Source: Bimastos eiseni
Taxonomy: Eukaryota; Annelida; Clitellata; Crassiclitellata; Lumbricidae
Direction of reading: 5' to 3'
DNA: 64,000 nucleotides
NCBI GenBank assembly: GCA_959347315.1
Contig: OY365810.1
Location: forward strand, 3,824,967 to 3,888,966
A program made the position numbers and the translations under genes. This document shows, piece by piece, positions 1 through 64,000 of the stretch. Numbering within the stretch: position 1 is the first letter of the stretch; each line of letters begins with the position of its first letter. Below the pieces are notes generated by a model. That model was not told where the DNA came from, searched no databases, and saw only the letters and a program-made list of their open reading frames with translations.

Positions 1-3000
1 TCAGTTCCAGCTCCAGCTCCCGGTCAATCAGCCTCATCCCCAGGTTATTCAGCCCCTGCTCCAGGTCAGTCAGCCACCTCTCCAGAACAATCAACCCCAG
101 CTCCAAGTGAGTCAGCCCCAGTCCCAGGTGACCCAACTCCAGGTCAGTCTGCCCCAGCTCCAGGTCAATCAGCCCCAGTCTCGGGTCAATCAGCCCCAGC
201 TCCAGGTCAGTCAGCCCCATCCCCAGGTCAGTCTGTCTCTGCTACAGGTAAGTCGGCATCAGCTCCAGGTCATTCTGCCCCAGCTTCAGGTCAGTCAGCC
301 CCAGCTCCAGGTCAATCAGAACCAGCTCTAGGTAAGTCAGCTTCAGATCCAGGTCAATCAGCCCCAGTCTCAGGGCAGTCAGCCCCAGCGCCAGGTCAGT
401 CTGTCTCTGCTCCAGGTCACTCGCCATCAGCTCCAGGTCAATCTGCCCCAGCTTCAGGTCAGTCAGCCCCAGCACCGGGTGACTATGCCCCAGCTCCAGG
501 TCAATCAGAACCAGCTCCAGGTCAGTCAGCTTCAGCTCCAGGTCAATCAGCCCCAGCTCCAGGTCAGTCAGCCCCAGCTCCAGGTCAATCAGAACCAGCT
601 CCAGGTCAGTCAGCTTCAGCTCCAGGTCAATCAGCCCCAGCTCCAGGTCAGTCAGCCCCAGGTCACTCTGTCTCTGCTCCAGGTCAGTCGGCATCAGCTC
701 CAGGTCAGTCAGCTTCAGCTCCAGGTCAATCAGCCCCAGCTCCAGGTCAGTCAGCCCCAGCTCCAGGTCAATCAGAACCAGCTCCAGGTCAGTCAGCTTC
801 AGCTCCAGGTCAATCAGCCCCAGCTCCAGGTCAGTCAGCCCCAGGTCACTCTGTCTCTGCTCCAGGTCAGTCGGCATCAGCTCCAGGTCAGTCAGCTTCA
901 GCTCCAGGTCAATCAGCCCCAGACTCAGGTCAATCAGTCCCAGCTCCAGTTCAGTCAGCCCCAGGTCAGTCTGTCTCTGCTCCAGGTCAGTCGGAATCAG
1001 CTCCAGGTCATTCTGCCCCAGCTTCAGGTCAGTCAGCCCCAGCTCCGGGTGACTATGCCCCAGCTCCAGGTCGATCAGCTCCAGCTCCAGGTCAATCATC
1101 CTCAGTTCCAGGTCAATCAGCTTCAGCGCCAGCTCCAGGTCAATCAGCCCCAGTTGCCGGTCATTCAGCCCCAGCTCCAGGTCAGTCAGCCCCAGCCTCC
1201 GGTCAATCAGCCACAGCTCCTGGTCAGTCTGCCTCTGCTCCAGGCCAGTCACCATCAGCGCCTGGTCATTCTGCCCCAGCTTTAGGTCAGTCAGCCCCAG
1301 CTCCTGGTCAGGATGCCCCAGCTCCAGGTCAGTCAGCTTCAGCTCCAGGTCAATCAGCTCCAGTCTCGGGTCAGTCAGCCCCAGCGCCAGGTCAGTCTGT
1401 CTCTCCTCCAGGTCAGTCGCCATCAGCTCCAGGTCAATCTGGCCCAGCTTCAGGTCAGTCAGCTCCAGCTCCGGGTCAGTATGCCCCAGCTCCAGGTCAA
1501 TCAGAACCAGCTCCAGGTCAGTCAGCTTCAGCTCCAGGTCAATCAGCCCCAGTCTCAGGTCAATCAGCCCCAGCACCAGGTCAGCCAGCCCTAGCCCCAG
1601 GTCAGTCTGTCTCTGCCACAGGTCAGTCTGTCTCTGCTCCAGGTCAGTCGGCATCAGCTCCAGGTCATTCTGCCCCAGCTTCAGGTCAGTCAGCCCCAGC
1701 TCCGGGTGACTATGCCTCAGCTCCAGGTCGATCAGCTCCAGCTCCAGGTCAATCAGTCCCAGCTTCAGGTCAATCAGCCTCCGCTCCAGGTCAATCAGCC
1801 CCAGTTGCTGGTCATTCAGCCCCAGCTCCTGGTCAGTCAGCCCCAGCTCCCGGTCAATCAGCCCCAGCTCCTGGTCAGTCAGCATCAGCGCCTGGTCATT
1901 CTGCCCCGGCTCCAGTTCAGGATACCCCAGCTCCAGGTCAATCAGAACCAGCTCCAGGTCTGTCAGCTTCAGCTCCAGCTATAGGTCAATCAGCCCCAGT
2001 CTCAGGTCAATCAGCCCCAGCTCCAGGACAGTCTGCCTTTGCTCCAGGTCAGTCGGCATCAGCGCCAGGTCATTCTGCCCCAACTTCAGGTCAGTCTGCC
2101 CCTGCTCCAGGTCAGTCAGAACCAGCTCCAGGTCTGTCAGCTTCAGCTCCAGCTATAGGTCAATCAGCCCCAGTCTCAGGTCAATCAGCCCCAGCTCCAG
2201 GACAGTCTGCCTTTGCTCCAGGTCAGTCGGCATCAGCGCCAGGTCATTCTGCCCCAACTTCAGGTCAGTCTGCCCCTGCTCCAGGTCAGTCAGAACCAGC
2301 TTCAGGTCTGTCAGCTTCAGCACCAGCTACAGGTCAATCAGCCCCAGACTCAGGTCAATCAGCCCCAGCTCCAGATCAGTCTGCCCCTGCTCAAGGTCCA
2401 TCAGCCCCGGCTCCAGGTCAGTTAGCTCCAGCTCCGGGTCAATCAGCTCCAGCTTCAGCTGAATCAGCTTCAGCTCCAGGACAGTCGGCCCTAGATCCAG
2501 GTCAGTCGGCATCATCTCCAGGTCATTCTGCCACAGGTCCAGGTCAGTCAGCTCCAGTTCCAGGTCAGTCAGCCCCTACTCCAGGTCGACCAGCCCCAGC
2601 TCCAGGTCAATCGGTTCCTGCTCGAGGTAAACCGGCCCCTCCTCGAGGTCATTCGGCCCCAGTTGCTGGTCAGCCAGCTCAAGCTCCAGGTCAATCAGCA
2701 CCACCTCGTGGTCAGGCAACCCCAGCTCCAGGTCAATCAGTTCCAGCTCCAGGTCAATCATCCCCAGCTCACGGTCAATCAGTCCCAACTCCAGATCAGT
2801 CAGCTTCAGCTCCAGCTCTAGGTCAATCAGCCCCAGTTGAAGGTCAATCAACCCCAGCTCCAGGTCAATTAGCGCCAGCTCCAGGTCAGTCTGCCTTTGC
2901 CCCAGGTCAGTCGGCATCAGCTCCAGGTCATTCTGCCCCAGCTTCAGGTCAGTCAGCCCCAGCTCCTGGTCAGGATGCCCCAGCTTCAGGTCAATCATCC

Positions 3001-6000
3001 CCAGCTTCAGGTCAATCAGCTCCAGTTGCAGGTCAATCAGCCCCAGCTCCAGGTCAGTCAGCCCCAGCTCCAGGTCAGTCTGCCTTTGCTCCAGGTCAGT
3101 CGGCATCAGCTCCAGGTCATTCTGCCCCAGCTCCAGGTCAGTCAGCCCCAGCTCCAGGTCAGTCAGGCCCAGCTCCTGGTCAGGATGCCCCAGCTCCAGG
3201 TCAATCAGTTCCAGCTCGAGGTCAATCAGCCCCAGCTTCTGGTCAATCAGCTTCTGTTACAGGTCAATCAGCCCCAGCTACAGGTCCGTCAGCCCCAGCT
3301 CCAGGTCAGTCTGCCTATGCTCCAGGTCAGTCGGCATCAGCTCCAGGTCATTCTGCCCCAGCTTCAGGTCAGTCAGCCCCAGCTCCTGGTCAGTATGCCC
3401 CAGCTTCAGGTCAATCAGCCACACCTCGAGGTCAGCAAGTCCCTGCTCCAGGTCAGTCAGCTCAAGCTCCAGGTAAATCGGCTCCTCCTCGAGGTCAGTC
3501 CGCCTCAGTCCCAGGTCAGTCAGCCCCAGCTCCGGGTCAATCAGTTCCAGCTCCACGTCAATCGGCTCCTAGTCGAAGTCAATCGGCCCCAGCTCCAGGT
3601 CAGTCTGCCCCAGCTCCAGGTCAGTCGGCTCCTACTCGAGGACAATCGGCCCCAGCTCCAGGTCAGTCTGCCCCAGCTCCGGGTCAATCAGTCCCAGTTC
3701 CAGGTCAATCAGCTCCAGCGTCTGGTCAGTCAGCTCCAGCTCCAGGTCAATCAGCACCACCTCTTGGTCAGGCAGCCCCAGCTCCAGGTCAATCTGCCCC
3801 AGCTCCAGGTCAGTCAGCCCCAGCTCCAGGTCAGTCAGTCCCAGCTCCAGGTCAATCGGCTCCTCCTCGAGGTCAATCGGCCCCAGCCCCAGCCCCAGGC
3901 CAGTCAGCCTCAGTTCCAGGTCAGTCAGCCCCAGCTCCGGGTCAATCAGTCCCAGCTCCAAGTCAATCAGCTCCAGCGTCTGGTCAGTCAGCTCCAGCTC
4001 CAGGTCAATCAGCACCACCTCTTGGTCAGGCAGCCCCAGCTCCAGGTCAATCTGCCCCAGCTCCAGGTCAGTCAGCTCCAGCTCCAGGTCCATCGGCTCC
4101 TACTCGAGGTCAATCCGTCGCACCTCGTCGTAAGCCAGCCCGAGTTCCAGGTCAGTCTGCCCCAGCTTCCGATCAGTCAGCTCCAGCTCCAGGTCAGTCT
4201 GCCCCAGCTCCAGGTCAGTCAGCTACAAGTAAATCGGCTCCTACTAGAGGTAAATCGGCACCAGCTCCCGGTCAGTCAGCCCCAGCTCCAGGTCAGTCAG
4301 CTCCAGCTCCAGGTCAATCGGCTCCTTCTCGAGGTCAATCGGCCCCAGCTCCAGGTCAATCAGTCGCACCTCGTCGTAAGCCAGCCCGAGTTCCAGGACA
4401 ATCTGCCCCAGCTCCAGGTCAGTCAGCTCCAGCCCCAGCTCCAGGTCAATCGGCTCCTACTCGAGGTCAATCGGCACCAGCTCCAGGTCAATCGGCTCCT
4501 ACTCGAGGACAATCGGCCCCAGCTCCAGGTCCGTCTGCCCCAGCTCCAGGTCAGTCGGCTCCTAGTCGAGGTCAATCGGCACCAGCTCCAGGTCACTCGG
4601 GTCTTACTAGAGGACAATCGGCCCCAGCCCCAGGTCAGTCTGCCCCAGCTCCAGGTCAGTCAGGCCCAGCTCCGGGTCAATCAGTCCCAGCTCCAGGTCA
4701 ATCGGCTCCTAGTCGAAGTCAATCGGCCCCAGCTCCAGGTCAGTCTGCCCCAGCTCCAGGTCAGTCAGCCCCAGCCCCGGGTCAATCAGTCAAAGCTCCA
4801 GGTCAATCAGCCCCAGCGTCTGGTCGGTCAGCTGCAGCTCCAGGTCAATCAGCACCACCTCGTGGTCAGGCAGCCCCAGCTCCAGGTCAATCGGCTCCTT
4901 CTCGAGGTCAATCGGCACCAGCTCCAGGTCAGTCAGCTCCAGCTCCGGGTCAATCAGCACCACCTCGTGGTCAGGCAGCCCCAGCTCCAGGTCAATCTGC
5001 CCCAGCTCCAGGTCAGTCAGCTCCAGCTGCAGCTCCAGGTCAATCGGCTCCTACCCGAGGTCAATCTGCACCAGCTCCAGGTCAGTCTGCCCCAGCTCCA
5101 GGTCAGTCAGCCCCAGCTCCTGGTCAATCAGCCCCAGCTCGAGGTCAATCAGCCCCAGCGCCTGGTCAGTCAGCCCCAGCTCCAGGTCAATCTGCCCCAG
5201 CTCCAGGTCAGTCAGCTCCAGCTGCAGCTCCAGGTCAATCGGCTCCTACCCGAGGTCAATCTGCACCAGCTCCAGGTCAGTCTGCCCCAGCTCCAGGTCA
5301 ATCAGCCCCAGCTCCTGGTCAATCAGCCCCAGCTCGAGGTCAATCAGCCCCAGCGCCTGGTCAGTCAGCCCCAGCTCCAGGTCAATCAGCACCACCTCGT
5401 GGTCAGGCAGCCCCAGCGCCAGGTCATTCTGCTGCTGCCCCAGGTCAGTATGCCCCAGCTCCAGCTCCAGGTCAATCGGCTCCTACTCGAGGTCAATCGG
5501 CACCAGCTCCAGGTCAATCGGCTCCTACTCGAGGACAATCGGCCCCAGCTCCAGGTCAGTCTGCCCCAGCTCCAGGTCAGTCAGCCCCAGCTCCAGGTCA
5601 ATCGGCCCCAACTCCAGGTCAGTCTGCCCCAGCTCCAGGTCAGTCAGCTCCAGCTGTAGCTCCAGGTCAATCAGCTCCTACCCGAAGTCATTCGGAACCA
5701 GCTCCAGGTCAATCGGCTCCTACTCGAGGACAATCGGCCCCAGCTCCAGGTCAGTCTGCCCCAGCTCCAGGTCAGTCGGCTCCTACTCGAGGACAATCGG
5801 CCCCAGCTCCAGGTCAGTCTGCCCCAGCTCCAAGTCAGTCAGCCCCAGCTCCAGGTCAATCGGCCCCAACTCCAGGTCAATCTGCCCCAGCTCCAGGTCA
5901 GTCAGCTCCAGCTGCAGCTCCAGGTCAATCACCTTCTACCCGAGGTCAATCGGCACCAGCTCCAGGTCAATCGGCTCCTACTCGAGGACAATCGGCCCCA

Positions 6001-7230
6001 GCTCCAGGTCAGTCGGCACCTAGTCGAGGTCAATTGGCACCAGCTTCAGGTCAGTCTGCCCCAGCTCCAGGTCAGTCAGCTCAAGCTCCTGGTCAATCTG
6101 CCCCAGCTCCAGGTCAGTCAGCTCCAGCTCCAGGTCAATCGGCTCCTACTCGAGGTCAATCGGCTCCTACTAGAGGTCAATCGGCTCCTACTCGAGGTCA
6201 ATCGGCGCCAGCTCCAGGTCAGTCTGCCCCAGCTCCAGGTCAGTCAGCTCCAGCTCCAGGTCAATCGGCTCCTACTCGAGGTCAATCGGCTCCTACTCGA
6301 GGTCAATCGGCTCCTACTCGAGGTCAATCGGCACCAGCTCCAGGTCACTCTGCCCCAGCTCCAGGTCAGTCAGATCCAGCTCCAGGTCAATCGGCTCCTA
6401 CTCGAGGACAATCGGCCCCAGCTCCAGGTCAGTCTGCCCCAGCTCCAGGTCAGTCAGTCCCAGCTCCAGGTCAATCGGCCCCAACTCCAGGTCTTTCAGC
6501 CCCAGCTCCTGGTCAATCAGCCCCAGCTTCAGGTCAGTCAGCCCCAGCTCCTGGTCAATCAGTCCCAGCTCCAGGTCAATCAGCCCCAGCGCCTGGTCAG
6601 TCAGCTCCAGCTCCAGGTCAATCAGCACCACTTCGTGGTCAGGCAGCCCCAGCACCACGTCATTCTGCTCCTGCTCCAGGTCAGTATGTCCCGGCTCCAG
6701 CTCCAGGTCAATCGGCTCCTACTCGAGGTCAATCGGCACCAGCTCCAGGTCAGTCTGCCCCATCTCCAGGTCAGTCTGCCCCAGCTCCAGATCAGTCAGC
6801 TCCAGTTCGAGCTCCAGGTCAATCGGCTCCTACTCGAGGTCAATCGGCCCCAGCTCCAGGTCAGTCTGCCCCAGCTCCATCTCCAGGTCAATCGGCTCCT
6901 ACTCGAGGTCAATCGGCCCCAGCTCCAGGTCAGTCTGCCCTAGCTCCAGCTCCAGGTCAATCGGCTCCTACTCGAGGTCAATCGGCCCCAGCTCCAGGTC
7001 AGTCTGCCCCAGCTCCAGGTCAATCGGCTCTTACTCGAGGTCAATCGGCCCCAGCTCCAGGTCATTCTGCCCCAGCTTCAGGTCAGGCAGCCCCAGCTCC
7101 TGGTCAGTATGCCCCAGCTCCAGGTCAATCAGCCCCAGCTTTAGGTCAGTCAGCTCCAGCTCCAGGTCAATCAGCTCCAGCACCAGGTCAATCAGCCCCA
7201 GCTCGAGGTCAGCCAGCCCCAGCTCGAAGT
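1..7230 (+). repeat. 21-bp coding minisatellite, about 7.2 kb
   Basis: Tandem array with a 21-bp core running the whole length of the coding frame. Unit lengths vary by whole codons only (skipped or added Ala-Pro pairs), so the frame never breaks. Near-identical longer blocks show recent duplication: the block starting near 1981 recurs near 2155 (174-bp offset), one near 661 recurs near 844 (183 bp), and one near 5026 recurs near 5221 (195 bp). All three offsets are multiples of three. Confidence 0.9.
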
Positions 7231-7539
7231 CAATCAGCTAAAGTTCAGTCAGCCCCAGCTAAAGGCCAGTCAACATCTAACTCGTCGTCTACAGCTCAAA
7301 AGGCAGCTTCTACATCCACCTCTGCTGCAAGGCAATCAGCATCTAGCTCGACATCTGGAACGGCAAATCCACCTTCTTATGGTTCACTCAAGCACCCAAA
7401 GGATTTTCAGGGCCCACCTGCTTTCGAATCGAACCACCTGCCCAGAGATGACGATTCTCACGATGTCGAGGACGATGAAAACGAAGATGATCATGAAGAT
7501 GACGATGATGATGAGGACAACGACGACGAGGATGACTAG
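1..7539 (+). CDS. Giant heptad-repeat (GQSAPAP) protein, 3' part, 5' end outside window
   Basis: One frame is open from base 1 to the stop ending at 7539 (2512 codons) without a single ATG, so the start and any signal peptide lie upstream. The unit is 21 bp / 7 residues, Gly-Gln-Ser-Ala-Pro-Ala-Pro, with variants carrying Glu, Val, Tyr or His, and from about base 3600 Thr-Arg in place of Ala-Pro. Copies differ mostly at third codon positions (CAA/CAG, TCA/TCT/TCG, GCC/GCT/GCA), and the unique C-terminus continues in the same frame; both facts identify this frame as the real one although the repeat opens others. After about base 7240 comes a Ser/Thr/Ala-rich linker, then a short mixed segment and a tail of about 25 residues that is nearly all Asp/Glu. 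No folded domain, Cys or membrane segment was seen. The composition suggests a disordered, possibly extracellular or structural protein, but that is inference and the function is unknown. It converges on the carrier gene to its right. Confidence 0.75.
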   Translation, partial: SVPAPAPGQSASSPGYSAPAPGQSATSPEQSTPAPSESAPVPGDPTPGQSAPAPGQSAPVSGQSAPAPGQSAPSPGQSVSATGKSASAPGHSAPASGQSAPAPGQSEPALGKSASDPGQSAPVSGQSAPAPGQSVSAPGHSPSAPGQSAPASGQSAPAPGDYAPAPGQSEPAPGQSASAPGQSAPAPGQSAPAPGQSEPAPGQSASAPGQSAPAPGQSAPGHSVSAPGQSASAPGQSASAPGQSAPAPGQSAPAPGQSEPAPGQSASAPGQSAPAPGQSAPGHSVSAPGQSASAPGQSASAPGQSAPDSGQSVPAPVQSAPGQSVSAPGQSESAPGHSAPASGQSAPAPGDYAPAPGRSAPAPGQSSSVPGQSASAPAPGQSAPVAGHSAPAPGQSAPASGQSATAPGQSASAPGQSPSAPGHSAPALGQSAPAPGQDAPAPGQSASAPGQSAPVSGQSAPAPGQSVSPPGQSPSAPGQSGPASGQSAPAPGQYAPAPGQSEPAPGQSASAPGQSAPVSGQSAPAPGQPALAPGQSVSATGQSVSAPGQSASAPGHSAPASGQSAPAPGDYASAPGRSAPAPGQSVPASGQSASAPGQSAPVAGHSAPAPGQSAPAPGQSAPAPGQSASAPGHSAPAPVQDTPAPGQSEPAPGLSASAPAIGQSAPVSGQSAPAPGQSAFAPGQSASAPGHSAPTSGQSAPAPGQSEPAPGLSASAPAIGQSAPVSGQSAPAPGQSAFAPGQSASAPGHSAPTSGQSAPAPGQSEPASGLSASAPATGQSAPDSGQSAPAPDQSAPAQGPSAPAPGQLAPAPGQSAPASAESASAPGQSALDPGQSASSPGHSATGPGQSAPVPGQSAPTPGRPAPAPGQSVPARGKPAPPRGHSAPVAGQPAQAPGQSAPPRGQATPAPGQSVPAPGQSSPAHGQSVPTPDQSASAPALGQSAPVEGQSTPAPGQLAPAPGQSAFAPGQSASAPGHSAPASGQSAPAPGQDAPASGQSSPASGQSAPVAGQSAPAPGQSAPAPGQSAFAPGQSASAPGHSAPAPGQSAPAPGQSGPAPGQDAPAPGQSVPARGQSAPASGQSASVTGQSAPATGPSAPAPGQSAYAPGQSASAPGHSAPASGQSAPAPGQYAPASGQSATPRGQQVPAPGQSAQAPGKSAPPRGQSASVPGQSAPAPGQSVPAPRQSAPSRSQSAPAPGQSAPAPGQSAPTRGQSAPAPGQSAPAPGQSVPVPGQSAPASGQSAPAPGQSAPPLGQAAPAPGQSAPAPGQSAPAPGQSVPAPGQSAPPRGQSAPAPAPGQSASVPGQSAPAPGQSVPAPSQSAPASGQSAPAPGQSAPPLGQAAPAPGQSAPAPGQSAPAPGPSAPTRGQSVAPRRKPARVPGQSAPASDQSAPAPGQSAPAPGQSATSKSAPTRGKSAPAPGQSAPAPGQSAPAPGQSAPSRGQSAPAPGQSVAPRRKPARVPGQSAPAPGQSAPAPAPGQSAPTRGQSAPAPGQSAPTRGQSAPAPGPSAPAPGQSAPSRGQSAPAPGHSGLTRGQSAPAPGQSAPAPGQSGPAPGQSVPAPGQSAPSRSQSAPAPGQSAPAPGQSAPAPGQSVKAPGQSAPASGRSAAAPGQSAPPRGQAAPAPGQSAPSRGQSAPAPGQSAPAPGQSAPPRGQAAPAPGQSAPAPGQSAPAAAPGQSAPTRGQSAPAPGQSAPAPGQSAPAPGQSAPARGQSAPAPGQSAPAPGQSAPAPGQSAPAAAPGQSAPTRGQSAPAPGQSAPAPGQSAPAPGQSAPARGQSAPAPGQSAPAPGQSAPPRGQAAPAPGHSAAAPGQYAPAPAPGQSAPTRGQSAPAPGQSAPTRGQSAPAPGQSAPAPGQSAPAPGQSAPTPGQSAPAPGQSAPAVAPGQSAPTRSHSEPAPGQSAPTRGQSAPAPGQSAPAPGQSAPTRGQSAPAPGQSAPAPSQSAPAPGQSAPTPGQSAPAPGQSAPAAAPGQSPSTRGQSAPAPGQSAPTRGQSAPAPGQSAPSRGQLAPASGQSAPAPGQSAQAPGQSAPAPGQSAPAPGQSAPTRGQSAPTRGQSAPTRGQSAPAPGQSAPAPGQSAPAPGQSAPTRGQSAPTRGQSAPTRGQSAPAPGHSAPAPGQSDPAPGQSAPTRGQSAPAPGQSAPAPGQSVPAPGQSAPTPGLSAPAPGQSAPASGQSAPAPGQSVPAPGQSAPAPGQSAPAPGQSAPLRGQAAPAPRHSAPAPGQYVPAPAPGQSAPTRGQSAPAPGQSAPSPGQSAPAPDQSAPVRAPGQSAPTRGQSAPAPGQSAPAPSPGQSAPTRGQSAPAPGQSALAPAPGQSAPTRGQSAPAPGQSAPAPGQSALTRGQSAPAPGHSAPASGQAAPAPGQYAPAPGQSAPALGQSAPAPGQSAPAPGQSAPARGQPAPARSQSAKVQSAPAKGQSTSNSSSTAQKAASTSTSAARQSASSSTSGTANPPSYGSLKHPKDFQGPPAFESNHLPRDDDSHDVEDDENEDDHEDDDDDEDNDDEDD

Positions 7540-7926
7540 ATTTCGGGTGATTCTTCAACGACCAAAAGTTCTGACCAAAACGGATGTTGACTAATTCTAT
7601 CGTTTCGAATGCGTAGTTATTAGTGAACGACTATTAATATCTAGCTGCCTTAGACAATGGTTGAACTTCGAAACCAGAGGTTTTTTCGAGAGTGATAATT
7701 GCCAATGTTGCGATGTATCTAATTCCTTGTTCGTCATAATTTTCTTTCTTATATATCTGACTGTCTCTGTTTCTGTTAATAGGCATATCATTGTTGTTTG
7801 GAAATTAATTTTTTCCCTTACAGGCTTGTCCTGAGTAAGTTTTGGATTGTGCTACCGTGTGCCGAATCAAATCAATTATTTGATATTTTTAGCCTAGAGC
7901 AGACACAATTTCTTGGTATTTGAAAA

Positions 7927-7932
7927 AATAAA
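7927..7932 (+). promoter_or_regulatory. Putative polyadenylation signal of the heptad-repeat gene
   Basis: An AATAAA lies about 390 bp after the stop codon, in AT-rich sequence with no coding character. It is the first canonical hexamer I noticed downstream; the cleavage site cannot be fixed. Confidence 0.4.
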
Positions 7933-10900
7933 CTAGAAGCAAACAAAAATCTTTTGTGATTCAGTTCTTGAGTTCATAACTGTTTTGTGAAGTCCCTTAA
8001 AATAGGCTACAGGCTGGGACGATGACAGGATCGATGGGTCCCTTGGCAGAGCAATCACGGGCCTAAAACTATCTAATGAAGTACATCTTTTCTGGAAATA
8101 GCTGCAGCAAATTCGTCTCTAATACCCTTGTACCCTAATGGAGGGCCTGATAAGGATCCATAAATATCGTCTGGTCTCTAAAATTGCATAGCCTCTGAAA
8201 AGTTATCCCCTCCCTCCATCTCGTCGGGCCTAGATACAGAAGAATCACAGTGCTAGATACAGGTAAGAAGAATATCGAAGAGGAACTAACTTGTCACTTT
8301 CACCACATAAAAACAGCAGCTAATATCCATTCATGTTCTTTGGTTTTGAATAATTATAAAGCATAGGGTAGTATGTGTGTTGTAGGATTCCCTTGTGGTA
8401 TTTGTTACGTCAATGGTCTAATGAGTTAGGTTTACGTAGGTACAAGTTTGAGGTAAGTCCGGAAGCTGGATCAGTATGGACTGGGTACTTGAACGAAGTG
8501 AACTAATGGTTAAATTTCAGTCTGTTTGTGACATCAGCGAGAGTCTAAATACAATGCAGATTAAACAGAACTATCGTCATCCAAAGCTTCCAAAATATGG
8601 ATTTCAAATCAGATAATCTGAGATGACTGTCAACTTTCAGTCACCCACCCGAATGTGCATCAACAATTCTGTCACCCTTCCGCACAATTCTCAACCTACG
8701 TGCACGTATGATGTAAGCCAAATACTAGGTTAAGTATTAAATAAAGGTCTCCACCAAACATCAATCATGTTGATGGGCTGAAGAAGACAATGCCATTTAG
8801 TACGATATAAACTATGTAAATAATCAAACTGAAGTTACCGGAATAGATCAAATATTCCGGTTCTAACTAGTTGTTCGACTTAGCATAGACCGACACAATT
8901 CTCAAGTGTAGTGTGCAAACCCATACCTGGACGTGCATTTGGAAACGTGTACGCATGCTAATTATAATGCTAGCCCTTTGTGCATACTCGTCATACCACA
9001 CATCACGCGACGTAAAAGCTACTATAACTTGATCTAGAACAGCACCCGATTAAGAATTCAGTTCACTCCCCATCCGTCAGTTTAACTAGCGAACTGATGA
9101 AGACGAAAATGTCCTCTGCGATTATTTACAAAAGACAAGAAACCGCCCACCATAATGTAGTGTAATGTTTACTTCTATAATGGAACAATTCTATAGCGCA
9201 CCCTCAAGATACCTACTCAGAACACCGTAGCCACTCTGCTTGAAGTCGTTTTCTTAATGTTTGTCGTACTATGGCGTTCAACTTTGTCCCACAGAGTGGT
9301 GCGAGTCCATTTCCTCTGCTCTATGAATATATTTTGAATTTCTTACTGATGCAGCCTGCCTAAATGGCATTTGACAAAAACTACAAACGGTTCTAAAAAC
9401 GGTTCTAAGTTATCTTAAACACTACGTAGAACGTTTTAGCTACTGAACATAGAAGCTGGATGTGATGAAAAGAATCCTACATAAATAGACGCTGGATGTG
9501 AAGAAAAATTCCTCCTTAATTATCCCGTTTTAGACCAATAAAGTTTAATTTGTCGGATAAATCGCAAAAAATGCAGGTTGTAAAGTTTTGAACAGAGTTC
9601 TTCTAATGCAAAACACTGCAAAATCAGCAATGTTCATCGTCCGTTGTTTGCAAAGCTATAAAATCAGTCCAATGTGTGATATAGAAAAACCTGGTTGGTA
9701 TTTGACAAGTGCACATATTTGGCACACAGCACATGCCATTAGCATAATTGACTGTAATAAATTGAGGCATTGAATTTTTGATACAATGGGTCATGTTCAT
9801 TTTACGAACATTGGTCCGCCACGGTACTGATGACCTCAAGTCGTCAACGTTGATTTATTCGTGCATTCTTCTGACCCTGGGCCAAGTGCATCAACCAAAT
9901 AATACATAATATTTTATGCATATGTACACACATATAAACAAACACCCCCATCCATACACATCTATATACACCTATACACACACCTACACACGCGCAGCCC
10001 TACAGCTACACACACAAAATACACACAAACACATCTAAGCACACGCACACACATATGTACGATATATGTATGTGTAGGTGTATACGTGTGTGTGTGTAGC
10101 TGTGTTTATAGGTGTGTGTGTGTGTGTCTGTGTGTGTGTGAGTGAGTGTGTGCTTAGCTGAAAACATTAGACTACATTCAAGACGATTTTGAACATGAGT
10201 TATCCATTTCTATTTCGGTTTTGTGTTAAAATGTAATATCAGTATTTCAGATGTTGTCAGAAGCCTATTGGCCGAATTTTTGTAAAACGGACACAGGCTA
10301 ATTTGCATAATCTATTTGACATAAGTCAAAAATATTAATACATACGGTCAACAATTGTCATCAAGGCGAACTTATTGGCTGAACTTATAAAACAGAATGG
10401 TAAACCTGTCATTACAGATAATTAAGATTAGTACCTTTTACATTTTTCCATTTACATTACTCTATCAATATTTATGCGAGTGTTATGTTAAATCTATGGC
10501 TTGGTCTAAAACATATCAATTGTGAAGTAATTCATTTCTCCAGATGTTTATATTTTGCAACAACTCATTAAACTGAAAATAATGTCACAATATCCAAGGA
10601 CAAATTCAAATTGTGCCAACTTTATAAAGGCACAGCCAAAATTCTGCTAGGAAACATCACTTTACATATTGTCACAACTTATTCAACTCCTGGCATTGAT
10701 GCAATCATATACTCTACGATAATCTCAAGATTTATTGTTTATTCAAATTTATGAAGGCACAGCCAACATTTTGTTTGGAAATATCACTAAAACGAATATG
10801 ATCAACAAAACACAGTGCTAAGGGTTAACAGCAAACTATTCAACAAGTATTTGTATGTGAAATCCTTATACACATGTTTATAACCTGATCTTTGCTAAAA

Positions 10901-12594
10901 TGCCCTTCTACTTTCAATTTACTCTAGTTCATTATTATAAACTGCCCAAAATAATCTTCATTGCAGAGTCTCATTCAAATCTAATTACTATCAACAGCTC
11001 TCTCCAAAATAATACATCATGTGGCCAAAGTCAGTATGCAAGATGGCACGTAATAGAGTTACACTTGATTCTGCATCATAAATACAGTTTTTCGCACAAT
11101 TTCTTTGTACCAAACAAGGTAAACGTGTTTTCTTCCAGTTTCTCATGTGCCTAGATAAATAACATTGAAAATTGTAACATTTGTGCAATACCTGTAACCT
11201 GTTCATTTCCATAAAGTACTATAATAATGACATCCTGAAAGTTTTCTTCAGTGCATGAAAAACTTGGCAAGCAGTGGGTAACCATTGACAAAGGCATTTG
11301 GTATTTATGTACGAATACATCTACTTATATAGAGCCTATTGAGACCAGCACAATGAAATGTAACATGGAAAATACAAATTTCAAAAGAATCTACAATTAA
11401 GATAGTTTGGTAAGGTAGGTGCTTTTTACTGGATGCCTCTGTCAATGTTTGTCCAAAAATGTTTGTTGAACGATATGCTTTAATTAGAAATCTAAGTTCG
11501 TGTTTTACCCTGATCCATCCATTCTGTGGCCTTGCAATTTCCCTCATCTTGAAGACAACCCTGCACAACAGCACCACTGAAAACTCTTTCTAGTCATAAA
11601 TGGATTCTCTACATAACCTGATATCTTCCAATAATATTCTGACATGATGAGATCTTGTGAATAAGGATGTGCCCTTCAATTGGCTCTAAGTAGCTCTACA
11701 TAAACTGTCAACAGAAGAGCAAAACCAAAAACAGCCAAACGATTTCAAACCAATGACAGAACAGGCTTGAGTTTAGGATGCGGAGTTCACCAATCAAATC
11801 ATTCATAGTCTGTAAAACTACCAAAACTTTTCCCAGTAGCAGTAAGTTCAACAAAACCAGACAATATTCCACTATTTCCTCAGTGCTGACAACATTATAT
11901 GTTAGATTCTTTATTAATGCACATCTAAATTCAAAGTAAAAAATTCCAAAATGAGCTAATAACTGACTTTGACTACAAAGTATCATTTACCCAGTTGTGT
12001 CTCTAGTACTTACTTCTTTTCTTACATCTTCTTAATGCAATTACCTACTAAAGATCATATCATCAAATGGAATTGAGCAACTGAATGTTAAGGACCTCAT
12101 CAGTGCATCTGAACACGAGAGTCCTTGTGATTTATTACGAGTCGAGCTTCTACTAGTCACGACGTCTAATTAGAAAAGCAGTCCAATGAGCTTAACACGA
12201 GACACAACCATAGATATGTAGTGGAAGTGCCTTCATTATCCCCAACCTCGGCAAATGGCCTAATCCCTTTCCCCAATCTTCCCACTCACCATGTACTCAT
12301 CAGCCAACAAAAACAGTAATTTTCAAAATAACTCTCTGCCCTGGTGGGGAAATACTCTAAGTAACTTTGGGAAAACAAAAGCAGCACGACTCAATGCTTT
12401 CTAAAGTATAACCTCAGCCTACTGTCCTACAGAATGCATCACAAACCACGAGCGAAACTTTCCAGATAATAATATTACATCAAAACACGTAAACTTGAAT
12501 GGTAAAAAAGCTATGAAGATGACGAAAACGCCTTTCACGGCAAATTTTACACCAATCAAGACAATCAAGCTTTCAGTTAATGCGTTGCGGCGTC
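7933..12594. other. Intergenic / untranslated region
   Basis: No supported gene. It should contain the 3' UTR of the carrier gene (minus strand, stop at 12595). Only short ORFs without family resemblance occur. A dinucleotide region is listed separately, and a LINE 3'-tail relic with the GCGC stem-loop signature (minus orientation) is visible at about 9185-9230. Confidence 0.6.
9930..10150. repeat. CA-rich tract followed by TG-rich tract (imperfect inverted repeat)
   Basis: An (AC)n-like tract with interspersed CTA, CCT and GCG steps (9930-10055) is followed by a (GT)n-like tract with matching GTAG and TATAGG steps (10065-10150). The two halves are largely complementary and could fold back. 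Confidence 0.75.
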
Positions 12595-15500
12595 TCACGA
12601 CGCTGTTTCCCGCGGACTTCGATATTTCGGCAGGCGAAGACCGAACTTGGTTTCGATTCCCTCAAACGTTGCTAGGGCAAGACGATAGCCTCCGATGTGG
12701 TCAGGATTCGGAGGAAGTGTTTCCTCCAAGGTCGTTTTCAACGCTGATCCCTCGGGTCGCCTGAAATCATCAAAATGCTCCAAAAATAAATATTCTGCCA
12801 TTTAATAAATTGAAACTTACTACACTTACTTTACTTTTGAAGGGTTACTCCAATAAATGGTGTTCTTAGCACTCCAGGCACTGAAGTTTCCCAACACTTG
12901 ACGGTGCGTTTTCCTCCATGTGGTCACTCACCAAAATGGCCTCTTTCTTTTACCCAGGGACACCTCAAGCACCTTCTAACAGCTCTCGAAAAACTGTCTG
13001 CTATGTTCACTTGCACCCAGGGAGTTGGCTTGGAGCGTCTATGAATAGGTCTTCTCAAAAGGTGAAATGAACTATCATTCACACATAGAGATCAGCAAAG
13101 TCAAGACAACTGTCAACAGTTATGGACAGTATGCACACAAGCAAGTTATCCGAAACGTGGATTTCAAAACCAATATGCACACATGCCTTCACCAGGGTCT
13201 TCGAGGAGCTATATAAATTCAGAGGTCTTATATTTCACCTATCAAAGATACCTAAGCAGAGACACTCCAGTCTAAATGCCACCAGATGCACATAAATTCA
13301 CTGACAGTATCTGATTGAAGCAGGCATTGACAATGAGTTCGTAAACACGCTGAGTCTATTATAACATCTAAAACTGAATAAAACAATATCGATTTGTTGA
13401 TTCATTGCTAAAAGCAACGCTGACAAAAGCCCTAACATTGACGGCAGTAACAGTTCTGACATTCAAGCGCAGCTACACCAATTGACACTGACAGCAGTGC
13501 CGACACCGACAGTAATGACAACACCAAAAGTAATGGCATTGACACCTACTCTGTGACACACACTGGCGCTCACACTGACTGTAGCGCCGACAGTAGCAAC
13601 AGAAACTTCCATTGGCAAAACAGTTACAAAGCGCAACCGCCATCGACTGACAGTGCCACTGTCACCCACCTGCCACCGAAGTCGATGTAGAGAAGTCTCT
13701 GGAACATTTCGTACGTCATCAGCGTAACACCGAACTGAGGTGACGATCGAAGCACCCGAGCTATCGAAGAAAGACAATTGTTTCATTGAAGACAAGTGCC
13801 AGACCTAAGCCTAGATAAAGCAGGAGGGTGACAATAATTGTCTTTGATATGACAGAGCCCTAGGACCGTACCGAGCCATAATTGCGCCCTGTGCATAGCA
13901 TCAATTTGGAGCCCCATATTTTGAAAATAATGCATTTTATGGAATAATAGGTTATCCCATCCTGAAATTTGTGCCCTTTCCACATTTGCATCCGGGGTCT
14001 AGGCCCCGCTGGCACCCCCTTCAGTACGGCCCTGCAGAGCCCCATTAAACAGTATAATAAGAGTAAAATAAATTTTTAACGTGTGCAAGGCCACACCCAA
14101 ATGTGAACTGAGGAGCAGATAGTTAGTTGCCAGGAGAAGATGAACTTAGATTTCCAAATCTTTGAAAGTAAGGAATAGTGTTTTGGGCACGAGAGATGGT
14201 TGGAGCTTGTCGATTAGATTCTAATCGATCAGCTAAACAAACAATTATTTTCATTTTAGTCGATTAGCTACATGATTCTGCAACTTCTAATTCTAATCGT
14301 TAAGTAAATTTCAGCAGCAAATTCTAATTCTATTTGAATTTTGCCAATTCTAATTGAATAACAAATTTTTGTAGCAATTTAGCTAATCGACAAGCTAATC
14401 GATTAGACAAAGAACAAATTCTAATTCTAGTTACAAGATTCTGCCAATTCAAATTGATTACTAAATTTCAATCTCTAATTCTTATCAATTGACAATTTAA
14501 TTAATCATCATCAGGGTTACCAAAATGTTATTTATGAAGCTCCAGATGCATAAAGATTTGCCATATATTAACTACATCAATTACTGGTCTGTTGCATGTC
14601 ATGAAACAATTAAATTGACAAGTAAGAAACAAACGTATATTCTCAACCATAGAAAAAGCTTTTCTTAACACTCCACTCCTCTCTGGTGAGTACTTAACCA
14701 ATCATTTACCCAATCCCAGAGTCCAATCATGTACACACAAGTATTCAAGACATTGGAGAGAGCTGGCACAAACCTGGAGCGCCTTTCCAGAAAGCTTTTC
14801 CACCCTCCTCTTGCCAGATCTTCCTCGCACAATCGAACATTCCAGTGTAGGTAGTCTGTCCCTTCCTAGCAACCACCTGCAGACGCGTCTTGATGACGTC
14901 GGCCGGCGTTGCCAGGGCAGCAGCTGGGGCTCCTATTAATCAACAACCAGTGACAAACAATTAGAAAATCCTGCCACTGTTTGCACTCTGGCAGTGCCAG
15001 TCCCAAGCATGGATAAAGGAGGAGGGCGATCATTGTTATCACATAGTGTTGTTAAAATGAAACTACAGCATGGACATTGTTACGAACAGCAATGGAAAAG
15101 TTGCACAATGGTGTTGTCGTTACTGTCGGTGTCAGCACTGCTGTCGGTGTCAGCACTGCTGTCAGTGTCAATTGGTGCACTTGAATGTCGAAACTGTAAC
15201 TGCTGTCAGTGTTAGTGCTTTTGTCAGTGTTGCTTTCAGCAATGAATCAACAAATCGATATTAGTTTATCATTATCACTATCATCACCACCACCTTAATA
15301 ACCACCATCATTACCACGAACATCACACTAACATCAACACCACAACCACCCAACCACCAAATCAATTCTCCACCCAAGGCCCAAACTTTCATCTCTTTGT
15401 AACCACATTCCGAACACACATGATAGTCAACAATCTTTCACTCACCACGTAAAGGGCACCCCTCTTGCAGGAACTTCCTCCTGCAATGTCCTTGTCAAAT

Positions 15501-18500
15501 CTTCCTTTAATATAACCTTAAGGTTCTAAAACCGTTTGACCTCTTCACTTAGTGCAATAAAAAACATGATTGATTGATTGAAAAGAGGATTAGATGAAGT
15601 TGATTCCTAACCAGCGCATGTGGCAGACAGAAGAAGCGTTCCTAGACTGTTGTAACCGCTCTCGTTCGCCGTAAACTTCTTCATGTGAGCGTAGAGCGGG
15701 AAGTAGAGGGCTGAGAACGGAATGTCACGGGCAAAGCAAGCCCTCGCACCCTACGGATCGATAAGAAACACACCATAATCAATATCAATCAATCGATATC
15801 AAGCAATAATAAAAAATGACAGTGATGATGATGACGACGGTGATGATGATAAACAGTAAGAGAACAAAAAGTAATAATAGTAATAATAAGGGTAATAATG
15901 ACAATAATAAGCCACACAAGAATATAATGAATAACAGTAACAATATTTATGATTGTCAGTAAACCTAGGGCCAGAGATGACGTCTTCCCTACCCACTGCT
16001 AGGAATCAATCACTGCTTGGAATAGGGTGGAGAGATGAACATTTTGGGGGTCGTACTTCACCCTGACACACATATTAACTGGATCTATACTAGGGCAAAT
16101 CAGTCTTTCTACGCCTTGCACGTCCTTAGAGCCCGTGGGCTTCATGGCGTGGCCCTCCATGATGTTGTGCAGGTTACTACTCTAGCCCGCTTTCTATATG
16201 CGTCTCCATCATGGTATGGTTTCACTAATGCGACCCACCGCGCTCGTCTCAAAGCTGTTGTTTGGAAGCTGTTGTGACACAGGATGCTCCCTTCTGAACA
16301 ACTATCCTTTTGATGAACTCTGTGAACGAGTCGATGTCTCCTTTTTTCAACTCCATCCTCTCTAATCCTGACCACATTCTAAGGAATCTTCTTCCTCCCA
16401 TTAGGACTGTGGAGCACCAGTTGCATTCACTTGCTCATGCCAGGTCTGTTCCCGGGGCTGATAATATCACCCTGTGTGGCTTCGTTATAAGATTACTATA
16501 TTATCACCTAAACCCCCATTGACTTTCCTCCTGCCCGGCCTTCAGTTGCTATCCGGCATCCTACAGACACCCATGGCAGGTATTGAGATAACCTTGTAAA
16601 GGCCAAAGAATCCGAGATCCTTGATGACTGTTCCGGCTGCTATTCTCTTCGTGTGAGCCACTTCACCAGCCACTTGAAGTCGGATCTTAACAATCTCCAG
16701 AGGATTTGTAAACATCACTTGGCTGGCACCTGCCTACAATGGAAAAAATATACAACAGATCAAAAACACAAGTATGTAACTTGTAAATGCAACTCGTAAT
16801 TGTAATTTGAGATCATAATTAGCAATTTTAATCTACAAATGTAATTGCTTTAATTGCAATTTGCAATTGTAATGCACAGTCATAATATGTAATTACAAAT
16901 AGTAACTGCTAGTGAAATTCTTACTTTACATTGGTAATTTTTTGTTGTTATTTGTAATCATGATTTACAATTGTAATTTGTAGTCTTAATCTGCAAGCAA
17001 CCACGAGTAGACTTCTTAATAGGCGCTATATAAATATTAAAATGAATGAATGAATTGCATTTTCCCAAATATTAATCTGCATGTAAACACCTCTGAGATC
17101 ACCTTAGGACTTGCTATACAAGTACAACTGTTACATTATCCAATGAATATAAAAAAATAGAACAATATATAAACTAAATATATATGACAAAAATGAAGAT
17201 AACAATAGAGTAAGTAAAGATACATGACAAAAATGAAGATAACAATAGAGTAAGTAAAGATACATGACAAAAATGAAGATAACAATAAAGAGAACAATAT
17301 AGAAAGTAAATATACGTGACAAAAATGAAGATAACAATAAAGAGAACAATATAGAAAGTAAATATACATGACAAAAATGAAGATAACAAGAGTAAGTAAA
17401 GATACATGACAAAAATGAAGATAACAAGAGTAAGTAAAGAAACATGACAAAAATGCAAATGACAATAAAGAAAACAATAGAGAAAGTAATGATAGGTAAT
17501 AAAAACAAAGCTGACAGAGGAAATATACTTACGACACCCCCGGCTACGACCTCGGCCCACAGCGGAATCACTCCTTGTTTCGTAGTGAACTTATCTCGAA
17601 CGAAGTCGTTCATCTGGACAGAAAGGACAAAGGAAAATATTAAAACAATAGACAACCCATTGTAATTCTTATCTTTTCCTATCATTTCTCAAACTGCTTT
17701 TCGCCATAGACTGATTTTCATGTACCTCTTCCATTTACAATTACCTCTCCATTTCAATAATAACAAAATCACCCATTTATTCAGAGTTATGAAATTAATT
17801 GCTAAACATGTTCTCATGTCATTTCCCATAGCTAGACGACACATGTAATACAATAATAATAATAATAATAATAATATTAATAATAATAATAATGTTTTCC
17901 CACTTTACTGAGCAAGGCCTACTCATTGTCCCATTTGCTCACACAACCACTAAAAAAATTGTGCCTTCTCAGTGGTTGGCCCTTCGCTCTGGAAAGGCTC
18001 CTATTGGTGTTACACTTGTCCCCCAGGGTCTACTCTGACTCTTTTTATACTTACTTTACAGCTGTACTTTGATATCTAAGCTACAAATACAAAAGAAATC
18101 AAAATGTCTCTGAGCAAAGCTCCCCATCGACTGACCGTGAGCTTGATGGCCTTTTCCGGAGCGACACCAACGAGTTGAGGAGCGAGGCCGCGATAGAGGC
18201 CAATAAACCCTTCATGGCGAAGGACCTTCTTGAAGCAGTCGAAGCTGTTCTTGTACATGAGCTCGCCTACGTAGGATCCGGATCGCTGGTTCTGAATGCG
18301 GGTCTTAACGAGATCGATCGGATAGACGGTGGTTGCACCGATCGCTGAGACAGAGACATCGGAAGTCTTGATTCAGGTGTCAGTTCATTATCTTAATTAG
18401 AAGTAAATCTTAAGTAAATCGATTAGAATTATTAATACTCTGTACATACTAGGAAGCTCACTTGATTACTTGGACATCTGCTTTGCACCTCTGGACAATC

Positions 18501-21500
18501 CCTCTGAAATGACACAGCCTTCGTGAATAAGTTGGTACCCTTTGCTTAGCTTCTAAGTAGTACTTCAAAAATGTTGGGTAACCGAGACGCAAAATGGCTG
18601 TCTAAGCAAAAATCACAAGAGAAATCTGGGGGACATGAAAAACAGCCAAGGAAAGAACAGCCTTTGGAGGAAACGAATCTGGTAAAACGTGGGCTTTCGG
18701 GCAAGCTCCAAAATGATTCTAAGATACAGAATTGTAAGTTTAATCTACAAACATGCCCAGCATGAGTAATTTAAATTTGCCATTAGCCGAGAGATCTTCA
18801 CTGTTCAAACCTTCGTATGCATAAGGACTCTTGTGCCTACACAACATGTTCTAACCTGGATATTTTATTCCCAGTAGAGGCATTATAGGCAAGTAATATT
18901 AGTATTACTAGCCTATTAAAATACTGGTCAGCTTCATCGTACTAGGAATCCTGATGTAAAACGGTTGGATACGTGGATCATAAACTGAGCTACCTTATGA
19001 AACAATATAAAAGAGGAGAGAAACTCTTCTGTATACACTACACCTCTGATCCAACTACCACACACTAAACCCTGGACTATCAGATATGGTTTATTCAAAC
19101 AGCAATACAGCAAGAGCACGATACAGTCCTAGTAGATAAGTCGGTGCCCTGAAGTCAGCCTCAGTGCATTGCTTTAAAAACTCGAGTTCACAATAACAAT
19201 GTCAAATGCTCGTTAATCGATTACCTCCAGCAACCGAGCCAAGACCAAAACGATAGACGCTCTCGAGAACCTGGATGAGAACACCACGGCCATGACCTGC
19301 GTACTGCTCCTGGATCTTCTCCTACAGTAATTCAAAAGAGAAACACACCAGTGTATTGTAAGTATTTTGAAAAACTCTCTTACACTCACAGCATAAGTTA
19401 TACATAGGCGCTCTTGGCATGGGAAACCCAAGGTAATAGAACAGCTTTTCGGCAGTGAAAAGGAAAGGAAGTTGGGTCATCCGAAATCTCACACAACCCG
19501 ATGAATGGTCTCTTTACCATACAAATTGTACAAAGTACATTTCAGTTTCTGAATGATTTTATTGTGTAATGAAAATTTCATACTCCCATCAATATTCTAT
19601 ACCTCAAAAAATTGTAACACCTGAAAAGAAGAAGATGAGTCCGAGTGACAGATAGGTAGTTAGAGTAAGACCAAACTCAAATTCTAACACAAGAAATGTG
19701 CATGCCAAAACCTCTGCTTCAGAGAGATTGTTGAACAAAAGAACTCAACACAGTGTAGCTCAAAATACTCCATTTACGAAGAATGTAATGTATCATACGG
19801 AGAAGAGAGCGACAAACCTGGAGAGCCCTGGCTTGTATCCTGAACGGCAGTTTCTCGAGATCTAGCGGAGTCATGGACAGGATGTCGTTGTATGTGATCC
19901 GTCTGAAATTAAAAAGAATGCACTTACCTACTTTTCCACTAATTTAGTTACCACTCACCTTAACTCACTAAGACTGTTTGTAATACACTTACCTAAAACT
20001 ATAAGCTAGCGAGTTGTGTATTTAATCTATTTTATTTACGGATTTATAAAGCGCCTCTCACAGTACAACCTAGTCAGAGGCGCTCCCAGTGCGAAAAAAT
20101 CCTAGAGAAAAGAAAAGTCTTAAGAGAACGAGCAGAAACAGTTGCGCTATCAGATATGATGGTAGCACGAGTCACAACAGGAAGGCTGTTCCATAGCAAA
20201 GGGCCAACAGAGGCATAGGCACGATGATGTGCTGTGGCAGTTCTAGACTGAGGACTGAGGTACTAGAAGATCGTGATGGTCTAAAGAGCGGAGAGGACTT
20301 CCAGAGGTAGCCGAGATAGTTTGCTGATAAGATCACGACAATAGTGTGGAGCTTGACCCAACCACGCTCTGTATGTAAGAAAGAGAATTTGGAACTGAAT
20401 CCTATAAAATGCCGGCTTCTAAGTTTATATACAAAACACTAAACTCCATCATCCTCTTTCCTACCCAGACTGATGCCGAGCTTCGATGAGATGAAAGAGA
20501 ATGTCGACTTCCATTGGTGTAATCTGCGTGTACTTCTGCGCTTCGTGAAGAATCTCCTCTGTACAACAAAAACATTCAACAACATAACAATAACAATTTT
20601 AGTTTATCTTCAAGCTGACATCTGTACCACAGAATGATTACCAGTACTGTATGGATGAATGACGACAAGTTATAACAGGAGTCGAATTTAACCAAAATGT
20701 AACAGTTGCAGTAGGTATGCAGGTACTGTTAAATAGTGGCTTCTACAGTCTTGACTTCTACTGGAAAAAATTTCGGGTGTAAAGTTACATGTAAGATGCC
20801 ATTAGCCGACAGATCTCTTCAGCCATCTTCACTGTTCAGACCCTTGTACATGCAAGGACTGTGTGCTTCCAATCCTGTTCTGATCTGGATAGTCCAGTCC
20901 CAACAGAGGCATTACAGGCACGTAATATTATTATTACATGTTCATTATTACGTTTATTAATATTCTGCATTGCTGAGCATCGCATTCCTTTGACGAAGTA
21001 TCAATCAATTGTGCTGAGCAATTGTAACTGAAGGACTCGCTCAAGGTTCCTACAAGGTAACTGTCTCAGGGGAGGAAGATCAAGCCTGTACTGTGGATGC
21101 TACAAGGTGAGCGCTCTACCCAATAAGGGACTATGTGGGCAGTTCCTTAAGTAGAAATAGGTGGCACCAGTATGCACATAGGTCTAAAAAAAATTTTTAA
21201 TTGGCCATGCGTTGTTTATTTACGTTGTGCCGATCGATGGCTGGCATAAGAATTATAATTACGGATAAATACATAAATTTTATAATCTAAGTAACTTTTA
21301 GATTACTTTTGCATGAAGAACATACAGCACAACAACCAATCAACATCAAGCACACAATTTTACCTCGGGTAGCTTACCCACATTTGATACTGGCGCCATC
21401 TATTTCACATATTCCCCTATTTCTCATCACGTCCCATTGCGGTGTTGTTAGTGACTCACTGACTACTACTGACTGGTGCTCAAGGAAGACTACCATTATT

Positions 21501-24500
21501 ATTATTCATTGCCTCTCACTAACAATCTCTGACCACTATCAACTACTTCTGGCCACCATACTTGGACTACTATTGACTGACTACTATTGACTACCTCTGA
21601 ACACCCTTCTCTGACTGCCACTGCCATCTAGCTACCACTGGCTATTCCTACCTTTTGTAAGTTCCAAATCAAGATTTTCTTTAGCGGCCGAGGTGTAAAT
21701 CTGTTTGACGAGTTCCATGTTGTTGAGCAGAGAGATGAACGCAATGAAGTAGGCATAGGACACCTGCTTCATTCCGACCCCTTGACCCGACACCTAAATA
21801 TAGGGCGAAATCAATGAGGGCGAAATCAATGAGGGCGATCAGAGGAACCCTCTCAATTTCCCTTTCTATAGTTGTAGTTGATGAGAAAATTATACTATCT
21901 TCGTTTAATTTCATAAGATAAACATAATAAAATAATAATAATGATAATAAAATAATAATAATAATTTAGGTTTATTTTCCAACCAACAAACCACAGTATG
22001 ATCATAATAATAGTATGAATGAATGACGGGAAGTTATTATAAGTCTAATTAAATTGTCAGCAGCAATGCAAGGCGCCCATTACGTCATACATCTGATTCA
22101 ACCAATGCGGCTGCCTAGTGAATGAAGGGCTAGTCAACCTTACGGGATCGAACTCGGTTTCTCTAAATTGCATGCTTGCCTGTTATCCATTACTCTATGA
22201 CCCAACCCAATCTTAGTAAGTTTCACACTCATTGCAAGGCTATCAAATTGAAACAGATGTCACCAGGTATCAAGGTAAGTCTTACCTTTACTGGTATGCC
22301 TCTGTGGAGTTCTAGTTAGAGCATAAACTTAACATTTCCATCCATCCACCCATCCATACATCCATCCATCCATACATCCATCCATACATCCATACATCCA
22401 TCCATCCATCCATCCATCCATCCATCCACCCATCCATCCATCCATCCATCCATCCATACATCCATCCATCCATCCATCCATCCACCCATCCATCCATCCA
22501 TACATCCATCCATCCATCCATCCATCCACCCATCCATCCATACATCCATCCATCCATCCATCCATCCATCCATCCATCCACCCATCCATCCATCCATCCA
22601 TCCATACATCCATCCATCCATCCATCCATCCACCCATCCATCCATCCATCCATCCATCCATCCATCCATCCATCCACCCATCCATCCATACATCCATACA
22701 TCCATCCACAGCACGCATATAGTGCACACTCTAGATATCAACTGAGAGGCGCTCTCAGTCTGACTACAGTTAAAGATAACAGTTTTCTCTTAGATAATTT
22801 AAGTAAAGTAAGTTTTCAGTGATTAGAATGCGGATGAATACACTCCAGCCGCTCCACTTACCGACATGAGATTGTCCTTGACGAAATCTGACAACAGATG
22901 GCTCTTGAGTGACGTCATGATGTCGTAGAAGTGAAGAGGACTGATGAAGCCTTCATCGCTCTTGTCAAAACGAGAGAACGCCTGAAGTGCATGCTCCTCA
23001 TAGAAATCCTACAACTCACGTCAAACGGTTCAATGACAAATGGTTCACTCACAAGTTTTTACGAGAAATGGTTCATTGACAAATAAAGCTATCATTCGCT
23101 TATTGTATTCAGTAAATAAGAGGTTGGATTGATGAATTCTTACTGAAATCAAAGTTGGGTTTGCAGGCATTATTGCTTTCAAATCCAACTTTGATTTCAG
23201 TAAGAATTATTTTAATCGATCCAACTTTTATTTAAGCAAGAATTCTTTGCATTAGTCTAACTTCTATTTTGGCAATCATTATTTTCATCTATATAGTATC
23301 ATTTATTGAGGAATAATTTCTATTGATAATCAATTCAACTTGTACCTAAGCAAGCATTATAATTATCAATCGAACTTCTAATTTACCAGATACAGTGGGC
23401 GATAAAAGCTGCTTTGAATGATATTGCAATATTTTTAACAATAGAAAATTTCATTGAAAAAGATTGCTTGAAATAATTGAAACAAATGAAGTTGGAACAT
23501 TTAAATACAAATAATCTGCACTCTGCACAGTCCTACACGATTCCATGGCCATGGTTAAATGGCCGTGGTTCCAGGACATTGGTTCCAGGAACACGGTTCA
23601 AGGACCATCGTCCGGCCCTTGGTTCAGAGACTGTGGTTCAAGAACCATGGTTCCAGGATCTTGGTTCAAAGACTATGGTTTCAGGACTATGGTTCCACGT
23701 CCGTGGTTCCATGGCCGTGGTTCAAGGAACATGGTTCAGAGCTAGTCACTAGACAGCAAATAACCTGTAGTATTCTTGTGAATTGACAAGCATGGCGCAC
23801 TTAAGCAAATCCTATATCGGAAAGGCGGTTGAGAGGAGACTCACGTGAAGGAGTTGCGTGAATTCCGTGTAGGAGACGTCACGCTGTTTGTCTTTTCCGA
23901 AATGCAACAAGATGAACTTGGAGTCGAAGTTGAACGGTATGCGCCGGTGAAGGTCGGTCCGCTGGAGAACATCCTTAAATTCGTCTGAAATGATGCAACA
24001 ATACAAAACAATTGTATTTAATACAATGCAACTAAAATTGATACAATACAACTGAACTTACCTACCAGAGGGGCATAGAGTATCAGTGAACACACTCGGA
24101 CGCAGAGCTCAGGAACCGAGTTCGAGATCCGTATCTCCTGTAAGATTGACTAGTCCTTCTTTCGCTAAGCGGCGGCGTATGTTAAAATGAGATGTAAAAC
24201 ATAATAGGCGCCTTGCATGGCTGCCGACGGTCAAATTCGACTCCTCTAATAACTTATCATCATTCGTTCATACAGTCTGACAGTTTTAAATTAAAGAAAT
24301 ATTATTATTATTATAAGAAATATTATATTATTATTATTACCTATCTATCAACCTACTTCTCTACTTACTAACAAACTACCTACTCCCCACCTATCGATCA
24401 ACCTACATACCCCGGTCTGTCTACCCACTTAGATCCATTAACTTCTGCCGGGGCAAAATATCTCAAACAACATTTCATATGGGCATGACCAATGACCTAA

Positions 24501-27500
24501 TCCAAGGATGGATAAACCTCTTTAGATATGGTACCTGATGATAATGACATGGGAAAACACAAAGCCCTTTGGCGGTATGGTACCCGAGTTAGGGCATAAC
24601 CGAGTAGACAATTTCCCCCGAGTACCGAATCCGAGTATTAGGAAGAACTATTTGCCGGATCTGGGAACAAACCAAATAGTAGCGGCAAATCTGGCCAGCG
24701 ACCAGTGGAGGCGCTGGCCTTGAAAATTTGGTACGCAATAGCGACAATACGCATGTTCTGCCCATGATGTTCATTTAAAACATATCAAAAGATATCAAAA
24801 TAAAAAATTATTTTATATAATTTCGTTAAAAATTGATCTTTTACCTTTCTTTTGACCAGTACGCAATTGTGAATTTTGCTTCCATTAATTATTTAATAAC
24901 TTTATTTGTAAAAAAAGTGTAAAACCTTGTTATAAAATTTGAAATATGAAGTTTTCAACGACGTCTTTACTCTCTAATGTTTACCGGAAAGTGGGTGGAG
25001 CCAATTCAAGCGGGAAATTACTGATTTGGTTGCCACCTGGGAAATGCAACCAATAGAAATTAAAATATAAAAATTAACATCAAAATTCAATGGAATGTTA
25101 AGTTCTTGCTTAATTAATCAATAACTTATAAGTAAGTTTGTAAGTCCTAAATTTATTTGACGAAAAAACATTATTTTTAAAAAAAATTATTTTATCAAAA
25201 AATGTTATTTTTAGCTATTTGCGGGTGTAATATTTGCCGAGCCGAATACTTCCGAATAGTCCAATATTCGGCCGAGGCGAATGTCCAAGGCGATTTCCGG
25301 TTATGCCCTAACCCGAATCACTAATAAAGTAAGTACAGGCTTAAGTATTTACTGAGGCAGTTATGCATAGGGAACTTGAGCACGGATTTCATACTCAATT
25401 TTGCTTCACCTTAGATTGTTCTGTTGCATGGTTATATGTGCACTTTGGAAGGGCAATATCGAATACACTTGCAACGATACAAATTCTACATTTTGAACCC
25501 ATGGACTTATCTCATCGTTTAAGGTTCAAACGGCTTATTTAAGGAAGATACATATTAATAATGAAACTGGGTCAAGAGTTATTTGGCTTCACAATCCAAT
25601 CGAACGGTTGGCGACAGTGTGATAAGAAAGGCAATTGATAAAGTCATCGAGTCGGTCAAAAGGTAATTGATAAAAGTGTTCAGTGTTATTAAAGATGGAT
25701 GACCTGCAATTAAATGCGTGAAACTCAATTCACGCATCACTTGTAAAACTTTGTAGCTTTTAAGTTTACACTCCTTTTCAGAATATGACATGAATGCGCT
25801 AATAAGAAAAGACTAATTTGAGGAGAACTATTGTCTACATGCAATTATATAATCGTAATTATTATAGGATAGTTATTATAGCAGATGTAAAAGGAACCAC
25901 ATAGGACCATATTGAGCTAAGGACTTTCTATTCCAGGGATCATAATTATTGTATTGTTCTATCATATTATGGACCATCTTGTAGCAGGGACTTTGTACTG
26001 TAGTGACCTTGGAGAGGTAATTCACACACAGTTGCTATATGAACTCCTGGACTTTGGAAGAAGGGCAATATCAATAAACGTTGTATTATATCATTCGTTC
26101 AAAAATTTACATAGCGCCCTTTCAAGGTGACTACTAAAAAGCGCATCCAACTCCAGCTTGGACAAAAAGTAAGCTCTCAAATGTACCACTACATGACTTA
26201 GGGAACAGGCATAACTTCAGACAGCGGCCATTCCAAACCCTATCACAGAGAATGAGCTGTTCGGCATAGCCGCTATAAGGGTCAATGGACCCACAAGCCC
26301 CAAATCAGCAGCAGCAGCTACCTTTGTACTGTATGTTCGCAAGAGTTCAGCTCACCGTACGTAACATATCCAGAGCTGTTTGTATCGAACAACTGAAATG
26401 CCAAGACGTAGATGGAGTCAGGTGCGCAGAGAAGGCCCTCAAATGCCTGGAACTCAACGAACGATATCAAACTAAACAAATCAAACAAACAGAAACATCA
26501 GAACAAACTCCAAGGAATCGTATTCAAGTATTTATATAGTGTCTTGATCCAGACCAATGTCTTTACTGTTGAAGAAGGCGGTTTTCAGCTGCTTTATGGA
26601 ACTGATCAGGTGCTAAAGCAGAAGCATTGGTCCTAAGTGATGGAGGTAGGCAGTTCCAGCTGGAGGGACCCCTTGTAGCGAAACTTCTAAACTGAGCAAT
26701 AGAAGTACGCATTCGTGGGATGACTAGATAGCCCCGGGCTGAGGACTGACTGTAGGGAGGAACGACTGAGCAAGACTGCCTTATACTTAGTTTTGGACTT
26801 TTAGACTTTGCCTTACACTCTCTTTGACCCTTTAACAACCAGCGTTATTGATTTGATTATACCTTACGTTTTACTACTCACTGGTTGTTAAAGGGTTAAG
26901 ACCTGGCTCTAGACCTGGCTTTAGACTCTGCACCATACACTTGGTCTCAGACTCTGCCTTAGACTCTGCTTTAGACTCTGCCTTAGACTACATCCTCATC
27001 TGACTCACCCATCCTTTGTCGTGTCGACAACGTTCGCCAGAAGTCGCACAGTCTCTTCGTTGAAGTTCTCGTGTGGTAGCAAGCCAAGAAATCGTCGGAC
27101 GAAGTCGCTTGGAGTCATGAAATGCTCACCACTCTCCTCAACGGATGCATACTATCGCAAAGACATCAACAAAAGAAAACAAATGTAAAGCAAAGAATAG
27201 ACACAAAACACAAGCTAATATGTCACCATAGTTCTATCACTAGAATGTTCTCGATTAAATATGTTGGTCCGAAAGCGTGATACATTGTTCCGGATGAATT
27301 GCATTCTCTACCCCAATGTTTCCCAACCTTTTTTTGCTGTACCCCAAACTAAAATATTATTTGTGTGCATACTCTCAACAGAAAAACTTGTCAGAAACAT
27401 TCTTTGGTAATTTATATAATTAGCATAGATCAATAACAAGAAAATTATTTAACAATATTAAGTATACTCTGTTGTAGTATAAGCAATATGATATGGCATC

Positions 27501-28377
27501 TAAAAACCTATGACTATTATCTGTTTCTGCACAAAATATTCACAATTAAACAAATTTTCTAGTGTACACCTTGTCAACAGCTGGCGTACCCCTAGCGCTG
27601 GCGTACTCCTAGGGGTACGCATATCACCGGCTGAAAACTTCAGCTCCACCCAACCTCTGATTACTTAAAATAAAATAGCGTCATAATTTACTTACTTAAT
27701 CGGTTGTCTAATGTGTGTAAATTTAGTTTTAATTCCGATGGTAGATAAGAGCTAGCTAGAACTTTAGGTTCTAACTACATGCTAATGTATTCATCATACC
27801 TAACCATCTGCAACTACTCATCAACTGGAATGGTCACCCTGCATCCATGACGTGTGTCCTTAAAGGCTTTCTATCTGTCACTTTTGACCTCAGCAAGTTC
27901 TCAACATAATTTCCATCCTGTGTTTGTTATTTTGGATCAATAAAAACACTTGACTATGGTTTTATTCCAGAGCCAAAAAATTATGAGTATGCAATAAACA
28001 GATGCTTGAAGTTTAAACTGATTGGAGTCAAGTGTCAGTAATCTTATATTTAAAAAGACATAAATCATAAACCTTGTATATAACTGATTATAATATTTTT
28101 TTATAATTTGATGCAGCCCTTAAAAATCGCCTCTGTTCATCATTTCAATGAATCAATAGTTGTCAGATATAGCTGAAAAACTCTTCCACTGTTTGCATTC
28201 TGGCAGTGCCAGTCCCAAGCCTGGATAAAGGAGGAGGACAATGCTAATAATCTATGTTATCTCACACAGTATCATTAAACAGCAACCAACCAGATAATTG
28301 TAGTACAAGGGGTTGGTTACCTTAAGAAATATGGTCTTGAGGGTTTCCTTGTCAGCTCTTTTGATGAACTGGAAAAC
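12595..28377 (-). CDS. SLC25A12/SLC25A13: Calcium-binding mitochondrial aspartate/glutamate carrier (Aralar/citrin), 5'-incomplete
   Basis: Exchanges matrix aspartate for cytosolic glutamate plus a proton across the inner mitochondrial membrane (malate-aspartate shuttle). Sixteen exons in transcript order: 28377-28321, 27151-27009, 26471-26356, 23984-23845, 23008-22862, 21793-21652, 20558-20465, 19902-19818, 19321-19225, 18344-18136, 17613-17533, 16733-16593, 15750-15612, 14932-14774, 13760-13670, 12760-12595. All junctions are GT-AG and phases agree throughout, giving 668 residues plus stop; human SLC25A13 has 675. The N-terminal EF-hand half includes a canonical loop DTTKDGLISFVE and a second, [12 protein letters not shown]. 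The carrier half has all three PX[DE]XX[KR] signatures: YPIDLVK, NPLEIVK and TPADVIK. The C-terminus [17 protein letters not shown] is typical of this family rather than of other carriers. The first exon (start codon plus about five residues) was not located. One gene here corresponds to the two vertebrate paralogues. Confidence 0.93.
13380..13525 (-). repeat. Left arm of inverted repeat flanking two carrier exons
   Basis: The reverse complement of this stretch matches 15110-15267 along its length by eye, including the shared core TCAACAAATCGATATT and the TGTCAGTGTCAATTGGTG segment. It lies in the last intron of the carrier gene, rich in TGACA/TGTCA steps. Confidence 0.8.
13794..13860 (+). 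repeat. SINE-like family A, truncated copy
   Basis: Contains a diverged version of the family core (GCCAG, then AAGCCTAGATAAAG and CAGGAGGG) seen in six other places in the window, all in + orientation. Confidence 0.5.
14215..14480. repeat. Degenerate ATTCTAAT / CTAATCGATTAG repeat
   Basis: Short AT-rich motifs, CTAATTCTAAT and its inverted form CGATTAGCTAATCG, recur about ten times with irregular spacing in an intron of the carrier gene. Confidence 0.6.
14972..15066 (+). repeat. SINE-like family A copy
   Basis: Module begins GCCACTGTTTGCACTCTGGC, continues with CAGTGCCAGTCCCAAGC and GATAAAGGAGGAGG, then a TATCACA...TGTTGTTAAA tail. It is intronic in the carrier gene and directly abuts the right inverted-repeat arm. 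Confidence 0.65.
15110..15267 (+). repeat. Right arm of inverted repeat flanking two carrier exons
   Basis: Near-complementary partner of 13380-13525, with one extra internal 18-bp copy of the GTCAGCACTGCTGTCGGT motif. It lies in the intron between exons 15750-15612 and 14932-14774. Confidence 0.8.
15797..15960. repeat. Trinucleotide microsatellite (ATG/ACG then AAT)
   Basis: A GATGATGAC-type tract is followed by interrupted AATAAT repeats; intronic and non-coding. Confidence 0.8.
16023..16530 (+). pseudogene. CR1/L2-like LINE reverse-transcriptase C-terminal fragment
   Basis: The frame from 16035 reads [16 protein letters not shown], then a segment with [16 protein letters not shown] and [17 protein letters not shown], which is the thumb/C-terminal region of CR1/Jockey-group reverse transcriptases. 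It stops at 16275. In another frame the expected continuation appears ([19 protein letters not shown] and then a degraded tail), so a frameshift or stop has broken it. The 5' end is truncated and no catalytic YADD box is present. It sits antisense in a carrier-gene intron. Confidence 0.8.
16760..17000. repeat. Degenerate GTAATTGCAATTTG repeat
   Basis: Recurrent TTGTAATTTG / CAATTGTAAT motifs, self-complementary and AT-rich, in a carrier-gene intron. Confidence 0.5.
17165..17500. repeat. Minisatellite, units of about 40 and 56 bp
   Basis: At least seven copies share the core GACAAAAATGAAGATAACAA. Shorter units end in GAGTAAGTAAAGATACAT and longer ones carry an added GAGAACAATATAGAAAGTAA. The array lies just downstream of the donor of exon 17613-17533, so the apparent long minus-strand ORFs rich in Phe, Leu and Cys are repeat translation only. 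Confidence 0.9.
17850..17895. repeat. (AAT)n microsatellite
   Basis: Fifteen or so AAT units with one break, in a carrier-gene intron. Confidence 0.9.
18775..18905 (+). repeat. Dispersed repeat family C, copy 1
   Basis: GCCATTAGCCGA, AGATCTTCACTGTTC, CATAAGGACT and AGAGGCATTATAGGCA occur here in the same order as in the second copy at 20790-20945, with small indels. Same orientation; intronic. Confidence 0.65.
20040..20440 (-). pseudogene. L2/CR1-like LINE 3' end with stem-loop tail
   Basis: Read on the minus strand, one stretch gives [19 protein letters not shown] and then a KTFLF...RTGSAS ending, the usual C-terminus of this LINE group (GP.LWN.LP). It is followed by a 3' tail in which GAGCGCCTCTGA pairs with TGAGAGGCGC before a TTTATAAATC end. 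Upstream codons are degraded. Confidence 0.7.
20790..20945 (+). repeat. Dispersed repeat family C, copy 2
   Basis: Longer copy of the family at 18775-18905, starting GCCATTAGCCGACAGATC and ending near an ATTATTATTA tail, which suggests a retroposed element. Confidence 0.65.
21005..21135 (+). repeat. SINE-like family D, copy 1
   Basis: Shares GCAATTGT, GAAGGACT.GCTCAAGGTT and a GAGGA.GATC segment with 60235-60360. The second half resembles a tRNA-derived promoter region but is too decayed to assign. Confidence 0.5.
21915..22215 (-). repeat. tRNA-derived SINE-like family B copy
   Basis: On the minus strand the head carries TGGATAACAGGC and a B-box-like GAGTTCGATCCC, as in a tRNA. It is followed by a body shared with 24070-24300 and 52560-52850 (GGCGCC..GCAT, GACTAG.CC.TCATTC.CTAGG). 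The other end is an AATAATAAT tract. Confidence 0.65.
22334..22708. repeat. (CCAT)n tetranucleotide microsatellite, about 375 bp
   Basis: Almost pure CCAT units with scattered CCAC and ACAT variants. It generates overlapping minus-strand ORFs of Met-Asp-Gly-Trp that are not genes. Confidence 0.95.
23135..23208. repeat. Perfect 24-bp inverted repeat (hairpin)
   Basis: Arms 23135-23158 and 23185-23208 are exact complements around a 26-nt loop. It is in the intron upstream (in transcript terms) of exon 23008-22862. Nearby sequence belongs to the degenerate CCAACTTCTATTTAAGCAAG family. Confidence 0.85.
23563..23739. repeat. 14-bp minisatellite
   Basis: About twelve units of a 14-bp motif beginning GGTT(C/T), consensus near GGTTCCAGGACCAT, with one longer interrupted unit. 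Since 14 is not a multiple of three, all three + frames read similar Trp/Phe/Gly-rich peptides; none is a gene. Confidence 0.9.
24070..24300 (+). repeat. tRNA-derived SINE-like family B copy
   Basis: Opposite orientation to the copy at 21915-22215: a B-box-like GAGTTCGAGATCC, then GACTAGTCC, GGCGCCTTGCATGGC and ATCATTCGTTCATA in the family order, ending in an AT-rich tail. Confidence 0.65.
24589..25311. mobile_element. Non-autonomous DNA transposon (MITE-like), 723 bp
   Basis: Ends are inverted copies: TTAGGGCATAACCG at 24589-24602 and its reverse complement at 25298-25311, with weaker complementarity further in (AATATTCGG/CCGAAT motifs). Flanks read CCCGAG on the left (24583-24588) and CCCGAA on the right (25312-25317), a plausible 6-bp target duplication with one change. 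The interior has no ORF of note. It lies in a carrier-gene intron; the superfamily is not assigned. Confidence 0.65.
26090..26838 (-). pseudogene. L2/CR1-like LINE 3' end
   Basis: A minus-strand frame (26838-26563) contains [31 protein letters not shown] and a [12 protein letters not shown] ending, the standard C-terminus of L2/CR1-like elements. A 3' tail with the GCGC stem-loop signature is visible at 26105-26150. Carrier exon 26471-26356 lies between the two, so these are either two insertions or a coincidental pairing. Confidence 0.6.
28185..28285 (+). repeat. SINE-like family A copy
   Basis: CACTGTTTGCATTCTGGCAG, GTGCCAGTCCCAAGCCTGG and ATAAAGGAGGAGGACAATGC, then TCACACAGTATCATTAAA; the same module as at 14972-15066. 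Confidence 0.7.
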
Positions 28378-28554
28378 CTAAACACAAACAATGCAATCAG
28401 ATAGACAACAGTCATCTCTCTTATGGTTATACAGTCATTATACAGTCACTAACCAATTGTTCAAAGGGCCAACCACTTCATGAAGTTAGAGAATATTATT
28501 ATCATTGGCATATTTTAAAATAAGTTTATTATTATTATTATTATTTCGTTTACG

Positions 28555-28665
28555 CCCTGAGGTAAATCATCATCATCAATACAATTATCATTATTATTAT
28601 AACCATTATCATCATCATTGTTATCACCATCATCATCCTCATCATTATTATTGTAACCGTAGTGA
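28555..28665. repeat. (ATC/ATT)n trinucleotide microsatellite
   Basis: Interrupted ATCATC, ATTATT and ACCATC tracts that produce His/Tyr-rich and Asp-rich ORFs in opposite frames. Confidence 0.85.
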
Positions 28666-28924
28666 GAACCTCGGCCACAACGTCTAAACAGCCAACAGCA
28701 GTCACACATTTTACATAGATTGAAATGAGAAGAAGATCAATCCACTTAAACAACCTTTTAAAACCGTTCAGGTCATTTTCACAAGGCGTCGGTCATCGAT
28801 TAAACGTCCGCCAAACACTATAAATATTAGCAATCGAGAAGAGATAAACGAGACACGCGGTGTCTGAGTGACATCAAACATCTATCTAGGTCAGAGGTCA
28901 GAAACGAGAAATACACATCTCAGA

Positions 28925-28990
28925 AGACAAACAGCAAAAGGACAAACATTCAAAGGACAAACATTCAAAGGACAAACATTCAAAGGACAA
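28925..28990. repeat. 15-bp tandem repeat
   Basis: AAAGGACAAACATTC in four consecutive units, the last diverged. Confidence 0.85.
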
Positions 28991-29059
28991 CGCCTTAGAC
29001 CAGAATAAAGAACTTAAGCAAATGACTATGCTTATCACATGTTGTCTGGCTATCTGCTT

Positions 29060-29560
29060 GTATCCATGTACATATATATATATATCTATATATATATATA
29101 TATATATTATATATAGTCAACAAGTATGTGTCTTATATAATACTATATTAACATATATACATATATATATATGTATATAAATATGATTCATATATATATA
29201 TATATAGATATAACGGGTCCAGGACATTACCCCCGGGACATTACCCCCCATTCCAGTACATAATTAGAGTCTGCATGTATACATGTATATATGTATACAT
29301 GTCTGTATATACGTATGTATGTAATTATGTATGCATTGCTGCATGTATGCATATAGGTATACATACAGGTATGCATGCATTTACATATGTATGTATGCAT
29401 GCATGCATTTATGTATGTATATATGTATGTAAGTATATTTGCGCTATAGAAATATTATGATGTCCGGGGAGGGGTGATGTCCTGATACCATATATAACAT
29501 ATTTATAAGACACATATACTTGAATATATCTGTATACGTATAATATAAATTTACAATATC
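29060..29560. repeat. TA and TGTA microsatellites
   Basis: (TA)n tracts around 29065-29110 and 29150-29210 are followed at 29270-29440 by a degenerate ATGTATAC/ATGTATGT array. A GGACATTACCCCC motif at about 29222-29248 is nearly repeated. Confidence 0.8.
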
Positions 29561-29980
29561 ACATAATATATATATAAATTATTTATCTTCATGTATAGAT
29601 GAAGGTAGGAGCCATGGAGAGGAAGTAACCTGCGTAGATTACATGATGTTCTAGCTTATATCATATACTCCAACCCACGCCAATTCACCCCAACGGGGTC
29701 ATATCCTGGGCCAATGAGACTGTGGTACTTATAACAGGCTCCCAGTCACCATTACAAGGGTTCCACAGGTAGCATGACCAACAGGGTGGCTTGGCCTGAG
29801 TTAAAATATATAAAGGTCCTTGACTAGGCCTACCATTATCAGCGGGCCTCCCCTCTTCGCGTTAACTACCAGCCTACCAGCGAGTCTAGCCACACGTTGA
29901 TGTCATTTCGATAGGCTCGACTGGGCTCAGATGGCTGACCTATTAATTAGACCCATCAATGGGATTTTCACAGCAAACAC

Positions 29981-30082
29981 CGCCACTGCTCGTACTCAGA
30001 CAGTGCCAGTCCCAAGCCTGGGTAAAGGAGGAGGTCAACGCTAATGATCCTCATTGTCAGAGTGTTGTTAAACAGCAACTAC
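29981..30082 (+). repeat. SINE-like family A copy
   Basis: GCCACTGCTCGTACTCAGAC followed by AGTGCCAGTCCCAAGCCTGG and AAAGGAGGAGGTCAACGCTA. It reaches the same GTTGTTAAACAGCAACTA end as the other copies. Confidence 0.7.
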
Positions 30083-30403
30083 CAATTTTCACTGCAATGC
30101 AACATACGGCTATACAAGCCTTGCTGGAGTTATTCAGCCGAGAGAGACAACCAATTTGTAATTCTCCTCAACAGCCTCATTATACCCAACGAAATCCATT
30201 AAAAACAGGTTCATTAATTATCAGCCTACCATTAAGCCACGTGGGGGGTCCTCGATAATGTAGTGGTGATATGGTGCTAGACGATTAGTTGGGGTGGTCA
30301 AAATCACTCAAGGGCAGAAGTTAGGTTGAAGCCATCTACACTGCCAGCATCTCCTAACCAACCCTGCTATAATGAGCACACTGACCGTACACTGGCAGAA
30401 TTG

Positions 30404-30507
30404 TGCCACTGCTCGCACTCTGGTAGTGCCAGTCCCTAGCCTGGAAAAGGAGGAGGGTAATGATAATGATCTATACTATAACACAGTGTCCTTAAACTGA
30501 AACTATT
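30404..30507 (+). repeat. SINE-like family A copy
   Basis: GCCACTGCTCGCACTCTGGT, AGTGCCAGTCCCTAGCCTGG and AAAAGGAGGAGGGTAATGAT, ending CTTAAACTGAAACTA. It lies about 420 bp from the copy at 29981. Confidence 0.7.
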
Positions 30508-30999
30508 ACAACGTCAGTGGGAAGCTAACTTAATTAAGGACGGCTCCTCTGCTAAGCCAAGGAAAGAATCCAAACAGAACTGGTGTAGTGTTGAACCTTC
30601 GACATTTATACAGGTATTCACATTTGTCATCTGGTCCAAATATACCAAAGCATCTACACCAGTTGCTTTGTACTTGTAATTAGTGACTTCTAATGCGCCC
30701 GTGTCTGATGCACAAGGCGAACCAAAACCATGCCGTAATGAGGTCAATATCTAGTTGATTTGTCCAATAAGAATGTTCCTGATATTGACCTACACGAGGG
30801 TGATAATAATGGTGATAATATCGATGCTTTTAAAACTGACCTTTTTATCAAGGGTAGAATAAGACCCTGAACTTTGAGGACATTAAATATACACCACAGT
30901 TGATGCTGGCAAGGTAGAAAAAAACATCACTCCGTTTGTTATGTTGCATGAATACCTCAGACATTCAAAAACATCTATACCGCCATTGTTATTGTGCAG

Positions 31000-31250
31000 C
31001 CGGAACTTCTCAATGTCCCATTCATGGCCTAGGAGTACGACTGCCTTGGCCCAACACAGGACGTTTGCCATTGAGGATCCATTTACCTGAAATGTCCTTC
31101 CGCCATCACCAATGGCTAAACTACCGGGTAATGACTGGCTTCTCTCCGTCAGCTTCTCGTTCTATAAAAGTCATTTCCTTTTCACCGGGGTTTCCCTGCT
31201 AAGAGCGCTTCTGAATAGTTATTCTTAGCGAGGTGCTATATAAATCTAAA
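31000..31250 (+). repeat. LINE 3'-end relic
   Basis: Ends with the family stem-loop tail (AGAGCGCTTCTGAATAG, then GCGAGGTGCTATATAAAT). The preceding sequence, including CACCAATGGCTAAACTACC, is shared with 37960-38110. No intact reading frame. Confidence 0.55.
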
Positions 31251-32288
31251 TATATGATTCGTAATAAGTCTAACGCTGCTGTGTCAACAACATCAACCAA
31301 TTCTTCAATTACGTTCACTTAACTAATAACGAGAAAATGTGCCACCAAGCATTATATTTCAAACACAACAATAACTTAACAAAAACAAAGATAATTTAAT
31401 AAAACCCAAACAAACAATGGAAACAAACATAAGACTGGCTCTGAATTATGCAATGTTTTGAATTTTAAAAACATGCTAATCATATGAAAAACAAAGATCA
31501 TTTCAATTTTATCCTGAATTTTCCACTGTAAGTTCAACATTACCATAAGACTTCAGTTGAAAAGTTATTCTTCAGCTGTGATTTTTAAGCAGAATTTCAA
31601 CCTCAGTATTCAGATATTTAAATTAAACAAAATAAGGGTGATGCCAATATTCTTTGTTAGACTGGAATCTTTTGGAGCAGAACACAATGCCGAAATATAA
31701 TCCTATGGGAATAGAACAAACGTTTACTATGTACTCATTATGTCAAAACACACACTATTCTGCTAAATAATTCTTCAATATAATTAATGCGACAAATTTA
31801 TTTAATTAATTTCTCTGCAGTATTAATTTAAGTGATTAGTTAAACTGGTAGAGAGAAGTAAGAACCCGTTAACTCTATATTCAAATATTTACAGTTCAAT
31901 GAACTGCAGATGCCCACCTATTGAAGTTGAACACCTATGACCTGGAGGACCCTTGCAAACAAAGAATCAGTCCATAGACCAGAAAACTCTTGATCATAGA
32001 CACACAGCGAGCCGAAGGCTCAGACGTACATTCAGAGATATTTACAGACGTATTTACTACTACAGAACTTTGCATTGCCCAGAGCCAGCGCTAACCGTGC
32101 AAATGAGAGCACACATAATGTCAAGGGTAAAGAACGTCTTCAAACCTCTCCACAGCATGCAAGATCATCCGCTGCCTACAAGAAATACCACCAGCACAGC
32201 ACACGTAGCCAGACAGTAAGAACGGTAGCAGCCACCGAGAAAAAACAAATCCATAAAGCATTCCACACAACTCAATTCAAACATGATT

Positions 32289-32388
32289 CCGCCACTGCTT
32301 ACAGTGCCAGTCCCAAGCCTGGATAAAGGAGGAGGACAATGCTAATGATGTTTGCTATCACACGGTGTCGATAAACTGAAACTACCAC
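32289..32388 (+). repeat. SINE-like family A copy
   Basis: GCCACTGCTTACAGTGCCAG then TCCCAAGCCTGGATAAAGGA and GGAGGACAATGCTAATGATG, ending ATAAACTGAAACTACC. About ten bases of the head are missing. Confidence 0.7.
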
Positions 32389-33334
32389 AATAAAACTAAC
32401 CCTGAATTATTGTACAGTTTGTTTGCTTGCTAAGCCCGAGACTTTCGCCAACTCTTGAGATAGTGTCGTTGAGTGTTTTCTATGATTCATTTGATTGGAA
32501 TAGTAAACAATATGCGAGATATAAAAGTGTTAATTGGAATTGGAATAGAAATGCACAATACAGAGATACAATTCCATTGGAATAGAAAACAATACTGACA
32601 AGCAGGAGTGCAGAACACTACAAAGCAACTACAACACTTCAAAAGATTTGGAGAACAAACACTAACCCAGACCGACAAAAGCCAATAAAGAAACAAACGA
32701 TGCTTAAAACAACGTAAAACAATGTCAAAGGTAACGCCAAATAGATTGAAAACTAGTAGAATAACGACAATAATTACATAATTGGAATACTAACACAATG
32801 AAAATACTAGTAATGAGTTAAAAGAAGGAAACTGAAAACAGAAAAATGCAATTTTAATCATTTCACAATCTACACAATATAAAGTACAACACACAAAAAA
32901 AACGTTACAACAAGACTTTGGATGAGAAGCATGCAGAAAGCAGAAAAGCACAATTCGAAGCAACCAACCGCTAGTGAAACAGTGGAAGGTGGTTCCAAAG
33001 AGTGGAAAAATCAGGCAAATCAGGCCAAACACATGGAATAACCTTCCTTAAGATCTGCATTTCTATTTCCAGCAGAAACTTCTTTGTTGCCAGAATTGAA
33101 ATGGAATCAAATATGAGCAGGTAATCTTCTAGGGGTGCTACATAAATCCTCTGAATGAACCAATGAATGGATAAGGTCCTGACCCTAATCACCTTTCAAT
33201 GAATTTATCGGAGGGGATCTGTCACCACTGCAGCCCATCTGCCATTAAATCTCAATCGCTGCCTGGGATTTAAATCTCATGAGAAAGCCACAGTCGGTTT
33301 TAAAACTAAACTACCCACACAGAGGAATTTCTAC

Positions 33335-33565
33335 ACGAGCTTTTCCAATGAGAGTGTACGAAATGGGACCTCCATGATGCAGTATCTTGCCTTTTCGGTA
33401 GTGGGTCCGAGTGCTTGGAACAGGCTCATTGGATCTTCAGCTCTTGCCTAGGAAGTTCCTTGTCCCCTTTCTATTCTACTCTTAAATCTGTCTTCTTTGG
33501 CCGAGGTTGGACTGGGAGCGCCTCTGAGTAGAATTTACGAAGAGGCGCTATATCGAGTTCGATTG
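33335..33565 (+). pseudogene. L2/CR1-like LINE 3' end with stem-loop tail
   Basis: A + frame reads FSVVGPSAWNRLIGSSALA-like residues (the GP..WN.L C-terminal motif), then a 3' tail in which GGAGCGCCTCTGAGTAG pairs with AGAGGCGCTATAT, followed by a GATTGATTGA end. Confidence 0.65.
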
Positions 33566-35479
33566 ATTGAATGGGAAACCAACCCAACACATCGTTACAG
33601 AATATAGCCAACCAGATCACTGCATCCACCGAACTTTGGAATGTGCTAGTCGCCCGGAAATGAATCAGTTTGTCTGCCAGACTCTGATTGGCCAGACGGA
33701 TTCTATGAAGGAGGGTTAGGTCACAGAGGGCATTCTCAGGACTAAAGTCCCGCATGAAATCGGTCGAGTAAAATAAAAGGCTGTTTAGAAATGCCAGACG
33801 GAGAGTGGAATCTTCAGAATTTAAACTTGTAGTTTAAGATTTGGAAGACAAAAATAAAATGTGCAACCCTGGATATTTCATTTAAACACTCATTCATAAC
33901 TTTGTCAAAAAAGAAAGGTAGAATCAAAATTAATGTATCATTTGAAAGCAAACAATGTGGTATTTAAAAAAAGTGTAATACTCATGTGTTAAACTTTTTG
34001 ACTTGAGAACCATTTTTATCCATTTGTGCATCTGACTTTAAAGAGCATTTCAACATGGGTTCAAGTTGAAAGATACCAATACCTCAAAAGTGCTAAAGAT
34101 AACAAGTAAGGACTTTAAATTTCTATTAGTACATAAGACATTAAAAGCAGTTCATAATTGATTTTAGTTACTTTAAATTCAATTTAACATGCTTTGGACA
34201 TGATAAATCAGATTATACAAAATCAATCTGTAAATTCAGTTGGTATGCATGTACCACAATTATGGGAGTATTAAATGTGCTGTCCAGGGATGTAGACTTA
34301 CATATGTTTGCACTAATATCCGCCACTGGCTGTTTCAATGCTACAAAATTACTTTCCTCAAATTGAGTCGAATTTGATTGAAAGAGAGCCGAGAAAATGA
34401 TCTAAAGCACGAGTCCTAGCAATTCTAAAATAATTTGCATATTTTATCACTTGGATTGTTCACGACTCTCTCTCTCTCTCTATCTGTCTACGAAGTCCAA
34501 CTCATAAAAATCTCTGCATGCCTCGAGTCTTAGCAACAAAGGGAAAGTTAGCCAAGCGTAAAGTTTCGGCAAGCCGGGAAAAATACAAAGCAGACGTGCT
34601 ACACACATCACCCTGCCCTCTCTTCAGCCGGAAGGTCGGATATTAAGTCTTATAATAAAGATCACTTGTCACGTTTAACTGATCCTGCCGACCTTCAACT
34701 CTCACCCTGTCAAAATGCCAACGTTCAACAATCACACGTTTGAGAAATTTATCAGTTAAAAGCGAAATTAAAAGTGCATTTAGATGAGTTTTAATAGTAG
34801 GCGTGAGAGCATAGTGTTAACCTTCGTTGATGATTCGCATTGAACCGGCATCCCAAGGAAAGGCCAAACAGCCGATAGAAACCGTGACCCTAATTTCGAT
34901 AGACTACCCGACGACGGATGTTCCCGATTAGGCATTTTGCTAGTACCTACATAAATTAAATAAAGAAATAAATCGCCTAAAACGAAGCTATAATCCAAGT
35001 ACGAATCCTAATCACACATCGAGAACGTATCCAGGCCGAACAAACGCTGCTAAGCCTTGACCTTCAACATCCTCGTTGACCGACCTAGAAACCGACGGTT
35101 GATCTTTCATTTAAATGGGTCACTTATTTTATAGCACTATCGTAGTTTCGCGGTTTAATGGTGACATTAAGTTAACATGTCACCCTAAATTCGAGTTTCA
35201 ACTTTTAAATTCAGGTTTTCTTACTTAATTACTAATTTGAATTTCCACCAAATATATTCGTTGGAAAAAATCGACCACTCCCAGTCGCCAGTCAATGTTC
35301 TGAATCTTGCAGGACTACTGAGTGATGGTACAGGGCTTATATTTGCATATCTGCACAGATCATTTTTACGCTGGGAACTATAAAACATTTGAAGACCTTG
35401 CACCATTTAGTGACGTCAACATCTTGAATTACATTGACTAGCGTCCTGGTGAATTCATCGCAGTGTTGTATGCAAGACC

Positions 35480-35860
35480 TTAAACTTCAAGACCAAGACG
35501 AGACCGAGACAGTGAAGTACCGAGACCGAGACACTAGGTTCAAGACAGTTCGAGACAGTAAAAGACAAGTGATCCTATATAAAAGGCTGTAAAATACTAG
35601 TGTGCCAGTTTTCGGAAATAAGGTTAATTTGTAATTTCAATTTGAAACTTGTAATGTATATAGCACCAATTCCTGAGATTAGTTTTTATATTGCCGCAAG
35701 ATTTTAAGATAGTTAACGCGAAACTTATCGAGACCGCTTGTTCGAGACAGAACAAGTCATTCACTTCAAGACAGTTTCTAAAAATTCGAGACCGAAGGCT
35801 TCCGAGACCGATACAATAAAAAACTGTCTCGAGACCGAGACACTGTCTCGAAACCACACA
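35480..35860. repeat. Degenerate GAGACCGAGACA repeat
   Basis: About fifteen scattered copies of AGACCGAGACA or CGAGACAGT in two clusters (35490-35570 and 35725-35860), the second including its inverted form GTCTCGAGAC. Confidence 0.7.
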
Positions 35861-37198
35861 ACTCTGATTCATCGACATCTTAAATCTTCAGCACAAAAAT
35901 GAAGAACGTTTTAATCGTCGACTCTTCTCCGGGCTTATCAGCATTCGCAATGTACAGCAAGTGCTGCGCTTGAATCTAAACGTGGATTGCGATCATCTTC
36001 AAAAGGGAATTATTTAAGAGATTTGCATCTCGGGTTAAAAGGCCAAAGGTCAATGCTCGGGGACTTTAACGGACGAACAGTGGTGAAGGATCTCACCAGA
36101 CCAGACGGATTGAAAATCTGAACCTAAAACTCACCTCTTCCAAGTAGCCTACTATGATTATTCAATACATTGTAACTCGTCCTTTGAATAAGACTTTGTT
36201 TTATTAAGGTCTGCTATAAATAACAGTTGTAGTGAAGTTGGCAAATTCCATGTATCCAAAGTACTGAAATACTTAGGTCTAAGATATTCCACATATTTGT
36301 CCAAAGCGGTCAAGCCACCTTAACATAGGCTAAAATTTGTGTACTCTCCATGTAACAAGGGTTGAATGCCATTTACAACATACACAAACGTCACAATCTA
36401 AAAATAAGATGAGACCTCATCTCCAACTTGCTGCCAAGAGTAGGGCCAACTACCATTCTCAATTATCAGAAATCCCAAGATCTTTTCCAAAAAACTAAAG
36501 TTTGGGCATGAGGAACTAAAAAATCTCAGGTAACTGAACAGTAAAAAGTTGTGACGAAATTTGAAAAGTGTTTTCACAATCACAGTGACTCACCAAAATG
36601 CAAAGAAAAGAACTGGGAAAGAAAAGAACTGGGACACAACAATGAACTAACAAATTTCAATGTCTACAAGTTACGTACAGTAATAATAGACATCTTTCCG
36701 ACACAGTCACAGAGTCTTTCTAACCAGTGTTAGAAAGTCCACTAACAATTAGTCTGCAGATCTTAGCAACAGAAATCTACATATTGCTATAAAGCAAAAT
36801 TCCCAAATTCAAAGTCACTGCTCCAGATCACAAGATCTTGGGAAAACTCCCAAGCAGTGATCGACTGGAAGAAACTAATGTCCGCAACTCGTTACACTTA
36901 CATTCCACAAGCGATCTCGATATTCTCAAAACGATAAGTAAAATTTACAAAAAAATTATGCAAAGTATATAATACGTGCAATAAAGATTGACAAGAATAC
37001 GATAAGTAGTTGTTTGACTGGCAGTTCAGACTCAATGATTCTACGACTTGAGACACAAAATCCTATGACAACAGAGCGAATGAAGACAGAGGCAGTGATG
37101 CAGACTGTGAATGGCTGCAGTGAGAGACAGTGATGCAGGTTATGGCGGCCATCTTGAAATGTCGAAATGAGACAACATTGATACAACGAAAAAGCTGT

Positions 37199-40100
37199 CT
37201 AGATCTTCTTAAAGCATTCTCTCATGTTCTGCCATAGAGCAATTCCCTGCAAAGGAAACGACAATCTAAAATTATTACCACATAAACGACAAATCATAAT
37301 ATAACATTGAACTTTCAATCGCTGCAGAACACATGGTTTGTGGTAAAACTGTTGCAGTAAATAAGTTAAAGAAGAAGAGAGGTCCCTTCCACACCCCATT
37401 TAGGCCTGTAATTCGTATTGGACGTATAAAACAAGACCAGTGCATTGAGCTAAATTATTATTTTTCTTTGTCTTTATTGCCCAAGGTAAATAAAATTAAG
37501 AAACTAAATAACAAGTATGCAGCCAGAATATGCGGTCCTCGTACCAGGGTGCGGTGTGGAGGCGTCTCTATTATTATAATTATTATTTTCATAATTTATG
37601 CAATTATTTAGCACCACTATCTAAGGACCAAGCATCAATCAATCAATGTCTCTACACAGTCACCATTTCATGAAAGCAGGCACTAGATCCACCACCATTT
37701 CCCATAATCCCAAGCATCAGTTCAATCAGATTTCTTAGCATCAGCTCTCACTCCATGATCTTCCCAACTCATCTTACAGCATAGTTTGCAAGTGGATCAT
37801 CCATCCCAATATCTTCAACGTACAATACCAGAGATATGAACCCCACAGGCTCTGACACACAGCCTAGAACATGAGTCACTAGACCACTGGGTACCTGACC
37901 AACAAATTTCAACTTATCCGTAAATGGATTACAGTTTATATATACGGTGGATGAATGTCATGTTGTGGGTCCATCCACCTGGAATGACCTTCCTCCATAA
38001 CAAATGGCTAAACTAATGACTGGTTTCTCTCCATTGGCTTCTCACTCTTTAAAGGCATTTCTTTTATAATCATGGTTTCCATGTTGAGAGTGCTACATAG
38101 ATCTATAGATACAATGCAATGCCCTTGCCCCAGTAGGGCTCTCTCGTAGTCCAGTTGAGCCATGAATCTGTTAGATCACTTTAGAGTATGTCCAACCTTC
38201 TTATATTTCTCCGTTTGCAGGATGGCGTAGTTGATGAAAACGTCTTTCAAATCGCGCACTTTCTGGCGCTTGAATCGGTCGATGTCTCTCAGCGCAAGAT
38301 CGACCATGGCCCTAGAAACAATTCAGTCAGTCAGTGAATCAATCAACCAATTAGCCAATCAACAAATCAATCAATCAACCCACCAACCAACCTGAAAATG
38401 TCTCCTGAAATTAAGACAGCACTTCCACCTAGTCATAATTTCTGGCCTCTCTGTCTCTTTCTCATTCTTGCCATATTTATCTTCTTCTCCTTCCTTTGGC
38501 TATTTCAGTTTAATTGTGGAGCATAGCATATTAATCAGGAGACATTTAAAGGTTTAGTTTCTGCCTATATATGCGTGATGTGTTCCACTGGCTTCCCCTC
38601 CCACAGCGCATTGCATTTCATCTCCTTGGTATTGCGCTATTTTTGCCGTGTTACCCTTTTGATCTAAATTTTTGGGGGCTGAACCCACATCCAAAACTAA
38701 ACATATTCAGTTGCAGGCACAAACACTTGAGAATGCAGAAAATTATTGGCTTAGGCTTAGATCCGAGTAACAATAGCAAAAATATCAATGAAAGTGAAAC
38801 ATGAATTCAGTTTGCAAGCTTGGATATACCTGTATATAAGACACTTAATAAATTTTATAAAGTGACCGATGTTTAAAATAATAACAGAATTTGTTCACAC
38901 TGAAAGTTTTCCACGAACCCCTGTCTTCACCTCATGGAACCCTAGGGTTCCGCAGATCACAGTTTGGGAAACACTGGGTTAAGAAATGGCCCTCTAACAA
39001 TACAATATAATACTGATTGTGACTGACTGGGCCTCCTTCGTTGCCTCTCGCACTTGTTCTTCGGCTTCTTGTATCTGCTCGTCGAGTAGTTTGATCTTCT
39101 GCTCTCTCTGCTCCGGAGTGTCACCTCCGAAGAGCTTTGTCTTCATTCCACTCAGTGAAAACGCACTCTGTTTACCCTGTATCTATGAAAGACATGAGAC
39201 AGGTTCAGCTGGGACATCAAGAATCATTATATTTATTTTTTTAATTAGAAATTACAATTTGCTGTTTGTTTATTGTAGTCATTATTTAATTGGAGACTAA
39301 TTCACTCATTCACGAATATATTTATTTAACTGTCAAAACAGAATGATTTCCCCTTATTATTAATTTATAATTATTAATGTCATTAATATAATCATTATTA
39401 GTAATGTTATTATTATGATTATTACATATAATTAGAAATTTAAATCACCATATTATTAATTTATTATTATTAATATCATTCTATAATTATTATTATAAAA
39501 TGTATTTATCATATTTGTTATTGTCATAATTATTATCATCAGGCCTTTGAGTTATAGTTCTTAGATATCCCATAGCCATGCTTTGGAATCTTTGACAGTA
39601 GTGTTTTTTAAAGGCCCTACATAAATAAGAATAAGTATACTAAGATCTTTTCTATGGCTCAGAAACTCAAATTGTTTAAAAGACAATCCTCAAAAAAAGT
39701 AATTTGATTTTGGTGTCATTGAGTTAATTTGCAGTTGAACCAATAACTTTCAAAACATAATTTATACAATAAATTAAGTACAAACAGAATGTAACAAATA
39801 AAAACAGAAGCTTTAACAAAGTTAGAAAATGATTTTCAAGTTATATAATTTAATCCTAAAAGGTTTCCTGAGTAGACCTACTTACATTCATGCTCTAATA
39901 ACTCCTTACATACCTCCTCATTGCTTACAAACTTCAAGTAGATGTCTTTTAGTTGAGTCACAATACAGAATAGTCTAATGCAATTCATGTCTCTGCTCAT
40001 AAGGAATGGAATCGACTGCCACTCTCTCCTCGTAGCTCAAATCACTTCCATTCTTCAAACAGCCACTCAAAACTCACTATTTTTCCTTGGCTTTCAAGGG

Positions 40101-43100
40101 TTTGGAAATCAAAGTCCATCTTCTCCTGGCGACAGACGATCCTCGCCTCAGATTCACATTTCATTGCGACCATGGGCGCATAACAAATTTAAATAATTTA
40201 ATAACAGTAATGAGCACATGTTATTATATATCTACAAAGAATTTAAATTATAAATCTACAAGAAATCTTGTTTAAAAAAGTTGTGCAAAAGGCCAAACCA
40301 GTTGTTCTCTTTGCGACACTTTGCATGTGACATTCTCTTCGGCCTTTTCGAGATCTAACTGAACAAGCTCCTGCTTTCGACAGACCGACCTAGGCAACAA
40401 TTAAAAATGATCACAGAGATAGAAAACCACTCTACACAATTCATCACAAAAATAAACAAACAAATTAGTACGTATAGCAGGCAAGAATAGACGAAATTAG
40501 ATTAAAGACAGAAAAAGCAAGTTACAATTGATTCAGAAACGATAGATTCTTCCAGCCTTATGCCAATAATAGATGACATTATATTTATGGTCGTATCCGA
40601 ACACCTGCACTTTGGACAGATCACGACATCAACTACATTTGCATAGAGTAGATGATTATAAGACATATGTTAATAGCACTCACAGCATGGATCTCGCAAA
40701 TGAAAGGCCTCTATGTAGAGTTTATAACAAGACAGTGGGTTACCGATAATAATAACGTTTACAAATTAGGTAAATTTAGATAGACAGAGGGTACTCTTAG
40801 CTAGTGTCTTAACTCATTGAGCAGAATATGTATTGCACCTATCATTCAGAGCTAATCAGAATAAATAAATACTCTGATATGAGTGCTGTTAATGTATGAT
40901 CCAAATCGCTCTCTTGAAAGAGCAATTATGCATGAAATGAAATAGTCCATGAGAGAGAAAAGAAGAACCACCGTAAAAGTACCTGAGAGCATCTCCAAAA
41001 GCATAATACTCCTTCAGTTGATCGGCAAACTGTTCCTCGTCTTCCAGGATGGCATCTATCGACTGAGAGTATCTTGAAAGAACACAAGAGCCAGAGCAAA
41101 AATGTAATGTAATCAAGCATTTATATACCGCCGCTCTAATCAGCAGTGCTCCCAACGGGCGTATGTGCAAGGGCCAGGGAAAAGATAAGTCTTGAGACAT
41201 CTCTGGAACTGGTAAGGCGAGAGAGGGATAGTAATTCCAGGTGCAGGGACTGTGGAAGACAGTTTCAAGCTGAGGTATTAAAATAAAATTAAATATCAAT
41301 ATACCCCGCCCTCCATAGAACACGTAGTTAAATTGCATAAACTATTTCTGCTTCTACCCCAACTACGCAGGGTTGCACACTCTTGATTGTTGCCCCACCA
41401 CCCCGAAAGGACCTAACAGGCTGCTCAAGTCTAACTTATCCAGCCGTGGTTGAATCGAGTAGGTCTCGCTCCAGTAATTTCCGCAAATAATTAAGACAAC
41501 GTACACATCCATGTAGTGACCGGCCATTTGCAATCCGTCTCCCATTTCCTTATCAAGCGCACTCAGTTCACTGAAGAGTCGCCCGTAGTTGGCGTGGATC
41601 TTGTGAATGCCGTACGTCTTGTCCACAATATGCTGCAAAACAACATCATATCATAGATATGATGACCCTCTGCCAAGGCAAGATATGGCACACTGAAGAC
41701 TATGGTGAGGTAGGGTCAAGATATCAAAGCAAGAGTTGGGAAATTCCAGTTCTTAGTTTCTAGTGTCCCTGGAATCATTTATGTCACCTTCTCTTAATTT
41801 ACCATGTATCCATCCTTCCATTACCATAAGTTACAGCCTCATACCATATGTAAACGCGCCTCGTCATCATTTCAGTGCTTACCATACCACAGTGTACCTC
41901 CTTATGTACCACTCTTCTTCTTCTTCATCACTCAAAAACATCTCTTTAGGGACCATTTGTGACATTGTATCGATGCAACTTGGCCCACGGACTCTTAAAC
42001 ATTCAAGCCATCAATCAGCTGTCAACGGGAATCCTATGGTTGGTTCCACGCTTGTGCGTGGGCCCACCACTGGTGACTCATTTAACCTACTGCGTACTGT
42101 TTGCTAACTGATGTAAAATGGTCATTAGTAACGACATTTAACATCATTTAGGTTAGCACAGAGAGTGCCTCTCAGTAGATATTCTAAAGGGGTGCTATAT
42201 AAATGTTCGATTACACAAAATCAAATTACATTGTAAGGGATTTCAGAACTGAATGAATCACGTGATCAATGAACAAATCACGTGATCAATAAATGATTCA
42301 CACGATCAATGAACGAATCACATGATCAATGAACGAATCACGTGATCAATGAACGAATCACATGATCAATGAACAAATCACATGATCAATGAATGAATGA
42401 CGTGATCACTAACAACGTACAACTCTGATCTTGACGATGTTGTTGATGTGCGTTTGAAGTTCATTGCAGTAGTTCTTTAACTCTTCGAATCTTTTATCAG
42501 GTTTCTTCAGACGATAGGAAGCACTCAACATACGCAACTTCCACTCTGCCTAAAACAAGTAACACATTAGAACAGCCTTACATACTCATTATACAATAAC
42601 ACAAACAAACCATTTGCATGGCCTTAAACCATTTGCATGGCTTTAAACCATTTGCATGGCCTTAAACCAGTTGCATGGCCTTAAAGCAGGGGTGTTATGG
42701 CAGTTGAGTAGCAATATGTTCCAGCAAGTGGCAGACCAGAGTCCAGAGAGCCAAAGGTGCATGAAAAAAATCGGGTATGGATACCAGTGCCCTACCCTAT
42801 CCCTTACCTATCCCTACCCTCAGATCTCATACAAACAGTTGAATTAAGCTTTGAAAATGTGAGTGCTATATGCATTATCAATCAAAAAAACAAACCTCAC
42901 AGAAAACTCACAATGCCTTAAAAAATGACAATCAGTAATTGAGTAACTCAACCAGGTATTCAATCAATCACTAAGTCAATGAACCATTCATTCTGCTTGT
43001 ACCTTGCTCTGGAAATCGGTGGCATAGACAGAATCTCTCCATCCAGAACCATCCTTCAGCAAAAAAACCACAACAGTGACACAATAAAATAAAACAACTT

Positions 43101-46100
43101 GTAGGTAACAGGTACTTATAACATTAAATCGCCAGCAACCTATGTTCCTTAGCGTTGGCACATCCCTGCGATATATTATCATGCAACATTCACAAATAAT
43201 TATTCAATAACAATTTTATCAGTGCCATCCAAGCATAAATCTATCATGAATTTCAAAATGGATAACTGACAATCAAATTAAAACACAACTATTGAATGTT
43301 ATGAACATGTTTATAAAATTTTTATTAAAACTAGACAAAAAACTAGTTTACATCTTTGAGGAACCCGTGGAATATTTTGTCTTTGGAGAGAATACTATGC
43401 GAAGCAACGCGCAGCAGAAAATTCTAGAAAGGAGAGAAAAACAAACACAAACACTTCATCAAATAAATTAAGTTTTGAGGTGATAATTTCTGGCAACTAA
43501 ATATTTGCATAGAAAATAGTAAAAAATGAAAACATTAAATCTTACAATGCATCTGGAATTGTAAAGCAACCTTGAAGTGCATGATCAAAAAATTTTTAGT
43601 TTCGTATCATATAATCGCAATATATTTTTACCATTATTACACATGATATGTACAATACTAAATTAGTAACATATCATAATACTACTTGATCACACAATAT
43701 AATATACAACTAATTTATACAAAATAATATCAAGCAGGAACTACTTTTCCACATGTGATAGACAAGTGAACTGGAAACCGAAAGGTTTGCGGTTCAAATC
43801 CATTGCAAAGCAGGGATTTGTTGAAAAACTGAAGTTCTTGCAACTATATCTCTTAGCCAGATAAGCTATTACGAGAAAACTTCTCACTGAGGAAAAACTG
43901 ACGGCTGGGCACCAACGCTCCCTCTAACATGGGCCAGCGCACTCAAGAATTTAGTGTGCGCACATAAGTTTTCCCCCCCGGAAAAATAAAAGCCAGATGA
44001 ATTGTAAACAATAAGAAAGTAATATGAACAATAATTACCTTGGCAGAAAATTCCAAATAAATTGTAAGAAAATTACAATTAAATACAACAAGACATATGC
44101 TTAATGCATCTTTTGCATTAAGACATATAAGTCCTCTTCTTTATCTTTAGATAAGGCACTTTTCTTTCATTATCAGAATATATCACAACATACTTTCCGA
44201 TATAATCTTAATCTTACTTTCATCACACTCAGCTACGACCTGCACACAAAGTGTAAACCATCTATAAAATGTAGCCAAAAAAAAATTTTCTGCACGCACC
44301 ATATAAAAAAAAATTAGAAGGAACATTGCTGGGATTGAAAACACAAAATGTAGTTCCAATCAAAGCCAACTTATCTCTGTGAAAAGACCCAAAAACTCAC
44401 CTCAAGACCGACTCTACGTCGTTCGATGAATTCCACGTCCAATCTATCTGTTGGAAGTTTCTGCCATGCATACGTAACCTACACAGACGTTCTCATGGTA
44501 TCACCTCAATCATTGCACATATTCATTCAGCTTAGCATTTATTTAGCGCTCTCAAAGAGTCAACACGGAGGCGCTCCCAGCCCAACCACAGCGATACAAA
44601 TCAGTTTAAGGTGGAAGGGCCAACAACTGAGAAGGTACGGGCTGCTTGTTCGAGGTGCTCGTATGTAAGAATGAATAAAAAAATTCCATCTGGCAATCTC
44701 TCATCATCCTCTTTCACTTTCGAAACCTGCTTCTTCTCGCCAAGCTTTGCGCACTTGTAGTGCTTCTTAATGGTTTAACATATTTTCAAACTGACAAAAA
44801 AGCACAGTATGAACTAATGCTGACAAGTTACCACAGGAGTCAGATTTAACTGTCAGCTGCCATGCAAGGCAACCATTATGCTAACATCAAATTTAACCAA
44901 TAATACAATACTATACTATACAGAGGGTAGCAATAAACATCGAAAAGACACAGAAAAGAAGCTTAATTGAGAGAATGCCGTTATGATGGATGTGGAGTCG
45001 ATGAAAAGTAGACCATGTATGCAGAAACTGAATTGATGAAAGAAACATAGGGCGTATCTAAATGGAAGCAGGATTGATGAAAACAATTTGACATAAATGG
45101 AAGCTCGATCGATGAAAAAGATCATATGCCAAGTGCAAGTGGATCGATGAAAATATAATGCTTAAGTGGAAGCTGGATTGATGAGAGAATGCTGTTAAGA
45201 TTGAAGTGGAATCGAAGAAAAGAAAGCTGTGTAAACAGAAACTGGATCCAGCACATAATCAAACAATTAATGTCCTTGTAATCACATAAACGTCCTTTTT
45301 CAATATCTTTTCGGCCTTTTCGGTGTTTAGTGCTACCGCAACACAGCTGATGAAGACATAAGCAATGGAGACGATAATGAAATTTCCTAGTGCGTCTGAC
45401 CAACCCGTTTCTCTGGCAGAGGAGGAACTACAATCGTTGGGTACATGATCTCGAGATAGTTTCGCAGAAGTTCAAACTCCGAGTAGCGTCTCCAGGCAGA
45501 TGAAGGGGGCTCAGCGTAATGCGGCATATCAGGATCGGTCACTCTGAAAACAGAAAACAAAATGACCGAATAAAATCCCAAATGACAGACGATATTCAAC
45601 TAGCATTTGCATTTAAATTAAAAAAATTTAATAATTTGTTAATAATTTCAACTCCATGACAAGTGTGTACTGATCGTCTCATAATTATTTATTCATTCGT
45701 CACGAATATTTATCTAGTGCCTCTTTGTGGTTACTCTACTCAGGAGTGTTCCCAACCAAATTACAGCTGAAAAGGAGAGTTTGTAACTAGTTATCTCAAT
45801 TGTCTATGTATATCGTTGCCAACTGTATTTAAGAAAAGGATAGTCAGAATAGCTTTGTTTAAGAGAACTCGAGTGAAGATTAACATCTGAGATCAGATAT
45901 AAGAGGAGACAGAGAATATTGTCACCATGACTAGGTTATTACACCAATCAAGACTTCCATATAAGTCTTGCAGTACAGAAGTCTTTCTGCACAGAAGTCT
46001 TGTCAAACAGAAGTCTTTCTGCACAGAAGCCTTGTTGTTAAGGTTGTTAATATCGTTGTTTGGGGCAAACTGGTTACTGGATTTAAAAAACAGGTATCAA

Positions 46101-48535
46101 ACCAGTTACCGAATTCTATTGGTGTTCTTAGATAAATATTGCAAATTGTAACATAACACAACTCTGCACGTTATGCGTAATGCAGTGTCAACACTCAACA
46201 CCGAAGTGTTTAAGTGGGTGCTTTGAAGTCAGGTCCTCCGTCTGAGTGCTGCTTTCTTTGTCAGCTCGGGTTACCATTCCCAACTCTGCACAGAGTTTTC
46301 TGCACAGACGTCTTCCTGCACAGAAGTCTTGCTGCAACAGAAGTCTTGCTGCACAGAAGTCTTGCTGCACAGAAGCCTTGCTGCACAGAAGTCTTGCTGC
46401 ACAGAAGTCTTCCTGCACAGAAGTCTTGCTGCACAGAAGTTTTTCTGCACAGACGTCTTCCTGCACAGAAGTCTTGCTGCACAGAAGTCTTGCTGTAGTA
46501 GGTCGATCATCTTGCAACAAGCAGCCTAAGAACCTGTGGCATGAGCTTCTCATCTCTCTTTGCCTCCTTTACAAACACTTGATGACCATTCCGTCATTGG
46601 TTTAGATTGGGAGCACATCTGATGCATCTCTCATGAAGAGGAGCTACATAAATTAGCAATAATAATCACCATATCATAGTATTCATAGCAAAAGAAGGAA
46701 CATCTGAAGATGAAATCTTACTTAGTTTCGACCAAATAGATGACGTATGTATCCTGCATCTTAACGGACGATCCTCCGATTCTCTTTTCTGGTTCGCTAA
46801 CTGTAATCTCCATCCATTGTAAGAGGTGGTCCTTATAACACAACAGTTCATCAAACTATAAGAAATTTATTAAAAATTAATAAATTATGAAATTTAATTA
46901 ACGGTAAAGACAGCTGTCAATACATGCTTTCCAATAGAACCTACGAAGTTCTGTTTAAGTTTCTATGAAAAATTCTGTTGATATAAGTAATTATTCATCC
47001 TAGCCCTCTCAATTATTCACCAATTGTAGCATTATCATTGTTTCATCAATCCAACTTCTATTTAAGCAAAAAACTCTTTTCATCCATCCAACTTCTCTTC
47101 TACTAACGATCAAACCCAGTTTTTACCAATACAATGGGTGAAGAGTAAAGAACGCCAAAATCCACGGTCTATCTTTCTCCTCCTCCTCCTACGTCCATAA
47201 CATAACATAACTAAAGCCACTACCATTGCTAAATTGCTATATGCCTCCCCATTCTGGTGGTATCTTACCCTACCCTCCAATTAAGCATGCCTGGAAGGCT
47301 CCTAGAGAGCCAAAGACCTAGGTTACCTTCAACACAATTCTTCCAAAAAGCCTCATGACTTGAAAATACACAGCCGATTCCAAACTCCACTTCTTCGTAT
47401 AACACAACACCAAGCACATCTTCACCAACTCCTGTCTCCACTCTGCTCCCTCAAAGCAAGAATTAAGACCAAGAGCAGACAACCATATTCTCCCAATCAA
47501 ATACAATCCTCAATATTTATCCCAAGATTCTTATATAAAAACATTCACTCTTTTCTTTTACAGTTTTAACTACTTTCATTACTCATCATAAACAGTTTTA
47601 ACTACTTTCATTAACCATTATAATAATTATAACCAATTTTAGCAATTCTCAAAAAACGAACACATGTATTTACAGAAATACGACCGGTTCTTGCGCTATA
47701 AAGTGTATTTTAGCATATTTTATTACATCGTGGGCTTGTGGTGTATTATAATTTTAGCATATTTAATTATTTCCTACAATATAACATGCATTTTGTATGT
47801 AGAACCTGGATTGATGATAACAATTGTGCTTAAATGAAAGCTGGATAGAAGAAAAGAATTTTAAAAGTGAGCACTTATTACATTTTTAAATGTTCATCAG
47901 ATATTCCACTAGATTCCATCGTGATGGCATTTTGTCATTTAATCAAACTTGTAATTTGCATGATATTTTCATCCATAGCTTCGATTTAAGCATAATTTCT
48001 TTCACCAATAAACATTATACTTTTTCATCGATCCCGTCTCCATTTAAGCTACAGTTGGACATCTATTCATGTCAAATAATAAAATATGCTAAAATACACT
48101 AGAAGCACCATGGTATAATAAAACACGCTAAAATACACTTTTACCGCTTAACAAGTACGATGGGTGATATTTGTGTTGACATGGTTCAGAGGGAAAACTG
48201 CCTGAAGCAGGGTATCATTTGCGTAAGAGCTGTGAAGTTCGTAAAAAGAGTCGTTAAACTACAAATTCAAGCATTCAGTGCAAAAGCTAAGGAGCTACAA
48301 AAATCAGGCGCAGTGAACTGCGGATACTGCGAAATCATATCTGTGAGGTTATTAAGGGTCTGGGGATCTCATTGTTTGCACGTTTTGTCAGTCCGATGCA
48401 AATGATAATGTTTACCCTGTGGGGTGCGGATGACAAAGACTCCACATCTTTATTTCCCACGACATTTAAAAATGCCTCAGGGTCGCAATGAAGAGGCGAA
48501 ACGAAGTTGCTGCTATCGTCCTCCTCCTCCGCCAT
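37199..48535 (-). CDS. SNX4: Sorting nexin 4 (PX-BAR endosomal recycling protein), complete
   Basis: Binds PI3P on endosomes and, with SNX7 or SNX30, drives recycling and autophagy-linked retrieval. Thirteen exons in transcript order: 48535-48416, 46855-46722, 45543-45405, 44478-44401, 43423-43352, 43053-43003, 42549-42421, 41632-41501, 41062-40983, 40389-40299, 39176-39028, 38311-38197, 37246-37199. All are GT-AG with consistent phases, giving 445 residues (human about 450). A low-complexity acidic N-terminus (MAEEEDDSS) precedes the PX domain, roughly residues 55-175, with WRRYSEFELL at 102-111, VVPPLPEKR at 123-131 and ERRRVGLENFLLRV at 150-163. The BAR half includes KEMGDGLQMAGHYMDVY and ILEDEEQFADQLKEY and ends with MRECFKKI. 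The chosen ATG has a strong context; an in-frame ATG at 48571 would add 12 residues. The second exon could alternatively start at an AG about 20 bases later. Confidence 0.94.
37960..38110 (+). repeat. LINE 3'-end relic in SNX4 last intron
   Basis: Shares ACAAATGGCTAAACTA and a GAGAGTGCTACATAGAT tail with the relic at 31000-31250. Confidence 0.5.
39350..39545. repeat. AT-rich ATTATTAAT simple sequence
   Basis: Irregular TTATTAATTTATAATTATT-type sequence; no coding content. Confidence 0.7.
39995..40135 (+). pseudogene. L2-like LINE C-terminal scrap
   Basis: One + frame reads EWNRLPLSPRSSNHF and then SKLTIF, matching the WN.LP C-terminal signature of the group. It is antisense in an SNX4 intron and truncated at both sides. 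Confidence 0.5.
42035..42205 (+). repeat. LINE 3'-tail relic
   Basis: Terminal stem-loop signature GAGTGCCTCTCAGTAG and GGGGTGCTATATAAAT, after degraded sequence. It is directly followed by the CACGTG array. Confidence 0.55.
42251..42410. repeat. 20-bp tandem array with CACGTG boxes
   Basis: Eight exact-length 20-bp units, consensus AATCACGTGATCAATGAACG, in the SNX4 intron next to exon 42549-42421. CACGTG is intact in units starting near 42251, 42271 and 42331; the other units have CACATG, CACACG or GACGTG. Ends about 10 bases before the exon donor. Confidence 0.9.
42609..42685. repeat. 19-bp tandem array with ATTTGCAT octamers
   Basis: Four units of 19 bp, consensus CCATTTGCATGGCCTTAAA. 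The octamer ATTTGCAT is present at 42612, 42631 and 42650 and altered in the fourth unit. It lies in the intron just upstream (transcript sense) of exon 42549-42421. Confidence 0.9.
44525..44660 (-). repeat. LINE 3'-tail relic (minus orientation)
   Basis: ATTTATTTAGCGCTC followed by GGAGGCGCTCCCAGCCCAAC, the reverse form of the shared 3' stem-loop. It is next to a second, + oriented scrap at 44690-44770 that matches 49560-49640. Confidence 0.5.
44930..45260. repeat. Degenerate satellite, units of about 40 bp
   Basis: About eight units with the theme AAGTGGAAGCTGGATTGATGAAAA in an SNX4 intron. Single or paired units in either orientation recur at 23200-23400, 47040-47110, 47795-47870, 47935-48065 and 55755-55835. 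Confidence 0.7.
46283..46500. repeat. 15-bp minisatellite in SNX4 intron
   Basis: About fourteen units of CTGCACAGAAGTCTT with few changes; one unit is lengthened by an A. A smaller block of the same unit lies at 45970-46035. Because the period is 15, several frames on both strands stay open as Cys/Thr/Leu-rich peptides, which are not genes. Confidence 0.95.
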
Positions 48536-48579
48536 CTCGTCAAGAACACAGAATAGAAATTGCGATTCCACACATGGAT

Positions 48580-48990
48580 GACGTAATTGAAGGCTTTCTA
48601 TTGAAACATTCGTCCTCCAGATGAGAAAATAAGCTATCTTTAAATTTATAAGAATTCAGAAAATACCTATAGATTTCGGATTTTTAGACCTGCTGCGTTG
48701 TCGATTCACAATTTGTATAACTCTAAAGTTGAATCTTCAAAATTTTCACAGTTGCACATTTGCTTCGTCTGAAAGACTAGCTTAGCCTAATCGTAGGAAT
48801 CTGCAAACTAAGTTAGTGACAAGGGGTAGCAGAGGATGCCTAGTTAAATAAAACCCACACGATTAGTCGGATAGGTTTCTTGAATTAGCAACACACAAGG
48901 CGACATATTTAATCAGATCCTGATGTCAGCCGATTTTGACACGCATAAATGATTGTAAATAAGCTGGTGTAATCCTATTGGCGTCAAGCG
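48580..48990. promoter_or_regulatory. SNX4: Presumed SNX4 promoter region
   Basis: Sequence upstream of the SNX4 start with no other gene. No clear TATA box at a convincing distance was found; the assignment rests on position only. Confidence 0.3.
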
Positions 48991-49724
48991 GCGGTTTAGA
49001 AGCTTGGAGATTACGATTACGTCTACTGGCATTCGTATTTGAGAAAGTTGCATAAAATTAATTATGTAGCAACAGTAGCTACAGTTGAGCCCGCCATCTA
49101 TCGAATACCTTAGTGGGTTTGTTGGCAACGTTCTGAACTGAAAATTTTTGTATTTCGTTATGTTTTAATTAAATGTTGTTTTAAACCACTGCTAAACTAA
49201 TTTGATAAATTTATATGCTGATGATTATTAATAAAAATATTATTATATAACCATACGTTATTGATTATTTGTGGTCAGTTCTATTTTAGTGCTTCATTCA
49301 TAGTTTATTTTACTCTTGGTAATTCTTGCATTAAACACCCGGTCTAGCTTCTATTTAAATATCGTTCTCTGGCCTTTTGTTTTGCTATGGAATTCTACTA
49401 AATGCTAAAAATAATTTATTGAATCGATTAATCGACAAGTTAGGATAAATATTATCCGAATAAACTAAGTCACTGGCTTCTGGGATGACAGTTTGCAATG
49501 CAGCAGCAGTAGCAGCGTTAATCATCATCACTATCTGTTCGCTCTAAAAAAAAATTCTAGCAGTCTTTCATCCTCTTTGCTTTTCTTAAAACCTACTTCT
49601 TCTCGCGGGGCCTTTCGCACTGGCAGCGCTTCAAAACGGTTCACCTTAATAGAGGCGCTACATAAAAGCTCAAATAGAATAGAATCATTATTATCAGCCC
49701 AATGTTCACAAATTAATAAAAAAA

Positions 49725-49912
49725 AATTGGCCTAAAACATATATTCCAGATGAGCATCCAAATATTGCGGTGTCTTAAAACATCTAAGCAAGTGATAAAT
49801 TTTCAAGAATTAATAAAATAATTGGCCAAAATTATATATTCCAGATGAGCATCCTAATATTGCGGTGTCTTAAAACATCTAAGCAAGTGATAAATTTTCA
49901 AGAATTATTACT
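49725..49912. repeat. 95-bp tandem duplication
   Basis: A block containing ATATATTCCAGATGAGCATC, AATATTGCGGTGTCTTAAAA and CATCTAAGCAAGTGATAAAT is present twice with two or three substitutions, offset 95 bp. Confidence 0.9.
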
Positions 49913-49984
49913 GCGACCATCCGTCATCGACACCGCTCTGATGTAGAAGATTGGGGATCTGAACGACCCTCTGAAGAATAACAA

Positions 49985-50480
49985 CGATCACATCCGTTCC
50001 TACGACGCGCAAGTGGATGTGTACACGGATGGAGAGAAGAACGCAGCAGGTAGGGTGTCGTGCTCATTCTACGTGCCCTCTAGTGGCCATCATGAAAGCT
50101 ACCGGATGAGCGACAGCTCATCGGTCTTGGGCTCTTGGCAGCTGAATTGGAGGCCATAACGACGGTCGTGGAGTTGGCCATCAGCACTGATACACACCAT
50201 CTCATCGTCTTCTCCGACTCCTTAGTCGCGCGATCCACAGCGTTGAGCGACAACTCGTGGGCGTGCTGAACGTGTTGGACGCCTACGCTCAACGCACCCA
50301 GCCATCAATAACGCTGGTCTGTATCCCCGGTCATTTCGGTATCGATGGAAATGAGACTGCCCACACCCCCTGCAAACGAGCATTACATTTTGACACCGTT
50401 ACCATCCCGACGACGCTCGAATTCCAGGAGACAAGAGCTGTCTACAAAAGCCACTTCCTCCGGATGTGGCAGTCGTAGTG
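49985..50480 (+). pseudogene. RNase H domain of a LINE, frameshifted
   Basis: Motifs of an RNase H fold appear in order but in three different frames: VDVYTDG (first catalytic Asp) near 50015, AAELEAITTVVELAIS (catalytic Glu) near 50138, FSDSLVARS (catalytic Asp) near 50205, and ITLVCIPGHFGIDGNETAH near 50310-50370, where the usual Asp is His. At least two frameshifts break it. RNase H of this kind ends ORF2 of several LINE clades; the reverse transcriptase is not present here. Confidence 0.8.
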
Positions 50481-50531
50481 GAGATATGACATTCAAGTGT
50501 TTCGGCGAGACGATCCTGGTGACTGAGAAGG

Positions 50532-50605
50532 AAACTTTCCTTGTGGGGGTCCTGATAGAGGTTTTTGGCCGTGGAGACCATGAAGAGGGCATCCGCGGGT
50601 TTCTC
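50532..50605 (-). repeat. 74-bp direct repeat, copy 1
   Basis: Nearly identical to 51108-51181. On the minus strand both can read a KNLYQDPHKES-containing peptide, but the frames differ around it. Probably part of a mobile element. Confidence 0.75.
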
Positions 50606-51107
50606 GAACCCCTCGACTGCGTGTGTCAGATGTTCCCCGAGCCAACGGTGAAGGTTTCAAGTGAATAGCTCTAAAACTGTGCAAATGCATGGCCGGACAG
50701 AGACGTCGTCACAAAAGTCATGACGCCCCTCAAATGTGACGTCACGAAGCTCTGACCCCCTGAAAAAGCCAGATGTCCGGAATGTTAGATGCAAATAATT
50801 TCTTGCCATCATCAGAAAAGTAATCATAACTGTAAAAATGCCTACGCTTATATAGAAGAACGAAGAAAAATTAACAATGTAAAGGGTCTAACTAATACAC
50901 TCAGTTATGCATCCTACACGATGAAAAGCTCTGCTTGGATCATTATATTTATACAAGGATATTTTTAGTAGTAATAACTTGAAACGATCCAAACTTTATG
51001 CTTCTCCATTCTCCGACGGAGAAGCAAAATGCTCCTTCGTGGAATAAATAGGGTGAGCTTGGATCTCAATAGATATTCCATTCAGATCCAGCTCGCTTAT
51101 CCAATCT

Positions 51108-51181
51108 AAACTTTCCTTGTGGGGGTCCTGATAGAGGTTTTTAACCCTGGAGCCCATGAAGAGGGCATCCGCGGGTTTCTC
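51108..51181 (-). repeat. 74-bp direct repeat, copy 2
   Basis: Second copy. The 110 bp after it (on +), containing a TGTGTTACAGAATAGCT stretch, is also matched at about 56640-56760, so the repeat belongs to a larger dispersed element. Confidence 0.7.
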
Positions 51182-52559
51182 CATTTTCATCGTTTGCCTT
51201 TCCAATAAACGTTGCCAACCCGCAGCCACTCTGTGTAGCCTGATGATTTTTTGCCAGATAGGCCTAATTGATTCCAGTTTGTGTGTTACAGAATAGCTGC
51301 CTAACGAACGTAAAATCAAACAATCTGAACATTGGGATAATCATAATCATATTTAATGTTGTTAGATTGGGGTAACAATTACTGCTATTTAAATGTTTAA
51401 TAGAGTGAAAGATTTCAATAAAATTACGAATTTTTATGTTTGATGCGATTATGTGACGTCTAATTTCGTCCACCCCGCCTCACGTCACACGTCGTCACAC
51501 ATGTGTGACCGTCCCCTTAGGCGCGTGACGACACTTATGGACGGCCCAGTGCATATCTGCATTGTCTTACGATACTTTACATGTGAATGTAAAAGCTCTT
51601 TGCTATGATTACAATCTTCTTCCATATAAAACGTCGTAAATTAAATTTGTCGTATGCAGTATGTTTAGGTTGGTGGAACGAAAAGGCTGACGTCACCTGC
51701 TTAATTGTCAAAAAGATGCTATCATACTTTTCGTTTGTGCGTTATCGTCGCTTTATCAAACGTATTATTCTTGTTTAACTTTGTCTTTGAATGCTGAATA
51801 ATATCTGCATCAACCCTGTTGAAGTTTTGCCAATATCAGTTCTAAATGATCAAAAATGGAGAGCGTAGCATATTGTTAGAGTCTCAAAAGGTATCAGATT
51901 ATATATATGCCGCGGTCCTCTACCGATTAATTTGGACGTAAGTCTGGTTGGCTTATAATAACTTCATTGTTCTCATTGGTGAAACTGATTCGATCAATAT
52001 GTCATATCCAAGTAATAATTAAAAAATCTGTAATTATGTAAAGTAAAGTCAACTATTTTTTTTGCAGTTTGGTCTTTTTGCTTGCTTTACTTGGAGAAAC
52101 TCTTTGTATTAGACACCCGATCTTGGAGAATTGAAAGAGTTATTTAAATGCATCGATGTAATTTTCAATTAATATTCTAAGCATGATAAAGTTTATATTT
52201 TGTTGAGTCGATTGATCGACAAATTCAAGAAAATACAAAATGATTCCTTGTCTTCTGCTGGTGATAATTTTGCAATGAAACCTTGCTACATCTGCAGGGT
52301 CTAGAACATGTCCTCCCCTAGATATCTCCCCCATCGTTACCCCATACATTTCCTCCCTGACATTTCCCTCTAATGAACGCTTACCCAGCACACATATTCA
52401 GAAGCACTGCATTATTTTGGCCATTTTGGTTAATTTCATATAGTTAATTATTTATGTATCCAGCTAGGTTGATATGTGTGTAAGACAATAAAGCTGTCTA
52501 ATTTTTTGCTTATCACGAAAACAAATAACGTTATTTTTTGGCTGAGTAAATCATAAATA

Positions 52560-52850
52560 ATAATTATATTTTCGTTTCATTGCAAACTGACAAACCGCAG
52601 TATGACTTAAGATATATTATGAACGAATGATGATTAATAATACAGCAGTCGAATTTAACGTCGACAGCCACGCATGGCGCCCATTACGCTATACCTCTTA
52701 ATTTAACCAACGCCGCCGCCTAGCGAAAGATGGTCTAGTCAACCTTATGCGGATCATGCAGGTCTCGAACTCGGTTCCTAGGCTCTGCGTCCAGTTTGTG
52801 ATCCATTACTTCGGTTGCACGCCCTCTGTCGAACATATCGGATGTTGTTC
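52560..52850 (-). repeat. tRNA-derived SINE-like family B copy
   Basis: Carries GAACCGAGTTCGAGACCTGC on the minus strand (B-box-like) and the body motifs GGCGCC, GACTAG and ATCATTCGTTCATAA in the same order as the copies at 21915 and 24070. Confidence 0.65.
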
Positions 52851-55122
52851 GACTTTAGCCTTGATTTAATTTATCGATAGGCCCAGACCCCTTGACAGTG
52901 ACGCGTGTCTTTTAAGAGTTTTTGCTAATTTGATACTGAATTATATGTTTTTAATTGCACATGGAAAATTTACAGTAAATATGGGTGTTCACCTTTTAAA
53001 GTTGTATTGATTACTTGTATTAGAATGCTTGCATTGAATATATACTAAAGCATGGTCAATTTTGAGGCATTGCATCTTCTACATTTTTTATTCGATATTT
53101 CGACGAAATGTGGAAAGAGAAGTATTTTCTGTATTGAATCGGGTGATCTGAAGGGTAGTGGTTAAATCACCGCTGGGGCCAAATGGTTAGTACCCCACGG
53201 AGCAGAGCAGTCTTTCATCCTGAGTATGCATAAAATTATATTCATTATAGACTACTTAATTTCTCCATTTTTCCTCGTTCGACTAATATATTTGATATAT
53301 TTTATAGTTACAATTAAATTTATTGATAAATCTAAGGAAATTTGTGTTACATTCTGGACATTTGGTTTGATTTTTGTGGGTGGGTTGGTCAAGGCCTTGG
53401 GACGTGACGTCATATTTGAGGGGGTCATGGCATTTGTGACGACGTGTGACGAAGGGGAGGGGTCAAAAATCGTCGTCACAATTGTGTGACGTCATTTATA
53501 GACGGCTCCCCTAGCGTCCAGGCACTTCTTTTTTACACTTTAAGCACTTCATAGAAGATAAACAGTAAATAAATGTTTTACCTTTACGTGATGTAATGAT
53601 TACTTGGAGCCGATCAGTGAAACAAATACATGTTTTAGGACACCGTAAAATTAGAATGGACATCTGAAATATATACCTGAAGTCAAAGACCGAGAATGAA
53701 TTGTCTTTTCAGTTCGAGTATATTTGGAGACTTGGAGTCGATAATTCGACAAAATGTAGAAAGATCAGTATTACTGTATTTTACGGGGTGATCTGAAGGG
53801 TTGTACTTCGGCCCAGTAGCATAATATCTAAACAATGGCTATGGTATCATGTATATTTTAACAGTACACATGCGAGAAAGGTTGCGCATGCGCACTTGTG
53901 TCAGAAACATTATGTGATGTTGCCGCAGAAAACGTATCCATTACGAGTATTAGCCACAGTTGACGTCGGTTATTGGCCCTCTATCGATTAAGTTGGTAGT
54001 TCTTCGTTTATTCAAGATGACAAACTTTTTTAGATCGTTTTAAAAACTAATTTGACTACTCTATATTAGACTTCAAGGGGATAATGCGTCATTATACAGA
54101 CATCAAGTTAAAATAAGTTAATTGCTATGAAGTGGTTTTTTATGGTTATATGCAAATAGATTGAAGCATTCTCCTAAACACCATTTCATTGAAGCATCAA
54201 TTTTAATTTAATGACTATTTGTCAAATATCGTCGCATCATTTCAAATAAATTTTTTATTTATTTATTGAGTCGTAAATTATTTTCGACAATTTCAAAATA
54301 ATGAAAAACGAATCACTGGCGCCGATGTGAACAGCTAGATATCTATTAACTAAAATACTCGACTAAACGACCCCCGCCTTAACAGTTACTGAGCCTTCAC
54401 TGATCTCCCACGGTCTACCCCTTGGGCAACCCATCTGATTCGATGCAGCGCTCGTGAATAAACTGGGCCCTGCGTTTGACTGTCGGATGGTGCTTGGCAT
54501 GCTTGGATATTACAATTACGATGAACTGGAATTGCTGGCCCTCTATCGAATATGTTGAAAGTTGTTTAGTCATGACTATAAATTTTAGTTGAGTTAGCGT
54601 CTTTTAATAGTTTCTACTAAACCTGAACCGAACTATATACCATATAAAATGCTCAAACCAGTTATAAGTAGTATTTAAAATATGCAGTTTTATTCATTTA
54701 TGTACAAATACGACACCCTTATTTATGAAATTTCCTGTGTATACAAACTGCGCTGGACAAAATTTCATCAATTAATCCGTACCATATATAGTTTTTTGTA
54801 GTCGATTCCATCGACAAAAGGTGCAGAAAAATAATCTAATCGTTCTTCCAAGAATTTGGATGACGGTGGTCAAGAGCAAATATTTGATATCCTTTCCCTC
54901 CTAGTTTTCCTAGGCTTGAGACTGGCATTGCCAGAGTACGGACCATGTCCAAGGTAGAAATGACATTTTATGATCATGAGGATGATATACATTTATTTTA
55001 CGACGCATCCATAAGCAGGGATGATATGCGTCAGAGTCGATTACATGAATTCAGTATGCAATATGATTAACATGAATAAAGTTCATAGTTTTTAGGCAAA
55101 CTTTTACATAATTGTTCAATGT

Positions 55123-55491
55123 TTATTTTCTATCTTCGTTTCTTCGTCTTTGCTTCATCTGTCTTTGTCTTTCGTCGTCCGGGTCTGAATTAATCTGAAA
55201 AACAACAACATGACAGGTGTTAGCGTGGATGTCTAGTTTCTCTCACCCCTTCATGGTCTCCATTTCTGCTGTTCATCCGGCAGTTTCCATGGCAACCATA
55301 AGAGGGCTTGATGGCTACCTTTGTCGATATTTCTCCTTGTTTTAGTGGCATAAGGTCCACCAGGGTATCCAACCTTTTTTATTGGCACAAGGACCGCCTG
55401 AGTTGCCACGTATCTTTCCTTGCTTAAAGGCGCGAGGACCGCCTGGATTAACACGTGTCCTTCCTTGCTTAAAAGGCGCACGGACCGACAT
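55123..55491 (-). pseudogene. Possible small spliced gene or its decayed copy
   Basis: A minus-strand terminal exon 55194-55123 reads INSDPDDERQRQMKQRRRNE plus three residues and stops, with AATAAA overlapping the stop. It is preceded by a 52-nt intron (55246-55195) with GTGAGA, a CTAAC branch-like site and a T-rich TTTTTCAG. The upstream exon in the matching phase is open back to about 55375 and includes an ATG in CCTTATGCC. Further upstream an ATG at 55491 starts a basic 45-bp repeat (PGGPRAFKQGKIR-like), but the repeat units shift frame twice, so a single intact product cannot be read. It could be a short gene, a pseudogene, or chance splice-like sequence. No family was recognised. Confidence 0.3.
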
Positions 55492-56104
55492 TTTATTCGA
55501 CAGATTGCGTTAATACTGAAGCGGCCAAAAAAGTAATGGGTGTAATAAGAATTGCTAGTAATAAGGATTGCTAGTTACTGCGACAGTATTCACCACTGCA
55601 TTTTTTTACGAACTGAATTTCAACGTTGGCCTACCATCCTACCACCAATCCGTGGTGCTTCTGGCCTTCTGCGGCCGATACCTCGGCCACGCACCGCACG
55701 GACAAATTACTTCTACGGCCGAAGACTTTTTGCATATAATTTCTTTCTAACCAACAATTATTATTTGTATCAATCCAGCTTCTATTTTGGCTAGAATTCT
55801 TTTCATCAAACCAACTCCTATTTGAGGAAGGGTTGCAATGAGCTGCTATAAGAAAGCCCAATATCATAGCTGACATCTATCGATTGCATTTTTAGATTGG
55901 TGTTGGAAGTGTTGACTAAAGTTTTCGCTAGATGGCTGAATAAATCAACCGCGTAGTGTTTGTTTGAATCCACTTAAAAGGTTTTATTGTTGATGTTTTT
56001 CCTAAATCAACCCATATGACAAAAATGTTTTGGAAATGTCTCTTTGTTGCACGGACTCTGTGTACCTTGTTGAAAAGATATGCGTAGACCTTTCGCTGAT
56101 GATG

Positions 56105-56186
56105 GCAGTCGTGGCCGAGTGGTTAAGGCGATGGACTAGAAATCCATTGGGTTCTACCCGCACAGGTTCGAATCCTGTCGACTGCG
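56105..56186 (+). tRNA. tRNA-Ser: tRNA-Ser (anticodon AGA)
   Basis: An 82-nt cloverleaf with a long variable arm. The acceptor stem GCAGTCG pairs with CGACTGC, discriminator G. A box TGGCCGAGTGG and B box GGTTCGAATCC are intact. The anticodon stem GGACT...AATCC encloses the loop CTAGAAA with anticodon AGA at 56138-56140. No intron. A T-run for polymerase III termination is weak immediately downstream; TTTTT occurs at about 56224. Confidence 0.97.
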
Positions 56187-56289
56187 TCTTACATCCTTAT
56201 AATTTGGCGTTCTGCAACAGTCAGTTTTTCACTGACAATTAAAACTGCAAGTCGTTCACTAGACTAGAAGTTCATCCCAACCTACATCC

Positions 56290-56390
56290 GCCACTGCATA
56301 CATACACTTTGGCAGTGACAGTCCCAGCCTGGAATAGGGAAGAAGGCGACGCTAAGGACCTTAGTTATCACTCAGGAACTACTTCCACGA
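56290..56390 (+). repeat. SINE-like family A copy
   Basis: GCCACTGCATACATACACTT, GGCAGTGACAGTCCCAGCCT then GGAATAGGGAAGAAGGCGAC: the most diverged copy, again in + orientation. Confidence 0.6.
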
Positions 56391-56425
56391 TGCATAAATT
56401 GTAATTGCATCATAGAGCGCGTGTT

Positions 56426-56514
56426 GCATTTTCCTCCCGATGATGGGGTTGATTTTAACAAAACTTCTTTAAAAAAATTTCTTAAAATCAACCCCGTAAT
56501 CGGGTGGAAAATGC
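56426..56514. repeat. Imperfect inverted repeat, 33-bp arms
   Basis: Arms 56426-56458 and 56482-56514 are complementary except for about four positions, around a 23-nt AT-rich loop. Size and shape resemble a microRNA precursor, but also a short foldback element. Confidence 0.75.
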
Positions 56515-57099
56515 GAAGTTTTCTGTTACGATTACAACGACCTGCCAAGCTCTTATAAACAAGCTCTTATAAGCGGTCAACGGTCAATTTAATCCGAAAC
56601 GGTGTAGCAAAATGCTCCTTCATGGAATAAAATAATATCGAATCCACACACTCTCCATTTTCTTCGTTTCAGCGACTCTCTGTGGCTTGTACGTTTGGGC
56701 GGGAAAATTGATTTCTGCTTGTGTGTTACAGAATGGCTACCTCGTTTCCAAAACCACAAAATTGACAGCGACCATGAAAGCAGACACATCGTCACAAATC
56801 TGTGACCACTTACCTTCCTTCCCGTCATTTATGGACGATTCCTTACTTAGAGAGCGCCTCTGAGTTGATATCTGGAAGAGGCGCATTTCGTAAGAGCAGC
56901 ATTATGCCGCTTGATTTGTGGAAACACACTGTCTTCGGATTACTATTAGCCTCATCTCACCAATAGTTATCTCAAATGATTTTGTGTTCGAGTGTATCTT
57001 CAATATTCGTCCATTGACATTACATAGGGTTAACGACAAATAACGCATAGTTTCCAGAGTTGATACCTTTGAAAAGAGATCTTTTATCATGCGAATGCT

Positions 57100-59302
57100 T
57101 TTTGACTTTGTTTAAAATTTGTAAGCTATTATGCATTTTCTGGTTTGCTGGTGGTCTAATATAGAATATGCTTACTTACTTGCTTCCATTACACTACATA
57201 TATGAAATTTTTATTTTTGTATCGTTTTATCCTGATTGCTTTGCATGTGAAACTAAAAGACTGATTTCTTAGAGTCCTATAGCTGACCAATTTGGTTTGT
57301 TTGCAGATTCTGTTGATGGCTAGAGTTGGTACATTTGCCAAGAGTATTACTTTATTATGTGAATGCTATATGACCTTGTTTAAGATTGATGCTATTGTTT
57401 ATACCTTTTGTAAGCTACTGTGCGTTTGCTGATAGTCTAACAAAGAATATTCTTACTTACTTACTTACTTTTGAATCAACACAGTATTCTCATATAGTGA
57501 ATTGAAGATCGCAGTGGAGCGCACAGTGAACAGACGTATTGATACAGGGATGGCAAAATAAATCTTATCTGACAAACCTGTAGCTAAAAAAACATCCCGT
57601 AAACGATCTTGAATGGATCTTTGACTAATTTTCCATTCTATTATTAGTACTTTTAGTTCAGTTACGCATTAAGGGATTTCTCAGGAATCAGTGTCTGACA
57701 AAGGGTTTGTAAAGCGCTTATCATCAACGACAAAGAACATCCTTAAATGGTTTTGTTTGAAGCAGTGAGATTCGAACTGTCCAGATTTGATCAACCAAAT
57801 CGCATTATGCTCCAAACGAGTGTCGGAAGGCGTTGAAGACCCTCAGGATCTCACGAACACTGATAAGTCTAAGGAATCGGCCCAAGGCTTCATCCCGAAC
57901 ACCGCGGAGTTGCCCATGGATCGGGTTAACCCACGAGTCGGGTCAGATCGATTTTGTCACAAATATTTGTACTTTCGACGGGTCGAGTCAAGATCCTGGT
58001 GGGTAGGATCGGGTCACAGAGCCACTTCGAAGAAAGTCTGCGTGTTCTATAAAAAAGTGATAATTAGGGGCCTACGGTAATATTAAGTGACATGAAATTT
58101 GAACTCATTGTAGTTAAGTGTCAGTAAAAATATAATATTCAATTGGCAAGAATCTTAAACTTTGTACTACTGATAATTATAATTTTGCATGAGTAGATAG
58201 CGAGCTCGGTTTGGGCCCATAAAATTTGTCAGGCCATGGGTATATGCCGCCCTCTACTCGCCTCTCGATATCCAGCAAAACTCATCGGATACTAATAAGT
58301 GTTTCCAATATTTATAAGTAAAAATGATAATGATGACGACGGCGACGATGATGATGGCGATAACAATAATACTAATAAAAGTAATAATAATAATAATGAA
58401 GAATCATCATCATCGTTTTTGTGTTCCAATCTATATAGGTGACTAACGATGTCGTTGTCAGAAATTAATTTAATCGATAACCATAAATTAATTAATTTGA
58501 TCGATAGCCATAAGCCTAGTAAATAAAGCTTTCTCATTGAAGAATAAAACTGTTTAATTACAAAACAAAAACCAAGAAAACGTTCGATTAACGAGAAATT
58601 ATAAATGAATACGACGATGAGGCTGCTATACTCCAGATGGAATTTGTGTGTGAAAGTATCCTATGCTGAAATAGTGAATGGAATTTCCTGTTGTAATAAC
58701 GTTTATTTTCTGCAATACCTGCGTCAGTTGTGTACATAGCGATCCAGTTAAGGAGCCATTTTTAAATATGCCTGTGAGAGTTAAAATAGCAACAGGGAGA
58801 ATTAGAGCAACAGCTTAAAAGAAGCAACAAAATACGAAACATTTGAATGAACTTTGAAAACGGCTTATATATATTTTTTCACCTCTAACCACCTCATCCA
58901 TTTCTTCTTGACTAAATATCGTTTCTACCAATGTTTAATTATAATAAGGTTAATCACAGGATCATATTAGCAATATACGTGTCAAAACTTTCTTATGTGT
59001 TTAATTTCATGCCCTATTAAGAGCGTATTTTGCCATAGATGAGAAACAAATAATGCTGGGATTTACAGAGCAATAACTGGTGTAAACTACAACCTGTAAG
59101 ACGTTTCTGCGTTGTAATAATTAATAACGAACCATTGTCTGCAGGGTCATTGTCTTCCTTCAACTTCCCTTTGTCTAGAAAAATATTTCTACTGTAGTTC
59201 AACTGGAATAAATTCTCATACACTCACTGTGCGTATTGCGATAACATACTCAGGTATAAATGATTCTTTTAAATGGAAGACTAATGTAATATCCGATTTT
59301 AT
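57100..59302. other. Region without a supported gene
   Basis: AT-rich, with only short ORFs and a GATGAT/AAT microsatellite at 58320-58410. The plus-strand ORF at 57787-58080 resembles nothing I recognise. This region should include the Evx 3' UTR. Confidence 0.5.
58320..58410. repeat. GATGACGGC / AAT trinucleotide microsatellite
   Basis: GATGATGGCGA-type units followed by AATAATAAT. Confidence 0.8.
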
Positions 59303-59303
59303 T
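59298..59303 (-). promoter_or_regulatory. AATAAA overlapping the Evx stop codon
   Basis: The stop TGA at 59305-59303 shares its last base with AATAAA. If used, the 3' UTR would be extremely short; another signal further down is more likely. Confidence 0.25.
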
Positions 59304-60865
59304 CAAACTCGTCCAGACTCCCCCTTGTACGGTTGAAATAGACGCGGCATGGCGAGCCCGGATTTCGATGACGTCACACGCAATGCTGACGGTTTTGACG
59401 ACGCCATCACTATCTGCGGTGATCCAACGCTCGCTCGGCAGGAACACGGCTCTTCCGGTGAGTGACTGCAACTTCCGGAAAGCCTCTCTGACGTGACCCG
59501 TCGCTCAGGCGATTCGCGATGGTCACGTGATAAGGCATACAAACCGGAACTCGGCTGGACTTTTAGGGGGTCGAGTACGAATGGACGATAAATGGGGTTC
59601 GAAAGATTCGTCATCGCTTCCGATGGGGTTCTTATGGGGTCCATCAAAAGAAAGGGACTGTACGGTGCTGCGGCCCGCTGTAGTCCGAGACTGGCGTAGT
59701 AATTCAGTGGCGTCGGGTTGTTGTTGTTCGGCAGACTGGCGTAAGGATATTGAGTGAGTGAGACGGCGGCTGCGTTCATCAGGTAGGCGTAGAGATTGGG
59801 GTCATAAGGCCACGACATTGCCAACTTCTGTCGTTTGTCCTTCATTCTGCGGTTCTGAAACCATATCTGAAAGCAACCAGTTAAGAATAGGAATAATTAG
59901 AAACCGATTTTGGTATATTTGTTTTTATTGTTTCGATTAAATGATTTAATGATAAATATTCAAAAAACGAATACTATTAACACTGGATTTTAAACGCAAG
60001 TGAAAAAGCTGAACTTCTTAATTCTTTTTGCCCTTGAATGCGTTCAATTGTCAAAATGGCTAAACTCTCCTTAATGGATTCCCGAATCTGTACACGATTA
60101 TCTAACAGAAATTTTCCTCACATTTTCTTTCGCTTCATTTTTCTCCCCACGATACCATACAATGCAACTGTAGTTTGATACCGCCTTTCTTACAATTAAT
60201 TCAGAAATGAACACACTCCTCGACGGCACAACTGAAGTTATAATGCAGAGCAATTGTGCGCGAAGGACTTGCTCAAGGTTCCTAGACAGGGACTCCCCGG
60301 ACGAGGATCGAACAGATACTCTCTACGTTGCAGGCTCAAACCAATCAGTCACCTCTCAGTACTTAGGGAATCTCACCTAAGTATGCAACAATCAACTCCA
60401 TCCTTGTTTGTGTACCCATAATATTACGCCCTTCCTCATCACCTCTGCAACCAGAGGCGGCAATCTCGTTTGACAGGTGGAGGAAACCCAATGAGAGGGG
60501 TTTGGAAATGTTGGGACAAACGCATGACATGTCCTCTCTCTGCCAAAGGTTGGTGGGACTTGTTACCTCGACCCCCGGGATCACCCGGGGGTCGAGGGAA
60601 CAAGTCCCACCGCCTCTGTTTGCAACACCTAATTGTTTGTTTCTTGCTCAATTCGACTAACTGTTCCATCCTGCCTCATCTAATAGCGAATTTATGTCGT
60701 GCAATGAAATTTCAATATAAAATATATTTTCATTTCGATGAAATTAATGAAACGTAAGGGCAGCATCGACATGAGGGAAATGAGGTGGGACCAATATGCG
60801 TGAATATGGAAAGTTGTATAGTCTTTTGAGGCAACAAAATAATAATAATAACAACAATAGGCCTA

Positions 60866-60900
<35 letters not shown>

Positions 60901-60901
60901 C

Positions 60902-60936
<35 letters not shown>

Positions 60937-61702
60937 TATAATAATAATTATAATAATAATAATAATATGCTGGCCTCACGAGCACCTCATTCTGGAGACT
61001 GGATGCTAGCGCCCCCTGTGACTGCCCTAGGCCTGCGCCTCTCAAACGAGGATGTACGGCTGGCAGCCGGGTTGAGGCTAGGAACGACGCTCTGCGAGCC
61101 ACATTTGTGTCACCAATGTCAAGAGAGCGTCGACGCAAAAGGGCTCCATGGACTAATTTGTAGAAGAGGCAGCGGAAAACATCAACGACACAGCATGTTG
61201 AACGATGTCATCTGGAGAGCTCTTGGCAGGGCGAAGATTCCAGCGCAAAAGGAACCTCTCGGCTTGCTAAGAGAAGATGGAAAGCGACCGGACGGCGTCA
61301 CGCTCATTCCTTGGACACGTGGTCGATGTCTGGCATGGGATGTGACAGTGCCCGACACCTACGCCAAGTCACATCTTGTCGACACATCTATCAGAGCTGG
61401 CGAAGCAGCCGAACGCGCAGCTAAGACGAAGAGGGCCAAGTATTCCACCATAACCAACACCCACGACTTCGTAGCCCTCTCCTTGGAATCCGGCGGCGCT
61501 TGGAGCAGTGAAGGACTGGAGTTCATCTCAGAGTTGGGTAGTCGAACGAGTGCTGCAACCCACGATCCAATGGAGACGTCATTTCTGTTCCAACGTATCT
61601 CAGTTGTTCTTCAGCGTGGGAACGCAGTCTGCCTCTTCGGGACATTGCCAACACTCCATTAGCTCATCATGGGCGATAACAGCATAATGTGAAACATATA
61701 TG

Positions 61703-61746
<44 letters not shown>

Positions 61747-63458
61747 TAATAATAATATTTTCTCGCATGTTTTACCTACAAATCAACATTGATTAAACAA
61801 ATGTTATTTTCAAATCTTCCTCTGTCCGACAATAGTCCAAAAATACAATTAAGCCAGGTTATCAAATGCATTAAATACGAAGCTAAATAAATGTCATTTC
61901 TGCACTTTATATAATTATTTACAAGTATTAAAAAAACAATGTTTGATCGATTAAAATTTGTAATCGTTGACAATTCGTTGTCAACGTTAATTTGACTCCA
62001 CAAAATTTATTTCATTCATTTTGCACGGTACACGTATATATAGCCTCTTTCGGCCATAGACCTTGTTACGAACAGATGGAATAATTTACAAATATAGAAA
62101 TGACCGAAGTAGGCCTATGTCCTTTTGCGTTCACTTGTAGAATGACTTGCATAATTAATTTAGTTACTTCAAAGACATTGTGATTGGCCCAAGGACCAAT
62201 GACTGGAAACTAGTGGAAAGTCCCATATGTTCCTTCATGTCAACAGTTTTGGGCGATATTCGGAAGTCAGAAGTTTTAAATCCTTTTCAAATAAGTTTAA
62301 ATAACAAGTTGATTCATCAACCCTTAGTCACGAAGCCAAATTTACGATTAGGCCTAATTACCGGGTTTGTCAGCAAAAGAAAAAAAACCGTTGGATGTTT
62401 AAAGCTCCATATTTTCAGATGGAAGCCAAATTTAGATAGGGGCGACATCTGTCTTTTGGAATAAAACGTGTACACGTAAATATTCCTCTTATCCAGATTC
62501 CTTGTAATTAGCCAAATTTAGTAAATGTTCTATAATTATCGGTGCATGAATTATAATTCATGCTGATATCAAATTCAGCAAGTATTTTGAAAAGTATTGG
62601 TGAAAGTATTGGTATTGGTATTGCAATACTTTTCAGAAAAAGTATTGGTATTGGTATCGCAATACTTTGAATTAGGAAGTATTTTTATTTGTATTGCAAT
62701 GCTTTTTTCCAGTATTGCTAACAGCCCTGAGAACAAGTTTAGGAATGTCTTATGAAAGCAATTGTGGTTATTGACGTCTTACCATTTTATTGACTCACTG
62801 ATGGGTCTCAGGGTCCAAAGTCTCAATAAATTCGAATAAAAGTAAATATTGAACATGTTTTATAAATACAAAACAATATTTCATAGCGTGGTGTCGTTTT
62901 TTAGTTCAAAATAAAAAGCAGTTACTCAAATACCTGTACTGAAAGCTCAATTAAATATTATTTCAATACTACGCAAATTGAAATAGCATAAAAGACATGA
63001 CTAAATCTAACTGTTCAAATTTTAGTTATTTGAGGAAAGTTACAACGAATAAGAAGCCAGCGTTCGAAGTTTGTCACCCATTAATTCGAGAGATGGCGAT
63101 AGTTGCTGTTTTACACCAAATCAATCAACAACCATGGGTTCATCGCCTGTAGGTGTCTGATATGCCTTTCTCGTCACATCTCTCCACTCTCCACGTATGG
63201 CTCTGTTCATTGCTGCGTGGTTCAATTCTTGAAGATTTGTTCCACACCATTCTTCAATGTCGTCTGTCCATTCCCTATGTGATCTTCCTCTTTTGTTTCT
63301 CCCATCCATTATTACATAAACCAGCGTTCGAAGTTTTCTATTCTCTTACATTTTGCATATATTCGACGATAAACATCATTCATCGTTGAAGATCATCATC
63401 ATCGCCATCATCGTCGTCGTCGTCATCATCATCATCGTCGTCGTCGTCGTCGTCTTCG

Positions 63459-63495
<37 letters not shown>

Positions 63496-64000
63496 AAATC
63501 CTGTAGCCAATCATTTTGCAGCGATGGGTACGAATAAAAGATCCCGACATCCTCGGCGTTTAATTTTGTCAAGTCAACTTTGTGTTAATGTAAGTAATGT
63601 TTCATGGCGTCCTTATAGCAATCTATCCAGCGTATTTCTATAATTATAAATAGGGCCCCTACAGCCTTTTTCTACCTTAGTTTCTTTCTTCTTTGAACTG
63701 CCATTTTACCGAATACAGGGAAGAATAACAACTTTGTTCGAGAACAATTTATCGTCAACTATTTGTCCGTGAAGCATCTGTCATCAACAATTTGTCTACG
63801 AACTATTTGTCGTAAACTAGCTATTTGCCCGTGAACCATTTATCATCAACTATTTGTCCATGAACCATTTGAAGTGACACAAGAGGTACATGATGCCAAC
63901 CTTGATCGTTGATTCTGGAAGGCTAAGCGTGGAAGCCAGTTCACATCTTCTTGGACGGGAGACGTAGTTCTCTTTGCAGAACTCCTGCTCCAATCGGGCC
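59303..64000 (-). CDS. Evx: Even-skipped (Evx) homeobox gene, 3' part
   Basis: Transcription factor of posterior and neural patterning. Exons: beyond 64000 to 63901 (partial) and 59866-59303, joined across a 4034-bp GT-AG intron in phase 0. The first gives homeodomain [20 protein letters not shown] followed by [13 protein letters not shown]; the second continues [13 protein letters not shown], with Gln50 and Asn51 as in Evx and Ile at position 47 where vertebrate Evx has Val. [13 protein letters not shown] and KDKRQ.LAMSWPY plus YAYLMNAAA are Evx hallmarks. The intron position within helix 3 also matches the family. The C-terminal 160 residues after that are Pro/Ser/Asn-rich with no further domain. 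The N-terminal half and the start are outside the window. Confidence 0.95.
60235..60360 (+). repeat. SINE-like family D, copy 2
   Basis: Matches 21005-21135 in GCAATTGT, GAAGGACTTGCTCAAGGTTC and the later GAGGATCGAACAGA region, the last being B-box-like. Evx intron. Confidence 0.5.
60552..60611. repeat. 28-bp-arm hairpin, one mismatch, 4-nt loop
   Basis: Arms 60552-60579 and 60584-60611 differ from perfect complementarity at one position (T against G). GC-rich, with ACCCCCGGG/CCCGGGGGT at the tip. It stands out in otherwise AT-rich Evx intron sequence. Confidence 0.9.
60838..60966. repeat. AAT / GAT microsatellite upstream of LINE fragment
   Basis: AATAAC, GATGAT (11 units) and AAT tracts in succession; gives Asn/Asp runs in one frame. 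Confidence 0.95.
60967..61665 (+). pseudogene. LINE C-terminal fragment: CCHC finger plus restriction-like endonuclease
   Basis: Open frame with a C-x2-C-x9-H-x3-C finger (CHQC...HGLIC) followed by [11 protein letters not shown], then [13 protein letters not shown] and a Lys-rich AAKTKRAKY. The PD...D...K spacing fits the restriction-like endonuclease that ends the single ORF of R2/R4/NeSL-type LINEs. The fragment then runs to FISELGSR and [18 protein letters not shown] and stops. The frame runs upstream into a microsatellite that is not element sequence. It is intact over about 230 codons and lies antisense in the Evx intron. The reverse transcriptase is missing (5' truncation). The element family is my inference. 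Confidence 0.75.
61704..61756. repeat. (AAT)n tail after the LINE fragment
   Basis: An AATAAT tract about 40 bp after the fragment's stop codon, probably the element's 3' tail. Confidence 0.9.
62580..62710. repeat. AGTATTGGTATTGGTAT repeat with foldback
   Basis: AGTATTGGTATTGG and GCAATACTTT motifs alternate, giving short self-complementary units. Evx intron. Confidence 0.7.
63073..63320 (-). mobile_element. 5'-truncated RTE-like LINE insertion with target-site duplication
   Basis: The minus-strand frame 63309-63121 reads [19 protein letters not shown] then [20 protein letters not shown], the C-terminal region of endonuclease/reverse-transcriptase LINEs. A short 3' end with TTGATTGAT follows. 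The flanking 16 bp CCAGCGTTCGAAGTTT are identical at 63057-63072 and 63321-63336, marking a target-primed insertion. Perfect flanks suggest it is fairly young. Evx intron. Confidence 0.85.
63395..63495. repeat. (TCA/TCG)n microsatellite
   Basis: About 33 TCATCG-type units; open in several frames, giving poly-Ile/Val or poly-Ser type ORFs that are not genes. Confidence 0.95.
63739..63870. repeat. 29-bp tandem repeat next to the Evx donor
   Basis: Four and a half units of GAACCATTTATCATCAACTA followed by TTTGTCCAT, lengths 29, 29, 33 and 29, ending about 30 bases from the exon boundary at 63901. Confidence 0.85.

Follow-up and report, generated by a model that had tools for sequence, protein, structure and literature searches.

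What does an uninterrupted frame of 2512 codons, built on a seven-residue repeat with the consensus GQSAPAP, encode, if it encodes anything at all? The frame opens the window, by which we mean the whole 64,000-nucleotide stretch of DNA analyzed here (contig positions 3824967-3888966 of an assembly of 660 Mb in 118 contigs). We also examined 40 kb to its left, where the window numbering is continued leftwards through 0 (position in L009 = 10000 + window number). The first-pass annotation had described a frame free of stop and Met codons that runs in register into a unique C-terminus, and this description holds: window 1-7539 (+) is a single open frame with no internal stop and no Met, terminated by TAG. 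The repeat keeps its phase throughout. Among the 323 intervals between unit starts, 280 are heptads and the remaining 43 have other whole-codon lengths; all 311 CAGGTCA-type anchors (at most one mismatch) share one codon phase, and all 310 spacings between them are divisible by 3.

The frame might also be no gene at all, but non-coding satellite DNA with a 21-base unit that is free of stops by chance. The commonest unit in fact contains no stop whichever forward frame is read, which makes nearly stop-free frames easy to obtain, and over window 1-7236 the other five frames contain 12, 22, 232, 43 and 308 stops, with only 12 in frame +2 and 22 in +3 (308 in -3). To separate a fortunate unit from a constrained one, we compared 145 distinct heptad DNA units with their consensus, which gave 504 differences; distinct units were used because the copying of blocks within the array leaves its units non-independent, a problem that this choice reduces. 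Third positions account for 294 of these differences (223.8 expected), which answers the objection that variation might be equal at the three codon positions, and 279 (55%) are synonymous, against 202.6 (sd 8.4) under random placement, where the highest value in 2000 trials was 232. Not one difference creates a stop, where 23.7 were expected. The third-position excess is thus real but moderate: the coding constraint claimed from first inspection is borne out, while the description of the variation as "mostly" synonymous is true only as a bare majority. The comparison of synonymous and non-synonymous differences between heptads, also proposed at that stage, agrees, with a pairwise pN/pS of 0.46 in frame and 1.06-1.52 in frames +2, +3, -1 and -2. 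This ratio is insufficient alone, because antisense frame -3 gives 0.43 and yet holds 308 stops. The excess of synonymous differences, the lack of stops and of any out-of-phase spacing, and two further results described below (the unbroken continuation of the frame into a predicted CBM_14 domain and the constraint in a second, adjacent array) make the satellite explanation barely credible.

The array was thought to begin before the window, and it does, 810 bases to the left (L009 position 9191, a boundary that we set). In the same contig the same frame stays open leftwards for 1025 more codons, up to a splice acceptor, and the gene contains no N; exon 2 starts at window -3067, after a TTACAG acceptor. 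The best candidate for a first exon lies at window -5088 (MKNVLIQ, donor G|GTGAGA) and, joined to exon 2, yields MKNVLIQVLFGICLAYTVTA, a signal-peptide-like sequence. It was the sole candidate meeting our criteria in 15 kb, the criteria having been set after the candidate was seen; a candidate appeared within 2.1 kb in 3.75% of 400 Markov controls and within 15 kb in 30.5% of 200 whole 15-kb controls. We therefore regard a separate first exon that completes the signal peptide as probable rather than proven. With it, the protein, whose length the first-pass annotation had left unspecified, would come to 3542 residues, a value that stands provided the predicted exon is correct, and the window frame represents the back 71% of this reconstruction (Table 1).

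Table 1. Parts of the repeat gene and its protein, and the two flanking genes. Boundaries of protein parts were set by us; charges are net values at pH 7.
Feature	Window position	Strand	Residues	Remarks
Upstream paralogue, 279-codon frame	-10909 to -10070 (L010:9091-9930)	same strand		about 5 kb upstream; head, short TDPEEPRYN-type repeat, poly-Asp end
Predicted signal peptide			1-20	first residues from predicted exon
CBM_14 domain (predicted)			32-84
Linker			85-155
PTS array of 22-residue units			156-760	charge -12
Heptad array, whole			761-3451	charge of residues 761-2200, -7
Heptad array, part in window (consensus GQSAPAP)	1..7263	+	1031-3451
Arginine-richer last part of heptad array	3511..7263	+	2201-3451	cut at 2201 set by us; charge about +55
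Unique C-terminal tail, 91 residues	7264..7536	+	3452-3542	Ser/Thr-rich stretch, then Asp/Glu-rich end; charge about -21
Stop codon TAG	7537..7539	+
Possible polyadenylation signal AATAAA	7927..7932	+		388 bases past stop; from sequence only; two ATTAAA further on
Citrin/aralar (SLC25A12/13) gene	12619-28362	-		about 16 tblastn segments in order, some weak

The continuation upstream changes the identity of the gene. Judged by itself, the window frame (2512 residues) matches no Pfam family at E≤0.1, and the protein had accordingly been described as lacking a recognizable family. That description was wrong: the frame continues through an array rich in proline, threonine and serine (PTS) into a predicted CBM_14 domain, and the family went unrecognized because the left edge of the window falls within the gene, a caution that such an edge can hide a family. 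Scanned alone, the domain scores 27.8 bits against Pfam CBM_14 (PF01607; cut-off 22.1) over profile positions 1-53 of 53; inside the 1025-residue stretch it scores 21.1 bits, slightly below the cut-off. The CBM_14 or peritrophin-A domain has a core pattern of six cysteines, and all six are present in the head (C32, 46, 52, 63, 77 and 84, assigned by inspection and from the Pfam match), with extra cysteines at 22, 28, 43 and 87. A sequence search of the PDB with the head returned five rows at E≤1, comprising one CBM14 protein (4z4a, E 5.4e-5), three of chitotriosidase-1 (among them 6so0, E 3.7e-4) and one giardin; we judged the giardin match (3chj, E 5.8e-4) to be unrelated. In the corresponding phmmer search with the window frame, both rows returned (7o23, E 1.5e-17; 3s6l, E 1.5e-4) point to trimeric autotransporter adhesins (BpaC, Hep_Hag), an identity that we rejected, since there is no Pfam match and the similarity appears compositional.

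Between the head and the heptads lie 605 residues of PTS array, with 47.6% Ser+Thr, 14.5% Pro and no Cys. Its unit has 22 residues, most commonly TSTTQQPASTPTPSSVQSASDS, and 19 units pass a strict pattern, 14 of them distinct. The pN/pS of this array is 0.31 in frame, against 0.95 and 1.70 in the other two forward frames. Coding constraint is thus seen again in an array that shares the reading frame of the heptads but differs from them in sequence. A zone of mixed units (...STTQQPGTTSTPAPGQSAPAKGES...) separates the two arrays and suggests an origin of the heptads within the PTS array. A single open frame runs from the predicted CBM_14 domain through the 22-residue PTS array and the GQSAPAP array to an acidic tail, and both arrays are constrained.

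Is such a protein a mucin? The first-pass annotation had suggested a mucin-like matrix component, and the mucin-type PTS array and the predicted chitin-binding head favor this in part. By the criteria of Syed et al. 2008 (PMC2515642), however, the PTS repeats are too short a share of the protein: 605 of 3542 residues, or 17% with the heptad array not counted, which is less than the one third required of a mucin. Whole-protein Ser+Thr is 24.6% of 3542 residues, below their 25% criterion and above the looser 20%; three proteins with low Ser+Thr content were also classed in that study. We therefore use "mucin-related" rather than "mucin". The nearest known design is found in the same work, among the Drosophila mucins and mucin-related proteins that combine peritrophin-A domains with long PTS tandem repeats: 9 of the 23 proteins characterized carry such domains, and mucin-like proteins there range from 300 to 23000 residues. 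The protein described here differs in its small PTS share, in consisting mostly of the GQSAPAP array (Ser+Thr 19.3%), in its poly-Asp end and in its phylum.

Taken together, these features make it quite probable that the window frame encodes the C-terminal portion of a secreted matrix protein that is related to mucins, anchored to chitin and extended by a long disordered spacer. Such a protein would most likely belong to a slime, lining or bristle that contains chitin. An orphan repeat thus becomes a testable matrix protein. The spacer would be the heptad array itself: its 2691 residues comprise 23.6% Ala, 22.0% Pro, 17.2% Ser, 13.5% Gly and 12.3% Gln, with no Cys and 12 Tyr. AlphaFold2, run on the single sequence of the last 200 residues, gave a mean pLDDT of 51.6, which is consistent with disorder and is a weak test without an alignment. 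The long disordered repetitive chain envisaged at first inspection is accordingly probable.

The same composition raises the question of whether the heptads form an elastomer like elastin or resilin, tethered to chitin. Like these proteins the array is a Pro/Gly-rich repeat, and the disorder and hydration of self-assembled elastomeric proteins have been ascribed to a high Pro+Gly content (PMC5703643); the low pLDDT would also allow disorder here. The motif, however, is a different one, the window frame has no family match, and the few Tyr and absent Cys leave little to cross-link; moreover, the two parts of the array are hydrophilic (mean hydropathy -0.56 and -0.74), unlike elastin. We consider an elastomer improbable. 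The adhesive or elastic role envisaged at first inspection likewise gained no specific support from the tests made here.

The distribution of charge along the chain is uneven (Table 1). Arginine counts in the heptad array increase from residue 2261 on (43 of the 307 heptads in the complete array have R as their last residue), so that a nearly neutral first part is followed by a strongly positive last part and then by the negative tail. These features suggest how the chitin-anchored, mucin-related protein might work. The predicted CBM_14 head would bind chitin fibrils; the PTS array, if O-glycosylated, would form a stiff hydrated brush; and the Cys-free heptad chain, rich in Pro and Gly, would serve as a long soluble spacer. 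Through their opposite charges, the last part of the array and the tail could bind each other, neighboring chains, or calcium and acidic mucins, and we propose that this may join the chains into a gel at the chitin surface. A charge-segregated GQSAPAP chain of this length, with almost no cross-linking residues, may be of interest for the design of protein gels.

Does the acidic tail have relatives elsewhere? A search with the C-terminal tail, which had been recommended as a check, was run in a set of 5.8 billion proteins, and the conserved tail that had been hoped for was not found: no relative appeared at E≤10 among 1539 and 655 candidates. This absence is limited evidence, because only candidates close to the query in length and with exact words in common could be recovered. 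The set does include annelids, since Capitella, Lamellibrachia, Dimorphilus and Owenia are among the matches listed (best 120 of 4129) in a search with the neighboring citrin/aralar protein. The predicted architecture is so far documented for this genome only. Within the genome, DNA of the tail region has at least 73 matches (40 of 213 candidates scored); the 72 besides its own locus are confined to query positions 204-305, the Asp-rich part, and we judged them to be simple repeats rather than relatives.

A second gene was found nearby. When 304 kb around the gene was searched by tblastn, one further strong head was recovered, at window -10801, with 67% identity over 67 residues, the remaining head rows having E≥0.6. 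This head scores 29.8 bits as CBM_14, and it belongs to the upstream paralogue of Table 1, whose splice acceptor by our reading lies in the same codon phase; a search for the paralogue's first exon gave no convincing candidate. The tails of the two genes align with a score of 100. Shuffling the whole tail equals this score in 3 of 1000 trials, but shuffling within the non-acidic and acidic parts separately equals it in 311 of 1000, and the non-acidic parts alone align no better than chance (134 of 1000). Homology of the tails is therefore not supported: the likeness does not go beyond composition, and what the genes share is a layout with an acidic end. With its head kept and its middle replaced, the pair exemplifies how repeats turn over in extracellular proteins.

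The paralogue bears directly on another explanation, that of a hard-part protein of a bristle, tube or calcareous secretion: the CBM_14 domain would attach to chitin, the poly-Asp tail would bind calcium or mineral, and the repeats would be flexible filler. That both genes end in poly-Asp although their repeats differ speaks for it, and precedents exist. Calcium binding has been attributed to the acidic repeats of mollusc shell matrix proteins, whose disordered low-complexity repeats evolve fast and are sometimes joined to old domains (reviewed in PMC4897951), and the tube proteome of the annelid Paraescarpia echinospica contains chitin-binding peritrophin-A proteins (PMC8476170). The two tails, however, are alike in composition only, and most of the protein, a neutral-to-positive chain with a mucin-type array, is no less compatible with a hydrated layer. 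A role in hard parts is thus possible but somewhat unlikely.

Shell matrix proteins, as reviewed, resemble the present protein in their disordered repeats, the old domains sometimes attached to them, fast repeat change and acidic repeats; the present protein differs in its predicted chitin-binding head and its mucin array, and no shell is known to be involved. The Paraescarpia tube proteins (ChtBD2), compared by description only, have the same type of domain and likely come from the same phylum, and mucin-like proteins are also expressed in the tube-making collar; unlike the protein here, they are not described as having long arrays in the available part of that report. In the literature, the letters of the heptad motif gave no match, and no title among the matches listed concerned the combination of CBM_14, PTS array, GQSAPAP array and acidic tail, or an annelid chitin-bound mucin; among the matches listed for earthworm peritrophic chitin nothing useful appeared, and the accessible portion of a study of Osedax bristle formation (PMC11149249) mentions neither peritrophin nor mucin. 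A broader proposal can be framed on the mucin-related reading: an annelid family of chitin-anchored block polymers may exist, in which the CBM_14 head and poly-Asp end are kept, the low-complexity middle is exchangeable, and pairing of charges between the arginine-rich part and the tail makes a mucin-type brush condense onto chitin. We put this forward as a doubtful conjecture.

The neighborhood of the gene is informative about its source. The next gene downstream, between the repeat gene and Evx, is citrin/aralar, and a tree of 22 rows places it likely in an annelid. It groups first with a near relative of 93% identity over the tree columns (85% in the sequence search); two JGI rows join next, forming a four-row group with support 100/99, followed by Capitella, Lamellibrachia and Dimorphilus. 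The wider annelid group has support 90/90, below the starred level, and Owenia falls outside it, with nemerteans. Evx, an even-skipped homeobox gene, is present as two pieces at 59303-59896 (-) and 63853-63999 (-) and seems to leave the right end of the window. With human EVX1 as tblastn query, the pieces give E 6.9e-15 and 1.4e-12; the Pfam Homeodomain score of the first piece is 17.3 bits, below the cut-off of 22.9. Between these pieces, a 292-codon frame at 60784-61662 (+) begins in Asn/Asp runs and has no Pfam match at E≤0.1; its later part resembles a retroelement end. The window also contains a tRNA-Ser (anticodon AGA) at 56105-56186 (+) and two further tandem arrays, a TCCA run of 93 copies at 22337-22708 and a 14-base repeat, TTCCAGGACCATGG, present in 14.2 copies at 23541-23737.
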